Notes under the pieces: generated by a model
The model's input: only the letters and a program-made list of their open reading frames with translations
Database searches by the model: none
What the model was told of the DNA's origin: nothing
Translations under genes and position numbers: made by a program
Source of the DNA: Strigamia acuminata
Taxonomy: Eukaryota; Arthropoda; Chilopoda; Geophilomorpha; Linotaeniidae
Assembly (NCBI GenBank): GCA_949358305.1
Contig: OX442314.1
Location: forward strand, 62,381,369 to 62,445,368
DNA length: 64,000 nucleotides
Direction of reading: 5' to 3'
Shown here: piece by piece, positions 1-64,000 of the stretch
Numbering within the stretch: position 1 is the first letter of the stretch
Layout of the letters: each line of letters opens with the position of its first letter

Positions 1-627
1 TGCAAAACTTGTAACAAACCGGGACACACGTCTGCCAACTGCCGTGTCCGTGTCCGTGCTGCGAAGTCGAAAAACGCAGCGCAAGAAATTCGAAAACCGA
101 GCGATCCGAAGAATATTACGTGCTATAACTGCAAAAAACGGGGCCATATCAGCAGCGATTGCAAGGAAAACTGCGGGATCTGCAAGAAGCCGGGCCATAT
201 TTCGAGAGACTGCTCGATTCGACACGAAAAAATGGCCAAGAAAACCAAAGCGCCCACAGAAAAGCGACGACGAGATGAAACGAAACAGATTGACGAAACG
301 AAACCGGTCGACGAAACGAAACCGGTTGACGAAACGAAACCGGTTGACGAAACGACTGTCATGGAACAAATCGCCCCTGTTGCCACTGCTGCTTCCGTCT
401 CAAAAACTATCGTCCCGGACAGGTACAGCGATTTGACCGTGGAGGAATACGAAGCATATTGCGCGGAGCAAAATAGATTATGTTTTGGCGATACGGACAG
501 CGAGGACAGCGAGGGGGAGAACGAAATGGACTTTGAAGAGCAGACGAAACGAACCAGGGACGACAGCGATGATGATTTCACGGTTGTGAAAAACAAGAAA
601 TCGCGGATAAAGGAACGACGATCCTGA
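1..627 (+). CDS. ORF1 nucleic-acid-binding protein, C-terminal part (element A)
   Basis: Open from the first base of the window to a TGA at 625-627, 208 residues visible. The visible part starts at the third CCHC knuckle (CKTCNKPGHTSANC) and contains the fourth (CYNCKKRGHISSDC) and fifth (CGICKKPGHISRDC), then a Lys/Arg-rich stretch, the DETKPVD repeat region and an acidic tail with DSDDDFTVV followed by a basic end. It matches the C-terminal half of the complete ORF1 copies further right; no stop or frameshift is present. The N-terminal 190 or so residues lie outside the window. Confidence 0.88.
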   Translation, partial: CKTCNKPGHTSANCRVRVRAAKSKNAAQEIRKPSDPKNITCYNCKKRGHISSDCKENCGICKKPGHISRDCSIRHEKMAKKTKAPTEKRRRDETKQIDETKPVDETKPVDETKPVDETTVMEQIAPVATAASVSKTIVPDRYSDLTVEEYEAYCAEQNRLCFGDTDSEDSEGENEMDFEEQTKRTRDDSDDDFTVVKNKKSRIKERRS

Positions 628-869
628 TCCTGCCGCAAGAAAAACTTGACAAAAATACGGTTTTGTTCTTAATTGACAATTGATTAACTTTTATTGTTCG
701 TTTACTTATTTATTATAATGTATTATTATTATCGTAACTCTTGTATAATATGCATCTATACGTGATGGGTGCTCGATTATTGTGAATTTTTAATTATGTA
801 ACCAATTGGTGTGCACTTGTACTCCTTTTTTAGTCGGATAGAAATAAAATGGCCCTAAGGGTATTAAGC
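1..869 (+). mobile_element. Short U2-inserted non-LTR element A (5' part outside window)
   Basis: The 3' portion of an ORF1-only retrotransposon; the window starts inside its ORF1. It ends with the family tail TAAGC at 869, directly followed by the U2 target sequence taagctgataagaacag (870-886). Sequence after the ORF1 stop is the 242-bp short-element 3' UTR with AATAAA near its end and no trace of an endonuclease/reverse transcriptase reading frame. Carries the three-copy form of the 18-bp ETKPVD repeat. Its 5' junction is not visible, so its total length is inferred from the other copies (about 2.05 kb). Confidence 0.9.
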
Positions 870-926
870 TAAGCTGATAAGAACAGATACTACACTTTGA
901 TCTTAGCCAAAAGGCCGAGAAGCGAT
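870..926 (-). pseudogene. U2: U2 snRNA 5' fragment (nt 1-57), split by element A
   Basis: U2 nt 1-57 including the 5' end, stem I and the intact GUAGUA branch-point recognition sequence. The gene is broken after nt 57 by element A; 870-886 is the 3' copy of the 17-bp target duplication. Promoter-side flank (plus-strand right) is unchanged, so this fragment may still be transcribed into antisense element sequence (inference). Confidence 0.92.
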
Positions 927-2481
927 ACCTATCTAGCTGTCTCCAACTCAGCCAGTCTACAAGCTAGCGCAAGTCGCAACGGTGTGTCATCCTTCTCAGC
1001 TAATTGTCATTTCACAATCATCATCACATTTCAAACTCTATCAGCTAAACTTCCTACTTGTTCATATTCTTCATGTCTTTTTTGAGGCTAATTTTATTCA
1101 ACTTGACTTGAATCTTTGTTGGTTTGTCTCATTTGGAGAAAAAAGGAACTTATGGCGCAATGTCATCAAACCGGAGCACCACCTGGCGGATCCCGAGTGC
1201 TTTAATGGATGCCAAAATGTTCGTTCGGCCCGATGCGTTTGTATCATGATTTCGGCATTAGAAAGAGGTCGAGAAATTCTGCAACCAGGCTCATTCGATT
1301 GGAAATTGCATTCCACACAAGCCTGTATGTTTTTCTACTTGATTTCATCGAGGAAAGATTCCGTTTCGGGCGATCGAAGCCGGCGACCGCATGGCAAATT
1401 TCGTGCTGGCAAATTTAATTTCAATTCGACCCTAAAAACAAAAAAAAATGAAAAATGAACGGTTTAAAATATTTAAAAAATGTTTCCTGTGCAGAATTTG
1501 CCTCTCTTTCTAATGGTGCCAATAACTTTTTGATCTGTGCTACAGTTTTTTTTTTTTTTTTTTATTTTTCAAAAAACGATAACTGTCATTTGCCAAAGAA
1601 GGAATGAAATAAATCAACAAAATTTGTGAGAAATTGTGGGAAATTGTTGTTTAATGTTTCAAAAATTTGTCTACCTTAATAATTAGCATTGTCTAAAATG
1701 GATGAGTGTACACATTGCCCCATAACTGGTCTGGTCTGGTCTAAATATGACCCACGCTGCATTCCTATATCAAAATTGCAATTATTTATCAGATAATTAA
1801 ATAAATTAATAAAAATTCATCACAATTCACTGAGAAATTCATCAAAAGCCATCTAAATCCATCTAAATCCATCAAAAGCCATCGAAATCCATCGAAATCC
1901 ATCGAAATCTATCTAAATCCATCTAAATCCATCAAAAGCCATCGAAATTCACCAAGAAATCATCAAAATTCACGAGAATTTCAACAAATTTCAAGAAAAT
2001 TCCGACACCTACCATCAAAAGTTGATGAAAATCCATCTAATCCCATCAAATGCCATCGAAATTCACCAAGAAATCTTCAAAATTCACGAAAATTGATCAA
2101 AATTTCAAGGAAATTCACGAAAATTGATCAAAATTTCAAGGAAATTCTGACACACCATCAAAAGTTGATGAAAATTTGGACAAAAATTTCATCAAAATCA
2201 ATTTTAGAAATAGCATAGAGCCAGCCACATTTCAATTCAATTCATACAAACAGAATTAAACAAAACAAAATAGCTGGAGCTGCTCACCTGACCAGCTCAG
2301 CTCAGCTCAGCTCACGGAATGGCACAGTCCTGCCAGCTCACTCCACCTTGTATAACCACATGCATATATATACCCAGTACATACTACATGTAGACCAATA
2401 CCCTAGTGTTATATAATAGCCTTTTTGTACCTCATTTCTAATTTTGTATTATTATTATTATTATTATATGATTCTCCCGAA
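927..2481. repeat. U2 array spacer, unit 1 (1555 bp, reference description)
   Basis: AT-rich intergenic spacer repeated throughout the window. Left to right: U2 promoter side (927-1000; the proximal sequence element should lie about 40-65 bp from the U2 start, near 967-991, but I see no motif I can name); a more GC-balanced block (about 1150-1420) of unknown role; a T-run of 18 at 1546-1563; a (ggtct)3-type repeat near 1729; eleven 10-bp units of CATCNAAANC type (1840-1949); a two-copy 31-bp repeat (2082-2143); two catcaaaagttgatg inverted repeats (near 2016 and 2157); an AGCTC pentamer repeat (near 2297-2313); and a TTA microsatellite (2447-2467) next to the U2 3' end. No protein gene, tRNA, 5S or other snRNA was recognised. 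Confidence 0.9.
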
Positions 2482-2672
2482 GGAGTGGGCCGATCCTGGA
2501 GTTACTGCTATACCAGGCCAACCCGTGGCAGGGGTGGAGCAAGCTCCGAGCACCTCACCGCATTCCAAAAATCAGTTTAATATTCTGGGTCCTCAATGAG
2601 GACCGTATCAGATATTAAGCTGATAAGAACAGATACTACACTTTGATCTTAGCCAAAAGGCCGAGAAGCGAT
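2482..2672 (-). ncRNA. U2: U2 spliceosomal snRNA, uninterrupted copy 1
   Basis: RNA component of the U2 snRNP, which base-pairs with the intron branch point in the nucleus. On the minus strand the sequence opens AUCGCUUCUCGGCC at 2672, followed by GUAGUA (nt 34-39; plus-strand tactac 2634-2639), the stem IIa/IIb region with GUCCUCAUUGAGGAC, the Sm site AUUUUUGG (nt 101-108; 2565-2572), and the stem III/IV region with CACGGGUUGGCC and GCAGUAACUCCAGG. A length of 191 nt agrees with animal U2 (about 187-193). The 3' end is set by analogy with other U2 RNAs and is uncertain by up to about 8 nt, because a CUCC-UUCG-GGAG hairpin (2474-2485) overlaps it. All elements needed for function are present, so this is a probably functional gene. 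Confidence 0.96.
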
Positions 2673-4227
2673 ACCTATCTAGCTGTCTCCAACTCAGCCA
2701 GTCTACAAGCTAGCGCAAGTCGCAACGGTGTGTCATCCTTCTCAGCTAATTGTCATTTCACAATCATCATCACATTTCAAACTCTATCAGCTAAACTTCC
2801 TACTTGTTCATATTCTTCATGTCTTTTTTGAGGCTAATTTTATTCAACTTGACTTGAATCTTTGTTGGTTTGTCTCATTTGGAGAAAAAAGGAACTTATG
2901 GCGCAATGTCATCAAACCGGAGCACCACCTGGCGGATCCCGAGTGCTTTAATGGATGCCAAAATGTTCGTTCGGCCCGATGCGTTTGTATCATGATTTCG
3001 GCATTAGAAAGAGGTCGAGAAATTCTGCAACCAGGCTCATTCGATTGGAAATTGCATTCCACACAAGCCTGTATGTTTTTCTACTTGATTTCATCGAGGA
3101 AAGATTCCGTTTCGGGCGATCGAAGCCGGCGACCGCATGGCAAATTTCGTGCTGGCAAATTTAATTTCAATTCGACCCTAAAAACAAAAAAAAATGAAAA
3201 ATGAACGGTTTAAAATATTTAAAAAATGTTTCCTGTGCAGAATTTGCCTCTCTTTCTAATGGTGCCAATAACTTTTTGATCTGTGCTACAGTTTTTTTTT
3301 TTTTTTTTTATTTTTCAAAAAACGATAACTGTCATTTGCCAAAGAAGGAATGAAATAAATCAACAAAATTTGTGAGAAATTGTGGGAAATTGTTGTTTAA
3401 TGTTTCAAAAATTTGTCTACCTTAATAATTAGCATTGTCTAAAATGGATGAGTGTACACATTGCCCCATAACTGGTCTGGTCTGGTCTAAATATGACCCA
3501 CGCTGCATTCCTATATCAAAATTGCAATTATTTATCAGATAATTAAATAAATTAATAAAAATTCATCACAATTCACTGAGAAATTCATCAAAAGCCATCT
3601 AAATCCATCTAAATCCATCAAAAGCCATCGAAATCCATCGAAATCCATCGAAATCTATCTAAATCCATCTAAATCCATCAAAAGCCATCGAAATTCACCA
3701 AGAAATCATCAAAATTCACGAGAATTTCAACAAATTTCAAGAAAATTCCGACACCTACCATCAAAAGTTGATGAAAATCCATCTAATCCCATCAAATGCC
3801 ATCGAAATTCACCAAGAAATCTTCAAAATTCACGAAAATTGATCAAAATTTCAAGGAAATTCACGAAAATTGATCAAAATTTCAAGGAAATTCTGACACA
3901 CCATCAAAAGTTGATGAAAATTTGGACAAAAATTTCATCAAAATCAATTTTAGAAATAGCATAGAGCCAGCCACATTTCAATTCAATTCATACAAACAGA
4001 ATTAAACAAAACAAAATAGCTGGAGCTGCTCACCTGACCAGCTCAGCTCAGCTCAGCTCACGGAATGGCACAGTCCTGCCAGCTCACTCCACCTTGTATA
4101 ACCACATGCATATATATACCCAGTACATACTACATGTAGACCAATACCCTAGTGTTATATAATAGCCTTTTTGTACCTCATTTCTAATTTTGTATTATTA
4201 TTATTATTATTATATGATTCTCCCGAA
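2673..4227. repeat. U2 array spacer, unit 2 (1555 bp)
   Basis: Same content as the unit-1 spacer; T-run of 18 followed by ATTTTTC. No gene recognised. Confidence 0.9.
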
Positions 4228-4378
4228 GGAGTGGGCCGATCCTGGAGTTACTGCTATACCAGGCCAACCCGTGGCAGGGGTGGAGCAAGCTCCGAGCACC
4301 TCACCGCATTCCAAAAATCAGTTTAATATTCTGGGTCCTCAATGAGGACCGTATCAGATATTAAGCTGATAAGAACAG
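4228..4378 (-). pseudogene. U2: U2 snRNA 3' fragment (nt 41-191), split by element B
   Basis: Carries the Sm site and the stem III/IV region but no promoter or 5' end. 4362-4378 is the 5' copy of the target duplication taagctgataagaacag. Pairs with the 5' fragment at 6416-6472. Confidence 0.93.
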
Positions 4379-4982
4379 CCGCCAGGGAAGGTTGCATGCC
4401 AAGTGGCTCCTACCGTCGATCCCGTTTTTGAGACCTTTATGCACGATTTTTGGATTTTCCTGCAGTAAATACAGCGTATACATGTGCATTCGACCTTTGC
4501 ACGTGGTTTTTGGCAAGTTTTCCGTAAGTTTTTGGCAGTTTTTTGACTTTTTTGCGATCGCCGAAACACGTGGCGACGATCGCCGATCTTCCGTCTTCGA
4601 TTCCGAGATTTCTAACGGTCCGTTTGCTGTGTTCTTTACACGAAACTGACCGCCAGCACCTACTCTACAAGTGGGTATTGGTTTCGGAACCGGGAGAAGT
4701 CTTTTTTCGCCGTTTTCGCGACTTTTTGTGACCGCCGAAACACGTGGCGACGATCGCCGAATTCCCGTTATCGGTTTTTCGGCAACTACAGGCCGTAGAT
4801 AGGTCGAATTGGTGTGTTCTTGGCACCAAATTGTGCGCCAGAACCTCCTCTGTCGATCTCTATTGGTTTCCGGTTCAACCGGAATCGTTTTTCGGTCGAA
4901 TTTTTCGTTTTTCGTCCAATTCACGATCGGCGAATACACGCGGTATTGATATACGTCGCCCAGACGTTTTTCTTTCGTGCCG
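4379..4982 (+). promoter_or_regulatory. 5' UTR with duplicated 175-bp monomer (element B)
   Basis: Two direct, diverged copies of a roughly 175-bp unit start at 4545 and 4720. Each begins gacttttt, soon followed by CCGAAACACGTGGCGACGAT, containing the palindrome CACGTG (4567-4572 and 4741-4746). The full-length elements have only one such unit (CACGTG at 26812 and 54239). The same pair occurs at equal offsets in the other short elements (monomer starts 11840/12015, 15661/15836, 22978/23153, 35468/35643, 39272/39447, 44839/45014, 48642/48817). Because the element lies antisense to U2, it should need its own promoter, and monomeric 5' UTR promoters are known for rodent L1; promoter function here is inference. 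Confidence 0.6.
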
Positions 4983-6173
4983 ATGGATAGAATTATCGAT
5001 TGCAGACTTGATGCTGGCTTAACACCCATACATCTACTAGAAGCTCTTCTTAAAAAGCTAGGAAGACACACGGAAGATGGAGAACCCACGATCAAAGGGA
5101 TTCAATGTGTCGGTGGTTTAAAATTCGAAGCTTTGCTGACCAGTCAGGAACTGGTCGACCAACTAGCTGATTCCAGCGGTGCTACGGTCGACGGTTTGCG
5201 AATTTTGTGGGCACCACGAATTCGTCGTGACAAACGTGTTATTATTAAAGGACTTTCGATGACGGTTCCACTGACCGAGGTGGATTACGAAATGCGCAAG
5301 TTGGGCAGTGTAACGTCCGTAGCGTACGAGAAGTTCGAAAACCATGAGTCGATTATCAATGGAAACATCATCGTGATGATTACCAGCGACAATTTGCCTA
5401 GCAAAATCGTAATTGGGGATTTTTCTGGCCACCTTATCTACAAGGGCATGGGCCCCTACTGCCCCAAGTGCGACACGACGAACCACTACGCATCGGTGTG
5501 CCCGAAAACGAAATGTTATAACTGTAATGAGTTTGGCCATGTAAGCAGATTTTGCACGACCGATTGCAAAACTTGTAACAAACCGGGACACACGTCTGCC
5601 AACTGCCGTGTCCGTGTCCGTGCTGCGAAGTCGAAAAACGCAGCGCAAGAAATTCGAAAACCGAGCGATCCGAAGAATATTACGTGCTATAACTGCAAAA
5701 AACGGGGCCATATCAGCAGCGATTGCAAGGAAAACTGCGGGATCTGCAAGAAGCCGGGCCATATTTCGAGAGACTGCTCGATTCGACACGAAAAAATGGC
5801 CAAGAAAACCAAAGCGCCCACAGAAAAGCGACGACGAGATGAAACGAAACAGATTGACGAAACGAAACCGGTCGACGAAACGAAACCGGTCGACGTAACG
5901 ACTGTCATGGAACAAATCGCCCCTGTTGCCACTGCTGCTTCCGTCTCAAAAACTATCGTCCCGGACAGGTACAGCGACTTGACCGTGGAGGATTACGAAG
6001 CATATTGCGCGGAGCAAAATAGATTATGTTTTGGCGATACGGACAGCGAGGACAGCGAGGGGGAGAACGAAATGGACTTTGAAGAGCAGACGAAACGAAC
6101 CAGGGACGACAGCGATGATGATTTCACGGTTGTGAAAAACAAGAAATCGCGGATAAAGGAACGACGATCCTGA
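4983..6173 (+). CDS. ORF1 protein, five CCHC zinc knuckles (element B, 396 aa)
   Basis: Nucleic-acid-binding ORF1 (Gag-like) protein of a non-LTR element, expected to package element RNA. Residues 1-150 are a conserved N-terminal region with VIIKGLSMTVPL and GNIIVMIT segments, possibly an RRM-like fold (inference). Five knuckles of form C-X2-C-X4-H-X4-C follow at about residues 160-173, 178-191, 195-208, 235-248 and 252-265. Then a basic stretch, DETKPVD repeats (two KPVD copies here), and an acidic tail ending DSDDDFTVV plus a basic end. The ATG at 4983 was chosen because MDRIIDCRLDAGLTP aligns with MDMLVDCWIETGLTP at the start of ORF1 in element F; an earlier GTG gives two more residues but is unlikely in a eukaryote. 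Intact, with no ORF2 behind it. Confidence 0.9.
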   Translation: MDRIIDCRLDAGLTPIHLLEALLKKLGRHTEDGEPTIKGIQCVGGLKFEALLTSQELVDQLADSSGATVDGLRILWAPRIRRDKRVIIKGLSMTVPLTEVDYEMRKLGSVTSVAYEKFENHESIINGNIIVMITSDNLPSKIVIGDFSGHLIYKGMGPYCPKCDTTNHYASVCPKTKCYNCNEFGHVSRFCTTDCKTCNKPGHTSANCRVRVRAAKSKNAAQEIRKPSDPKNITCYNCKKRGHISSDCKENCGICKKPGHISRDCSIRHEKMAKKTKAPTEKRRRDETKQIDETKPVDETKPVDVTTVMEQIAPVATAASVSKTIVPDRYSDLTVEDYEAYCAEQNRLCFGDTDSEDSEGENEMDFEEQTKRTRDDSDDDFTVVKNKKSRIKERRS

Positions 6174-6353
6174 TCCTGCCGCAAGAAAAACTTGACAAAA
6201 ATACGGTTTTGTTCTTAATTGACAATTGATTAACTTTTATTGTTCGTTTACTTATTTATTATAATGTATTATTATTATCGTAACTCTTGTATAATATGCA
6301 TCTATACGTGATGGGTGCTCGATTATTGTGAATTTTTAATTATGTAACCAATT

Positions 6354-6415
6354 GGTGTGCACTTGTACTCCTTTTTTAGTCGGATAGAAATAAAATGGCC
6401 CTAAGGGTATTAAGC
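6354..6415 (+). promoter_or_regulatory. Conserved 3' terminal region (candidate RT recognition site), element B
   Basis: Starts ggtgtgcacttgtactcc, followed by a T-run, AATAAA (6389-6394), a CCCT-A-AGGG hairpin and the tail TATTAAGC. The full-length element ends the same way (31714-31786): same 18-nt block, T-run, AATAAA, a CCC-TATTAC-GGG hairpin and TAAGC. It is the best-conserved noncoding stretch between the two forms, as expected if ORF2 RT recognises it to start target-primed reverse transcription. Confidence 0.6.
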
Positions 6416-6472
6416 TAAGCTGATAAGAACAGATACTACACTTTGATCTTAGCCAAAAGGCCGAGAAGCGAT
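6416..6472 (-). pseudogene. U2: U2 snRNA 5' fragment (nt 1-57), split by element B
   Basis: Consensus U2 nt 1-57 with the 3' target-duplication copy at 6416-6432. Broken by element B. Confidence 0.93.
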
Positions 6473-8030
6473 ACCTATCTAGCTGTCTCCAACTCAGCCA
6501 GTCTACAAGCTAGCGCAAGTCGCAACGGTGTGTCATCCTTCTCAGCTAATTGTCATTTCACAATCATCATCACATTTCAAACTCTATCAGCTAAACTTCC
6601 TACTTGTTCATATTCTTCATGTCTTTTTTGAGGCTAATTTTATTCAACTTGACTTGAATCTTTGTTGGTTTGTCTCATTTGGAGAAAAAAGGAACTTATG
6701 GCGCAATGTCATCAAACCGGAGCACCACCTGGCGGATCCCGAGTGCTTTAATGGATGCCAAAATGTTCGTTCGGCCCGATGCGTTTGTATCATGATTTCG
6801 GCATTAGAAAGAGGTCGAGAAATTCTGCAACCAGGCTCATTCGATTGGAAATTGCATTCCACACAAGCCTGTATGTTTTTCTACTTGATTTCATCGAGGA
6901 AAGATTCCGTTTCGGGCGATCGAAGCCGGCGACCGCATGGCAAATTTCGTGCTGGCAAATTTAATTTCAATTCGACCCTAAAAACAAAAAAAAATGAAAA
7001 ATGAACGGTTTAAAATATTTAAAAAATGTTTCCTGTGCAGAATTTGCCTCTCTTTCTAATGGTGCCAATAACTTTTTGATCTGTGCTACAGTTTTTTTTT
7101 TTTTTTTTTTTTATTTTTGAAAAAACGATAACTGTCATTTGCCAAAGAAGGAATGAAATAAATCAACAAAATTTGTGAGAAATTGTGGGAAATTGTTGTT
7201 TAATGTTTCAAAAATTTGTCTACCTTAATAATTAGCATTGTCTAAAATGGATGAGTGTACACATTGCCCCATAACTGGTCTGGTCTGGTCTAAATATGAC
7301 CCACGCTGCATTCCTATATCAAAATTGCAATTATTTATCAGATAATTAAATAAATTAATAAAAATTCATCACAATTCACTGAGAAATTCATCAAAAGCCA
7401 TCTAAATCCATCTAAATCCATCAAAAGCCATCGAAATCCATCGAAATCCATCGAAATCTATCTAAATCCATCTAAATCCATCAAAAGCCATCGAAATTCA
7501 CCAAGAAATCATCAAAATTCACGAGAATTTCAACAAATTTCAAGAAAATTCCGACACCTACCATCAAAAGTTGATGAAAATCCATCTAATCCCATCAAAT
7601 GCCATCGAAATTCACCAAGAAATCTTCAAAATTCACGAAAATTGATCAAAATTTCAAGGAAATTCACGAAAATTGATCAAAATTTCAAGGAAATTCTGAC
7701 ACACCATCAAAAGTTGATGAAAATTTGGACAAAAATTTCATCAAAATCAATTTTAGAAATAGCATAGAGCCAGCCACATTTCAATTCAATTCATACAAAC
7801 AGAATTAAACAAAACAAAATAGCTGGAGCTGCTCACCTGACCAGCTCAGCTCAGCTCAGCTCACGGAATGGCACAGTCCTGCCAGCTCACTCCACCTTGT
7901 ATAACCACATGCATATATATACCCAGTACATACTACATGTAGACCAATACCCTAGTGTTATATAATAGCCTTTTTGTACCTCATTTCTAATTTTGTATTA
8001 TTATTATTATTATTATATGATTCTCCCGAA
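6473..8030. repeat. U2 array spacer (1558 bp)
   Basis: Same content as the unit-1 spacer; T-run of 21 followed by ATTTTTG (the T21/G variant). No gene recognised. Confidence 0.9.
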
Positions 8031-8221
8031 GGAGTGGGCCGATCCTGGAGTTACTGCTATACCAGGCCAACCCGTGGCAGGGGTGGAGCAAGCTCCGAGC
8101 ACCTCACCGCATTCCAAAAATCAGTTTAATATTCTGGGTCCTCAATGAGGACCGTATCAGATATTAAGCTGATAAGAACAGATACTACACTTTGATCTTA
8201 GCCAAAAGGCCGAGAAGCGAT
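8031..8221 (-). ncRNA. U2: U2 spliceosomal snRNA, uninterrupted copy 2
   Basis: Full 191-nt U2 with consensus 5' end, GUAGUA, Sm site and stem III/IV region; target site for the element is empty. Probably functional. Confidence 0.95.
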
Positions 8222-9776
8222 ACCTATCTAGCTGTCTCCAACTCAGCCAGTCTACAAGCTAGCGCAAGTCGCAACGGTGTGTCATCCTTCTCAGCTAATT
8301 GTCATTTCACAATCATCATCACATTTCAAACTCTATCAGCTAAACTTCCTACTTGTTCATATTCTTCATGTCTTTTTTGAGGCTAATTTTATTCAACTTG
8401 ACTTGAATCTTTGTTGGTTTGTCTCATTTGGAGAAAAAAGGAACTTATGGCGCAATGTCATCAAACCGGAGCACCACCTGGCGGATCCCGAGTGCTTTAA
8501 TGGATGCCAAAATGTTCGTTCGGCCCGATGCGTTTGTATCATGATTTCGGCATTAGAAAGAGGTCGAGAAATTCTGCAACCAGGCTCATTCGATTGGAAA
8601 TTGCATTCCACACAAGCCTGTATGTTTTTCTACTTGATTTCATCGAGGAAAGATTCCGTTTCGGGCGATCGAAGCCGGCGACCGCATGGCAAATTTCGTG
8701 CTGGCAAATTTAATTTCAATTCGACCCTAAAAACAAAAAAAAATGAAAAATGAACGGTTTAAAATATTTAAAAAATGTTTCCTGTGCAGAATTTGCCTCT
8801 CTTTCTAATGGTGCCAATAACTTTTTGATCTGTGCTACAGTTTTTTTTTTTTTTTTTTATTTTTCAAAAAACGATAACTGTCATTTGCCAAAGAAGGAAT
8901 GAAATAAATCAACAAAATTTGTGAGAAATTGTGGGAAATTGTTGTTTAATGTTTCAAAAATTTGTCTACCTTAATAATTAGCATTGTCTAAAATGGATGA
9001 GTGTACACATTGCCCCATAACTGGTCTGGTCTGGTCTAAATATGACCCACGCTGCATTCCTATATCAAAATTGCAATTATTTATCAGATAATTAAATAAA
9101 TTAATAAAAATTCATCACAATTCACTGAGAAATTCATCAAAAGCCATCTAAATCCATCTAAATCCATCAAAAGCCATCGAAATCCATCGAAATCCATCGA
9201 AATCTATCTAAATCCATCTAAATCCATCAAAAGCCATCGAAATTCACCAAGAAATCATCAAAATTCACGAGAATTTCAACAAATTTCAAGAAAATTCCGA
9301 CACCTACCATCAAAAGTTGATGAAAATCCATCTAATCCCATCAAATGCCATCGAAATTCACCAAGAAATCTTCAAAATTCACGAAAATTGATCAAAATTT
9401 CAAGGAAATTCACGAAAATTGATCAAAATTTCAAGGAAATTCTGACACACCATCAAAAGTTGATGAAAATTTGGACAAAAATTTCATCAAAATCAATTTT
9501 AGAAATAGCATAGAGCCAGCCACATTTCAATTCAATTCATACAAACAGAATTAAACAAAACAAAATAGCTGGAGCTGCTCACCTGACCAGCTCAGCTCAG
9601 CTCAGCTCACGGAATGGCACAGTCCTGCCAGCTCACTCCACCTTGTATAACCACATGCATATATATACCCAGTACATACTACATGTAGACCAATACCCTA
9701 GTGTTATATAATAGCCTTTTTGTACCTCATTTCTAATTTTGTATTATTATTATTATTATTATATGATTCTCCCGAA
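8222..9776. repeat. U2 array spacer (1555 bp)
   Basis: Same content as the unit-1 spacer; T18/C variant. No gene recognised. Confidence 0.9.
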
Positions 9777-9967
9777 GGAGTGGGCCGATCCTGGAGTTAC
9801 TGCTATACCAGGCCAACCCGTGGCAGGGGTGGAGCAAGCTCCGAGCACCTCACCGCATTCCAAAAATCAGTTTAATATTCTGGGTCCTCAATGAGGACCG
9901 TATCAGATATTAAGCTGATAAGAACAGATACTACACTTTGATCTTAGCCAAAAGGCCGAGAAGCGAT
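9777..9967 (-). ncRNA. U2: U2 spliceosomal snRNA, uninterrupted copy 3
   Basis: Full 191-nt U2 with all landmarks and an empty target site. Probably functional. Confidence 0.95.
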
Positions 9968-11522
9968 ACCTATCTAGCTGTCTCCAACTCAGCCAGTCTA
10001 CAAGCTAGCGCAAGTCGCAACGGTGTGTCATCCTTCTCAGCTAATTGTCATTTCACAATCATCATCACATTTCAAACTCTATCAGCTAAACTTCCTACTT
10101 GTTCATATTCTTCATGTCTTTTTTGAGGCTAATTTTATTCAACTTGACTTGAATCTTTGTTGGTTTGTCTCATTTGGAGAAAAAAGGAACTTATGGCGCA
10201 ATGTCATCAAACCGGAGCACCACCTGGCGGATCCCGAGTGCTTTAATGGATGCCAAAATGTTCGTTCGGCCCGATGCGTTTGTATCATGATTTCGGCATT
10301 AGAAAGAGGTCGAGAAATTCTGCAACCAGGCTCATTCGATTGGAAATTGCATTCCACACAAGCCTGTATGTTTTTCTACTTGATTTCATCGAGGAAAGAT
10401 TCCGTTTCGGGCGATCGAAGCCGGCGACCGCATGGCAAATTTCGTGCTGGCAAATTTAATTTCAATTCGACCCTAAAAACAAAAAAAAATGAAAAATGAA
10501 CGGTTTAAAATATTTAAAAAATGTTTCCTGTGCAGAATTTGCCTCTCTTTCTAATGGTGCCAATAACTTTTTGATCTGTGCTACAGTTTTTTTTTTTTTT
10601 TTTTATTTTTCAAAAAACGATAACTGTCATTTGCCAAAGAAGGAATGAAATAAATCAACAAAATTTGTGAGAAATTGTGGGAAATTGTTGTTTAATGTTT
10701 CAAAAATTTGTCTACCTTAATAATTAGCATTGTCTAAAATGGATGAGTGTACACATTGCCCCATAACTGGTCTGGTCTGGTCTAAATATGACCCACGCTG
10801 CATTCCTATATCAAAATTGCAATTATTTATCAGATAATTAAATAAATTAATAAAAATTCATCACAATTCACTGAGAAATTCATCAAAAGCCATCTAAATC
10901 CATCTAAATCCATCAAAAGCCATCGAAATCCATCGAAATCCATCGAAATCTATCTAAATCCATCTAAATCCATCAAAAGCCATCGAAATTCACCAAGAAA
11001 TCATCAAAATTCACGAGAATTTCAACAAATTTCAAGAAAATTCCGACACCTACCATCAAAAGTTGATGAAAATCCATCTAATCCCATCAAATGCCATCGA
11101 AATTCACCAAGAAATCTTCAAAATTCACGAAAATTGATCAAAATTTCAAGGAAATTCACGAAAATTGATCAAAATTTCAAGGAAATTCTGACACACCATC
11201 AAAAGTTGATGAAAATTTGGACAAAAATTTCATCAAAATCAATTTTAGAAATAGCATAGAGCCAGCCACATTTCAATTCAATTCATACAAACAGAATTAA
11301 ACAAAACAAAATAGCTGGAGCTGCTCACCTGACCAGCTCAGCTCAGCTCAGCTCACGGAATGGCACAGTCCTGCCAGCTCACTCCACCTTGTATAACCAC
11401 ATGCATATATATACCCAGTACATACTACATGTAGACCAATACCCTAGTGTTATATAATAGCCTTTTTGTACCTCATTTCTAATTTTGTATTATTATTATT
11501 ATTATTATATGATTCTCCCGAA
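9968..11522. repeat. U2 array spacer (1555 bp)
   Basis: Same content as the unit-1 spacer; T18/C variant. No gene recognised. Confidence 0.9.
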
Positions 11523-11673
11523 GGAGTGGGCCGATCCTGGAGTTACTGCTATACCAGGCCAACCCGTGGCAGGGGTGGAGCAAGCTCCGAGCACCTCACC
11601 GCATTCCAAAAATCAGTTTAATATTCTGGGTCCTCAATGAGGACCGTATCAGATATTAAGCTGATAAGAACAG
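11523..11673 (-). pseudogene. U2: U2 snRNA 3' fragment (nt 41-191), split by element C
   Basis: Promoterless 3' part of U2; 11657-11673 is the 5' target-duplication copy. Pairs with 13729-13785. Confidence 0.93.
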
Positions 11674-13728
11674 CCGCCAGGGAAGGTTGCATGCCAAGTG
11701 GCTCCTACCGTCGATCCCGTTTTTGAGACCTTTATGCACGATTTTTGGATTTTCCTGCAGTAAATACAGCGTATACATGTGCATTCGACCTTTGCACGTG
11801 GTTTTTGGCAAGTTTTCCGTAAGTTTTTGGCAGTTTTTTGACTTTTTTGCGATCGCCGAAACACGTGGCGACGATCGCCGATCTTCCGTCTTCGATTCCG
11901 AGATTTCTAACGGTCCGTTTGCTGTGTTCTTTACACGAAACTGACCGCCAGCACCTCCTCTACAAGTGGGTATTGGTTTCGGAACCGGGAGAAGTCTTTT
12001 TTCGCCGTTTTCGCGACTTTTTGTGACCGCCGAAACACGTGGCGACGATCGCCGAATTCCCGTTATCGGTTTTTCGGCAACTACAGGCCGTAGATAGGTC
12101 GAATTGGTGTGTTCTTGGCACCAAATTGTGCGCCAGAACCTCCTCTGTCGATCTCTATTGGTTTCCGGTTCAACCGGAATCGTTTTTCGGTCGAATTTTT
12201 CGTTTTTCGTCCGATTCGCGATCGGCGAATACACGCGGTATTGATATACGTCGCCCAGACGTTTTTCTTTCGTGCCGATGGATAGAATTATCGATTGCAG
12301 ACTTGATGCTGGCTTAACACCCATACATCTACTAGAAGCTCTTCTTAAAAAGCTAGGAAGACACACGGAAGATGGAGAACCCACGATCAAAGGGATTCAA
12401 TGTGTCGGTGGTTTAAAATTCGAAGCTTTGCTGACCAGTCAGGAACTGGTCGACCAACTAGCTGATTCCAGCGGTGCTACGGTCGACGGTTTGCGAATTT
12501 TGTGGGCACCACGAATTCGTCGTGACAAACGTGTTATTATTAAAGGACTTTCGATGACGGTTCCACTGACCGAGGTGGATTACGAAATGCGCAAGTTGGG
12601 CAGTGTAACGTCCGTAGCGTACGAGAAGTTCGAAAACCATGAGTCGATTATCAATGGAAACATCATCGTGATGATTACCAGCGACAATTTGCCTAGCAAA
12701 ATCGTAATTGGGGATTTTTCTGGCCACCTTATCTACAAGGGCATGGGCCCCTACTGCCCCAAGTGCGACACGACGAACCACTACGCATCGGTGTGCCCGA
12801 AAACGAAATGTTATAACTGTAATGAGTTTGGCCATGTAAGCAGATTTTGCACGACCGATTGCAAAACTTGTAACAAACCGGGACACACGTCTGCCAACTG
12901 CCGTGTCCGTGTCCGTGCTGCGAAGTCGAAAAACGCAGCGCAAGAAATTCGAAAACCGAGCGATCCGAAGAATATTACGTGCTATAACTGCAAAAAACGG
13001 GGCCATATCAGCAGCGATTGCAAGGAAAACTGCGGGATCTGCAAGAAGCCGGGCCATATTTCGAGAGACTGCTCGATTCGACACGAAAAAATGGCCAAGA
13101 AAACCAAAGCGCCCACAGAAAAGCGACGACGAGATGAAACGAAACAGATTGACGAAACGAAACCGGTCGACGAAACGAAACCGGTTGACGAAACGAAACC
13201 GGTTGACGAAACGACTGTCATGGAACAAATCGCCCCTGTTGCCACTGCTGCTTCCGTCTCAAAAACTATCGTCCCGGACAGGTACAGCGATTTGACCGTG
13301 GAGGAATACGAAGCATATTGCGCGGAGCAAAATAGATTATGTTTTGGCGATACGGACAGCGAGGACAGCGAGGGGGAGAACGAAATGGACTTTGAAGAGC
13401 AGACGAAACGAACCAGGGACGACAGCGATGATGATTTCACGGTTGTGAAAAACAAGAAATCGCGGATAAAGGAACGACGATCCTGATCCTGCCGCAAGAA
13501 AAACTTGACAAAAATACGGTTTTGTTCTTAATTGACAATTGATTAACTTTTATTGTTCGTTTACTTATTTATTATAATGTATTATTATTATCGTAACTCT
13601 TGTATAATATGCATCTATACGTGATGGGTGCTCGATTATTGTGAATTTTTAATTATGTAACCAATTGGTGTGCACTTGTACTCCTTTTTTAGTCGAATAG
13701 AAATAAAATGGCCCTAAGGGTATTAAGC
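11674..13728 (+). mobile_element. Short U2-specific non-LTR element C (ORF1 only, 2055 bp)
   Basis: Complete, flanked by the 17-bp duplication (11657-11673, 13729-13745). Same layout as element B, with the three-copy KPVD form of ORF1 and a 3' UTR reading cgaatag where most copies read cggatag. Shares these markers with element E, so the two descend from one copy by array duplication or conversion. No ORF2. Confidence 0.93.
12278..13486 (+). CDS. ORF1 protein, five CCHC zinc knuckles (element C, 402 aa)
   Basis: Intact ORF1 with the same N-terminal region, five CCHC knuckles and acidic tail as element B. It is six residues longer owing to one extra 18-bp DETKPV unit. The variant has VIIKG, PLTEV and TTNH at the diagnostic positions and EEYEAY near the C terminus (element B has EDYEAY). 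Start chosen at the ATG aligned with the full-length ORF1; a GTG lies two codons upstream. Confidence 0.9.
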   Translation: MDRIIDCRLDAGLTPIHLLEALLKKLGRHTEDGEPTIKGIQCVGGLKFEALLTSQELVDQLADSSGATVDGLRILWAPRIRRDKRVIIKGLSMTVPLTEVDYEMRKLGSVTSVAYEKFENHESIINGNIIVMITSDNLPSKIVIGDFSGHLIYKGMGPYCPKCDTTNHYASVCPKTKCYNCNEFGHVSRFCTTDCKTCNKPGHTSANCRVRVRAAKSKNAAQEIRKPSDPKNITCYNCKKRGHISSDCKENCGICKKPGHISRDCSIRHEKMAKKTKAPTEKRRRDETKQIDETKPVDETKPVDETKPVDETTVMEQIAPVATAASVSKTIVPDRYSDLTVEEYEAYCAEQNRLCFGDTDSEDSEGENEMDFEEQTKRTRDDSDDDFTVVKNKKSRIKERRS

Positions 13729-13785
13729 TAAGCTGATAAGAACAGATACTACACTTTGATCTTAGCCAAAAGGCCGAGAAGCGAT
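13729..13785 (-). pseudogene. U2: U2 snRNA 5' fragment (nt 1-57), split by element C
   Basis: Consensus U2 nt 1-57, broken by element C. Confidence 0.93.
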
Positions 13786-15343
13786 ACCTATCTAGCTGTC
13801 TCCAACTCAGCCAGTCTACAAGCTAGCGCAAGTCGCAACGGTGTGTCATCCTTCTCAGCTAATTGTCATTTCACAATCATCATCACATTTCAAACTCTAT
13901 CAGCTAAACTTCCTACTTGTTCATATTCTTCATGTCTTTTTTGAGGCTAATTTTATTCAACTTGACTTGAATCTTTGTTGGTTTGTCTCATTTGGAGAAA
14001 AAAGGAACTTATGGCGCAATGTCATCAAACCGGAGCACCACCTGGCGGATCCCGAGTGCTTTAATGGATGCCAAAATGTTCGTTCGGCCCGATGCGTTTG
14101 TATCATGATTTCGGCATTAGAAAGAGGTCGAGAAATTCTGCAACCAGGCTCATTCGATTGGAAATTGCATTCCACACAAGCCTGTATGTTTTTCTACTTG
14201 ATTTCATCGAGGAAAGATTCCGTTTCGGGCGATCGAAGCCGGCGACCGCATGGCAAATTTCGTGCTGGCAAATTTAATTTCAATTCGACCCTAAAAACAA
14301 AAAAAAATGAAAAATGAACGGTTTAAAATATTTAAAAAATGTTTCCTGTGCAGAATTTGCCTCTCTTTCTAATGGTGCCAATAACTTTTTGATCTGTGCT
14401 ACAGTTTTTTTTTTTTTTTTTTTTTATTTTTGAAAAAACGATAACTGTCATTTGCCAAAGAAGGAATGAAATAAATCAACAAAATTTGTGAGAAATTGTG
14501 GGAAATTGTTGTTTAATGTTTCAAAAATTTGTCTACCTTAATAATTAGCATTGTCTAAAATGGATGAGTGTACACATTGCCCCATAACTGGTCTGGTCTG
14601 GTCTAAATATGACCCACGCTGCATTCCTATATCAAAATTGCAATTATTTATCAGATAATTAAATAAATTAATAAAAATTCATCACAATTCACTGAGAAAT
14701 TCATCAAAAGCCATCTAAATCCATCTAAATCCATCAAAAGCCATCGAAATCCATCGAAATCCATCGAAATCTATCTAAATCCATCTAAATCCATCAAAAG
14801 CCATCGAAATTCACCAAGAAATCATCAAAATTCACGAGAATTTCAACAAATTTCAAGAAAATTCCGACACCTACCATCAAAAGTTGATGAAAATCCATCT
14901 AATCCCATCAAATGCCATCGAAATTCACCAAGAAATCTTCAAAATTCACGAAAATTGATCAAAATTTCAAGGAAATTCACGAAAATTGATCAAAATTTCA
15001 AGGAAATTCTGACACACCATCAAAAGTTGATGAAAATTTGGACAAAAATTTCATCAAAATCAATTTTAGAAATAGCATAGAGCCAGCCACATTTCAATTC
15101 AATTCATACAAACAGAATTAAACAAAACAAAATAGCTGGAGCTGCTCACCTGACCAGCTCAGCTCAGCTCAGCTCACGGAATGGCACAGTCCTGCCAGCT
15201 CACTCCACCTTGTATAACCACATGCATATATATACCCAGTACATACTACATGTAGACCAATACCCTAGTGTTATATAATAGCCTTTTTGTACCTCATTTC
15301 TAATTTTGTATTATTATTATTATTATTATATGATTCTCCCGAA
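13786..15343. repeat. U2 array spacer (1558 bp)
   Basis: Same content as the unit-1 spacer; T21/G variant. No gene recognised. Confidence 0.9.
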
Positions 15344-15494
15344 GGAGTGGGCCGATCCTGGAGTTACTGCTATACCAGGCCAACCCGTGGCAGGGGTGGA
15401 GCAAGCTCCGAGCACCTCACCGCATTCCAAAAATCAGTTTAATATTCTGGGTCCTCAATGAGGACCGTATCAGATATTGAGCTGATAAGAACAG
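15344..15494 (-). pseudogene. U2: U2 snRNA 3' fragment (nt 41-191), split by element D
   Basis: Promoterless 3' part of U2. The 5' target-duplication copy (15478-15494) reads tgagctg where all others read taagctg, a substitution after insertion or in the target. Pairs with 17551-17607. Confidence 0.92.
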
Positions 15495-17550
15495 CCGCCA
15501 GGGAAGGTTGCATGCCAAGTGGCTCCTACCGTCGATCCCGTTCTTGAGACCTTTATGCACAATTTTTGGATTTTCCTGCAGTAAATACAGCGTATACATG
15601 TGCATTCGACCTTTGCACGTGGTTTTTGGCAAGTTTTCCGTAAGTTTTTGGCAGTTTTTTGACTTTTTTGCGATCGCCGAAACACGTGGCGACGATTGCC
15701 GATCTTCCGTCTTCGATTCCGAGATTTCTAACGGTCCGTTTGCTGTGTTCTTTACACCAAACTGACCGCCAGCACCTCCTCTACAAGTGGGTATTGGTTT
15801 CGGAACCGGGAGAAGTCTTTTTTCGCCGTTTTCGCGACTTTTTGTGACCGCCGAAACACGTGGCGACAATCGCCGAATTTCCGTTATCGGTTTTTCGGCA
15901 ACTACAGACCGTAGATAGGTCGAATTGGTGTGTTCTTGGCACCAAATTGTGCGCCAGAACCTTCTCTGTCGATCTCTATTGGTTTCCGGTTCAACCGGAA
16001 TCGTTTTTCGGTCGAATTTTTTCGTTTTTCGTCCGATTCGCGATCGGCGAATACACGCGGTATTGATATACGTCGCCCAGACGTTTTTCTTTCGTGCCGA
16101 TGGATAGAATTATCGATTGCAGACTTGATGCTGGCTTAACACCCATACATCTACTAGAAGCTCTTCTTAAAAAGCTAGGAAGACACACGGAAGATGGAGA
16201 ACCCACGATCAAAGGGATTCAATGTGTCGGTGGTTTAAAATTCGAAGCTTTGCTGACCAGTCAGGAACTGGTCGACCAACTAGCTGATTCCAGCGGTGCT
16301 ACGGTCGACGGTTTGCGAATTTTGTGGGCACCACGAATTCGTCGTGACAAACGTGTTATTGTTAAAGGACTTTCGATGACGGTTCCACTGGCCGAGGTGG
16401 ATTACGAAATGCGCAAGTTGGGCAGTGTAACGTCCGTAGCGTACGAGAAGTTCGAAAACCATGAGTCGATTATCAATGGAAACATCATCGTGATGATTAC
16501 CAGCGACAATTTGCCTAGCAAAATCGTAATTGGGGATTTTTCTGGCCACCTTATCTACAAGGGCATGGGCCCCTACTGCCCCAAGTGCGACACGACGGAC
16601 CACTACGCATCGGTGTGCCCGAAAACGAAATGTTATAACTGTAATGAGTTTGGCCACGTAAGCAGATTTTGCACGACTGACTGCAAAACTTGTAACAAAC
16701 CGGGACACACGTCTGCCAACTGCCGTGTCCGTGTCCGTGCTGCGAAGTCGAAAAACGCAGCGCAAGAAATTCGAAAACCGAGCGATCCGAAGAATATTAC
16801 GTGCTATAACTGCAAAAAACGGGGCCATATCAGCAGCGATTGCAAGGAAAACTGCGGGATCTGCAAGAAGCCGGGCCATATTTCGAGAGACTGCTCGATT
16901 CGACACGAAAAAATGGCCAAGAAAACCAAAGCGCCCACAGAAAAGCGACGACGAGATGAAACGAAACAGATTGACGAAACGAAACCGGTCGACGAAACGA
17001 AACCGGTTGACGAAACGAAACCGGTTGACGAAACGACTGTCATGGAACAAATCGCCCCTGTTGCCACTGCTGCTTCCGTCTCAAAAACTATCGTCCCGGA
17101 CAGGTACAGCGATTTGACCGTGGAGGAATACGAAGCATATTGCGCGGAGCAAAATAGATTATGTTTTGGCGATACGGACAGCGAGGACAGCGAGGGGGAG
17201 AACGAAATGGACTTTGAAGAGCAGACGAAACGAACCAGGGACGACAGCGATGATGATTTCACGGTTGTGAAAAACAAGAAATCGCGGATAAAGGAACGAC
17301 GATCCTGATCCTGCCGCAAGAAAAACTTGACAAAAATACGGTTTTGTTCTTAATTGACAATTGATTAACTTTTATTGTTCGTTTACTTATTTATTATAAT
17401 GTATTATTATTATCGTAACTCTTGTATAATATGCATCTATACGTGATGGGTGCTCGATTATTGTGAATTTTTAATTATGTAACCAATTGGTGTGCACTTG
17501 TACTCCTTTTTTAGTCGGATAGAAATAAAATGGCCCTAAGGGTATTAAGC
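15495..17550 (+). mobile_element. Short U2-specific non-LTR element D (ORF1 only, 2056 bp)
   Basis: Complete short element. Its 5' UTR belongs to a second haplotype shared only with element G (cgttcttgag, cgacgattgcc, acaccaaactg, gaattttttcg). Its ORF1 is the VIVKG/PLAEV/TTDH haplotype shared with H and J. It therefore represents one of four observed combinations of 5' UTR and ORF1 haplotypes. No ORF2. Confidence 0.93.
16100..17308 (+). CDS. ORF1 protein, five CCHC zinc knuckles (element D, 402 aa)
   Basis: Intact ORF1 with five C-X2-C-X4-H-X4-C knuckles, three KPVD repeats and acidic tail. Differs from the element C protein at I to V (VIVKG), T to A (PLAEV) and N to D (TTDH); in the last of these it agrees with the full-length ORF1 (VTDH). 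Also has synonymous markers such as ggccacgta. ATG start by alignment with the family. Confidence 0.9.
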   Translation: MDRIIDCRLDAGLTPIHLLEALLKKLGRHTEDGEPTIKGIQCVGGLKFEALLTSQELVDQLADSSGATVDGLRILWAPRIRRDKRVIVKGLSMTVPLAEVDYEMRKLGSVTSVAYEKFENHESIINGNIIVMITSDNLPSKIVIGDFSGHLIYKGMGPYCPKCDTTDHYASVCPKTKCYNCNEFGHVSRFCTTDCKTCNKPGHTSANCRVRVRAAKSKNAAQEIRKPSDPKNITCYNCKKRGHISSDCKENCGICKKPGHISRDCSIRHEKMAKKTKAPTEKRRRDETKQIDETKPVDETKPVDETKPVDETTVMEQIAPVATAASVSKTIVPDRYSDLTVEEYEAYCAEQNRLCFGDTDSEDSEGENEMDFEEQTKRTRDDSDDDFTVVKNKKSRIKERRS

Positions 17551-17607
17551 TAAGCTGATAAGAACAGATACTACACTTTGATCTTAGCCAAAAGGCCGAG
17601 AAGAGAT
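17551..17607 (-). pseudogene. U2: U2 snRNA 5' fragment (nt 1-57) with G4U change, split by element D
   Basis: U2 nt 1-57 broken by element D. The plus strand reads gagaagagat instead of gagaagcgat, so U2 nt 4 is U instead of G; it is the only one of the 21 copies with this change. Fits decay of a broken copy. Confidence 0.92.
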
Positions 17608-19165
17608 ACCTATCTAGCTGTCTCCAACTCAGCCAGTCTACAAGCTAGCGCAAGTCGCAACGGTGTGTCATCCTTCTCAGCTAATTGTCATTTCACAATC
17701 ATCATCACATTTCAAACTCTATCAGCTAAACTTCCTACTTGTTCATATTCTTCATGTCTTTTTTGAGGCTAATTTTATTCAACTTGACTTGAATCTTTGT
17801 TGGTTTGTCTCATTTGGAGAAAAAAGGAACTTATGGCGCAATGTCATCAAACCGGAGCACCACCTGGCGGATCCCGAGTGCTTTAATGGATGCCAAAATG
17901 TTCGTTCGGCCCGATGCGTTTGTATCATGATTTCGGCATTAGAAAGAGGTCGAGAAATTCTGCAACCAGGCTCATTCGATTGGAAATTGCATTCCACACA
18001 AGCCTGTATGTTTTTCTACTTGATTTCATCGAGGAAAGATTCCGTTTCGGGCGATCGAAGCCGGCGACCGCATGGCAAATTTCGTGCTGGCAAATTTAAT
18101 TTCAATTCGACCCTAAAAACAAAAAAAAATGAAAAATGAACGGTTTAAAATATTTAAAAAATGTTTCCTGTGCAGAATTTGCCTCTCTTTCTAATGGTGC
18201 CAATAACTTTTTGATCTGTGCTACAGTTTTTTTTTTTTTTTTTTTTTATTTTTGAAAAAACGATAACTGTCATTTGCCAAAGAAGGAATGAAATAAATCA
18301 ACAAAATTTGTGAGAAATTGTGGGAAATTGTTGTTTAATGTTTCAAAAATTTGTCTACCTTAATAATTAGCATTGTCTAAAATGGATGAGTGTACACATT
18401 GCCCCATAACTGGTCTGGTCTGGTCTAAATATGACCCACGCTGCATTCCTATATCAAAATTGCAATTATTTATCAGATAATTAAATAAATTAATAAAAAT
18501 TCATCACAATTCACTGAGAAATTCATCAAAAGCCATCTAAATCCATCTAAATCCATCAAAAGCCATCGAAATCCATCGAAATCCATCGAAATCTATCTAA
18601 ATCCATCTAAATCCATCAAAAGCCATCGAAATTCACCAAGAAATCATCAAAATTCACGAGAATTTCAACAAATTTCAAGAAAATTCCGACACCTACCATC
18701 AAAAGTTGATGAAAATCCATCTAATCCCATCAAATGCCATCGAAATTCACCAAGAAATCTTCAAAATTCACGAAAATTGATCAAAATTTCAAGGAAATTC
18801 ACGAAAATTGATCAAAATTTCAAGGAAATTCTGACACACCATCAAAAGTTGATGAAAATTTGGACAAAAATTTCATCAAAATCAATTTTAGAAATAGCAT
18901 AGAGCCAGCCACATTTCAATTCAATTCATACAAACAGAATTAAACAAAACAAAATAGCTGGAGCTGCTCACCTGACCAGCTCAGCTCAGCTCAGCTCACG
19001 GAATGGCACAGTCCTGCCAGCTCACTCCACCTTGTATAACCACATGCATATATATACCCAGTACATACTACATGTAGACCAATACCCTAGTGTTATATAA
19101 TAGCCTTTTTGTACCTCATTTCTAATTTTGTATTATTATTATTATTATTATATGATTCTCCCGAA
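17608..19165. repeat. U2 array spacer (1558 bp)
   Basis: Same content as the unit-1 spacer; T21/G variant. No gene recognised. Confidence 0.9.
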
Positions 19166-19356
19166 GGAGTGGGCCGATCCTGGAGTTACTGCTATACCAG
19201 GCCAACCCGTGGCAGGGGTGGAGCAAGCTCCGAGCACCTCACCGCATTCCAAAAATCAGTTTAATATTCTGGGTCCTCAATGAGGACCGTATCAGATATT
19301 AAGCTGATAAGAACAGATACTACACTTTGATCTTAGCCAAAAGGCCGAGAAGCGAT
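19166..19356 (-). ncRNA. U2: U2 spliceosomal snRNA, uninterrupted copy 4
   Basis: Full 191-nt U2 with all landmarks and an empty target site. Probably functional. Confidence 0.95.
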
Positions 19357-20914
19357 ACCTATCTAGCTGTCTCCAACTCAGCCAGTCTACAAGCTAGCGC
19401 AAGTCGCAACGGTGTGTCATCCTTCTCAGCTAATTGTCATTTCACAATCATCATCACATTTCAAACTCTATCAGCTAAACTTCCTACTTGTTCATATTCT
19501 TCATGTCTTTTTTGAGGCTAATTTTATTCAACTTGACTTGAATCTTTGTTGGTTTGTCTCATTTGGAGAAAAAAGGAACTTATGGCGCAATGTCATCAAA
19601 CCGGAGCACCACCTGGCGGATCCCGAGTGCTTTAATGGATGCCAAAATGTTCGTTCGGCCCGATGCGTTTGTATCATGATTTCGGCATTAGAAAGAGGTC
19701 GAGAAATTCTGCAACCAGGCTCATTCGATTGGAAATTGCATTCCACACAAGCCTGTATGTTTTTCTACTTGATTTCATCGAGGAAAGATTCCGTTTCGGG
19801 CGATCGAAGCCGGCGACCGCATGGCAAATTTCGTGCTGGCAAATTTAATTTCAATTCGACCCTAAAAACAAAAAAAAATGAAAAATGAACGGTTTAAAAT
19901 ATTTAAAAAATGTTTCCTGTGCAGAATTTGCCTCTCTTTCTAATGGTGCCAATAACTTTTTGATCTGTGCTACAGTTTTTTTTTTTTTTTTTTTTTATTT
20001 TTGAAAAAACGATAACTGTCATTTGCCAAAGAAGGAATGAAATAAATCAACAAAATTTGTGAGAAATTGTGGGAAATTGTTGTTTAATGTTTCAAAAATT
20101 TGTCTACCTTAATAATTAGCATTGTCTAAAATGGATGAGTGTACACATTGCCCCATAACTGGTCTGGTCTGGTCTAAATATGACCCACGCTGCATTCCTA
20201 TATCAAAATTGCAATTATTTATCAGATAATTAAATAAATTAATAAAAATTCATCACAATTCACTGAGAAATTCATCAAAAGCCATCTAAATCCATCTAAA
20301 TCCATCAAAAGCCATCGAAATCCATCGAAATCCATCGAAATCTATCTAAATCCATCTAAATCCATCAAAAGCCATCGAAATTCACCAAGAAATCATCAAA
20401 ATTCACGAGAATTTCAACAAATTTCAAGAAAATTCCGACACCTACCATCAAAAGTTGATGAAAATCCATCTAATCCCATCAAATGCCATCGAAATTCACC
20501 AAGAAATCTTCAAAATTCACGAAAATTGATCAAAATTTCAAGGAAATTCACGAAAATTGATCAAAATTTCAAGGAAATTCTGACACACCATCAAAAGTTG
20601 ATGAAAATTTGGACAAAAATTTCATCAAAATCAATTTTAGAAATAGCATAGAGCCAGCCACATTTCAATTCAATTCATACAAACAGAATTAAACAAAACA
20701 AAATAGCTGGAGCTGCTCACCTGACCAGCTCAGCTCAGCTCAGCTCACGGAATGGCACAGTCCTGCCAGCTCACTCCACCTTGTATAACCACATGCATAT
20801 ATATACCCAGTACATACTACATGTAGACCAATACCCTAGTGTTATATAATAGCCTTTTTGTACCTCATTTCTAATTTTGTATTATTATTATTATTATTAT
20901 ATGATTCTCCCGAA
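19357..20914. repeat. U2 array spacer (1558 bp)
   Basis: Same content as the unit-1 spacer; T21/G variant. No gene recognised. Confidence 0.9.
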
Positions 20915-21105
20915 GGAGTGGGCCGATCCTGGAGTTACTGCTATACCAGGCCAACCCGTGGCAGGGGTGGAGCAAGCTCCGAGCACCTCACCGCATTCCA
21001 AAAATCAGTTTAATATTCTGGGTCCTCAATGAGGACCGTATCAGATATTAAGCTGATAAGAACAGATACTACACTTTGATCTTAGCCAAAAGGCCGAGAA
21101 GCGAT
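20915..21105 (-). ncRNA. U2: U2 spliceosomal snRNA, uninterrupted copy 5
   Basis: Full 191-nt U2 with all landmarks and an empty target site. Probably functional. Confidence 0.95.
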
Positions 21106-22660
21106 ACCTATCTAGCTGTCTCCAACTCAGCCAGTCTACAAGCTAGCGCAAGTCGCAACGGTGTGTCATCCTTCTCAGCTAATTGTCATTTCACAATCAT
21201 CATCACATTTCAAACTCTATCAGCTAAACTTCCTACTTGTTCATATTCTTCATGTCTTTTTTGAGGCTAATTTTATTCAACTTGACTTGAATCTTTGTTG
21301 GTTTGTCTCATTTGGAGAAAAAAGGAACTTATGGCGCAATGTCATCAAACCGGAGCACCACCTGGCGGATCCCGAGTGCTTTAATGGATGCCAAAATGTT
21401 CGTTCGGCCCGATGCGTTTGTATCATGATTTCGGCATTAGAAAGAGGTCGAGAAATTCTGCAACCAGGCTCATTCGATTGGAAATTGCATTCCACACAAG
21501 CCTGTATGTTTTTCTACTTGATTTCATCGAGGAAAGATTCCGTTTCGGGCGATCGAAGCCGGCGACCGCATGGCAAATTTCGTGCTGGCAAATTTAATTT
21601 CAATTCGACCCTAAAAACAAAAAAAAATGAAAAATGAACGGTTTAAAATATTTAAAAAATGTTTCCTGTGCAGAATTTGCCTCTCTTTCTAATGGTGCCA
21701 ATAACTTTTTGATCTGTGCTACAGTTTTTTTTTTTTTTTTTTTTTTTTCAAAAAACGATAACTGTCATTTGCCAAAGAAGGAATGAAATAAATCAACAAA
21801 ATTTGTGAGAAATTGTGGGAAATTGTTGTTTAATGTTTCAAAAATTTGTCTACCTTAATAATTAGCATTGTCTAAAATGGATGAGTGTACACATTGCCCC
21901 ATAACTGGTCTGGTCTGGTCTAAATATGACCCACGCTGCATTCCTATATCAAAATTGCAATTATTTATCAGATAATTAAATAAATTAATAAAAATTCATC
22001 ACAATTCACTGAGAAATTCATCAAAAGCCATCTAAATCCATCTAAATCCATCAAAAGCCATCGAAATCCATCGAAATCCATCGAAATCTATCTAAATCCA
22101 TCTAAATCCATCAAAAGCCATCGAAATTCACCAAGAAATCATCAAAATTCACGAGAATTTCAACAAATTTCAAGAAAATTCCGACACCTACCATCAAAAG
22201 TTGATGAAAATCCATCTAATCCCATCAAATGCCATCGAAATTCACCAAGAAATCTTCAAAATTCACGAAAATTGATCAAAATTTCAAGGAAATTCACGAA
22301 AATTGATCAAAATTTCAAGGAAATTCTGACACACCATCAAAAGTTGATGAAAATTTGGACAAAAATTTCATCAAAATCAATTTTAGAAATAGCATAGAGC
22401 CAGCCACATTTCAATTCAATTCATACAAACAGAATTAAACAAAACAAAATAGCTGGAGCTGCTCACCTGACCAGCTCAGCTCAGCTCAGCTCACGGAATG
22501 GCACAGTCCTGCCAGCTCACTCCACCTTGTATAACCACATGCATATATATACCCAGTACATACTACATGTAGACCAATACCCTAGTGTTATATAATAGCC
22601 TTTTTGTACCTCATTTCTAATTTTGTATTATTATTATTATTATTATATGATTCTCCCGAA
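21106..22660. repeat. U2 array spacer (1555 bp)
   Basis: Same content as the unit-1 spacer; T-run of 24 with no interrupting A, equal to the T18/C form with the A changed to T. No gene recognised. Confidence 0.9.
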
Positions 22661-22811
22661 GGAGTGGGCCGATCCTGGAGTTACTGCTATACCAGGCCAA
22701 CCCGTGGCAGGGGTGGAGCAAGCTCCGAGCACCTCACCGCATTCCAAAAATCAGTTTAATATTCTGGGTCCTCAATGAGGACCGTATCAGATATTAAGCT
22801 GATAAGAACAG
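22661..22811 (-). pseudogene. U2: U2 snRNA 3' fragment (nt 41-191), split by element E
   Basis: Promoterless 3' part of U2; 22795-22811 is the 5' target-duplication copy. Pairs with 24867-24923. Confidence 0.93.
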
Positions 22812-24866
22812 CCGCCAGGGAAGGTTGCATGCCAAGTGGCTCCTACCGTCGATCCCGTTTTTGAGACCTTTATGCACGATTTTTGGATTTTCCTGCAGTA
22901 AATACAGCGTATACATGTGCATTCGACCTTTGCACGTGGTTTTTGGCAAGTTTTCCGTAAGTTTTTGGCAGTTTTTTGACTTTTTTGCGATCGCCGAAAC
23001 ACGTGGCGACGATCGCCGATCTTCCGTCTTCGATTCCGAGATTTCTAACGGTCCGTTTGCTGTGTTCTTTACACGAAACTGACCGCCAGCACCTCCTCTA
23101 CAAGTGGGTATTGGTTTCGGAACCGGGAGAAGTCTTTTTTCGCCGTTTTCGCGACTTTTTGTGACCGCCGAAACACGTGGCGACGATCGCCGAATTCCCG
23201 TTATCGGTTTTTCGGCAACTACAGGCCGTAGATAGGTCGAATTGGTGTGTTCTTGGCACCAAATTGTGCGCCAGAACCTCCTCTGTCGATCTCTATTGGT
23301 TTCCGGTTCAACCGGAATCGTTTTTCGGTCGAATTTTTCGTTTTTCGTCCGATTCGCGATCGGCGAATACACGCGGTATTGATATACGTCGCCCAGACGT
23401 TTTTCTTTCGTGCCGATGGATAGAATTATCGATTGCAGACTTGATGCTGGCTTAACACCCATACATCTACTAGAAGCTCTTCTTAAAAAGCTAGGAAGAC
23501 ACACGGAAGATGGAGAACCCACGATCAAAGGGATTCAATGTGTCGGTGGTTTAAAATTCGAAGCTTTGCTGACCAGTCAGGAACTGGTCGACCAACTAGC
23601 TGATTCCAGCGGTGCTACGGTCGACGGTTTGCGAATTTTGTGGGCACCACGAATTCGTCGTGACAAACGTGTTATTATTAAAGGACTTTCGATGACGGTT
23701 CCACTGACCGAGGTGGATTACGAAATGCGCAAGTTGGGCAGTGTAACGTCCGTAGCGTACGAGAAGTTCGAAAACCATGAGTCGATTATCAATGGAAACA
23801 TCATCGTGATGATTACCAGCGACAATTTGCCTAGCAAAATCGTAATTGGGGATTTTTCTGGCCACCTTATCTACAAGGGCATGGGCCCCTACTGCCCCAA
23901 GTGCGACACGACGAACCACTACGCATCGGTGTGCCCGAAAACGAAATGTTATAACTGTAATGAGTTTGGCCATGTAAGCAGATTTTGCACGACCGATTGC
24001 AAAACTTGTAACAAACCGGGACACACGTCTGCCAACTGCCGTGTCCGTGTCCGTGCTGCGAAGTCGAAAAACGCAGCGCAAGAAATTCGAAAACCGAGCG
24101 ATCCGAAGAATATTACGTGCTATAACTGCAAAAAACGGGGCCATATCAGCAGCGATTGCAAGGAAAACTGCGGGATCTGCAAGAAGCCGGGCCATATTTC
24201 GAGAGACTGCTCGATTCGACACGAAAAAATGGCCAAGAAAACCAAAGCGCCCACAGAAAAGCGACGACGAGATGAAACGAAACAGATTGACGAAACGAAA
24301 CCGGTCGACGAAACGAAACCGGTTGACGAAACGAAACCGGTTGACGAAACGACTGTCATGGAACAAATCGCCCCTGTTGCCACTGCTGCTTCCGTCTCAA
24401 AAACTATCGTCCCGGACAGGTACAGCGATTTGACCGTGGAGGAATACGAAGCATATTGCGCGGAGCAAAATAGATTATGTTTTGGCGATACGGACAGCGA
24501 GGACAGCGAGGGGGAGAACGAAATGGACTTTGAAGAGCAGACGAAACGAACCAGGGACGACAGCGATGATGATTTCACGGTTGTGAAAAACAAGAAATCG
24601 CGGATAAAGGAACGACGATCCTGATCCTGCCGCAAGAAAAACTTGACAAAAATACGGTTTTGTTCTTAATTGACAATTGATTAACTTTTATTGTTCGTTT
24701 ACTTATTTATTATAATGTATTATTATTATCGTAACTCTTGTATAATATGCATCTATACGTGATGGGTGCTCGATTATTGTGAATTTTTAATTATGTAACC
24801 AATTGGTGTGCACTTGTACTCCTTTTTTAGTCGAATAGAAATAAAATGGCCCTAAGGGTATTAAGC
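22812..24866 (+). mobile_element. Short U2-specific non-LTR element E (ORF1 only, 2055 bp)
   Basis: Complete short element with the same diagnostic sites as element C, including the private cgaatag in the 3' UTR. Flanked by perfect 17-bp duplications (22795-22811, 24867-24883). No ORF2. Confidence 0.93.
23416..24624 (+). CDS. ORF1 protein, five CCHC zinc knuckles (element E, 402 aa)
   Basis: Intact ORF1 whose translation is identical to that of element C (VIIKG, PLTEV, TTNH, three KPVD repeats, EEYEAY). ATG start by family alignment. No downstream ORF2. Confidence 0.9.
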   Translation: MDRIIDCRLDAGLTPIHLLEALLKKLGRHTEDGEPTIKGIQCVGGLKFEALLTSQELVDQLADSSGATVDGLRILWAPRIRRDKRVIIKGLSMTVPLTEVDYEMRKLGSVTSVAYEKFENHESIINGNIIVMITSDNLPSKIVIGDFSGHLIYKGMGPYCPKCDTTNHYASVCPKTKCYNCNEFGHVSRFCTTDCKTCNKPGHTSANCRVRVRAAKSKNAAQEIRKPSDPKNITCYNCKKRGHISSDCKENCGICKKPGHISRDCSIRHEKMAKKTKAPTEKRRRDETKQIDETKPVDETKPVDETKPVDETTVMEQIAPVATAASVSKTIVPDRYSDLTVEEYEAYCAEQNRLCFGDTDSEDSEGENEMDFEEQTKRTRDDSDDDFTVVKNKKSRIKERRS

Positions 24867-24923
24867 TAAGCTGATAAGAACAGATACTACACTTTGATCT
24901 TAGCCAAAAGGCCGAGAAGCGAT
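24867..24923 (-). pseudogene. U2: U2 snRNA 5' fragment (nt 1-57), split by element E
   Basis: Consensus U2 nt 1-57, broken by element E. Confidence 0.93.
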
Positions 24924-26481
24924 ACCTATCTAGCTGTCTCCAACTCAGCCAGTCTACAAGCTAGCGCAAGTCGCAACGGTGTGTCATCCTTCTCAGCTAA
25001 TTGTCATTTCACAATCATCATCACATTTCAAACTCTATCAGCTAAACTTCCTACTTGTTCATATTCTTCATGTCTTTTTTGAGGCTAATTTTATTCAACT
25101 TGACTTGAATCTTTGTTGGTTTGTCTCATTTGGAGAAAAAAGGAACTTATGGCGCAATGTCATCAAACCGGAGCACCACCTGGCGGATCCCGAGTGCTTT
25201 AATGGATGCCAAAATGTTCGTTCGGCCCGATGCGTTTGTATCATGATTTCGGCATTAGAAAGAGGTCGAGAAATTCTGCAACCAGGCTCATTCGATTGGA
25301 AATTGCATTCCACACAAGCCTGTATGTTTTTCTACTTGATTTCATCGAGGAAAGATTCCGTTTCGGGCGATCGAAGCCGGCGACCGCATGGCAAATTTCG
25401 TGCTGGCAAATTTAATTTCAATTCGACCCTAAAAACAAAAAAAAATGAAAAATGAACGGTTTAAAATATTTAAAAAATGTTTCCTGTGCAGAATTTGCCT
25501 CTCTTTCTAATGGTGCCAATAACTTTTTGATCTGTGCTACAGTTTTTTTTTTTTTTTTTTTTTATTTTTGAAAAAACGATAACTGTCATTTGCCAAAGAA
25601 GGAATGAAATAAATCAACAAAATTTGTGAGAAATTGTGGGAAATTGTTGTTTAATGTTTCAAAAATTTGTCTACCTTAATAATTAGCATTGTCTAAAATG
25701 GATGAGTGTACACATTGCCCCATAACTGGTCTGGTCTGGTCTAAATATGACCCACGCTGCATTCCTATATCAAAATTGCAATTATTTATCAGATAATTAA
25801 ATAAATTAATAAAAATTCATCACAATTCACTGAGAAATTCATCAAAAGCCATCTAAATCCATCTAAATCCATCAAAAGCCATCGAAATCCATCGAAATCC
25901 ATCGAAATCTATCTAAATCCATCTAAATCCATCAAAAGCCATCGAAATTCACCAAGAAATCATCAAAATTCACGAGAATTTCAACAAATTTCAAGAAAAT
26001 TCCGACACCTACCATCAAAAGTTGATGAAAATCCATCTAATCCCATCAAATGCCATCGAAATTCACCAAGAAATCTTCAAAATTCACGAAAATTGATCAA
26101 AATTTCAAGGAAATTCACGAAAATTGATCAAAATTTCAAGGAAATTCTGACACACCATCAAAAGTTGATGAAAATTTGGACAAAAATTTCATCAAAATCA
26201 ATTTTAGAAATAGCATAGAGCCAGCCACATTTCAATTCAATTCATACAAACAGAATTAAACAAAACAAAATAGCTGGAGCTGCTCACCTGACCAGCTCAG
26301 CTCAGCTCAGCTCACGGAATGGCACAGTCCTGCCAGCTCACTCCACCTTGTATAACCACATGCATATATATACCCAGTACATACTACATGTAGACCAATA
26401 CCCTAGTGTTATATAATAGCCTTTTTGTACCTCATTTCTAATTTTGTATTATTATTATTATTATTATATGATTCTCCCGAA
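24924..26481. repeat. U2 array spacer (1558 bp)
   Basis: Same content as the unit-1 spacer; T21/G variant. No gene recognised. Confidence 0.9.
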
Positions 26482-26632
26482 GGAGTGGGCCGATCCTGGA
26501 GTTACTGCTATACCAGGCCAACCCGTGGCAGGGGTGGAGCAAGCTCCGAGCACCTCACCGCATTCCAAAAATCAGTTTAATATTCTGGGTCCTCAATGAG
26601 GACCGTATCAGATATTAAGCTGATAAGAACAG
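26482..26632 (-). pseudogene. U2: U2 snRNA 3' fragment (nt 41-191), split by element F
   Basis: Promoterless 3' part of U2; 26616-26632 is the 5' target-duplication copy. Pairs with 31787-31843. Confidence 0.93.
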
Positions 26633-27052
26633 GACAGGTCACACGTGGTTGCTCCTGTGTTTTTCTTGTTTTTTTCAGAAATTCCGACTAAAATCTTGGG
26701 ATTTTCTGCGGTGAAACTGTCGGTATATGTACCTTGTACCATCCCACGTCGTTTTCCGAATCAAAATCGCGTTATTTTTTGAAATTTTCGACTTTTTTCT
26801 CGATTTCCGAACACGTGGCGACGATCGTCGCATTTTCGTTTTTGGTTTTTCGTCGTTTCCGGGCCAACGAACGGTCCATTTGTTGTGTTTTTGGCACCAA
26901 ATTGTGCGCCAAGACTTCATCTACAAGACTGTGTAGGTTTTGTGGACACTTGAAATCGTTTTCGGGCCGAAATTTCGACTTTTTCGTCCGTTCGCGATCG
27001 GCGCGATCTCGTACAATCGGCAGACGTCGCCCTGACGTTTTCCTTCGAAGGC
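26633..27052 (+). promoter_or_regulatory. 5' UTR with a single monomer (element F)
   Basis: Homologous along its length to the short-element 5' UTR but with one copy of the monomer (start near 26788; CACGTG at 26812-26817, followed by GCGACGATCG). Contains the shared block ggcaccaaattgtgcgcc (26892-26909). It presumably holds an internal promoter, since transcription from U2 would run in the antisense direction; inferred, not shown. Confidence 0.5.
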
Positions 27053-28204
27053 ATGGATATGCTGGTCGATTGTTGGATTGAAACGGGGCTAACACCCCTG
27101 AATCTTCTCGATGAATTATGGAAAAGACTGGGGAAAAACACGGAAAATGGAGACCCCACAGTTAAAACCATCCAACACGTGTTGGGTGGAAAATATGTGG
27201 CTTTTTTGCAAAACACCAGTCTGGTTGACCAACTGGCCGTTTTCAAGGGAGCCACCGTGGATGGACTAAAGATCACCTGGGACCCAAAGATTCGTCGAGA
27301 AAAACGGGTGATTATCAAGGGAATGTCACCTCTTGTGCCACTTGAGAAGATCGAATCCGAAATGAACAAATTGGGCAACGTTTCGTCGGTGACATACGAG
27401 AGATTCTTCGGCCTGGAACAGGTCAACAACGGAAATATCATCGTGATGATTAACGGGGACAATTTGCCAAGTAAACTCGAGGTTGGGCCCTTCTCCGGCC
27501 ACCTAATTTACAAGGGCATGGGGCCATACTGCCCCAAATGCGACGTAACGGACCATTACGCTTCGGTTTGCCCCAAAACGAAGTGCTACAACTGCAACGA
27601 ATTCGGCCACGTCAGCAGATCTTGCACCGCTAAGTGCAAAACGTGTGACAAGGCGGGGCACACGTCCGCCAACTGTCGTATCCGGGCGGCGAACGCGAAG
27701 AAAACGACGAACGCAACGCAAGAAAAGAGAGGACGACCAAACGATCCAAACAAGCCGCCGAACTGTTACAACTGCGGGAAACGTGGCCACATCAGCAGCG
27801 ATTGCACCGAAAATTGCAAGATCTGCAAAGAACCGGGACATGTCTCGAGAGACTGTCCAATTCGTAAGGAAAAAATCGCAAAGAAAACCGAGACAACCAG
27901 CGCACGTGTCGAAAACGAAAAACGAGACGAAACGGAACCGATTAAGAAGAAAACTGCCGTGGAACAAATCGTTACTGTCACCACTACGGCACTCGATTCG
28001 AAACAGAACCAAGAATCCGAAATGGACGTCGAGGAACAGTTGAAACGGTCGAGAGAAGAGACGGACAGCGACGACGACGGTTTCACCACGGTGACATACA
28101 AGCAAACGGGCGTACAAGATTTATCGAAACCGAGACAGAAAAGCCACTCGAAGAAGAAGAGAGGAAACGATTCTGCTGCGATGGGGGAAGAAATTCCCAA
28201 GTAG
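27053..28204 (+). CDS. ORF1 protein, five CCHC zinc knuckles (element F, 383 aa)
   Basis: ORF1 of the full-length element. The N-terminal region (MDMLVDCWIETGLTP, RVIIKGMSPLVPLEKI, GNIIVMING) precedes five C-X2-C-X4-H-X4-C knuckles (CPKCDVTDHYASVC, CYNCNEFGHVSRSC, CKTCDKAGHTSANC, CYNCGKRGHISSDC, CKICKEPGHVSRDC). A basic region follows, then an acidic segment with ETDSDDDGFTTVTYK and a Lys/Ser-rich end. It lacks the ETKPVD repeats of the short elements. Expected to bind element RNA and form the RNP. The TAG at 28202 is followed eight codons later by an in-frame TAA (28226), and ORF2 continues in the same frame. An in-frame TGA in the 5' UTR upstream of 27053 supports this ATG. Confidence 0.92.
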   Translation: MDMLVDCWIETGLTPLNLLDELWKRLGKNTENGDPTVKTIQHVLGGKYVAFLQNTSLVDQLAVFKGATVDGLKITWDPKIRREKRVIIKGMSPLVPLEKIESEMNKLGNVSSVTYERFFGLEQVNNGNIIVMINGDNLPSKLEVGPFSGHLIYKGMGPYCPKCDVTDHYASVCPKTKCYNCNEFGHVSRSCTAKCKTCDKAGHTSANCRIRAANAKKTTNATQEKRGRPNDPNKPPNCYNCGKRGHISSDCTENCKICKEPGHVSRDCPIRKEKIAKKTETTSARVENEKRDETEPIKKKTAVEQIVTVTTTALDSKQNQESEMDVEEQLKRSREETDSDDDGFTTVTYKQTGVQDLSKPRQKSHSKKKRGNDSAAMGEEIPK

Positions 28205-28228
28205 TTTGACAAAAACGATTTTTGTTAA

Positions 28229-31200
28229 ACTTTTTGCGACACACGCACCGTTAGAACAAACCCCAAAACAGAAGAATTTGTTTTTAAAGCAGTTACGTAC
28301 AATGTACGCTCACTTCAAGGAAATACAAGACAAATCGAATTGCTAAACTGGATGAGGACGAATCCAGTCGACATAGTGTTTCTGCAAGAAACTCACGTGA
28401 CCGACGAACTGCAAGTGCGATCGATCGAGCAAAATACTCCCGGCTTCAAGTGGCATTGGTGCTGCAACGTAGACGGCAGCGGAGGACTTGGAATTGGGTT
28501 TAAAAAATCGAAATTTACCAAAAGCAGCGTGCAGCACGAATGCAACAACCGAATCATGGTTTGGGACTGCGTTTGTGGCGACACTGCACTCCGATTAATC
28601 AACGCGTACGCACCGGTGGACATTACGAAAATCGAGGATTTCTACGACGAGCTTACCGTGTGCACAGACACCAACCGAAACGTGATTATCGGCGGCGACT
28701 TGAACACGGACTTCGAATCGACCTCGAGGCGACACGCAAAATCGAAAAAACGACTCGAGAAACTGATGAACGACAAAAACCTGATCGATGCGTGGCTTGC
28801 TGACGGTGGAAAGGGAGTACAACACTCCTTTAAGTGGCAGACCACGACCTCAAGACTCGACTACTGGCTAATGGAGAATAATGGGCGACTCCAGATCAAG
28901 GATTGCGCGATCGATGACGATTCGTTCTCGGATCACAATCCAGTCTTTTGCGCGCTTGGAGTCATCTCTAGAAAGAAAATCAAATCATTTTGGAAACTGA
29001 ACACCGACCTGCTTGATGACCAGCGTTTTTGTGAGCGCTTTGCACAGAAATGGGAAGACTGGATTGACAAGCTGCCGCTGGAACCGCGAAGCTGGGAAAC
29101 GATTAAGCGACGAATTAAACGATTTTGCACGACCGCATCGATCACAGCGTTCAAGAAGGCGAAGGAAAACCGGGAAAAATTGATTTGGATGCGAGATATT
29201 TTGAAGAGGTCGAACCAGGACTCTTTTAAAAGCGACATCGAGGAAATTTCACGCCGTTTGAAAGAGTTGAACGTGATTACGCAACGAGGAAACGCCATTT
29301 TCGCCGTAATCGAGGAGCGCGAGTTTCTAGACAGCGTTGGCGACGATGCGAAGAGAAAGAAAGAAGCGGCAAATTCGAAACGGGACATTGGTAATGTGTC
29401 TGTGAATGGCACAGTGATTTCCGACGAGGCCGCAATTCGTACCGCATTCATCGACTTCTACAACGAAAAATTCGGGCGAGTGGACGTAAACAAAGCCACC
29501 TGGACGAAATTTCACGGGAAATCGGATTCTGGCGACGTTTATTCGAACCTGGATGACGCCTTCACCGTGAAGGAAATCACAGATACGATTGGCAGCTTGA
29601 GCAACAACCGCAGCCCAGGAATTGATGGAATTCCGGCCGAGTTTTACAAGAAATTCCGGGGACTCATTGCCCCTTATCTCTGTGCGTTGTGGAACACCAG
29701 CACGACGCTGACCAACTCCCAGAGGTCGGGCGTGATAACTCTGATCCCGAAAATCGAAAATCCGAGAGTGTGCAACGACTGGCGACCGATCTCGCTGCTG
29801 TGCACCGACTACAAGATTTACACGAAAGTTTTAAACTCCCGACTTCGATCGCTGATCCAGGAAAAAATCGAGTGCGGACAGTTCGGGGGCGTGAAGGGAA
29901 AACGAATTTCGGATGCGCAGATTCTCCTTGCATCGACTTGGAACCGGGGAATTTTAACCAACTCGTCCCTGGCGCTGCTCGCACTGGACCAACGTGAAGC
30001 GTACGACCGCGTCCACTGGGAATATTTGTGGAAGTCGTGCAAGGCGATCGGATTCACCGACCAGTTCCTCGAGCGCATCAAACAGTGCTACCGCGACATC
30101 ACCTCGAAAATCAATATCAACGGGACTTTGACTGAAAACATCGAAGTTTCCAGAGGTGTACGACAGGGTTGCCCGCTCTCGATGACCCTGTACACCGTGT
30201 ACATCGACACACTTCAGAAACGCATCCAGAACGACGAGAAAATCACGGGCGTTCGATTACAGGGCACGGAAATCAAGTCCACGGCGTTCGTTGACGACTT
30301 GACGCTCACGATCACCGACCCGAACTCGTTGGAGGCGATCCGTAACGTTTTTGGCGAGTTTAGAGACGCGACCGGCAGCGACCTAAACTTGGCCAAGAGC
30401 AAGGGACTCACGATTGGACCGGCGTGGACCGAGGACCACAAGAGGATGTTCCCGATCAACTGGAACGAGACTTCGGTTAAGATTTTGGGGATCGAGTTCG
30501 GCTACAATATGAAACGAGTTGGAAAACGAGCGTGGCGACTACTGGCGATCGAGTTGACCGCTACACTCAACGAATGGCGCGATAGGAATATGTCTTTTGT
30601 GCAGAAGGTGAGTTTTATCAAGCAGTACGTCCTGTGCAAAGTAAAATTCCTGGCCAGCGTGCATCTCCCAAGCCAGAAATGGATGAAAGAGATGCAATCG
30701 AAACTGGTCAGGTTTGTATGGGGCGGAAAGGTGAATAGACTCCCTTTTGCCGGGACTTACCTGTGCGCCAGGAAGGAGGAAGGGGGCATCGGTCTGCCTC
30801 AGATCAAGACGTTGATCATGGCGTACGTCACCGAGCTGGCCGTGCGTAAAGTCAAGATGGAGAATCGAACCGAAAACTGGTCGGTGTACGTCACGCTGTA
30901 TCTCGGCTACCACTGGCGGAAACTGGACCCTGAAATGGCAAGCATCAAGTTTGTACATTCCGAGACACGCGACACCTGGTTCGACTTTATCTACAAGACT
31001 TCGACCACTCACCTTACTGAATTTCCCGACGAATGGCGCGAGCTAGACGGAAACGGATGGTACTGGTGGTTCTACGCGAAAACGAACATCGCCGACCGGA
31101 ACATTCGCGACTACTCGAGGGGAACGAACTGGAATCTTCTCTGGCGCAATTTGTGGTCTGCAAACATGCAGAACACAGTTTGGAAGATTTGCCAGAACGG

Positions 31201-31621
31201 AGTCCTATGTAGAGACCGTCTGTTCAAGATGAAGCTCCGGGACTCAGACTCGTGCCAGCGATGTGCCGCAACCGAAAACGCCAAACACGTGATCTGGGAT
31301 TGTCCGTATGCGCAGCGGATTTGGCTCGATCTGGCCAGCCTTTTTGATGCCAAGGACCTCGTATACGACAACGTGACTTTTAAAATACCCCCGAACATCG
31401 ACGCGACAAAAAGGAGATTTTGGAATTTCCTGAACGGTCTGGTGATTCATTATTTATGGAGAGCCAGATGCGAGATCCACCGAGGAAACAATTGGGATAA
31501 GTCTCAATTTTTTATTGTAATCTGGGCGGTTGCCAAAACAAACTTGGAAGCCGTACGAAAACGAAACGAGGACGCATGGATCGAGCTAATGAAGAGCGGG
31601 CGAGGAATCATCGACAATTAA
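28229..31621 (+). CDS. ORF2 polyprotein: APE endonuclease, reverse transcriptase, C-terminal CCHC (element F)
   Basis: Catalyses target-primed reverse transcription. Open from 28229, after a TAA, to 31621 (1130 codons). APE motifs: TYNVRSL (about residue 24), FLQETH (about 52), IIGGDLNTDF (about 155), SRLDYWL, and catalytic SDHNPVF (234). RT motifs: RSPGIDGIPAEFYK, LIPKIENP...WRPISLL, motif A LALDQREAYD (Asp 587), motif B RGVRQGCPLS (about 642), motif C AFVDDLTL (Asp 689-690), then VKILGIEFG. C-terminal knuckle CQRC-X7-H-X4-C starts near residue 1009. The start is unresolved: the first in-frame ATG (28352) lies after the APE Asn motif TYNVRSL, so a non-AUG start, reinitiation or recoding is needed. 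The frame is the same as ORF1. Coordinates give the whole open frame; the true N terminus is probably within 28229-28297. Confidence 0.9.
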   Translation, partial: TFCDTRTVRTNPKTEEFVFKAVTYNVRSLQGNTRQIELLNWMRTNPVDIVFLQETHVTDELQVRSIEQNTPGFKWHWCCNVDGSGGLGIGFKKSKFTKSSVQHECNNRIMVWDCVCGDTALRLINAYAPVDITKIEDFYDELTVCTDTNRNVIIGGDLNTDFESTSRRHAKSKKRLEKLMNDKNLIDAWLADGGKGVQHSFKWQTTTSRLDYWLMENNGRLQIKDCAIDDDSFSDHNPVFCALGVISRKKIKSFWKLNTDLLDDQRFCERFAQKWEDWIDKLPLEPRSWETIKRRIKRFCTTASITAFKKAKENREKLIWMRDILKRSNQDSFKSDIEEISRRLKELNVITQRGNAIFAVIEEREFLDSVGDDAKRKKEAANSKRDIGNVSVNGTVISDEAAIRTAFIDFYNEKFGRVDVNKATWTKFHGKSDSGDVYSNLDDAFTVKEITDTIGSLSNNRSPGIDGIPAEFYKKFRGLIAPYLCALWNTSTTLTNSQRSGVITLIPKIENPRVCNDWRPISLLCTDYKIYTKVLNSRLRSLIQEKIECGQFGGVKGKRISDAQILLASTWNRGILTNSSLALLALDQREAYDRVHWEYLWKSCKAIGFTDQFLERIKQCYRDITSKININGTLTENIEVSRGVRQGCPLSMTLYTVYIDTLQKRIQNDEKITGVRLQGTEIKSTAFVDDLTLTITDPNSLEAIRNVFGEFRDATGSDLNLAKSKGLTIGPAWTEDHKRMFPINWNETSVKILGIEFGYNMKRVGKRAWRLLAIELTATLNEWRDRNMSFVQKVSFIKQYVLCKVKFLASVHLPSQKWMKEMQSKLVRFVWGGKVNRLPFAGTYLCARKEEGGIGLPQIKTLIMAYVTELAVRKVKMENRTENWSVYVTLYLGYHWRKLDPEMASIKFVHSETRDTWFDFIYKTSTTHLTEFPDEWRELDGNGWYWWFYAKTNIADRNIRDYSRGTNWNLLWRNLWSANMQNTVWKICQNGVLCRDRLFKMKLRDSDSCQRCAATENAKHVIWDCPYAQRIWLDLASLFDAKDLVYDNVTFKIPPNIDATKRRFWNFLNGLVIHYLWRARCEIHRGNNWDKSQFFIVIWAVAKTNLEAVRKRNEDAWIELMKSGRGIIDN

Positions 31622-31713
31622 CTCTTAATTGTTTGCCTTATTTATTACGAAAACTGTACATATTTTTCTACTGATTGTTATTTTATTATTGAAATTGAAA
31701 AAAAAAAAAACTA

Positions 31714-31786
31714 GGTGTGCACTTGTACTCCTTTTTTTTTAGCTTTTGGAAACGGAAATAAACAAACCCTATTACGGGCTCTAAGC
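31714..31786 (+). promoter_or_regulatory. Conserved 3' terminal region (candidate RT recognition site), element F
   Basis: Shares ggtgtgcacttgtactcc and the following T-run with the short elements. AATAAA lies at 31757-31762. A CCC-TATTAC-GGG hairpin (31768-31777) takes the place of the short-element CCCT-A-AGGG hairpin, and both forms end in TAAGC. Confidence 0.6.
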
Positions 31787-31843
31787 TAAGCTGATAAGAA
31801 CAGATACTACACTTTGATCTTAGCCAAAAGGCCGAGAAGCGAT
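31787..31843 (-). pseudogene. U2: U2 snRNA 5' fragment (nt 1-57), split by element F
   Basis: Consensus U2 nt 1-57, broken by full-length element F. Confidence 0.93.
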
Positions 31844-33401
31844 ACCTATCTAGCTGTCTCCAACTCAGCCAGTCTACAAGCTAGCGCAAGTCGCAACGGT
31901 GTGTCATCCTTCTCAGCTAATTGTCATTTCACAATCATCATCACATTTCAAACTCTATCAGCTAAACTTCCTACTTGTTCATATTCTTCATGTCTTTTTT
32001 GAGGCTAATTTTATTCAACTTGACTTGAATCTTTGTTGGTTTGTCTCATTTGGAGAAAAAAGGAACTTATGGCGCAATGTCATCAAACCGGAGCACCACC
32101 TGGCGGATCCCGAGTGCTTTAATGGATGCCAAAATGTTCGTTCGGCCCGATGCGTTTGTATCATGATTTCGGCATTAGAAAGAGGTCGAGAAATTCTGCA
32201 ACCAGGCTCATTCGATTGGAAATTGCATTCCACACAAGCCTGTATGTTTTTCTACTTGATTTCATCGAGGAAAGATTCCGTTTCGGGCGATCGAAGCCGG
32301 CGACCGCATGGCAAATTTCGTGCTGGCAAATTTAATTTCAATTCGACCCTAAAAACAAAAAAAAATGAAAAATGAACGGTTTAAAATATTTAAAAAATGT
32401 TTCCTGTGCAGAATTTGCCTCTCTTTCTAATGGTGCCAATAACTTTTTGATCTGTGCTACAGTTTTTTTTTTTTTTTTTTTTTATTTTTCAAAAAACGAT
32501 AACTGTCATTTGCCAAAGAAGGAATGAAATAAATCAACAAAATTTGTGAGAAATTGTGGGAAATTGTTGTTTAATGTTTCAAAAATTTGTCTACCTTAAT
32601 AATTAGCATTGTCTAAAATGGATGAGTGTACACATTGCCCCATAACTGGTCTGGTCTGGTCTAAATATGACCCACGCTGCATTCCTATATCAAAATTGCA
32701 ATTATTTATCAGATAATTAAATAAATTAATAAAAATTCATCACAATTCACTGAGAAATTCATCAAAAGCCATCTAAATCCATCTAAATCCATCAAAAGCC
32801 ATCGAAATCCATCGAAATCCATCGAAATCTATCTAAATCCATCTAAATCCATCAAAAGCCATCGAAATTCACCAAGAAATCATCAAAATTCACGAGAATT
32901 TCAACAAATTTCAAGAAAATTCCGACACCTACCATCAAAAGTTGATGAAAATCCATCTAATCCCATCAAATGCCATCGAAATTCACCAAGAAATCTTCAA
33001 AATTCACGAAAATTGATCAAAATTTCAAGGAAATTCACGAAAATTGATCAAAATTTCAAGGAAATTCTGACACACCATCAAAAGTTGATGAAAATTTGGA
33101 CAAAAATTTCATCAAAATCAATTTTAGAAATAGCATAGAGCCAGCCACATTTCAATTCAATTCATACAAACAGAATTAAACAAAACAAAATAGCTGGAGC
33201 TGCTCACCTGACCAGCTCAGCTCAGCTCAGCTCACGGAATGGCACAGTCCTGCCAGCTCACTCCACCTTGTATAACCACATGCATATATATACCCAGTAC
33301 ATACTACATGTAGACCAATACCCTAGTGTTATATAATAGCCTTTTTGTACCTCATTTCTAATTTTGTATTATTATTATTATTATTATATGATTCTCCCGA
33401 A
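31844..33401. repeat. U2 array spacer (1558 bp)
   Basis: Same content as the unit-1 spacer; a T-run of 21 combined with ATTTTTC, a combination found only here and in the next spacer. No gene recognised. Confidence 0.9.
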
Positions 33402-33592
33402 GGAGTGGGCCGATCCTGGAGTTACTGCTATACCAGGCCAACCCGTGGCAGGGGTGGAGCAAGCTCCGAGCACCTCACCGCATTCCAAAAATCAGTTTAA
33501 TATTCTGGGTCCTCAATGAGGACCGTATCAGATATTAAGCTGATAAGAACAGATACTACACTTTGATCTTAGCCAAAAGGCCGAGAAGCGAT
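33402..33592 (-). ncRNA. U2: U2 spliceosomal snRNA, uninterrupted copy 6
   Basis: Full 191-nt U2 with all landmarks and an empty target site. Probably functional. Confidence 0.95.
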
Positions 33593-35150
33593 ACCTATCT
33601 AGCTGTCTCCAACTCAGCCAGTCTACAAGCTAGCGCAAGTCGCAACGGTGTGTCATCCTTCTCAGCTAATTGTCATTTCACAATCATCATCACATTTCAA
33701 ACTCTATCAGCTAAACTTCCTACTTGTTCATATTCTTCATGTCTTTTTTGAGGCTAATTTTATTCAACTTGACTTGAATCTTTGTTGGTTTGTCTCATTT
33801 GGAGAAAAAAGGAACTTATGGCGCAATGTCATCAAACCGGAGCACCACCTGGCGGATCCCGAGTGCTTTAATGGATGCCAAAATGTTCGTTCGGCCCGAT
33901 GCGTTTGTATCATGATTTCGGCATTAGAAAGAGGTCGAGAAATTCTGCAACCAGGCTCATTCGATTGGAAATTGCATTCCACACAAGCCTGTATGTTTTT
34001 CTACTTGATTTCATCGAGGAAAGATTCCGTTTCGGGCGATCGAAGCCGGCGACCGCATGGCAAATTTCGTGCTGGCAAATTTAATTTCAATTCGACCCTA
34101 AAAACAAAAAAAAATGAAAAATGAACGGTTTAAAATATTTAAAAAATGTTTCCTGTGCAGAATTTGCCTCTCTTTCTAATGGTGCCAATAACTTTTTGAT
34201 CTGTGCTACAGTTTTTTTTTTTTTTTTTTTTTATTTTTCAAAAAACGATAACTGTCATTTGCCAAAGAAGGAATGAAATAAATCAACAAAATTTGTGAGA
34301 AATTGTGGGAAATTGTTGTTTAATGTTTCAAAAATTTGTCTACCTTAATAATTAGCATTGTCTAAAATGGATGAGTGTACACATTGCCCCATAACTGGTC
34401 TGGTCTGGTCTAAATATGACCCACGCTGCATTCCTATATCAAAATTGCAATTATTTATCAGATAATTAAATAAATTAATAAAAATTCATCACAATTCACT
34501 GAGAAATTCATCAAAAGCCATCTAAATCCATCTAAATCCATCAAAAGCCATCGAAATCCATCGAAATCCATCGAAATCTATCTAAATCCATCTAAATCCA
34601 TCAAAAGCCATCGAAATTCACCAAGAAATCATCAAAATTCACGAGAATTTCAACAAATTTCAAGAAAATTCCGACACCTACCATCAAAAGTTGATGAAAA
34701 TCCATCTAATCCCATCAAATGCCATCGAAATTCACCAAGAAATCTTCAAAATTCACGAAAATTGATCAAAATTTCAAGGAAATTCACGAAAATTGATCAA
34801 AATTTCAAGGAAATTCTGACACACCATCAAAAGTTGATGAAAATTTGGACAAAAATTTCATCAAAATCAATTTTAGAAATAGCATAGAGCCAGCCACATT
34901 TCAATTCAATTCATACAAACAGAATTAAACAAAACAAAATAGCTGGAGCTGCTCACCTGACCAGCTCAGCTCAGCTCAGCTCACGGAATGGCACAGTCCT
35001 GCCAGCTCACTCCACCTTGTATAACCACATGCATATATATACCCAGTACATACTACATGTAGACCAATACCCTAGTGTTATATAATAGCCTTTTTGTACC
35101 TCATTTCTAATTTTGTATTATTATTATTATTATTATATGATTCTCCCGAA
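33593..35150. repeat. U2 array spacer (1558 bp)
   Basis: Same content as the unit-1 spacer; T21/C variant. No gene recognised. Confidence 0.9.
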
Positions 35151-35301
35151 GGAGTGGGCCGATCCTGGAGTTACTGCTATACCAGGCCAACCCGTGGCAG
35201 GGGTGGAGCAAGCTCCGAGCACCTCACCGCATTCCAAAAATCAGTTTAATATTCTGGGTCCTCAATGAGGACCGTATCAGATATTAAGCTGATAAGAACA
35301 G
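35151..35301 (-). pseudogene. U2: U2 snRNA 3' fragment (nt 41-191), split by element G
   Basis: Promoterless 3' part of U2; 35285-35301 is the 5' target-duplication copy in its normal form, unlike element D whose 5' UTR haplotype this element shares. Pairs with 37340-37396. Confidence 0.93.
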
Positions 35302-37339
35302 CCGCCAGGGAAGGTTGCATGCCAAGTGGCTCCTACCGTCGATCCCGTTCTTGAGACCTTTATGCACAATTTTTGGATTTTCCTGCAGTAAATACAGCGT
35401 ATACATGTGCATTCGACCTTTGCACGTGGTTTTTGGCAAGTTTTCCGTAAGTTTTTGGCAGTTTTTTGACTTTTTTGCGATCGCCGAAACACGTGGCGAC
35501 GATTGCCGATCTTCCGTCTTCGATTCCGAGATTTCTAACGGTCCGTTTGCTGTGTTCTTTACACCAAACTGACCGCCAGCACCTCCTCTACAAGTGGGTA
35601 TTGGTTTCGGAACCGGGAGAAGTCTTTTTTCGCCGTTTTCGCGACTTTTTGTGACCGCCGAAACACGTGGCGACAATCGCCGAATTTCCGTTATCGGTTT
35701 TTCGGCAACTACAGACCGTAGATAGGTCGAATTGGTGTGTTCTTGGCACCAAATTGTGCGCCAGAACCTTCTCTGTCGATCTCTATTGGTTTCCGGTTCA
35801 ACCGGAATCGTTTTTCGGTCGAATTTTTTCGTTTTTCGTCCGATTCGCGATCGGCGAATACACGCGGTATTGATATACGTCGCCCAGACGTTTTTCTTTC
35901 GTGCCGATGGATAGAATTATCGATTGCAGACTTGATGCTGGCTTAACACCCATACATCTACTAGAAGCTCTTCTTAAAAAGCTAGGAAGACACACGGAAG
36001 ATGGAGAACCCACGATCAAAGGGATTCAATGTGTCGGTGGTTTAAAATTCGAAGCTTTGCTGACCAGTCAGGAACTGGTCGACCAACTAGCTGATTCCAG
36101 CGGTGCTACGGTCGACGGTTTGCGAATTTTGTGGGCACCACGAATTCGTCGTGACAAACGTGTTATTATTAAAGGACTTTCGATGACGGTTCCACTGACC
36201 GAGGTGGATTACGAAATGCGCAAGTTGGGCAGTGTAACGTCCGTAGCGTACGAGAAGTTCGAAAACCATGAGTCGATTATCAATGGAAACATCATCGTGA
36301 TGATTACCAGCGACAATTTGCCTAGCAAAATCGTAATTGGGGATTTTTCTGGCCACCTTATCTACAAGGGCATGGGCCCCTACTGCCCCAAGTGCGACAC
36401 GACGAACCACTACGCATCGGTGTGCCCGAAAACGAAATGTTATAACTGTAATGAGTTTGGCCATGTAAGCAGATTTTGCACGACCGATTGCAAAACTTGT
36501 AACAAACCGGGACACACGTCTGCCAACTGCCGTGTCCGTGTCCGTGCTGCGAAGTCGAAAAACGCAGCGCAAGAAATTCGAAAACCGAGCGATCCGAAGA
36601 ATATTACGTGCTATAACTGCAAAAAACGGGGCCATATCAGCAGCGATTGCAAGGAAAACTGCGGGATCTGCAAGAAGCCGGGCCATATTTCGAGAGACTG
36701 CTCGATTCGACACGAAAAAATGGCCAAGAAAACCAAAGCGCCCACAGAAAAGCGACGACGAGATGAAACGAAACAGATTGACGAAACGAAACCGGTCGAC
36801 GAAACGAAACCGGTCGACGTAACGACTGTCATGGAACAAATCGCCCCTGTTGCCACTGCTGCTTCCGTCTCAAAAACTATCGTCCCGGACAGGTACAGCG
36901 ACTTGACCGTGGAGGATTACGAAGCATATTGCGCGGAGCAAAATAGATTATGTTTTGGCGATACGGACAGCGAGGACAGCGAGGGGGAGAACGAAATGGA
37001 CTTTGAAGAGCAGACGAAACGAACCAGGGACGACAGCGATGATGATTTCACGGTTGTGAAAAACAAGAAATCGCGGATAAAGGAACGACGATCCTGATCC
37101 TGCCGCAAGAAAAACTTGACAAAAATACGGTTTTGTTCTTAATTGACAATTGATTAACTTTTATTGTTCGTTTACTTATTTATTATAATGTATTATTATT
37201 ATCGTAACTCTTGTATAATATGCATCTATACGTGATGGGTGCTCGATTATTGTGAATTTTTAATTATGTAACCAATTGGTGTGCACTTGTACTCCTTTTT
37301 TAGTCGGATAGAAATAAAATGGCCCTAAGGGTATTAAGC
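35302..37339 (+). mobile_element. Short U2-specific non-LTR element G (ORF1 only, 2038 bp; mosaic)
   Basis: Complete short element. Its 5' UTR matches element D (haplotype 2), while its ORF1 matches elements B and I (two KPVD copies, VDVTTVM, EDYEAY). The switch lies between about 35830 and 36169, within sequence identical in both parents. Best read as a recombinant or conversion product. No ORF2. Confidence 0.92.
35907..37097 (+). CDS. ORF1 protein, five CCHC zinc knuckles (element G, 396 aa)
   Basis: Intact ORF1 whose translation is identical to that of elements B and I: VIIKG, PLTEV, TTNH, two KPVD repeats, VDVTTVM and EDYEAY. ATG start by family alignment. Confidence 0.9.
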   Translation: MDRIIDCRLDAGLTPIHLLEALLKKLGRHTEDGEPTIKGIQCVGGLKFEALLTSQELVDQLADSSGATVDGLRILWAPRIRRDKRVIIKGLSMTVPLTEVDYEMRKLGSVTSVAYEKFENHESIINGNIIVMITSDNLPSKIVIGDFSGHLIYKGMGPYCPKCDTTNHYASVCPKTKCYNCNEFGHVSRFCTTDCKTCNKPGHTSANCRVRVRAAKSKNAAQEIRKPSDPKNITCYNCKKRGHISSDCKENCGICKKPGHISRDCSIRHEKMAKKTKAPTEKRRRDETKQIDETKPVDETKPVDVTTVMEQIAPVATAASVSKTIVPDRYSDLTVEDYEAYCAEQNRLCFGDTDSEDSEGENEMDFEEQTKRTRDDSDDDFTVVKNKKSRIKERRS

Positions 37340-37396
37340 TAAGCTGATAAGAACAGATACTACACTTTGATCTTAGCCAAAAGGCCGAGAAGCGAT
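37340..37396 (-). pseudogene. U2: U2 snRNA 5' fragment (nt 1-57), split by element G
   Basis: Consensus U2 nt 1-57, broken by element G. Confidence 0.93.
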
Positions 37397-38954
37397 ACCT
37401 ATCTAGCTGTCTCCAACTCAGCCAGTCTACAAGCTAGCGCAAGTCGCAACGGTGTGTCATCCTTCTCAGCTAATTGTCATTTCACAATCATCATCACATT
37501 TCAAACTCTATCAGCTAAACTTCCTACTTGTTCATATTCTTCATGTCTTTTTTGAGGCTAATTTTATTCAACTTGACTTGAATCTTTGTTGGTTTGTCTC
37601 ATTTGGAGAAAAAAGGAACTTATGGCGCAATGTCATCAAACCGGAGCACCACCTGGCGGATCCCGAGTGCTTTAATGGATGCCAAAATGTTCGTTCGGCC
37701 CGATGCGTTTGTATCATGATTTCGGCATTAGAAAGAGGTCGAGAAATTCTGCAACCAGGCTCATTCGATTGGAAATTGCATTCCACACAAGCCTGTATGT
37801 TTTTCTACTTGATTTCATCGAGGAAAGATTCCGTTTCGGGCGATCGAAGCCGGCGACCGCATGGCAAATTTCGTGCTGGCAAATTTAATTTCAATTCGAC
37901 CCTAAAAACAAAAAAAAATGAAAAATGAACGGTTTAAAATATTTAAAAAATGTTTCCTGTGCAGAATTTGCCTCTCTTTCTAATGGTGCCAATAACTTTT
38001 TGATCTGTGCTACAGTTTTTTTTTTTTTTTTTTTTTATTTTTGAAAAAACGATAACTGTCATTTGCCAAAGAAGGAATGAAATAAATCAACAAAATTTGT
38101 GAGAAATTGTGGGAAATTGTTGTTTAATGTTTCAAAAATTTGTCTACCTTAATAATTAGCATTGTCTAAAATGGATGAGTGTACACATTGCCCCATAACT
38201 GGTCTGGTCTGGTCTAAATATGACCCACGCTGCATTCCTATATCAAAATTGCAATTATTTATCAGATAATTAAATAAATTAATAAAAATTCATCACAATT
38301 CACTGAGAAATTCATCAAAAGCCATCTAAATCCATCTAAATCCATCAAAAGCCATCGAAATCCATCGAAATCCATCGAAATCTATCTAAATCCATCTAAA
38401 TCCATCAAAAGCCATCGAAATTCACCAAGAAATCATCAAAATTCACGAGAATTTCAACAAATTTCAAGAAAATTCCGACACCTACCATCAAAAGTTGATG
38501 AAAATCCATCTAATCCCATCAAATGCCATCGAAATTCACCAAGAAATCTTCAAAATTCACGAAAATTGATCAAAATTTCAAGGAAATTCACGAAAATTGA
38601 TCAAAATTTCAAGGAAATTCTGACACACCATCAAAAGTTGATGAAAATTTGGACAAAAATTTCATCAAAATCAATTTTAGAAATAGCATAGAGCCAGCCA
38701 CATTTCAATTCAATTCATACAAACAGAATTAAACAAAACAAAATAGCTGGAGCTGCTCACCTGACCAGCTCAGCTCAGCTCAGCTCACGGAATGGCACAG
38801 TCCTGCCAGCTCACTCCACCTTGTATAACCACATGCATATATATACCCAGTACATACTACATGTAGACCAATACCCTAGTGTTATATAATAGCCTTTTTG
38901 TACCTCATTTCTAATTTTGTATTATTATTATTATTATTATATGATTCTCCCGAA
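37397..38954. repeat. U2 array spacer (1558 bp)
   Basis: Same content as the unit-1 spacer; T21/G variant. No gene recognised. Confidence 0.9.
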
Positions 38955-39105
38955 GGAGTGGGCCGATCCTGGAGTTACTGCTATACCAGGCCAACCCGTG
39001 GCAGGGGTGGAGCAAGCTCCGAGCACCTCACCGCATTCCAAAAATCAGTTTAATATTCTGGGTCCTCAATGAGGACCGTATCAGATATTAAGCTGATAAG
39101 AACAG
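38955..39105 (-). pseudogene. U2: U2 snRNA 3' fragment (nt 41-191), split by element H
   Basis: Promoterless 3' part of U2; 39089-39105 is the 5' target-duplication copy. Pairs with 41161-41217. Confidence 0.93.
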
Positions 39106-41160
39106 CCGCCAGGGAAGGTTGCATGCCAAGTGGCTCCTACCGTCGATCCCGTTTTTGAGACCTTTATGCACGATTTTTGGATTTTCCTGCAGTAAATACA
39201 GCGTATACATGTGCATTCGACCTTTGCACGTGGTTTTTGGCAAGTTTTCCGTAAGTTTTTGGCAGTTTTTTGACTTTTTTGCGATCGCCGAAACACGTGG
39301 CGACGATCGCCGATCTTCCGTCTTCGATTCCGAGATTTCTAACGGTCCGTTTGCTGTGTTCTTTACACGAAACTGACCGCCAGCACCTCCTCTACAAGTG
39401 GGTATTGGTTTCGGAACCGGGAGAAGTCTTTTTTCGCCGTTTTCGCGACTTTTTGTGACCGCCGAAACACGTGGCGACGATCGCCGAATTCCCGTTATCG
39501 GTTTTTCGGCAACTACAGGCCGTAGATAGGTCGAATTGGTGTGTTCTTGGCACCAAATTGTGCGCCAGAACCTCCTCTGTCGATCTCTATTGGTTTCCGG
39601 TTCAACCGGAATCGTTTTTCGGTCGAATTTTTCGTTTTTCGTCCGATTCGCGATCGGCGAATACACGCGGTATTGATATACGTCGCCCAGACGTTTTTCT
39701 TTCGTGCCGATGGATAGAATTATCGATTGCAGACTTGATGCTGGCTTAACACCCATACATCTACTAGAAGCTCTTCTTAAAAAGCTAGGAAGACACACGG
39801 AAGATGGAGAACCCACGATCAAAGGGATTCAATGTGTCGGTGGTTTAAAATTCGAAGCTTTGCTGACCAGTCAGGAACTGGTCGACCAACTAGCTGATTC
39901 CAGCGGTGCTACGGTCGACGGTTTGCGAATTTTGTGGGCACCACGAATTCGTCGTGACAAACGTGTTATTGTTAAAGGACTTTCGATGACGGTTCCACTG
40001 GCCGAGGTGGATTACGAAATGCGCAAGTTGGGCAGTGTAACGTCCGTAGCGTACGAGAAGTTCGAAAACCATGAGTCGATTATCAATGGAAACATCATCG
40101 TGATGATTACCAGCGACAATTTGCCTAGCAAAATCGTAATTGGGGATTTTTCTGGCCACCTTATCTACAAGGGCATGGGCCCCTACTGCCCCAAGTGCGA
40201 CACGACGGACCACTACGCATCGGTGTGCCCGAAAACGAAATGTTATAACTGTAATGAGTTTGGCCACGTAAGCAGATTTTGCACGACTGACTGCAAAACT
40301 TGTAACAAACCGGGACACACGTCTGCCAACTGCCGTGTCCGTGTCCGTGCTGCGAAGTCGAAAAACGCAGCGCAAGAAATTCGAAAACCGAGCGATCCGA
40401 AGAATATTACGTGCTATAACTGCAAAAAACGGGGCCATATCAGCAGCGATTGCAAGGAAAACTGCGGGATCTGCAAGAAGCCGGGCCATATTTCGAGAGA
40501 CTGCTCGATTCGACACGAAAAAATGGCCAAGAAAACCAAAGCGCCCACAGAAAAGCGACGACGAGATGAAACGAAACAGATTGACGAAACGAAACCGGTC
40601 GACGAAACGAAACCGGTTGACGAAACGAAACCGGTTGACGAAACGACTGTCATGGAACAAATCGCCCCTGTTGCCACTGCTGCTTCCGTCTCAAAAACTA
40701 TCGTCCCGGACAGGTACAGCGATTTGACCGTGGAGGAATACGAAGCATATTGCGCGGAGCAAAATAGATTATGTTTTGGCGATACGGACAGCGAGGACAG
40801 CGAGGGGGAGAACGAAATGGACTTTGAAGAGCAGACGAAACGAACCAGGGACGACAGCGATGATGATTTCACGGTTGTGAAAAACAAGAAATCGCGGATA
40901 AAGGAACGACGATCCTGATCCTGCCGCAAGAAAAACTTGACAAAAATACGGTTTTGTTCTTAATTGACAATTGATTAACTTTTATTGTTCGTTTACTTAT
41001 TTATTATAATGTATTATTATTATCGTAACTCTTGTATAATATGCATCTATACGTGATGGGTGCTCGATTATTGTGAATTTTTAATTATGTAACCAATTGG
41101 TGTGCACTTGTACTCCTTTTTTAGTCGGATAGAAATAAAATGGCCCTAAGGGTATTAAGC
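39106..41160 (+). mobile_element. Short U2-specific non-LTR element H (ORF1 only, 2055 bp; mosaic)
   Basis: Complete short element with haplotype-1 5' UTR (as in C and E) and the VIVKG/PLAEV/TTDH ORF1 (as in D): the reciprocal combination to element G next to it. No ORF2. Confidence 0.92.
39710..40918 (+). CDS. ORF1 protein, five CCHC zinc knuckles (element H, 402 aa)
   Basis: Intact ORF1 whose translation is identical to those of elements D and J. Five CCHC knuckles, three KPVD repeats, acidic tail. ATG start by family alignment. Confidence 0.9.
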   Translation: MDRIIDCRLDAGLTPIHLLEALLKKLGRHTEDGEPTIKGIQCVGGLKFEALLTSQELVDQLADSSGATVDGLRILWAPRIRRDKRVIVKGLSMTVPLAEVDYEMRKLGSVTSVAYEKFENHESIINGNIIVMITSDNLPSKIVIGDFSGHLIYKGMGPYCPKCDTTDHYASVCPKTKCYNCNEFGHVSRFCTTDCKTCNKPGHTSANCRVRVRAAKSKNAAQEIRKPSDPKNITCYNCKKRGHISSDCKENCGICKKPGHISRDCSIRHEKMAKKTKAPTEKRRRDETKQIDETKPVDETKPVDETKPVDETTVMEQIAPVATAASVSKTIVPDRYSDLTVEEYEAYCAEQNRLCFGDTDSEDSEGENEMDFEEQTKRTRDDSDDDFTVVKNKKSRIKERRS

Positions 41161-41217
41161 TAAGCTGATAAGAACAGATACTACACTTTGATCTTAGCCA
41201 AAAGGCCGAGAAGCGAT
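41161..41217 (-). pseudogene. U2: U2 snRNA 5' fragment (nt 1-57), split by element H
   Basis: Consensus U2 nt 1-57, broken by element H. Confidence 0.93.
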
Positions 41218-42775
41218 ACCTATCTAGCTGTCTCCAACTCAGCCAGTCTACAAGCTAGCGCAAGTCGCAACGGTGTGTCATCCTTCTCAGCTAATTGTCA
41301 TTTCACAATCATCATCACATTTCAAACTCTATCAGCTAAACTTCCTACTTGTTCATATTCTTCATGTCTTTTTTGAGGCTAATTTTATTCAACTTGACTT
41401 GAATCTTTGTTGGTTTGTCTCATTTGGAGAAAAAAGGAACTTATGGCGCAATGTCATCAAACCGGAGCACCACCTGGCGGATCCCGAGTGCTTTAATGGA
41501 TGCCAAAATGTTCGTTCGGCCCGATGCGTTTGTATCATGATTTCGGCATTAGAAAGAGGTCGAGAAATTCTGCAACCAGGCTCATTCGATTGGAAATTGC
41601 ATTCCACACAAGCCTGTATGTTTTTCTACTTGATTTCATCGAGGAAAGATTCCGTTTCGGGCGATCGAAGCCGGCGACCGCATGGCAAATTTCGTGCTGG
41701 CAAATTTAATTTCAATTCGACCCTAAAAACAAAAAAAAATGAAAAATGAACGGTTTAAAATATTTAAAAAATGTTTCCTGTGCAGAATTTGCCTCTCTTT
41801 CTAATGGTGCCAATAACTTTTTGATCTGTGCTACAGTTTTTTTTTTTTTTTTTTTTTATTTTTGAAAAAACGATAACTGTCATTTGCCAAAGAAGGAATG
41901 AAATAAATCAACAAAATTTGTGAGAAATTGTGGGAAATTGTTGTTTAATGTTTCAAAAATTTGTCTACCTTAATAATTAGCATTGTCTAAAATGGATGAG
42001 TGTACACATTGCCCCATAACTGGTCTGGTCTGGTCTAAATATGACCCACGCTGCATTCCTATATCAAAATTGCAATTATTTATCAGATAATTAAATAAAT
42101 TAATAAAAATTCATCACAATTCACTGAGAAATTCATCAAAAGCCATCTAAATCCATCTAAATCCATCAAAAGCCATCGAAATCCATCGAAATCCATCGAA
42201 ATCTATCTAAATCCATCTAAATCCATCAAAAGCCATCGAAATTCACCAAGAAATCATCAAAATTCACGAGAATTTCAACAAATTTCAAGAAAATTCCGAC
42301 ACCTACCATCAAAAGTTGATGAAAATCCATCTAATCCCATCAAATGCCATCGAAATTCACCAAGAAATCTTCAAAATTCACGAAAATTGATCAAAATTTC
42401 AAGGAAATTCACGAAAATTGATCAAAATTTCAAGGAAATTCTGACACACCATCAAAAGTTGATGAAAATTTGGACAAAAATTTCATCAAAATCAATTTTA
42501 GAAATAGCATAGAGCCAGCCACATTTCAATTCAATTCATACAAACAGAATTAAACAAAACAAAATAGCTGGAGCTGCTCACCTGACCAGCTCAGCTCAGC
42601 TCAGCTCACGGAATGGCACAGTCCTGCCAGCTCACTCCACCTTGTATAACCACATGCATATATATACCCAGTACATACTACATGTAGACCAATACCCTAG
42701 TGTTATATAATAGCCTTTTTGTACCTCATTTCTAATTTTGTATTATTATTATTATTATTATATGATTCTCCCGAA
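41218..42775. repeat. U2 array spacer (1558 bp)
   Basis: Same content as the unit-1 spacer; T21/G variant. No gene recognised. Confidence 0.9.
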
Positions 42776-42966
42776 GGAGTGGGCCGATCCTGGAGTTACT
42801 GCTATACCAGGCCAACCCGTGGCAGGGGTGGAGCAAGCTCCGAGCACCTCACCGCATTCCAAAAATCAGTTTAATATTCTGGGTCCTCAATGAGGACCGT
42901 ATCAGATATTAAGCTGATAAGAACAGATACTACACTTTGATCTTAGCCAAAAGGCCGAGAAGCGAT
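42776..42966 (-). ncRNA. U2: U2 spliceosomal snRNA, uninterrupted copy 7
   Basis: Full 191-nt U2 with all landmarks and an empty target site. Probably functional. Confidence 0.95.
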
Positions 42967-44521
42967 ACCTATCTAGCTGTCTCCAACTCAGCCAGTCTAC
43001 AAGCTAGCGCAAGTCGCAACGGTGTGTCATCCTTCTCAGCTAATTGTCATTTCACAATCATCATCACATTTCAAACTCTATCAGCTAAACTTCCTACTTG
43101 TTCATATTCTTCATGTCTTTTTTGAGGCTAATTTTATTCAACTTGACTTGAATCTTTGTTGGTTTGTCTCATTTGGAGAAAAAAGGAACTTATGGCGCAA
43201 TGTCATCAAACCGGAGCACCACCTGGCGGATCCCGAGTGCTTTAATGGATGCCAAAATGTTCGTTCGGCCCGATGCGTTTGTATCATGATTTCGGCATTA
43301 GAAAGAGGTCGAGAAATTCTGCAACCAGGCTCATTCGATTGGAAATTGCATTCCACACAAGCCTGTATGTTTTTCTACTTGATTTCATCGAGGAAAGATT
43401 CCGTTTCGGGCGATCGAAGCCGGCGACCGCATGGCAAATTTCGTGCTGGCAAATTTAATTTCAATTCGACCCTAAAAACAAAAAAAAATGAAAAATGAAC
43501 GGTTTAAAATATTTAAAAAATGTTTCCTGTGCAGAATTTGCCTCTCTTTCTAATGGTGCCAATAACTTTTTGATCTGTGCTACAGTTTTTTTTTTTTTTT
43601 TTTATTTTTCAAAAAACGATAACTGTCATTTGCCAAAGAAGGAATGAAATAAATCAACAAAATTTGTGAGAAATTGTGGGAAATTGTTGTTTAATGTTTC
43701 AAAAATTTGTCTACCTTAATAATTAGCATTGTCTAAAATGGATGAGTGTACACATTGCCCCATAACTGGTCTGGTCTGGTCTAAATATGACCCACGCTGC
43801 ATTCCTATATCAAAATTGCAATTATTTATCAGATAATTAAATAAATTAATAAAAATTCATCACAATTCACTGAGAAATTCATCAAAAGCCATCTAAATCC
43901 ATCTAAATCCATCAAAAGCCATCGAAATCCATCGAAATCCATCGAAATCTATCTAAATCCATCTAAATCCATCAAAAGCCATCGAAATTCACCAAGAAAT
44001 CATCAAAATTCACGAGAATTTCAACAAATTTCAAGAAAATTCCGACACCTACCATCAAAAGTTGATGAAAATCCATCTAATCCCATCAAATGCCATCGAA
44101 ATTCACCAAGAAATCTTCAAAATTCACGAAAATTGATCAAAATTTCAAGGAAATTCACGAAAATTGATCAAAATTTCAAGGAAATTCTGACACACCATCA
44201 AAAGTTGATGAAAATTTGGACAAAAATTTCATCAAAATCAATTTTAGAAATAGCATAGAGCCAGCCACATTTCAATTCAATTCATACAAACAGAATTAAA
44301 CAAAACAAAATAGCTGGAGCTGCTCACCTGACCAGCTCAGCTCAGCTCAGCTCACGGAATGGCACAGTCCTGCCAGCTCACTCCACCTTGTATAACCACA
44401 TGCATATATATACCCAGTACATACTACATGTAGACCAATACCCTAGTGTTATATAATAGCCTTTTTGTACCTCATTTCTAATTTTGTATTATTATTATTA
44501 TTATTATATGATTCTCCCGAA
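42967..44521. repeat. U2 array spacer (1555 bp)
   Basis: Same content as the unit-1 spacer; T18/C variant. No gene recognised. Confidence 0.9.
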
Positions 44522-44672
44522 GGAGTGGGCCGATCCTGGAGTTACTGCTATACCAGGCCAACCCGTGGCAGGGGTGGAGCAAGCTCCGAGCACCTCACCG
44601 CATTCCAAAAATCAGTTTAATATTCTGGGTCCTCAATGAGGACCGTATCAGATATTAAGCTGATAAGAACAG
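44522..44672 (-). pseudogene. U2: U2 snRNA 3' fragment (nt 41-191), split by element I
   Basis: Promoterless 3' part of U2; 44656-44672 is the 5' target-duplication copy. Pairs with 46710-46766. Confidence 0.93.
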
Positions 44673-46709
44673 CCGCCAGGGAAGGTTGCATGCCAAGTGG
44701 CTCCTACCGTCGATCCCGTTTTTGAGACCTTTATGCACGATTTTTGGATTTTCCTGCAGTAAATACAGCGTATACATGTGCATTCGACCTTTGCACGTGG
44801 TTTTTGGCAAGTTTTCCGTAAGTTTTTGGCAGTTTTTTGACTTTTTTGCGATCGCCGAAACACGTGGCGACGATCGCCGATCTTCCGTCTTCGATTCCGA
44901 GATTTCTAACGGTCCGTTTGCTGTGTTCTTTACACGAAACTGACCGCCAGCACCTCCTCTACAAGTGGGTATTGGTTTCGGAACCGGGAGAAGTCTTTTT
45001 TCGCCGTTTTCGCGACTTTTTGTGACCGCCGAAACACGTGGCGACGATCGCCGAATTCCCGTTATCGGTTTTTCGGCAACTACAGGCCGTAGATAGGTCG
45101 AATTGGTGTGTTCTTGGCACCAAATTGTGCGCCAGAACCTCCTCTGTCGATCTCTATTGGTTTCCGGTTCAACCGGAATCGTTTTTCGGTCGAATTTTTC
45201 GTTTTTCGTCCGATTCGCGATCGGCGAATACACGCGGTATTGATATACGTCGCCCAGACGTTTTTCTTTCGTGCCGATGGATAGAATTATCGATTGCAGA
45301 CTTGATGCTGGCTTAACACCCATACATCTACTAGAAGCTCTTCTTAAAAAGCTAGGAAGACACACGGAAGATGGAGAACCCACGATCAAAGGGATTCAAT
45401 GTGTCGGTGGTTTAAAATTCGAAGCTTTGCTGACCAGTCAGGAACTGGTCGACCAACTAGCTGATTCCAGCGGTGCTACGGTCGACGGTTTGCGAATTTT
45501 GTGGGCACCACGAATTCGTCGTGACAAACGTGTTATTATTAAAGGACTTTCGATGACGGTTCCACTGACCGAGGTGGATTACGAAATGCGCAAGTTGGGC
45601 AGTGTAACGTCCGTAGCGTACGAGAAGTTCGAAAACCATGAGTCGATTATCAATGGAAACATCATCGTGATGATTACCAGCGACAATTTGCCTAGCAAAA
45701 TCGTAATTGGGGATTTTTCTGGCCACCTTATCTACAAGGGCATGGGCCCCTACTGCCCCAAGTGCGACACGACGAACCACTACGCATCGGTGTGCCCGAA
45801 AACGAAATGTTATAACTGTAATGAGTTTGGCCATGTAAGCAGATTTTGCACGACCGATTGCAAAACTTGTAACAAACCGGGACACACGTCTGCCAACTGC
45901 CGTGTCCGTGTCCGTGCTGCGAAGTCGAAAAACGCAGCGCAAGAAATTCGAAAACCGAGCGATCCGAAGAATATTACGTGCTATAACTGCAAAAAACGGG
46001 GCCATATCAGCAGCGATTGCAAGGAAAACTGCGGGATCTGCAAGAAGCCGGGCCATATTTCGAGAGACTGCTCGATTCGACACGAAAAAATGGCCAAGAA
46101 AACCAAAGCGCCCACAGAAAAGCGACGACGAGATGAAACGAAACAGATTGACGAAACGAAACCGGTCGACGAAACGAAACCGGTCGACGTAACGACTGTC
46201 ATGGAACAAATCGCCCCTGTTGCCACTGCTGCTTCCGTCTCAAAAACTATCGTCCCGGACAGGTACAGCGACTTGACCGTGGAGGATTACGAAGCATATT
46301 GCGCGGAGCAAAATAGATTATGTTTTGGCGATACGGACAGCGAGGACAGCGAGGGGGAGAACGAAATGGACTTTGAAGAGCAGACGAAACGAACCAGGGA
46401 CGACAGCGATGATGATTTCACGGTTGTGAAAAACAAGAAATCGCGGATAAAGGAACGACGATCCTGATCCTGCCGCAAGAAAAACTTGACAAAAATACGG
46501 TTTTGTTCTTAATTGACAATTGATTAACTTTTATTGTTCGTTTACTTATTTATTATAATGTATTATTATTATCGTAACTCTTGTATAATATGCATCTATA
46601 CGTGATGGGTGCTCGATTATTGTGAATTTTTAATTATGTAACCAATTGGTGTGCACTTGTACTCCTTTTTTAGTCGGATAGAAATAAAATGGCCCTAAGG
46701 GTATTAAGC
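44673..46709 (+). mobile_element. Short U2-specific non-LTR element I (ORF1 only, 2037 bp)
   Basis: Complete short element: haplotype-1 5' UTR with the two-copy KPVD ORF1, as in element B but without B's private 5' UTR substitutions. No ORF2. Confidence 0.93.
45277..46467 (+). CDS. ORF1 protein, five CCHC zinc knuckles (element I, 396 aa)
   Basis: Intact ORF1 with translation identical to those of elements B and G. ATG start by family alignment. Confidence 0.9.
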   Translation: MDRIIDCRLDAGLTPIHLLEALLKKLGRHTEDGEPTIKGIQCVGGLKFEALLTSQELVDQLADSSGATVDGLRILWAPRIRRDKRVIIKGLSMTVPLTEVDYEMRKLGSVTSVAYEKFENHESIINGNIIVMITSDNLPSKIVIGDFSGHLIYKGMGPYCPKCDTTNHYASVCPKTKCYNCNEFGHVSRFCTTDCKTCNKPGHTSANCRVRVRAAKSKNAAQEIRKPSDPKNITCYNCKKRGHISSDCKENCGICKKPGHISRDCSIRHEKMAKKTKAPTEKRRRDETKQIDETKPVDETKPVDVTTVMEQIAPVATAASVSKTIVPDRYSDLTVEDYEAYCAEQNRLCFGDTDSEDSEGENEMDFEEQTKRTRDDSDDDFTVVKNKKSRIKERRS

Positions 46710-46766
46710 TAAGCTGATAAGAACAGATACTACACTTTGATCTTAGCCAAAAGGCCGAGAAGCGAT
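46710..46766 (-). pseudogene. U2: U2 snRNA 5' fragment (nt 1-57), split by element I
   Basis: Consensus U2 nt 1-57, broken by element I. Confidence 0.93.
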
Positions 46767-48324
46767 ACCTATCTAGCTGTCTCCAACTCAGCCAGTCTAC
46801 AAGCTAGCGCAAGTCGCAACGGTGTGTCATCCTTCTCAGCTAATTGTCATTTCACAATCATCATCACATTTCAAACTCTATCAGCTAAACTTCCTACTTG
46901 TTCATATTCTTCATGTCTTTTTTGAGGCTAATTTTATTCAACTTGACTTGAATCTTTGTTGGTTTGTCTCATTTGGAGAAAAAAGGAACTTATGGCGCAA
47001 TGTCATCAAACCGGAGCACCACCTGGCGGATCCCGAGTGCTTTAATGGATGCCAAAATGTTCGTTCGGCCCGATGCGTTTGTATCATGATTTCGGCATTA
47101 GAAAGAGGTCGAGAAATTCTGCAACCAGGCTCATTCGATTGGAAATTGCATTCCACACAAGCCTGTATGTTTTTCTACTTGATTTCATCGAGGAAAGATT
47201 CCGTTTCGGGCGATCGAAGCCGGCGACCGCATGGCAAATTTCGTGCTGGCAAATTTAATTTCAATTCGACCCTAAAAACAAAAAAAAATGAAAAATGAAC
47301 GGTTTAAAATATTTAAAAAATGTTTCCTGTGCAGAATTTGCCTCTCTTTCTAATGGTGCCAATAACTTTTTGATCTGTGCTACAGTTTTTTTTTTTTTTT
47401 TTTTTTATTTTTGAAAAAACGATAACTGTCATTTGCCAAAGAAGGAATGAAATAAATCAACAAAATTTGTGAGAAATTGTGGGAAATTGTTGTTTAATGT
47501 TTCAAAAATTTGTCTACCTTAATAATTAGCATTGTCTAAAATGGATGAGTGTACACATTGCCCCATAACTGGTCTGGTCTGGTCTAAATATGACCCACGC
47601 TGCATTCCTATATCAAAATTGCAATTATTTATCAGATAATTAAATAAATTAATAAAAATTCATCACAATTCACTGAGAAATTCATCAAAAGCCATCTAAA
47701 TCCATCTAAATCCATCAAAAGCCATCGAAATCCATCGAAATCCATCGAAATCTATCTAAATCCATCTAAATCCATCAAAAGCCATCGAAATTCACCAAGA
47801 AATCATCAAAATTCACGAGAATTTCAACAAATTTCAAGAAAATTCCGACACCTACCATCAAAAGTTGATGAAAATCCATCTAATCCCATCAAATGCCATC
47901 GAAATTCACCAAGAAATCTTCAAAATTCACGAAAATTGATCAAAATTTCAAGGAAATTCACGAAAATTGATCAAAATTTCAAGGAAATTCTGACACACCA
48001 TCAAAAGTTGATGAAAATTTGGACAAAAATTTCATCAAAATCAATTTTAGAAATAGCATAGAGCCAGCCACATTTCAATTCAATTCATACAAACAGAATT
48101 AAACAAAACAAAATAGCTGGAGCTGCTCACCTGACCAGCTCAGCTCAGCTCAGCTCACGGAATGGCACAGTCCTGCCAGCTCACTCCACCTTGTATAACC
48201 ACATGCATATATATACCCAGTACATACTACATGTAGACCAATACCCTAGTGTTATATAATAGCCTTTTTGTACCTCATTTCTAATTTTGTATTATTATTA
48301 TTATTATTATATGATTCTCCCGAA
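46767..48324. repeat. U2 array spacer (1558 bp)
   Basis: Same content as the unit-1 spacer; T21/G variant. No gene recognised. Confidence 0.9.
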
Positions 48325-48475
48325 GGAGTGGGCCGATCCTGGAGTTACTGCTATACCAGGCCAACCCGTGGCAGGGGTGGAGCAAGCTCCGAGCACCTCA
48401 CCGCATTCCAAAAATCAGTTTAATATTCTGGGTCCTCAATGAGGACCGTATCAGATATTAAGCTGATAAGAACAG
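48325..48475 (-). pseudogene. U2: U2 snRNA 3' fragment (nt 41-191), split by element J
   Basis: Promoterless 3' part of U2; 48459-48475 is the 5' target-duplication copy. Pairs with 50531-50587. Confidence 0.93.
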
Positions 48476-50530
48476 CCGCCAGGGAAGGTTGCATGCCAAG
48501 TGGCTCCTACCGTCGATCCCGTTTTTGAGACCTTTATGCACGATTTTTGGATTTTCCTGCAGTAAATACAGCGTATACATGTGCATTCGACCTTTGCACG
48601 TGGTTTTTGGCAAGTTTTCCGTAAGTTTTTGGCAGTTTTTTGACTTTTTTGCGATCGCCGAAACACGTGGCGACGATCGCCGATCTTCCGTCTTCGATTC
48701 CGAGATTTCTAACGGTCCGTTTGCTGTGTTCTTTACACGAAACTGACCGCCAGCACCTCCTCTACAAGTGGGTATTGGTTTCGGAACCGGGAGAAGTCTT
48801 TTTTCGCCGTTTTCGCGACTTTTTGTGACCGCCGAAACACGTGGCGACGATCGCCGAATTCCCGTTATCGGTTTTTCGGCAACTACAGGCCGTAGATAGG
48901 TCGAATTGGTGTGTTCTTGGCACCAAATTGTGCGCCAGAACCTCCTCTGTCGATCTCTATTGGTTTCCGGTTCAACCGGAATCGTTTTTCGGTCGAATTT
49001 TTCGTTTTTCGTCCGATTCGCGATCGGCGAATACACGCGGTATTGATATACGTCGCCCAGACGTTTTTCTTTCGTGCCGATGGATAGAATTATCGATTGC
49101 AGACTTGATGCTGGCTTAACACCCATACATCTACTAGAAGCTCTTCTTAAAAAGCTAGGAAGACACACGGAAGATGGAGAACCCACGATCAAAGGGATTC
49201 AATGTGTCGGTGGTTTAAAATTCGAAGCTTTGCTGACCAGTCAGGAACTGGTCGACCAACTAGCTGATTCCAGCGGTGCTACGGTCGACGGTTTGCGAAT
49301 TTTGTGGGCACCACGAATTCGTCGTGACAAACGTGTTATTGTTAAAGGACTTTCGATGACGGTTCCACTGGCCGAGGTGGATTACGAAATGCGCAAGTTG
49401 GGCAGTGTAACGTCCGTAGCGTACGAGAAGTTCGAAAACCATGAGTCGATTATCAATGGAAACATCATCGTGATGATTACCAGCGACAATTTGCCTAGCA
49501 AAATCGTAATTGGGGATTTTTCTGGCCACCTTATCTACAAGGGCATGGGCCCCTACTGCCCCAAGTGCGACACGACGGACCACTACGCATCGGTGTGCCC
49601 GAAAACGAAATGTTATAACTGTAATGAGTTTGGCCACGTAAGCAGATTTTGCACGACTGACTGCAAAACTTGTAACAAACCGGGACACACGTCTGCCAAC
49701 TGCCGTGTCCGTGTCCGTGCTGCGAAGTCGAAAAACGCAGCGCAAGAAATTCGAAAACCGAGCGATCCGAAGAATATTACGTGCTATAACTGCAAAAAAC
49801 GGGGCCATATCAGCAGCGATTGCAAGGAAAACTGCGGGATCTGCAAGAAGCCGGGCCATATTTCGAGAGACTGCTCGATTCGACACGAAAAAATGGCCAA
49901 GAAAACCAAAGCGCCCACAGAAAAGCGACGACGAGATGAAACGAAACAGATTGACGAAACGAAACCGGTCGACGAAACGAAACCGGTTGACGAAACGAAA
50001 CCGGTTGACGAAACGACTGTCATGGAACAAATCGCCCCTGTTGCCACTGCTGCTTCCGTCTCAAAAACTATCGTCCCGGACAGGTACAGCGATTTGACCG
50101 TGGAGGAATACGAAGCATATTGCGCGGAGCAAAATAGATTATGTTTTGGCGATACGGACAGCGAGGACAGCGAGGGGGAGAACGAAATGGACTTTGAAGA
50201 GCAGACGAAACGAACCAGGGACGACAGCGATGATGATTTCACGGTTGTGAAAAACAAGAAATCGCGGATAAAGGAACGACGATCCTGATCCTGCCGCAAG
50301 AAAAACTTGACAAAAATACGGTTTTGTTCTTAATTGACAATTGATTAACTTTTATTGTTCGTTTACTTATTTATTATAATGTATTATTATTATCGTAACT
50401 CTTGTATAATATGCATCTATACGTGATGGGTGCTCGATTATTGTGAATTTTTAATTATGTAACCAATTGGTGTGCACTTGTACTCCTTTTTTAGTCGGAT
50501 AGAAATAAAATGGCCCTAAGGGTATTAAGC
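48476..50530 (+). mobile_element. Short U2-specific non-LTR element J (ORF1 only, 2055 bp)
   Basis: Complete short element of the same combination as H (haplotype-1 5' UTR, VIVKG ORF1). It follows I as H follows G, but its right-hand spacer is T18/C whereas that of H is T21/G. No ORF2. Confidence 0.93.
49080..50288 (+). CDS. ORF1 protein, five CCHC zinc knuckles (element J, 402 aa)
   Basis: Intact ORF1 with translation identical to those of elements D and H. ATG start by family alignment. Confidence 0.9.
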   Translation: MDRIIDCRLDAGLTPIHLLEALLKKLGRHTEDGEPTIKGIQCVGGLKFEALLTSQELVDQLADSSGATVDGLRILWAPRIRRDKRVIVKGLSMTVPLAEVDYEMRKLGSVTSVAYEKFENHESIINGNIIVMITSDNLPSKIVIGDFSGHLIYKGMGPYCPKCDTTDHYASVCPKTKCYNCNEFGHVSRFCTTDCKTCNKPGHTSANCRVRVRAAKSKNAAQEIRKPSDPKNITCYNCKKRGHISSDCKENCGICKKPGHISRDCSIRHEKMAKKTKAPTEKRRRDETKQIDETKPVDETKPVDETKPVDETTVMEQIAPVATAASVSKTIVPDRYSDLTVEEYEAYCAEQNRLCFGDTDSEDSEGENEMDFEEQTKRTRDDSDDDFTVVKNKKSRIKERRS

Positions 50531-50587
50531 TAAGCTGATAAGAACAGATACTACACTTTGATCTTAGCCAAAAGGCCGAGAAGCGAT
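50531..50587 (-). pseudogene. U2: U2 snRNA 5' fragment (nt 1-57), split by element J
   Basis: Consensus U2 nt 1-57, broken by element J. Confidence 0.93.
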
Positions 50588-52142
50588 ACCTATCTAGCTG
50601 TCTCCAACTCAGCCAGTCTACAAGCTAGCGCAAGTCGCAACGGTGTGTCATCCTTCTCAGCTAATTGTCATTTCACAATCATCATCACATTTCAAACTCT
50701 ATCAGCTAAACTTCCTACTTGTTCATATTCTTCATGTCTTTTTTGAGGCTAATTTTATTCAACTTGACTTGAATCTTTGTTGGTTTGTCTCATTTGGAGA
50801 AAAAAGGAACTTATGGCGCAATGTCATCAAACCGGAGCACCACCTGGCGGATCCCGAGTGCTTTAATGGATGCCAAAATGTTCGTTCGGCCCGATGCGTT
50901 TGTATCATGATTTCGGCATTAGAAAGAGGTCGAGAAATTCTGCAACCAGGCTCATTCGATTGGAAATTGCATTCCACACAAGCCTGTATGTTTTTCTACT
51001 TGATTTCATCGAGGAAAGATTCCGTTTCGGGCGATCGAAGCCGGCGACCGCATGGCAAATTTCGTGCTGGCAAATTTAATTTCAATTCGACCCTAAAAAC
51101 AAAAAAAAATGAAAAATGAACGGTTTAAAATATTTAAAAAATGTTTCCTGTGCAGAATTTGCCTCTCTTTCTAATGGTGCCAATAACTTTTTGATCTGTG
51201 CTACAGTTTTTTTTTTTTTTTTTTATTTTTCAAAAAACGATAACTGTCATTTGCCAAAGAAGGAATGAAATAAATCAACAAAATTTGTGAGAAATTGTGG
51301 GAAATTGTTGTTTAATGTTTCAAAAATTTGTCTACCTTAATAATTAGCATTGTCTAAAATGGATGAGTGTACACATTGCCCCATAACTGGTCTGGTCTGG
51401 TCTAAATATGACCCACGCTGCATTCCTATATCAAAATTGCAATTATTTATCAGATAATTAAATAAATTAATAAAAATTCATCACAATTCACTGAGAAATT
51501 CATCAAAAGCCATCTAAATCCATCTAAATCCATCAAAAGCCATCGAAATCCATCGAAATCCATCGAAATCTATCTAAATCCATCTAAATCCATCAAAAGC
51601 CATCGAAATTCACCAAGAAATCATCAAAATTCACGAGAATTTCAACAAATTTCAAGAAAATTCCGACACCTACCATCAAAAGTTGATGAAAATCCATCTA
51701 ATCCCATCAAATGCCATCGAAATTCACCAAGAAATCTTCAAAATTCACGAAAATTGATCAAAATTTCAAGGAAATTCACGAAAATTGATCAAAATTTCAA
51801 GGAAATTCTGACACACCATCAAAAGTTGATGAAAATTTGGACAAAAATTTCATCAAAATCAATTTTAGAAATAGCATAGAGCCAGCCACATTTCAATTCA
51901 ATTCATACAAACAGAATTAAACAAAACAAAATAGCTGGAGCTGCTCACCTGACCAGCTCAGCTCAGCTCAGCTCACGGAATGGCACAGTCCTGCCAGCTC
52001 ACTCCACCTTGTATAACCACATGCATATATATACCCAGTACATACTACATGTAGACCAATACCCTAGTGTTATATAATAGCCTTTTTGTACCTCATTTCT
52101 AATTTTGTATTATTATTATTATTATTATATGATTCTCCCGAA
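50588..52142. repeat. U2 array spacer (1555 bp)
   Basis: Same content as the unit-1 spacer; T18/C variant. No gene recognised. Confidence 0.9.
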
Positions 52143-52333
52143 GGAGTGGGCCGATCCTGGAGTTACTGCTATACCAGGCCAACCCGTGGCAGGGGTGGAG
52201 CAAGCTCCGAGCACCTCACCGCATTCCAAAAATCAGTTTAATATTCTGGGTCCTCAATGAGGACCGTATCAGATATTAAGCTGATAAGAACAGATACTAC
52301 ACTTTGATCTTAGCCAAAAGGCCGAGAAGCGAT
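52143..52333 (-). ncRNA. U2: U2 spliceosomal snRNA, uninterrupted copy 8
   Basis: Full 191-nt U2 with all landmarks and an empty target site. Probably functional. Confidence 0.95.
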
Positions 52334-53888
52334 ACCTATCTAGCTGTCTCCAACTCAGCCAGTCTACAAGCTAGCGCAAGTCGCAACGGTGTGTCATCCT
52401 TCTCAGCTAATTGTCATTTCACAATCATCATCACATTTCAAACTCTATCAGCTAAACTTCCTACTTGTTCATATTCTTCATGTCTTTTTTGAGGCTAATT
52501 TTATTCAACTTGACTTGAATCTTTGTTGGTTTGTCTCATTTGGAGAAAAAAGGAACTTATGGCGCAATGTCATCAAACCGGAGCACCACCTGGCGGATCC
52601 CGAGTGCTTTAATGGATGCCAAAATGTTCGTTCGGCCCGATGCGTTTGTATCATGATTTCGGCATTAGAAAGAGGTCGAGAAATTCTGCAACCAGGCTCA
52701 TTCGATTGGAAATTGCATTCCACACAAGCCTGTATGTTTTTCTACTTGATTTCATCGAGGAAAGATTCCGTTTCGGGCGATCGAAGCCGGCGACCGCATG
52801 GCAAATTTCGTGCTGGCAAATTTAATTTCAATTCGACCCTAAAAACAAAAAAAAATGAAAAATGAACGGTTTAAAATATTTAAAAAATGTTTCCTGTGCA
52901 GAATTTGCCTCTCTTTCTAATGGTGCCAATAACTTTTTGATCTGTGCTACAGTTTTTTTTTTTTTTTTTTATTTTTCAAAAAACGATAACTGTCATTTGC
53001 CAAAGAAGGAATGAAATAAATCAACAAAATTTGTGAGAAATTGTGGGAAATTGTTGTTTAATGTTTCAAAAATTTGTCTACCTTAATAATTAGCATTGTC
53101 TAAAATGGATGAGTGTACACATTGCCCCATAACTGGTCTGGTCTGGTCTAAATATGACCCACGCTGCATTCCTATATCAAAATTGCAATTATTTATCAGA
53201 TAATTAAATAAATTAATAAAAATTCATCACAATTCACTGAGAAATTCATCAAAAGCCATCTAAATCCATCTAAATCCATCAAAAGCCATCGAAATCCATC
53301 GAAATCCATCGAAATCTATCTAAATCCATCTAAATCCATCAAAAGCCATCGAAATTCACCAAGAAATCATCAAAATTCACGAGAATTTCAACAAATTTCA
53401 AGAAAATTCCGACACCTACCATCAAAAGTTGATGAAAATCCATCTAATCCCATCAAATGCCATCGAAATTCACCAAGAAATCTTCAAAATTCACGAAAAT
53501 TGATCAAAATTTCAAGGAAATTCACGAAAATTGATCAAAATTTCAAGGAAATTCTGACACACCATCAAAAGTTGATGAAAATTTGGACAAAAATTTCATC
53601 AAAATCAATTTTAGAAATAGCATAGAGCCAGCCACATTTCAATTCAATTCATACAAACAGAATTAAACAAAACAAAATAGCTGGAGCTGCTCACCTGACC
53701 AGCTCAGCTCAGCTCAGCTCACGGAATGGCACAGTCCTGCCAGCTCACTCCACCTTGTATAACCACATGCATATATATACCCAGTACATACTACATGTAG
53801 ACCAATACCCTAGTGTTATATAATAGCCTTTTTGTACCTCATTTCTAATTTTGTATTATTATTATTATTATTATATGATTCTCCCGAA
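52334..53888. repeat. U2 array spacer (1555 bp)
   Basis: Same content as the unit-1 spacer; T18/C variant. No gene recognised. Confidence 0.9.
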
Positions 53889-54060
53889 GGAGTGGGCCGA
53901 TCCTGGAGTTACTGCTATACCAGGCCAACCCGTGGCAGGGGTGGAGCAAGCTCCGAGCACCTCACCGCATTCCAAAAATCAGTTTAATATTCTGGGTCCT
54001 CAATGAGGACCGTATCAGATATCAGATATCAGATATCAGATATTAAGCTGATAAGAACAG
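53889..54060 (-). pseudogene. U2: U2 snRNA 3' fragment with 21-bp expansion, split by element K
   Basis: Promoterless 3' part of U2 (nt 41-191) enlarged to 172 bp: the stem IIa sequence atcagat occurs four times in tandem (54014-54041) instead of once. 54044-54060 is the 5' target-duplication copy. Pairs with 59210-59266. Confidence 0.93.
54014..54041. repeat. (ATCAGAT)4 tandem repeat inside interrupted U2
   Basis: Four perfect 7-bp units where the other copies have one. Starts 30 bp left of the target duplication of element K. Confidence 0.95.
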
Positions 54061-54479
54061 GACAGGTCACACGTGGTTGCTCCTGTGTTTTTCCTGTTTT
54101 TTCAGAAATTCCGGCTAAAATCCTGGGATTTTCTGCGGTGAAACTGTCGGTATATGTACCTTGTACCATCCCACGTCGTTTTCCGAATCAAAATCGCGTT
54201 ATTTTTTGAAATTTTCGACTTTTTTACGAATTCCGCAACACGTGGCGACGATCGTCGCATTTTCGTTTTCGGTTTTTCGTCGTTTCCGGGCCAACGAACG
54301 GTCCATTTGCTGTGTTCTTGGCACCAAATTGTGCGCCAAGACTTCGTCTACAAGACTGTGTAGGTTTTGTGGATACTTACAATCGTTTTCGGGCCGAAAT
54401 TTCGACTTTTTCGTCCGTTCGCGATCGGCGCGATCTCGTAGAATCGGCAGACGTCGCCCTGACGTTTTCCTTCGAAGCC
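54061..54479 (+). promoter_or_regulatory. 5' UTR with a single monomer (element K)
   Basis: Same structure as in element F; CACGTG at 54239-54244. Lacks the in-frame TGA that F has just upstream of ORF1, so the ORF1 frame is open back to about 54312, but no upstream ATG in that stretch is conserved. Confidence 0.5.
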
Positions 54480-55625
54480 ATGGATCTGCTGGTCGATTGT
54501 TGGATTGAAACGGGGCTAACACCCCTGAATCTTCTCGATGAATTGTGGAAAAGACTGGGGAAAAACACGGAAAATGGAGACCCCACAGTCAAAACCATCC
54601 AACACGTGTTGGGTGGAAAATATCTGGCTTTTTTGCAAAACACCAGTCTGGTTGACCAACTGGCCGTTTTCAAAGGAACCACCGTAGATGGGCTGAAGAT
54701 CACCTGGGACCCAAAGATTCGTCGAGAAAAACGTGTGATTATCAAGGGAATGTCACCTCTTGTGCCACTTGAGAAGATCGAATCCGAAATGAACAAATTG
54801 GGCAACGTTTCGTCTGTGACATACGAGAAATTCTTCGAACAGGTCAACAACGGAAATATCATCGTGATGATTAACGGGGACAATTTGCCAAGTAAACTCG
54901 AGGTTGGGCCCTTCTCCGGCCACCTAATTTACAAGGGCATGGGGCCATACTGCCCCAAATGCGACGTAACGGACCATTACGCTTCAGTGTGCCCCAAAAC
55001 AAAGTGTTTTAACTGCAACGAATTCGGCCACGTCAGCCGATCTTGCACCGCTAAGTGCAAAACGTGTGACAAGGCGGGGCACACGTCCGCCAACTGTCGT
55101 ATCCGGGCGGCAAACGCGAAGAAAACGACGAACGCAACGCAAGAAAAGAGAGGACGACCAAACGATCCAAACAAGCCGCCGAACTGTTACAACTGCGGGA
55201 AACGTGGCCACATCAGCAGCGATTGCACCGAGAATTGCAAGATCTGCAAAGAACCGGGACATGTCTCGAGAGACTGTCCAATTCGTAAGGAAAAAATCGC
55301 AAAGAAAACCGAGACAACCAGCGCACGTGTCGAAAACGAAAAACGAGACGAAACGGAACCGATTAAGAAGAAAACTGCCGTGGAACAAATCGTTACTGTC
55401 ACCACTACGGCACTCGATTCGAAACAGAACCAAGAATCCGAAATGGAGGTCGAGGAACAGTTGAAACGGTCGAGAGAAGAGACGGACAGCGACGACGACG
55501 GTTTCACCACGGTGACATACAAGCAAACGGGCGTACAAGATTTATCGAAACCGAGACAGAAAAGCCACTCGAAGAAGAAGAGAGGAAACGATTCTGCTGC
55601 GATGGGGGAAGAAATTCCCAAGTAG
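54480..55625 (+). CDS. ORF1 protein, five CCHC zinc knuckles (element K, 381 aa)
   Basis: ORF1 of the second full-length element, with the same N-terminal region and five CCHC knuckles as in F. Two residues shorter because ERFFGLEQV in F reads EKFFEQV here. One knuckle reads CFNCNEFGHVSRSC instead of CYNC. The ATG at 54480 (MDLLVDCWIETGL) is chosen by alignment with F and with the short elements, although the frame stays open for 56 more codons upstream. Followed by TAG (55623), an in-frame TAA (55647) and ORF2 in the same frame. Confidence 0.92.
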   Translation: MDLLVDCWIETGLTPLNLLDELWKRLGKNTENGDPTVKTIQHVLGGKYLAFLQNTSLVDQLAVFKGTTVDGLKITWDPKIRREKRVIIKGMSPLVPLEKIESEMNKLGNVSSVTYEKFFEQVNNGNIIVMINGDNLPSKLEVGPFSGHLIYKGMGPYCPKCDVTDHYASVCPKTKCFNCNEFGHVSRSCTAKCKTCDKAGHTSANCRIRAANAKKTTNATQEKRGRPNDPNKPPNCYNCGKRGHISSDCTENCKICKEPGHVSRDCPIRKEKIAKKTETTSARVENEKRDETEPIKKKTAVEQIVTVTTTALDSKQNQESEMEVEEQLKRSREETDSDDDGFTTVTYKQTGVQDLSKPRQKSHSKKKRGNDSAAMGEEIPK

Positions 55626-55649
55626 TTTGACAAAAACGATTTTTGTTAA

Positions 55650-58600
55650 ACTTTTTGCGACACACGCACCGTTAGAACAAACCCCAAAACAGAAGAATTT
55701 GTTTTTAAAGCAGTTACGTACAATGTACGCTCACTTCAAGGAAATACAAGACAAATCGAATTGCTAAACTGGATGAGGACGAATCCAGTCGACATAGTGT
55801 TTCTGCAAGAAACTCACGTGACCGACGAACTGCAAGTGCGATCGATCGAGCAAAATACTCCCGGCTTCAAGTGGCATTGGTGCTGCAACGTAGACGGCAG
55901 CGGAGGACTTGGAATTGGGTTTAAAGAATCGAAATTTACCAAAAGCAGCGTGCAGCACGAATGCAACAACCGAATCATGGTTTGGGACTGCGTTTGCGGC
56001 GACACTGCACTCCGATTAATCAACGCGTACGCACCGGTGGACATTACGAAAATCGAGGACTTCTACGACAAGCTTACCGTGTGCACAGACACCAACCGAA
56101 ACGTGATTATCGGCGGCGACTTGAACACGGACTTCGAATCGACCTCGAGGCGACACGCAAAATCGAAAAAACGACTCGAGAAACTGATGAACGACAAAAA
56201 CCTGATCGATGCGTGGCTTGCTGACGGTGGAAAGGGAGTACAACACTCCTTTAAGTGGCAGACCACGACCTCAAGACTCGACTACTGGCTAATGGAGAAT
56301 AATGGGCGTCTCCAGATCAAGGATTGCGCGATCGATGACGATTCGTTCTCGGATCACAATCCAGTCTTTTGCGCGCTTGGAGTCATCTCTAGAAAGAAAA
56401 TCAAATCGTTTTGGAAACTGAACACCGACCTGCTTGATGACCAGCGTTTTTGTGAGCGCTTTGCACAGAAATGGGAAGACTGGATTGACAAGCTGCCGCT
56501 GGAACCGCGAAGCTGGGAAACGATTAAGCGACGAATTAAACGATTTTGCACGACCGCATCGATCACAGCGTTCAAGAAGGCGAAGGAAAACCGGGAAAAA
56601 TTGATTTGGATGCGAGATATTTTGAAGAGGTCGAACCAGGACTCTTTTAAAAGCGACATCGAGGAAATTTCACGCCGTTTGAAAGAGTTGAACGTGACTA
56701 CGCAACGAGGAAACGCCATTTTCGCCGTAATCGAGGAGCGCGATTTTCTAGACAGCGTTGGCGACGATGCGAAGAGAAAGAAAGAAGCGGCAAATTCGAA
56801 ACGGGACATTGGTAATGTGTCTGTGAATGGCACAGTGATTTCCGACGAGGCCGCAATTCGTACCGCATTCATCGACTTCTACAACGAAAAATTCGGGCGA
56901 GTGGACGTAAACAAAGCCACCTGGACGAAATTTCACGGGAAATCGGATTCTGGCGACGTTTATTCGAACCTGGATGACGCCTTCACCGTGAAGGAAATCA
57001 CAGATACGATTGGCAGCTTGAGCAACAACCGCAGCCCAGGAATTGATGGAATTCCGGCCGAGTTTTACAAGAAATTCCGGGGACTCATTGCCCCTTATCT
57101 CTGTGCGTTGTGGAACACCAGCACGACGCTGACCAACTCCCAGAGGTCGGGCGTGATAACTCTGATCCCGAAAATCGAAAATCCGAGAGTGTGCAACGAC
57201 TGGCGACCGATCTCGCTGCTGTGCACCGACTACAAGATTTACACGAAAGTTTTAAACTCCCGACTTCGATCGCTGATCCAGGAAAAAATCGAGTGCGGAC
57301 AGTTCGGGGGCGTGAAGGGAAAACGAATTTCGGATGCGCAGATTCTCCTTGCATCGACTTGGAACCGGGGAATTTTAACCAACTCGTCCCTGGCGCTGCT
57401 CGCACTGGACCAACGTGAAGCGTACGACCGCGTCCACTGGGAATATTTGTGGAAGTCGTGCAAGGCGATCGGATTCACCGACCAGTTCCTCGAGCGCATC
57501 AAACAGTGCTACCGCGACATCACCTCGAAAATCAATATCAACGGGACTTTGACTGAAAACATCGAAGTTTCCAGAGGTGTACGACAGGGTTGCCCGCTCT
57601 CGATGACCCTGTACACCGTGTACATCGACACACTTCAGAAACGCATCCAGAACGACGAGAAAATCACGGGCGTTCGATTACAGGGCACGGAAATCAAGTC
57701 CACGGCGTTCGTTGACGACTTGACGCTCACGATCACCGACCCGAACTCGTTGGAGGCGATCCGTAACGTTTTTGGCGAGTTTAGAGACGCGACCGGCAGC
57801 GACCTAAACTTGGCCAAGAGCAAGGGACTCACGATTGGACCGGCGTGGACCGAGGACCACAAGAGGATGTTCCCGATCAACTGGAACGAGACTTCGGTTA
57901 AGATTTTGGGGATCGAGTTCGGCTACAATATGAAACGAGTTGGAAAACGAGCGTGGCGACTACTGGCGATCGAGTTGACCGCTACACTCAACGAATGGCG
58001 CGATAGGAATATGTCTTTTGTGCAGAAGGTGAGTTTTATCAAGCAGTACGTCCTGTGCAAAGTAAAATTCCTGGCCAGCGTGCATCTCCCAAGCCAGAAA
58101 TGGATGAAAGAGATGCAATCGAAACTGGTCAGGTTTGTATGGGGCGGAAAGGTGAATAGACTCCCTTTTGCCGGGACTTACCTGTGCGCCAGGAAGGAGG
58201 AAGGGGGCATCGGTCTGCCTCAGATCAAGACGTTGATCATGGCGTACGTCACCGAGCTGGCCGTGCGTAAAGTCAAGATGGAGAATCGAACCGAAAACTG
58301 GTCGGTGTACGTCACGCTGTATCTCGGCTACCACTGGCGGAAACTGGACCCTGAAATGGCAAGCATCAGGTTTGTACATTCCGAGACACGCGACACCTGG
58401 TTCGACTTTATCTACAAGACTTCGACCACTCACCTTACTGAATTTCCCGACGAATGGCGCGAGCTAGACGGAAACGGATGGTACTGGTGGTTCTACGCGA
58501 AAACGAACATCGCCGACCGGAACATTCGCGACTACTCGAGGGGAACGAACTGGAATCTTCTCTGGCGCAATTTGTGGTCTGCAAACATGCAGAACACAGT

Positions 58601-59042
58601 TTGGAAGATTTGCCAGAACGGAGTCCTATGTAGAGACCGTCTGTTCAAGATGAAGCTCCGGGACTCAGACTCGTGCCAGCGATGTGCCGCAACCGAAAAC
58701 GCCAAACACGTGATCTGGGATTGTCCGTATGCGCAGCGGATTTGGCTCGATCTGGCCAGCCTTTTTGATGCCAAGGACCTCGTATACGACAACGTGACTT
58801 TTAAAATACCCCCGAACATCGACGCGACAAAAAGGAGATTTTGGAATTTCCTGAACGGTCTGGTGATTCATTATTTATGGAGAGCCAGATGCGAGATCCA
58901 CCGAGGAAACAATTGGGATAAGTCTCAATTTTTTATTGTAATCTGGGCGGTTGCCAAAACAAACTTGGAAGCCGTACGAAAACGAAACGAGGACGCATGG
59001 ATCGAGCTAATGAAGAGCGGGCGAGGAATCATCGACAATTAA
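55650..59042 (+). CDS. ORF2 polyprotein: APE endonuclease, reverse transcriptase, C-terminal CCHC (element K)
   Basis: Same domain order and length as ORF2 of element F. APE motifs include TYNVRSL, FLQETH, IIGGDLNTDF, SRLDYWL and SDHNPVF. RT motifs include LALDQREAYD (A), RGVRQGCPLS (B) and AFVDDLTL (C), and a C-terminal CQRC-X7-H-X4-C knuckle is present. Differences from F lie outside these motifs. All catalytic residues I can identify are present and there is no stop or frameshift. As in F, no in-frame ATG precedes the first APE motif (the first is at 55773), and the frame equals that of ORF1; coordinates give the whole open frame from the preceding TAA. Confidence 0.9.
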   Translation, partial: TFCDTRTVRTNPKTEEFVFKAVTYNVRSLQGNTRQIELLNWMRTNPVDIVFLQETHVTDELQVRSIEQNTPGFKWHWCCNVDGSGGLGIGFKESKFTKSSVQHECNNRIMVWDCVCGDTALRLINAYAPVDITKIEDFYDKLTVCTDTNRNVIIGGDLNTDFESTSRRHAKSKKRLEKLMNDKNLIDAWLADGGKGVQHSFKWQTTTSRLDYWLMENNGRLQIKDCAIDDDSFSDHNPVFCALGVISRKKIKSFWKLNTDLLDDQRFCERFAQKWEDWIDKLPLEPRSWETIKRRIKRFCTTASITAFKKAKENREKLIWMRDILKRSNQDSFKSDIEEISRRLKELNVTTQRGNAIFAVIEERDFLDSVGDDAKRKKEAANSKRDIGNVSVNGTVISDEAAIRTAFIDFYNEKFGRVDVNKATWTKFHGKSDSGDVYSNLDDAFTVKEITDTIGSLSNNRSPGIDGIPAEFYKKFRGLIAPYLCALWNTSTTLTNSQRSGVITLIPKIENPRVCNDWRPISLLCTDYKIYTKVLNSRLRSLIQEKIECGQFGGVKGKRISDAQILLASTWNRGILTNSSLALLALDQREAYDRVHWEYLWKSCKAIGFTDQFLERIKQCYRDITSKININGTLTENIEVSRGVRQGCPLSMTLYTVYIDTLQKRIQNDEKITGVRLQGTEIKSTAFVDDLTLTITDPNSLEAIRNVFGEFRDATGSDLNLAKSKGLTIGPAWTEDHKRMFPINWNETSVKILGIEFGYNMKRVGKRAWRLLAIELTATLNEWRDRNMSFVQKVSFIKQYVLCKVKFLASVHLPSQKWMKEMQSKLVRFVWGGKVNRLPFAGTYLCARKEEGGIGLPQIKTLIMAYVTELAVRKVKMENRTENWSVYVTLYLGYHWRKLDPEMASIRFVHSETRDTWFDFIYKTSTTHLTEFPDEWRELDGNGWYWWFYAKTNIADRNIRDYSRGTNWNLLWRNLWSANMQNTVWKICQNGVLCRDRLFKMKLRDSDSCQRCAATENAKHVIWDCPYAQRIWLDLASLFDAKDLVYDNVTFKIPPNIDATKRRFWNFLNGLVIHYLWRARCEIHRGNNWDKSQFFIVIWAVAKTNLEAVRKRNEDAWIELMKSGRGIIDN

Positions 59043-59134
59043 CTCTTAATTGTTTGCCTTATTTATTACGAAAACTGTACATATTTTTCTACTGATTGTT
59101 ATTTTATTATTGAAATTGAAAAAAAAAAAAACTA

Positions 59135-59209
59135 GGTGTGCACTTGTACTCCTTTTTTTTTTTAGCTTTTGGAAACGGAAATAAACAAACCCTATTACGG
59201 GCTCTAAGC
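59135..59209 (+). promoter_or_regulatory. Conserved 3' terminal region (candidate RT recognition site), element K
   Basis: Same as in F except for a slightly longer T-run: ggtgtgcacttgtactcc, T-run, AATAAA, CCC-TATTAC-GGG hairpin, TAAGC. Confidence 0.6.
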
Positions 59210-59266
59210 TAAGCTGATAAGAACAGATACTACACTTTGATCTTAGCCAAAAGGCCGAGAAGCGAT
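59210..59266 (-). pseudogene. U2: U2 snRNA 5' fragment (nt 1-57), split by element K
   Basis: Consensus U2 nt 1-57, broken by full-length element K. Confidence 0.93.
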
Positions 59267-60821
59267 ACCTATCTAGCTGTCTCCAACTCAGCCAGTCTAC
59301 AAGCTAGCGCAAGTCGCAACGGTGTGTCATCCTTCTCAGCTAATTGTCATTTCACAATCATCATCACATTTCAAACTCTATCAGCTAAACTTCCTACTTG
59401 TTCATATTCTTCATGTCTTTTTTGAGGCTAATTTTATTCAACTTGACTTGAATCTTTGTTGGTTTGTCTCATTTGGAGAAAAAAGGAACTTATGGCGCAA
59501 TGTCATCAAACCGGAGCACCACCTGGCGGATCCCGAGTGCTTTAATGGATGCCAAAATGTTCGTTCGGCCCGATGCGTTTGTATCATGATTTCGGCATTA
59601 GAAAGAGGTCGAGAAATTCTGCAACCAGGCTCATTCGATTGGAAATTGCATTCCACACAAGCCTGTATGTTTTTCTACTTGATTTCATCGAGGAAAGATT
59701 CCGTTTCGGGCGATCGAAGCCGGCGACCGCATGGCAAATTTCGTGCTGGCAAATTTAATTTCAATTCGACCCTAAAAACAAAAAAAAATGAAAAATGAAC
59801 GGTTTAAAATATTTAAAAAATGTTTCCTGTGCAGAATTTGCCTCTCTTTCTAATGGTGCCAATAACTTTTTGATCTGTGCTACAGTTTTTTTTTTTTTTT
59901 TTTATTTTTCAAAAAACGATAACTGTCATTTGCCAAAGAAGGAATGAAATAAATCAACAAAATTTGTGAGAAATTGTGGGAAATTGTTGTTTAATGTTTC
60001 AAAAATTTGTCTACCTTAATAATTAGCATTGTCTAAAATGGATGAGTGTACACATTGCCCCATAACTGGTCTGGTCTGGTCTAAATATGACCCACGCTGC
60101 ATTCCTATATCAAAATTGCAATTATTTATCAGATAATTAAATAAATTAATAAAAATTCATCACAATTCACTGAGAAATTCATCAAAAGCCATCTAAATCC
60201 ATCTAAATCCATCAAAAGCCATCGAAATCCATCGAAATCCATCGAAATCTATCTAAATCCATCTAAATCCATCAAAAGCCATCGAAATTCACCAAGAAAT
60301 CATCAAAATTCACGAGAATTTCAACAAATTTCAAGAAAATTCCGACACCTACCATCAAAAGTTGATGAAAATCCATCTAATCCCATCAAATGCCATCGAA
60401 ATTCACCAAGAAATCTTCAAAATTCACGAAAATTGATCAAAATTTCAAGGAAATTCACGAAAATTGATCAAAATTTCAAGGAAATTCTGACACACCATCA
60501 AAAGTTGATGAAAATTTGGACAAAAATTTCATCAAAATCAATTTTAGAAATAGCATAGAGCCAGCCACATTTCAATTCAATTCATACAAACAGAATTAAA
60601 CAAAACAAAATAGCTGGAGCTGCTCACCTGACCAGCTCAGCTCAGCTCAGCTCACGGAATGGCACAGTCCTGCCAGCTCACTCCACCTTGTATAACCACA
60701 TGCATATATATACCCAGTACATACTACATGTAGACCAATACCCTAGTGTTATATAATAGCCTTTTTGTACCTCATTTCTAATTTTGTATTATTATTATTA
60801 TTATTATATGATTCTCCCGAA
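59267..60821. repeat. U2 array spacer (1555 bp)
   Basis: Same content as the unit-1 spacer; T18/C variant. No gene recognised. Confidence 0.9.
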
Positions 60822-61012
60822 GGAGTGGGCCGATCCTGGAGTTACTGCTATACCAGGCCAACCCGTGGCAGGGGTGGAGCAAGCTCCGAGCACCTCACCG
60901 CATTCCAAAAATCAGTTTAATATTCTGGGTCCTCAATGAGGACCGTATCAGATATTAAGCTGATAAGAACAGATACTACACTTTGATCTTAGCCAAAAGG
61001 CCGAGAAGCGAT
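60822..61012 (-). ncRNA. U2: U2 spliceosomal snRNA, uninterrupted copy 9
   Basis: Full 191-nt U2 with all landmarks and an empty target site. Probably functional. Confidence 0.95.
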
Positions 61013-62567
61013 ACCTATCTAGCTGTCTCCAACTCAGCCAGTCTACAAGCTAGCGCAAGTCGCAACGGTGTGTCATCCTTCTCAGCTAATTGTCATTTCA
61101 CAATCATCATCACATTTCAAACTCTATCAGCTAAACTTCCTACTTGTTCATATTCTTCATGTCTTTTTTGAGGCTAATTTTATTCAACTTGACTTGAATC
61201 TTTGTTGGTTTGTCTCATTTGGAGAAAAAAGGAACTTATGGCGCAATGTCATCAAACCGGAGCACCACCTGGCGGATCCCGAGTGCTTTAATGGATGCCA
61301 AAATGTTCGTTCGGCCCGATGCGTTTGTATCATGATTTCGGCATTAGAAAGAGGTCGAGAAATTCTGCAACCAGGCTCATTCGATTGGAAATTGCATTCC
61401 ACACAAGCCTGTATGTTTTTCTACTTGATTTCATCGAGGAAAGATTCCGTTTCGGGCGATCGAAGCCGGCGACCGCATGGCAAATTTCGTGCTGGCAAAT
61501 TTAATTTCAATTCGACCCTAAAAACAAAAAAAAATGAAAAATGAACGGTTTAAAATATTTAAAAAATGTTTCCTGTGCAGAATTTGCCTCTCTTTCTAAT
61601 GGTGCCAATAACTTTTTGATCTGTGCTACAGTTTTTTTTTTTTTTTTTTATTTTTCAAAAAACGATAACTGTCATTTGCCAAAGAAGGAATGAAATAAAT
61701 CAACAAAATTTGTGAGAAATTGTGGGAAATTGTTGTTTAATGTTTCAAAAATTTGTCTACCTTAATAATTAGCATTGTCTAAAATGGATGAGTGTACACA
61801 TTGCCCCATAACTGGTCTGGTCTGGTCTAAATATGACCCACGCTGCATTCCTATATCAAAATTGCAATTATTTATCAGATAATTAAATAAATTAATAAAA
61901 ATTCATCACAATTCACTGAGAAATTCATCAAAAGCCATCTAAATCCATCTAAATCCATCAAAAGCCATCGAAATCCATCGAAATCCATCGAAATCTATCT
62001 AAATCCATCTAAATCCATCAAAAGCCATCGAAATTCACCAAGAAATCATCAAAATTCACGAGAATTTCAACAAATTTCAAGAAAATTCCGACACCTACCA
62101 TCAAAAGTTGATGAAAATCCATCTAATCCCATCAAATGCCATCGAAATTCACCAAGAAATCTTCAAAATTCACGAAAATTGATCAAAATTTCAAGGAAAT
62201 TCACGAAAATTGATCAAAATTTCAAGGAAATTCTGACACACCATCAAAAGTTGATGAAAATTTGGACAAAAATTTCATCAAAATCAATTTTAGAAATAGC
62301 ATAGAGCCAGCCACATTTCAATTCAATTCATACAAACAGAATTAAACAAAACAAAATAGCTGGAGCTGCTCACCTGACCAGCTCAGCTCAGCTCAGCTCA
62401 CGGAATGGCACAGTCCTGCCAGCTCACTCCACCTTGTATAACCACATGCATATATATACCCAGTACATACTACATGTAGACCAATACCCTAGTGTTATAT
62501 AATAGCCTTTTTGTACCTCATTTCTAATTTTGTATTATTATTATTATTATTATATGATTCTCCCGAA
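61013..62567. repeat. U2 array spacer (1555 bp)
   Basis: Same content as the unit-1 spacer; T18/C variant. No gene recognised. Confidence 0.9.
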
Positions 62568-62758
62568 GGAGTGGGCCGATCCTGGAGTTACTGCTATACC
62601 AGGCCAACCCGTGGCAGGGGTGGAGCAAGCTCCGAGCACCTCACCGCATTCCAAAAATCAGTTTAATATTCTGGGTCCTCAATGAGGACCGTATCAGATA
62701 TTAAGCTGATAAGAACAGATACTACACTTTGATCTTAGCCAAAAGGCCGAGAAGCGAT
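62568..62758 (-). ncRNA. U2: U2 spliceosomal snRNA, uninterrupted copy 10
   Basis: Full 191-nt U2 with all landmarks and an empty target site. Probably functional. Confidence 0.95.
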
Positions 62759-64000
62759 ACCTATCTAGCTGTCTCCAACTCAGCCAGTCTACAAGCTAGC
62801 GCAAGTCGCAACGGTGTGTCATCCTTCTCAGCTAATTGTCATTTCACAATCATCATCACATTTCAAACTCTATCAGCTAAACTTCCTACTTGTTCATATT
62901 CTTCATGTCTTTTTTGAGGCTAATTTTATTCAACTTGACTTGAATCTTTGTTGGTTTGTCTCATTTGGAGAAAAAAGGAACTTATGGCGCAATGTCATCA
63001 AACCGGAGCACCACCTGGCGGATCCCGAGTGCTTTAATGGATGCCAAAATGTTCGTTCGGCCCGATGCGTTTGTATCATGATTTCGGCATTAGAAAGAGG
63101 TCGAGAAATTCTGCAACCAGGCTCATTCGATTGGAAATTGCATTCCACACAAGCCTGTATGTTTTTCTACTTGATTTCATCGAGGAAAGATTCCGTTTCG
63201 GGCGATCGAAGCCGGCGACCGCATGGCAAATTTCGTGCTGGCAAATTTAATTTCAATTCGACCCTAAAAACAAAAAAAAATGAAAAATGAACGGTTTAAA
63301 ATATTTAAAAAATGTTTCCTGTGCAGAATTTGCCTCTCTTTCTAATGGTGCCAATAACTTTTTGATCTGTGCTACAGTTTTTTTTTTTTTTTTTTTTTTA
63401 TTTTTCAAAAAACGATAACTGTCATTTGCCAAAGAAGGAATGAAATAAATCAACAAAATTTGTGAGAAATTGTGGGAAATTGTTGTTTAATGTTTCAAAA
63501 ATTTGTCTACCTTAATAATTAGCATTGTCTAAAATGGATGAGTGTACACATTGCCCCATAACTGGTCTGGTCTGGTCTAAATATGACCCACGCTGCATTC
63601 CTATATCAAAATTGCAATTATTTATCAGATAATTAAATAAATTAATAAAAATTCATCACAATTCACTGAGAAATTCATCAAAAGCCATCTAAATCCATCT
63701 AAATCCATCAAAAGCCATCGAAATCCATCGAAATCCATCGAAATCTATCTAAATCCATCTAAATCCATCAAAAGCCATCGAAATTCACCAAGAAATCATC
63801 AAAATTCACGAGAATTTCAACAAATTTCAAGAAAATTCCGACACCTACCATCAAAAGTTGATGAAAATCCATCTAATCCCATCAAATGCCATCGAAATTC
63901 ACCAAGAAATCTTCAAAATTCACGAAAATTGATCAAAATTTCAAGGAAATTCACGAAAATTGATCAAAATTTCAAGGAAATTCTGACACACCATCAAAAG
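62759..64000. repeat. U2 array spacer, cut by window end
   Basis: Same content as the unit-1 spacer up to the second catcaaaag inverted repeat, where the window stops. T-run of 22 followed by ATTTTTC. No gene recognised. Confidence 0.9.

Follow-up and report, generated by a model that had tools for sequence, protein, structure and literature searches.

How does an element that encodes neither an endonuclease (EN) nor a reverse transcriptase (RT) come to outnumber, at one and the same target, the complete elements that encode both, and is the protein that it still encodes in use? This question is raised by a stretch of 64,000 nucleotides of Strigamia acuminata, hereafter the window, on contig C1 (OX442314.1, 62381369-62445368; genome 237.5 Mb, 157 contigs). 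U2 snRNA genes are arrayed in tandem throughout the window, in units of 1746-1749 bp with U2 on the minus strand; ten of these U2 genes are uninterrupted. Many units of the array carry plus-strand LINEs, antisense to U2, at a single target near U2 nt ~41-57, with U2 nt ~57-1, reverse-complemented, as their 3' flank. Two sorts of LINE share the site, full-length elements (types F, K and K') and a short one (S). Our count bears out the preliminary description, which had nine short copies against two full-length ones in the window; one of the nine is cut by the window edge. The features are as follows (window positions):

4379..6417, plus strand: short ORF1-only element, reference copy, with the 17-bp target duplication TAAGCTGATAAGAACAG on both sides
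4362..4378, plus strand: left 17-bp target duplication (U2 gene, antisense)
6416..6432, plus strand: right 17-bp target duplication, overlapping the element end by 2 bp
4379..4982, plus strand: 5' UTR of the reference S, with an internal tandem duplication, related to the F 5' UTR
4529-4602 with 4703-4776, and 4624-4666 with 4809-4851: tandem duplication pairs in the 5' UTR of the reference S
4983..6173, plus strand: ORF1 of the reference S, 396 aa
5460..5777, plus strand: five CCHC zinc knuckles (PF00098; aa 160-173, 178-191, 195-208, 235-248, 252-265)
6174..6417, plus strand: 3' UTR of the reference S, closely matching F/K over the last ~65 nt only
6353..6372, plus strand: 3' hairpin GG-U-GUGC-ACUU-GUAC-U-CC, common to F/K
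1..871, plus strand: S running across the window edge, ORF1 402 aa, starting 1186 bases before the window
11674..13730, plus strand: S copy, ORF1 402 aa
15495..17552, plus strand: S copy, ORF1 402 aa
22812..24868, plus strand: S copy, ORF1 402 aa
35302..37341, plus strand: S copy, ORF1 396 aa
39106..41162, plus strand: S copy, ORF1 402 aa
44673..46711, plus strand: S copy, ORF1 396 aa
48476..50532, plus strand: S copy, ORF1 402 aa
26633..31788, plus strand: full-length F, ORF1 27053-28204, ORF2 (APE-type EN and RT) 28340-31621
54061..59211, plus strand: full-length K, ORF1 54480-55625, ORF2 55761-59042
8029..8221, minus strand: uninterrupted U2 snRNA gene (Rfam RF00004, 182.6 bits)

Dispersed U2 genes on contig C3 (2.9-7.6 Mb) score up to 189 bits versus 182.6 for the C1 array, so that the main source of U2 RNA may not be the C1 array. 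Two of these C3 genes differ from the array U2 at nine positions, all past nt 82, and have the same target site.

The short element measures 2.04-2.06 kb versus ~5.15 kb for the full-length elements and consists of a 5' UTR, as had been described, of 604-605 nt, an ORF1 of 393-402 aa and a 3' region of 244 nt. Of the span first given to the reference copy, 4379-6415, the start holds and the end moves to 6417, with the target duplication overlapping the element end by 2 bp. The whole-genome search that the preliminary description had proposed yielded 26 complete S copies, one 384-bp fragment and nine full-length elements (best candidates scored). The best 42 of 102 candidates were scored for ORF2 and the best 105 of 674 in another search, and counts of relics are thus lower bounds; the reading of C1 left out 62495601-62503324, 62506725-62508862, 62512263-62523138, 62526539-62533600, 62544001-62548000, 62572001-62575000 and 62578501-62590000. 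ORF1 is open in all 26 complete copies, at 393, 396 or 402 aa, which extends to the genome the earlier statement that the short frames are free of stops and frameshifts. Its only detectable domain is zf-CCHC, and no EN or RT was found in S, again as described. Five CCHC knuckles had been assigned to all nine copies in the window; by pattern count they are present in eight of these and in 25 of the 26 genome-wide, the His of knuckle 1 being replaced by Gln in the copy at the left edge, at a point upstream of the window. The junctions are the same in all 26 complete copies, and the 17-bp duplication is perfect in 25 and has one mismatch in the remaining one. In the 384-bp fragment (62482585-62482968), target and S meet with a 2-base overlap and the left duplication is for the most part gone, which could result from a truncated insertion or from a deletion. 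The tandem duplication in the 5' UTR (~180 nt), which resembles the F 5' UTR, perhaps represents promoter repeats. No relatives of the S ORF1 were found in a large protein database at E<=0.001 (2652 candidates), and its predicted structure (mean pLDDT 48.9, pTM 0.26) gives no more than a hint of RRM-like domains, from the succession of strands and helices.

The full-length elements combine an ORF1 of 381-383 aa with an ORF2 of ~1093 aa that has an APE-type endonuclease (PF03372 and PF14529 in F), an RT and zf-RVT. Among solved structures the F/K ORF2 best matches that of L1, and among the 120 of 496 protein database matches listed it is mostly related to unnamed EN-RT proteins at 24-29% identity. 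ORF2 is uninterrupted in eight of the nine full-length elements (three F, three K, two K'; best 42 of 102 candidates) and broken in the ninth; K' is a type with 89% identity in ORF2 protein, and the copy at 62256209, with an uninterrupted ORF2, has an insert of ~0.8 kb between its ORFs. Judged by eye, the full-length copies carry the same 17-bp duplication as S. The three K copies are 99.98-100% identical apart from CAGATAT repeats, two of them having extra tandem CAGATAT repeats just before the 5' target duplication (window 54023-54043; C1 62340296-62340316), which reflects either separate insertions of the partner or a later change. At C1 62236940-62238039 (+) and 62535416-62534323 (-), F-type ORF1 relics are directly followed by another, different ORF1 N terminus (aa 1-86), as in nested or chimeric elements. 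Lacking EN and RT, S has to rely on enzymes supplied in trans. The probable lenders are F, K and K', as they hold the sole uninterrupted ORF2s of this family among the matches listed and use the same target.

A shared 3' end is part of this reading. The preliminary description had S keeping the full-length 3' terminus, which is correct for the last ~65 nt, the rest of the 3' UTR not matching closely. These include a 20-nt hairpin with 19 bases the same in S and F/K; in K' one base pair of it differs at both positions, and in a relic on contig C8 another differs at one. Covariation as proof of the hairpin was dropped, since across six sequences it showed no significant excess over shuffles (131/500 for cells paired, 113-178/500 for other measures). 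Likewise, folding the sequences singly gives no advantage over shuffles (z 0.81, -1.23 and -0.27), and the hairpin is present in the centroid fold of S and absent from its minimum-energy fold. The C8 relic is an S-type 3' UTR with 72% identity (locus L041, 3762838-3763005, minus strand); it borders a TGAATTCATTCC-type minisatellite, with no U2 gene beside it within the 4 kb read. Parts of the F 3' UTR are similar to it as well (81-84%), and the S and F 3' UTRs thus seem distantly related throughout. Further S-like 3' termini lie on the minus strand from 62555572, 62563378 and 62592986 (loci L029 and L030) at a U2-like site, AGCTGACAAGAACA, with ORF2 sequence of the full-length type after them. 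These three relics are suggestive of an S-like 3' end that was perhaps inserted at a pseudo-target in an ORF2 and duplicated since; the exact sequence AGCTGACAAGAACA is absent from present F and K', and recombination at a short match is an alternative origin. In two zebrafish LINEs, the ORF2 proteins are described as strictly recognising a 3' stem-loop (PMC4176376). In a human system, Alu RNA made by Pol II is reported to require ORF1p as well as ORF2p (PMC2666806), which by analogy would give a long parasite RNA a reason to carry its own ORF1.

That the ORF1 of S is open says little on its own, because 3.7% of random changes make a stop and fewer than one stop is expected from 14 changes. The use of the protein was judged from a codon model that let dN/dS differ between classes (own script), covering the first 281 alignable codons of 11 of the 17 aligned sequences; S_393, Kp256, rE541, rF237, rH577 and K296 were left out, as was the C-terminal tail, which is absent from the relics. 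Estimated dN/dS was 0.11 on the S stem (2dlnL 34.1 against 1), 0.19 in the S crown (2dlnL 5.2, p 0.023), 0.185 in F/K/K' and 0.62 in the T-type relics introduced below. With other classes, S stem and crown jointly gave 0.10 (2dlnL 21.7), and the very short T stem 4.4, a meaningless value. Crown sites in 25 copies comprise eight synonymous and six non-synonymous ones where 74% non-synonymous are expected (p 0.012). The p value rises to 0.028 without one site in a repeat-rich stretch, and without two such sites the count is 6 vs 6 (p 0.06 one-sided, 0.09 two-sided). Simple counts within S thus give a dN/dS of 0.26-0.34, with p 0.012-0.09 depending on these two sites. The indels among S copies are of 18 and 9 nt inside ORF1 and of 1 nt in the 5' UTR. 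The earlier proposal had made dN/dS along the short lineage its check, and the values are well below 1 rather than near it, so the S protein appears to be used, as expected of a protein-coding parasite: its ORF1 appears to be under purifying selection, with weaker evidence for the crown alone. The stem value covers a period when S may still have had an ORF2.

Taken together, we consider it likely that S is a non-autonomous, protein-coding LINE parasite, antisense in U2, that is copied via the ORF2 of F, K and K'. It would make its own five-knuckle RNA-binding protein, which would coat the RNA of S in cis. The ORF2 of F/K/K' would recognise the 3' tail that S has in common with them, and its endonuclease and RT would carry out target-primed reverse transcription of S at U2 genes. 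Copies would then be multiplied, lost and reshuffled as the array recombines.

An improbable alternative reduces all this to the last step: a single deleted copy that owes its whole spread to unequal crossing-over and gene conversion among U2 units, its ORF1 being intact because it is young. Such recombination is indeed heavy. The S copies (25 of the 26 complete ones counted) form 15 haplotypes that are mosaics, four-gamete violations affect 108 of 406 site pairs and 34 of 54 spacers between units are identical; 26 copies therefore do not amount to 26 insertions, and both their uniform junctions and the low expectation of stops fit a single origin. The mosaics can be ascribed to array recombination, template switching being an alternative source. 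Gene conversion from F/K was rejected as the origin of the polymorphism, as no block of S alleles matches F/K (13 sites, four haplotypes). On the other hand, the spacers vary far less than S does. The 22 copies with both flanks read fall into 10 flank classes; the largest holds ten copies that agree fully over 1.7 kb of flank on either side and include nine haplotypes with 23 segregating sites in the 2-kb element. Duplication of one insertion would carry flank differences along as well, so uniform flanks argue against plain duplication. New insertions from a varied pool would explain them, and alternatively conversion by many empty units could level the flanks alone. The crown dN/dS (0.19-0.34) and the S-type 3' ends next to non-U2 sequence also speak against a single insertion. 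Spread solely by array recombination, which would have overturned the preliminary description, is thus at odds with nine haplotypes on ten identical flanks and with diverged relics beside non-U2 sequence, while the heavy recombination itself is real.

Where the S ORF1 comes from bears on how long S has been a parasite. At the protein level it is 62-63% identical to the ORF1 of F, K and K' (66-68% in nucleotides), and the knuckle Cys and His residues are invariant across six aligned ORF1 sequences. We ruled out S as a deletion product of F, given an ORF1 just 63% identical and closer relics of its own. Three named relics on the array flanks, from 62595645, 62561886 and 62233472, are nearest to S in nucleotides (72-80% identical, versus 63-67% to F/K/K'), and other relics group with F, K and K'. 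The main splits in an unrooted ORF1 tree of 12 sequences are supported at 99-100; the grouping of S with its relics follows from the distances and the long branch to F/K/K'. At least three S-side relics are of a truncated form without EN-RT, and the relics that we call T lie on C1:

62560.4-62561.9 kb, minus strand: T relic
62576.4-62577.2 kb, minus strand: T relic
62233.5-62234.1 kb, plus strand: T relic
62556.2 kb, minus strand: T relic

Those at 62560 and 62233 kb have one exact ORF1/spacer/ORF2 junction in common, in which ORF1 extends ~30 codons past codon ~268-282 and is followed by a piece of F-like inter-ORF spacer and the last ~100 codons of ORF2. The order is the same at 62576 kb, with a deletion across the junction, and at 62556 kb the end of a T-type ORF1 adjoins ORF2 sequence that begins at ~codon 809, implying that the forebears of T had more of ORF2. 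The one T relic that is traceable further has an F-like 3' UTR. T is a second non-autonomous form, now extinct. S keeps the ORF1 C terminus that T lost and T keeps a part of ORF2 that S lost, so neither is a simple deletion of the other and their ancestor may well have been full-length.

It is quite possible, though somewhat short of an even chance, that S is fairly young and derives from a full-length element, now extinct, with an S-type ORF1, in which case the stem dN/dS would record the life of that element; this is compatible with S now being a parasite of F/K/K'. The parts of ORF2 kept by the four T relics, the lack of a simple deletion relationship between S and T, and S copies only ~1% apart in substitutions favour such an origin. 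Against it, an F/K/K'-type ORF1 precedes all eight uninterrupted ORF2s and the broken ninth (best candidates scored), and no S-clade ORF1 with EN-RT occurs among the relics that could be followed, which not all could. Moreover, what looks like one relic, 20% diverged, at 62595645 has an S-clade ORF1 and an S-type 3' UTR, with a foreign piece between them that by eye is Gypsy integrase-like and interrupts a relic that may once have had an ORF2, and the crown alone has a dN/dS of 0.19. We offer only tentatively the longer history, that the S-type ORF1 has belonged to an RT-less lineage since before the split from T. It would then be a long-lived protein-coding parasite in a U2-specific LINE family, constrained (dN/dS ~0.1) apart from every RT-bearing partner and twice yielding ORF2-dependent elements, S living and T dead. 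A different use of the protein seems very unlikely: the S ORF1 protein might influence F/K in trans, whether as a common helper or as an inhibitor in copy-number control, and be selected for that instead of for carrying the RNA of S. The excess of S over full-length elements (26 to 9, ~3 to 1) and the knuckle residues common to all would suit this role, but the ORF1 of F, K and K' is itself constrained, and these elements thus do not seem to depend on S.

As a parasite of F/K/K', S would offer a direct test, with its complete copies all in one readable array, of the reason for which a LINE parasite retains its RNA-binding protein while SINEs do without. Parasite and partner are found at the same target site, with the same 3' terminus and on the same chromosome, which makes trans-use of ORF2, cis-preference of ORF1 and competition for sites countable.

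Among known systems, Keno and Utopia are described as U2-targeting non-LTR elements that have U2 from nt 39 onwards as 3' flank, and the Keno endonuclease is of APE type (PMC4640811), a likeness to F, which has such an endonuclease in ORF2 and the same target gene. Keno and Utopia read as sense to U2, whereas F, K and S are antisense and duplicate U2 nt ~41-57, and the identification of F/K as Keno was rejected on this orientation. By clade, the RT of Keno belongs to Tx1. The main text of the paper on Keno and Utopia does not contain the words "nonautonomous" or "non-autonomous" (PMC4640811). A literature search of titles and abstract openings, with subscription papers and Repbase reports mostly outside it, found no ORF1-only U2 element, in line with the earlier remark that none was known. 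S has the features of an ORF1-only LINE, namely an intact ORF1 without EN or RT, a 3' end in common with an RT-bearing partner, and purifying selection. RT-less LINEs that encode ORF1 are already known in HAL1 and HeT-A, and S adds a case in a site-specific U2 element. HAL1 (half-L1) of mammals, the comparison first drawn for S, is likewise non-autonomous and encodes an ORF1, and it is dispersed in genomes. It derives from L1, whereas S is site-specific, with an ORF1 clade apart from the ORF1 of living full-length elements. The published account gives HAL1 ORF1p only and several independent origins (PMC5753468). The comparison is a fair one, and HeT-A of Drosophila telomeres, with its partners TART and TAHRE, is nearer to S, being target-restricted, RT-less and Gag/ORF1-encoding, which lessens the novelty of S. 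HeT-A is described as a target-restricted non-LTR element that encodes Gag and is without pol, TAHRE bears pol and a similar Gag, and the conservation of HeT-A gag suggests negative selection (PMC5537684). S is not attached to chromosome ends as HeT-A is: HeT-A extends these ends and serves its host, while S sits inside U2 genes with 17-bp duplications. A further difference is that the partner ORF2 of S is closest to that of L1 among solved structures and HeT-A belongs to the Jockey group.
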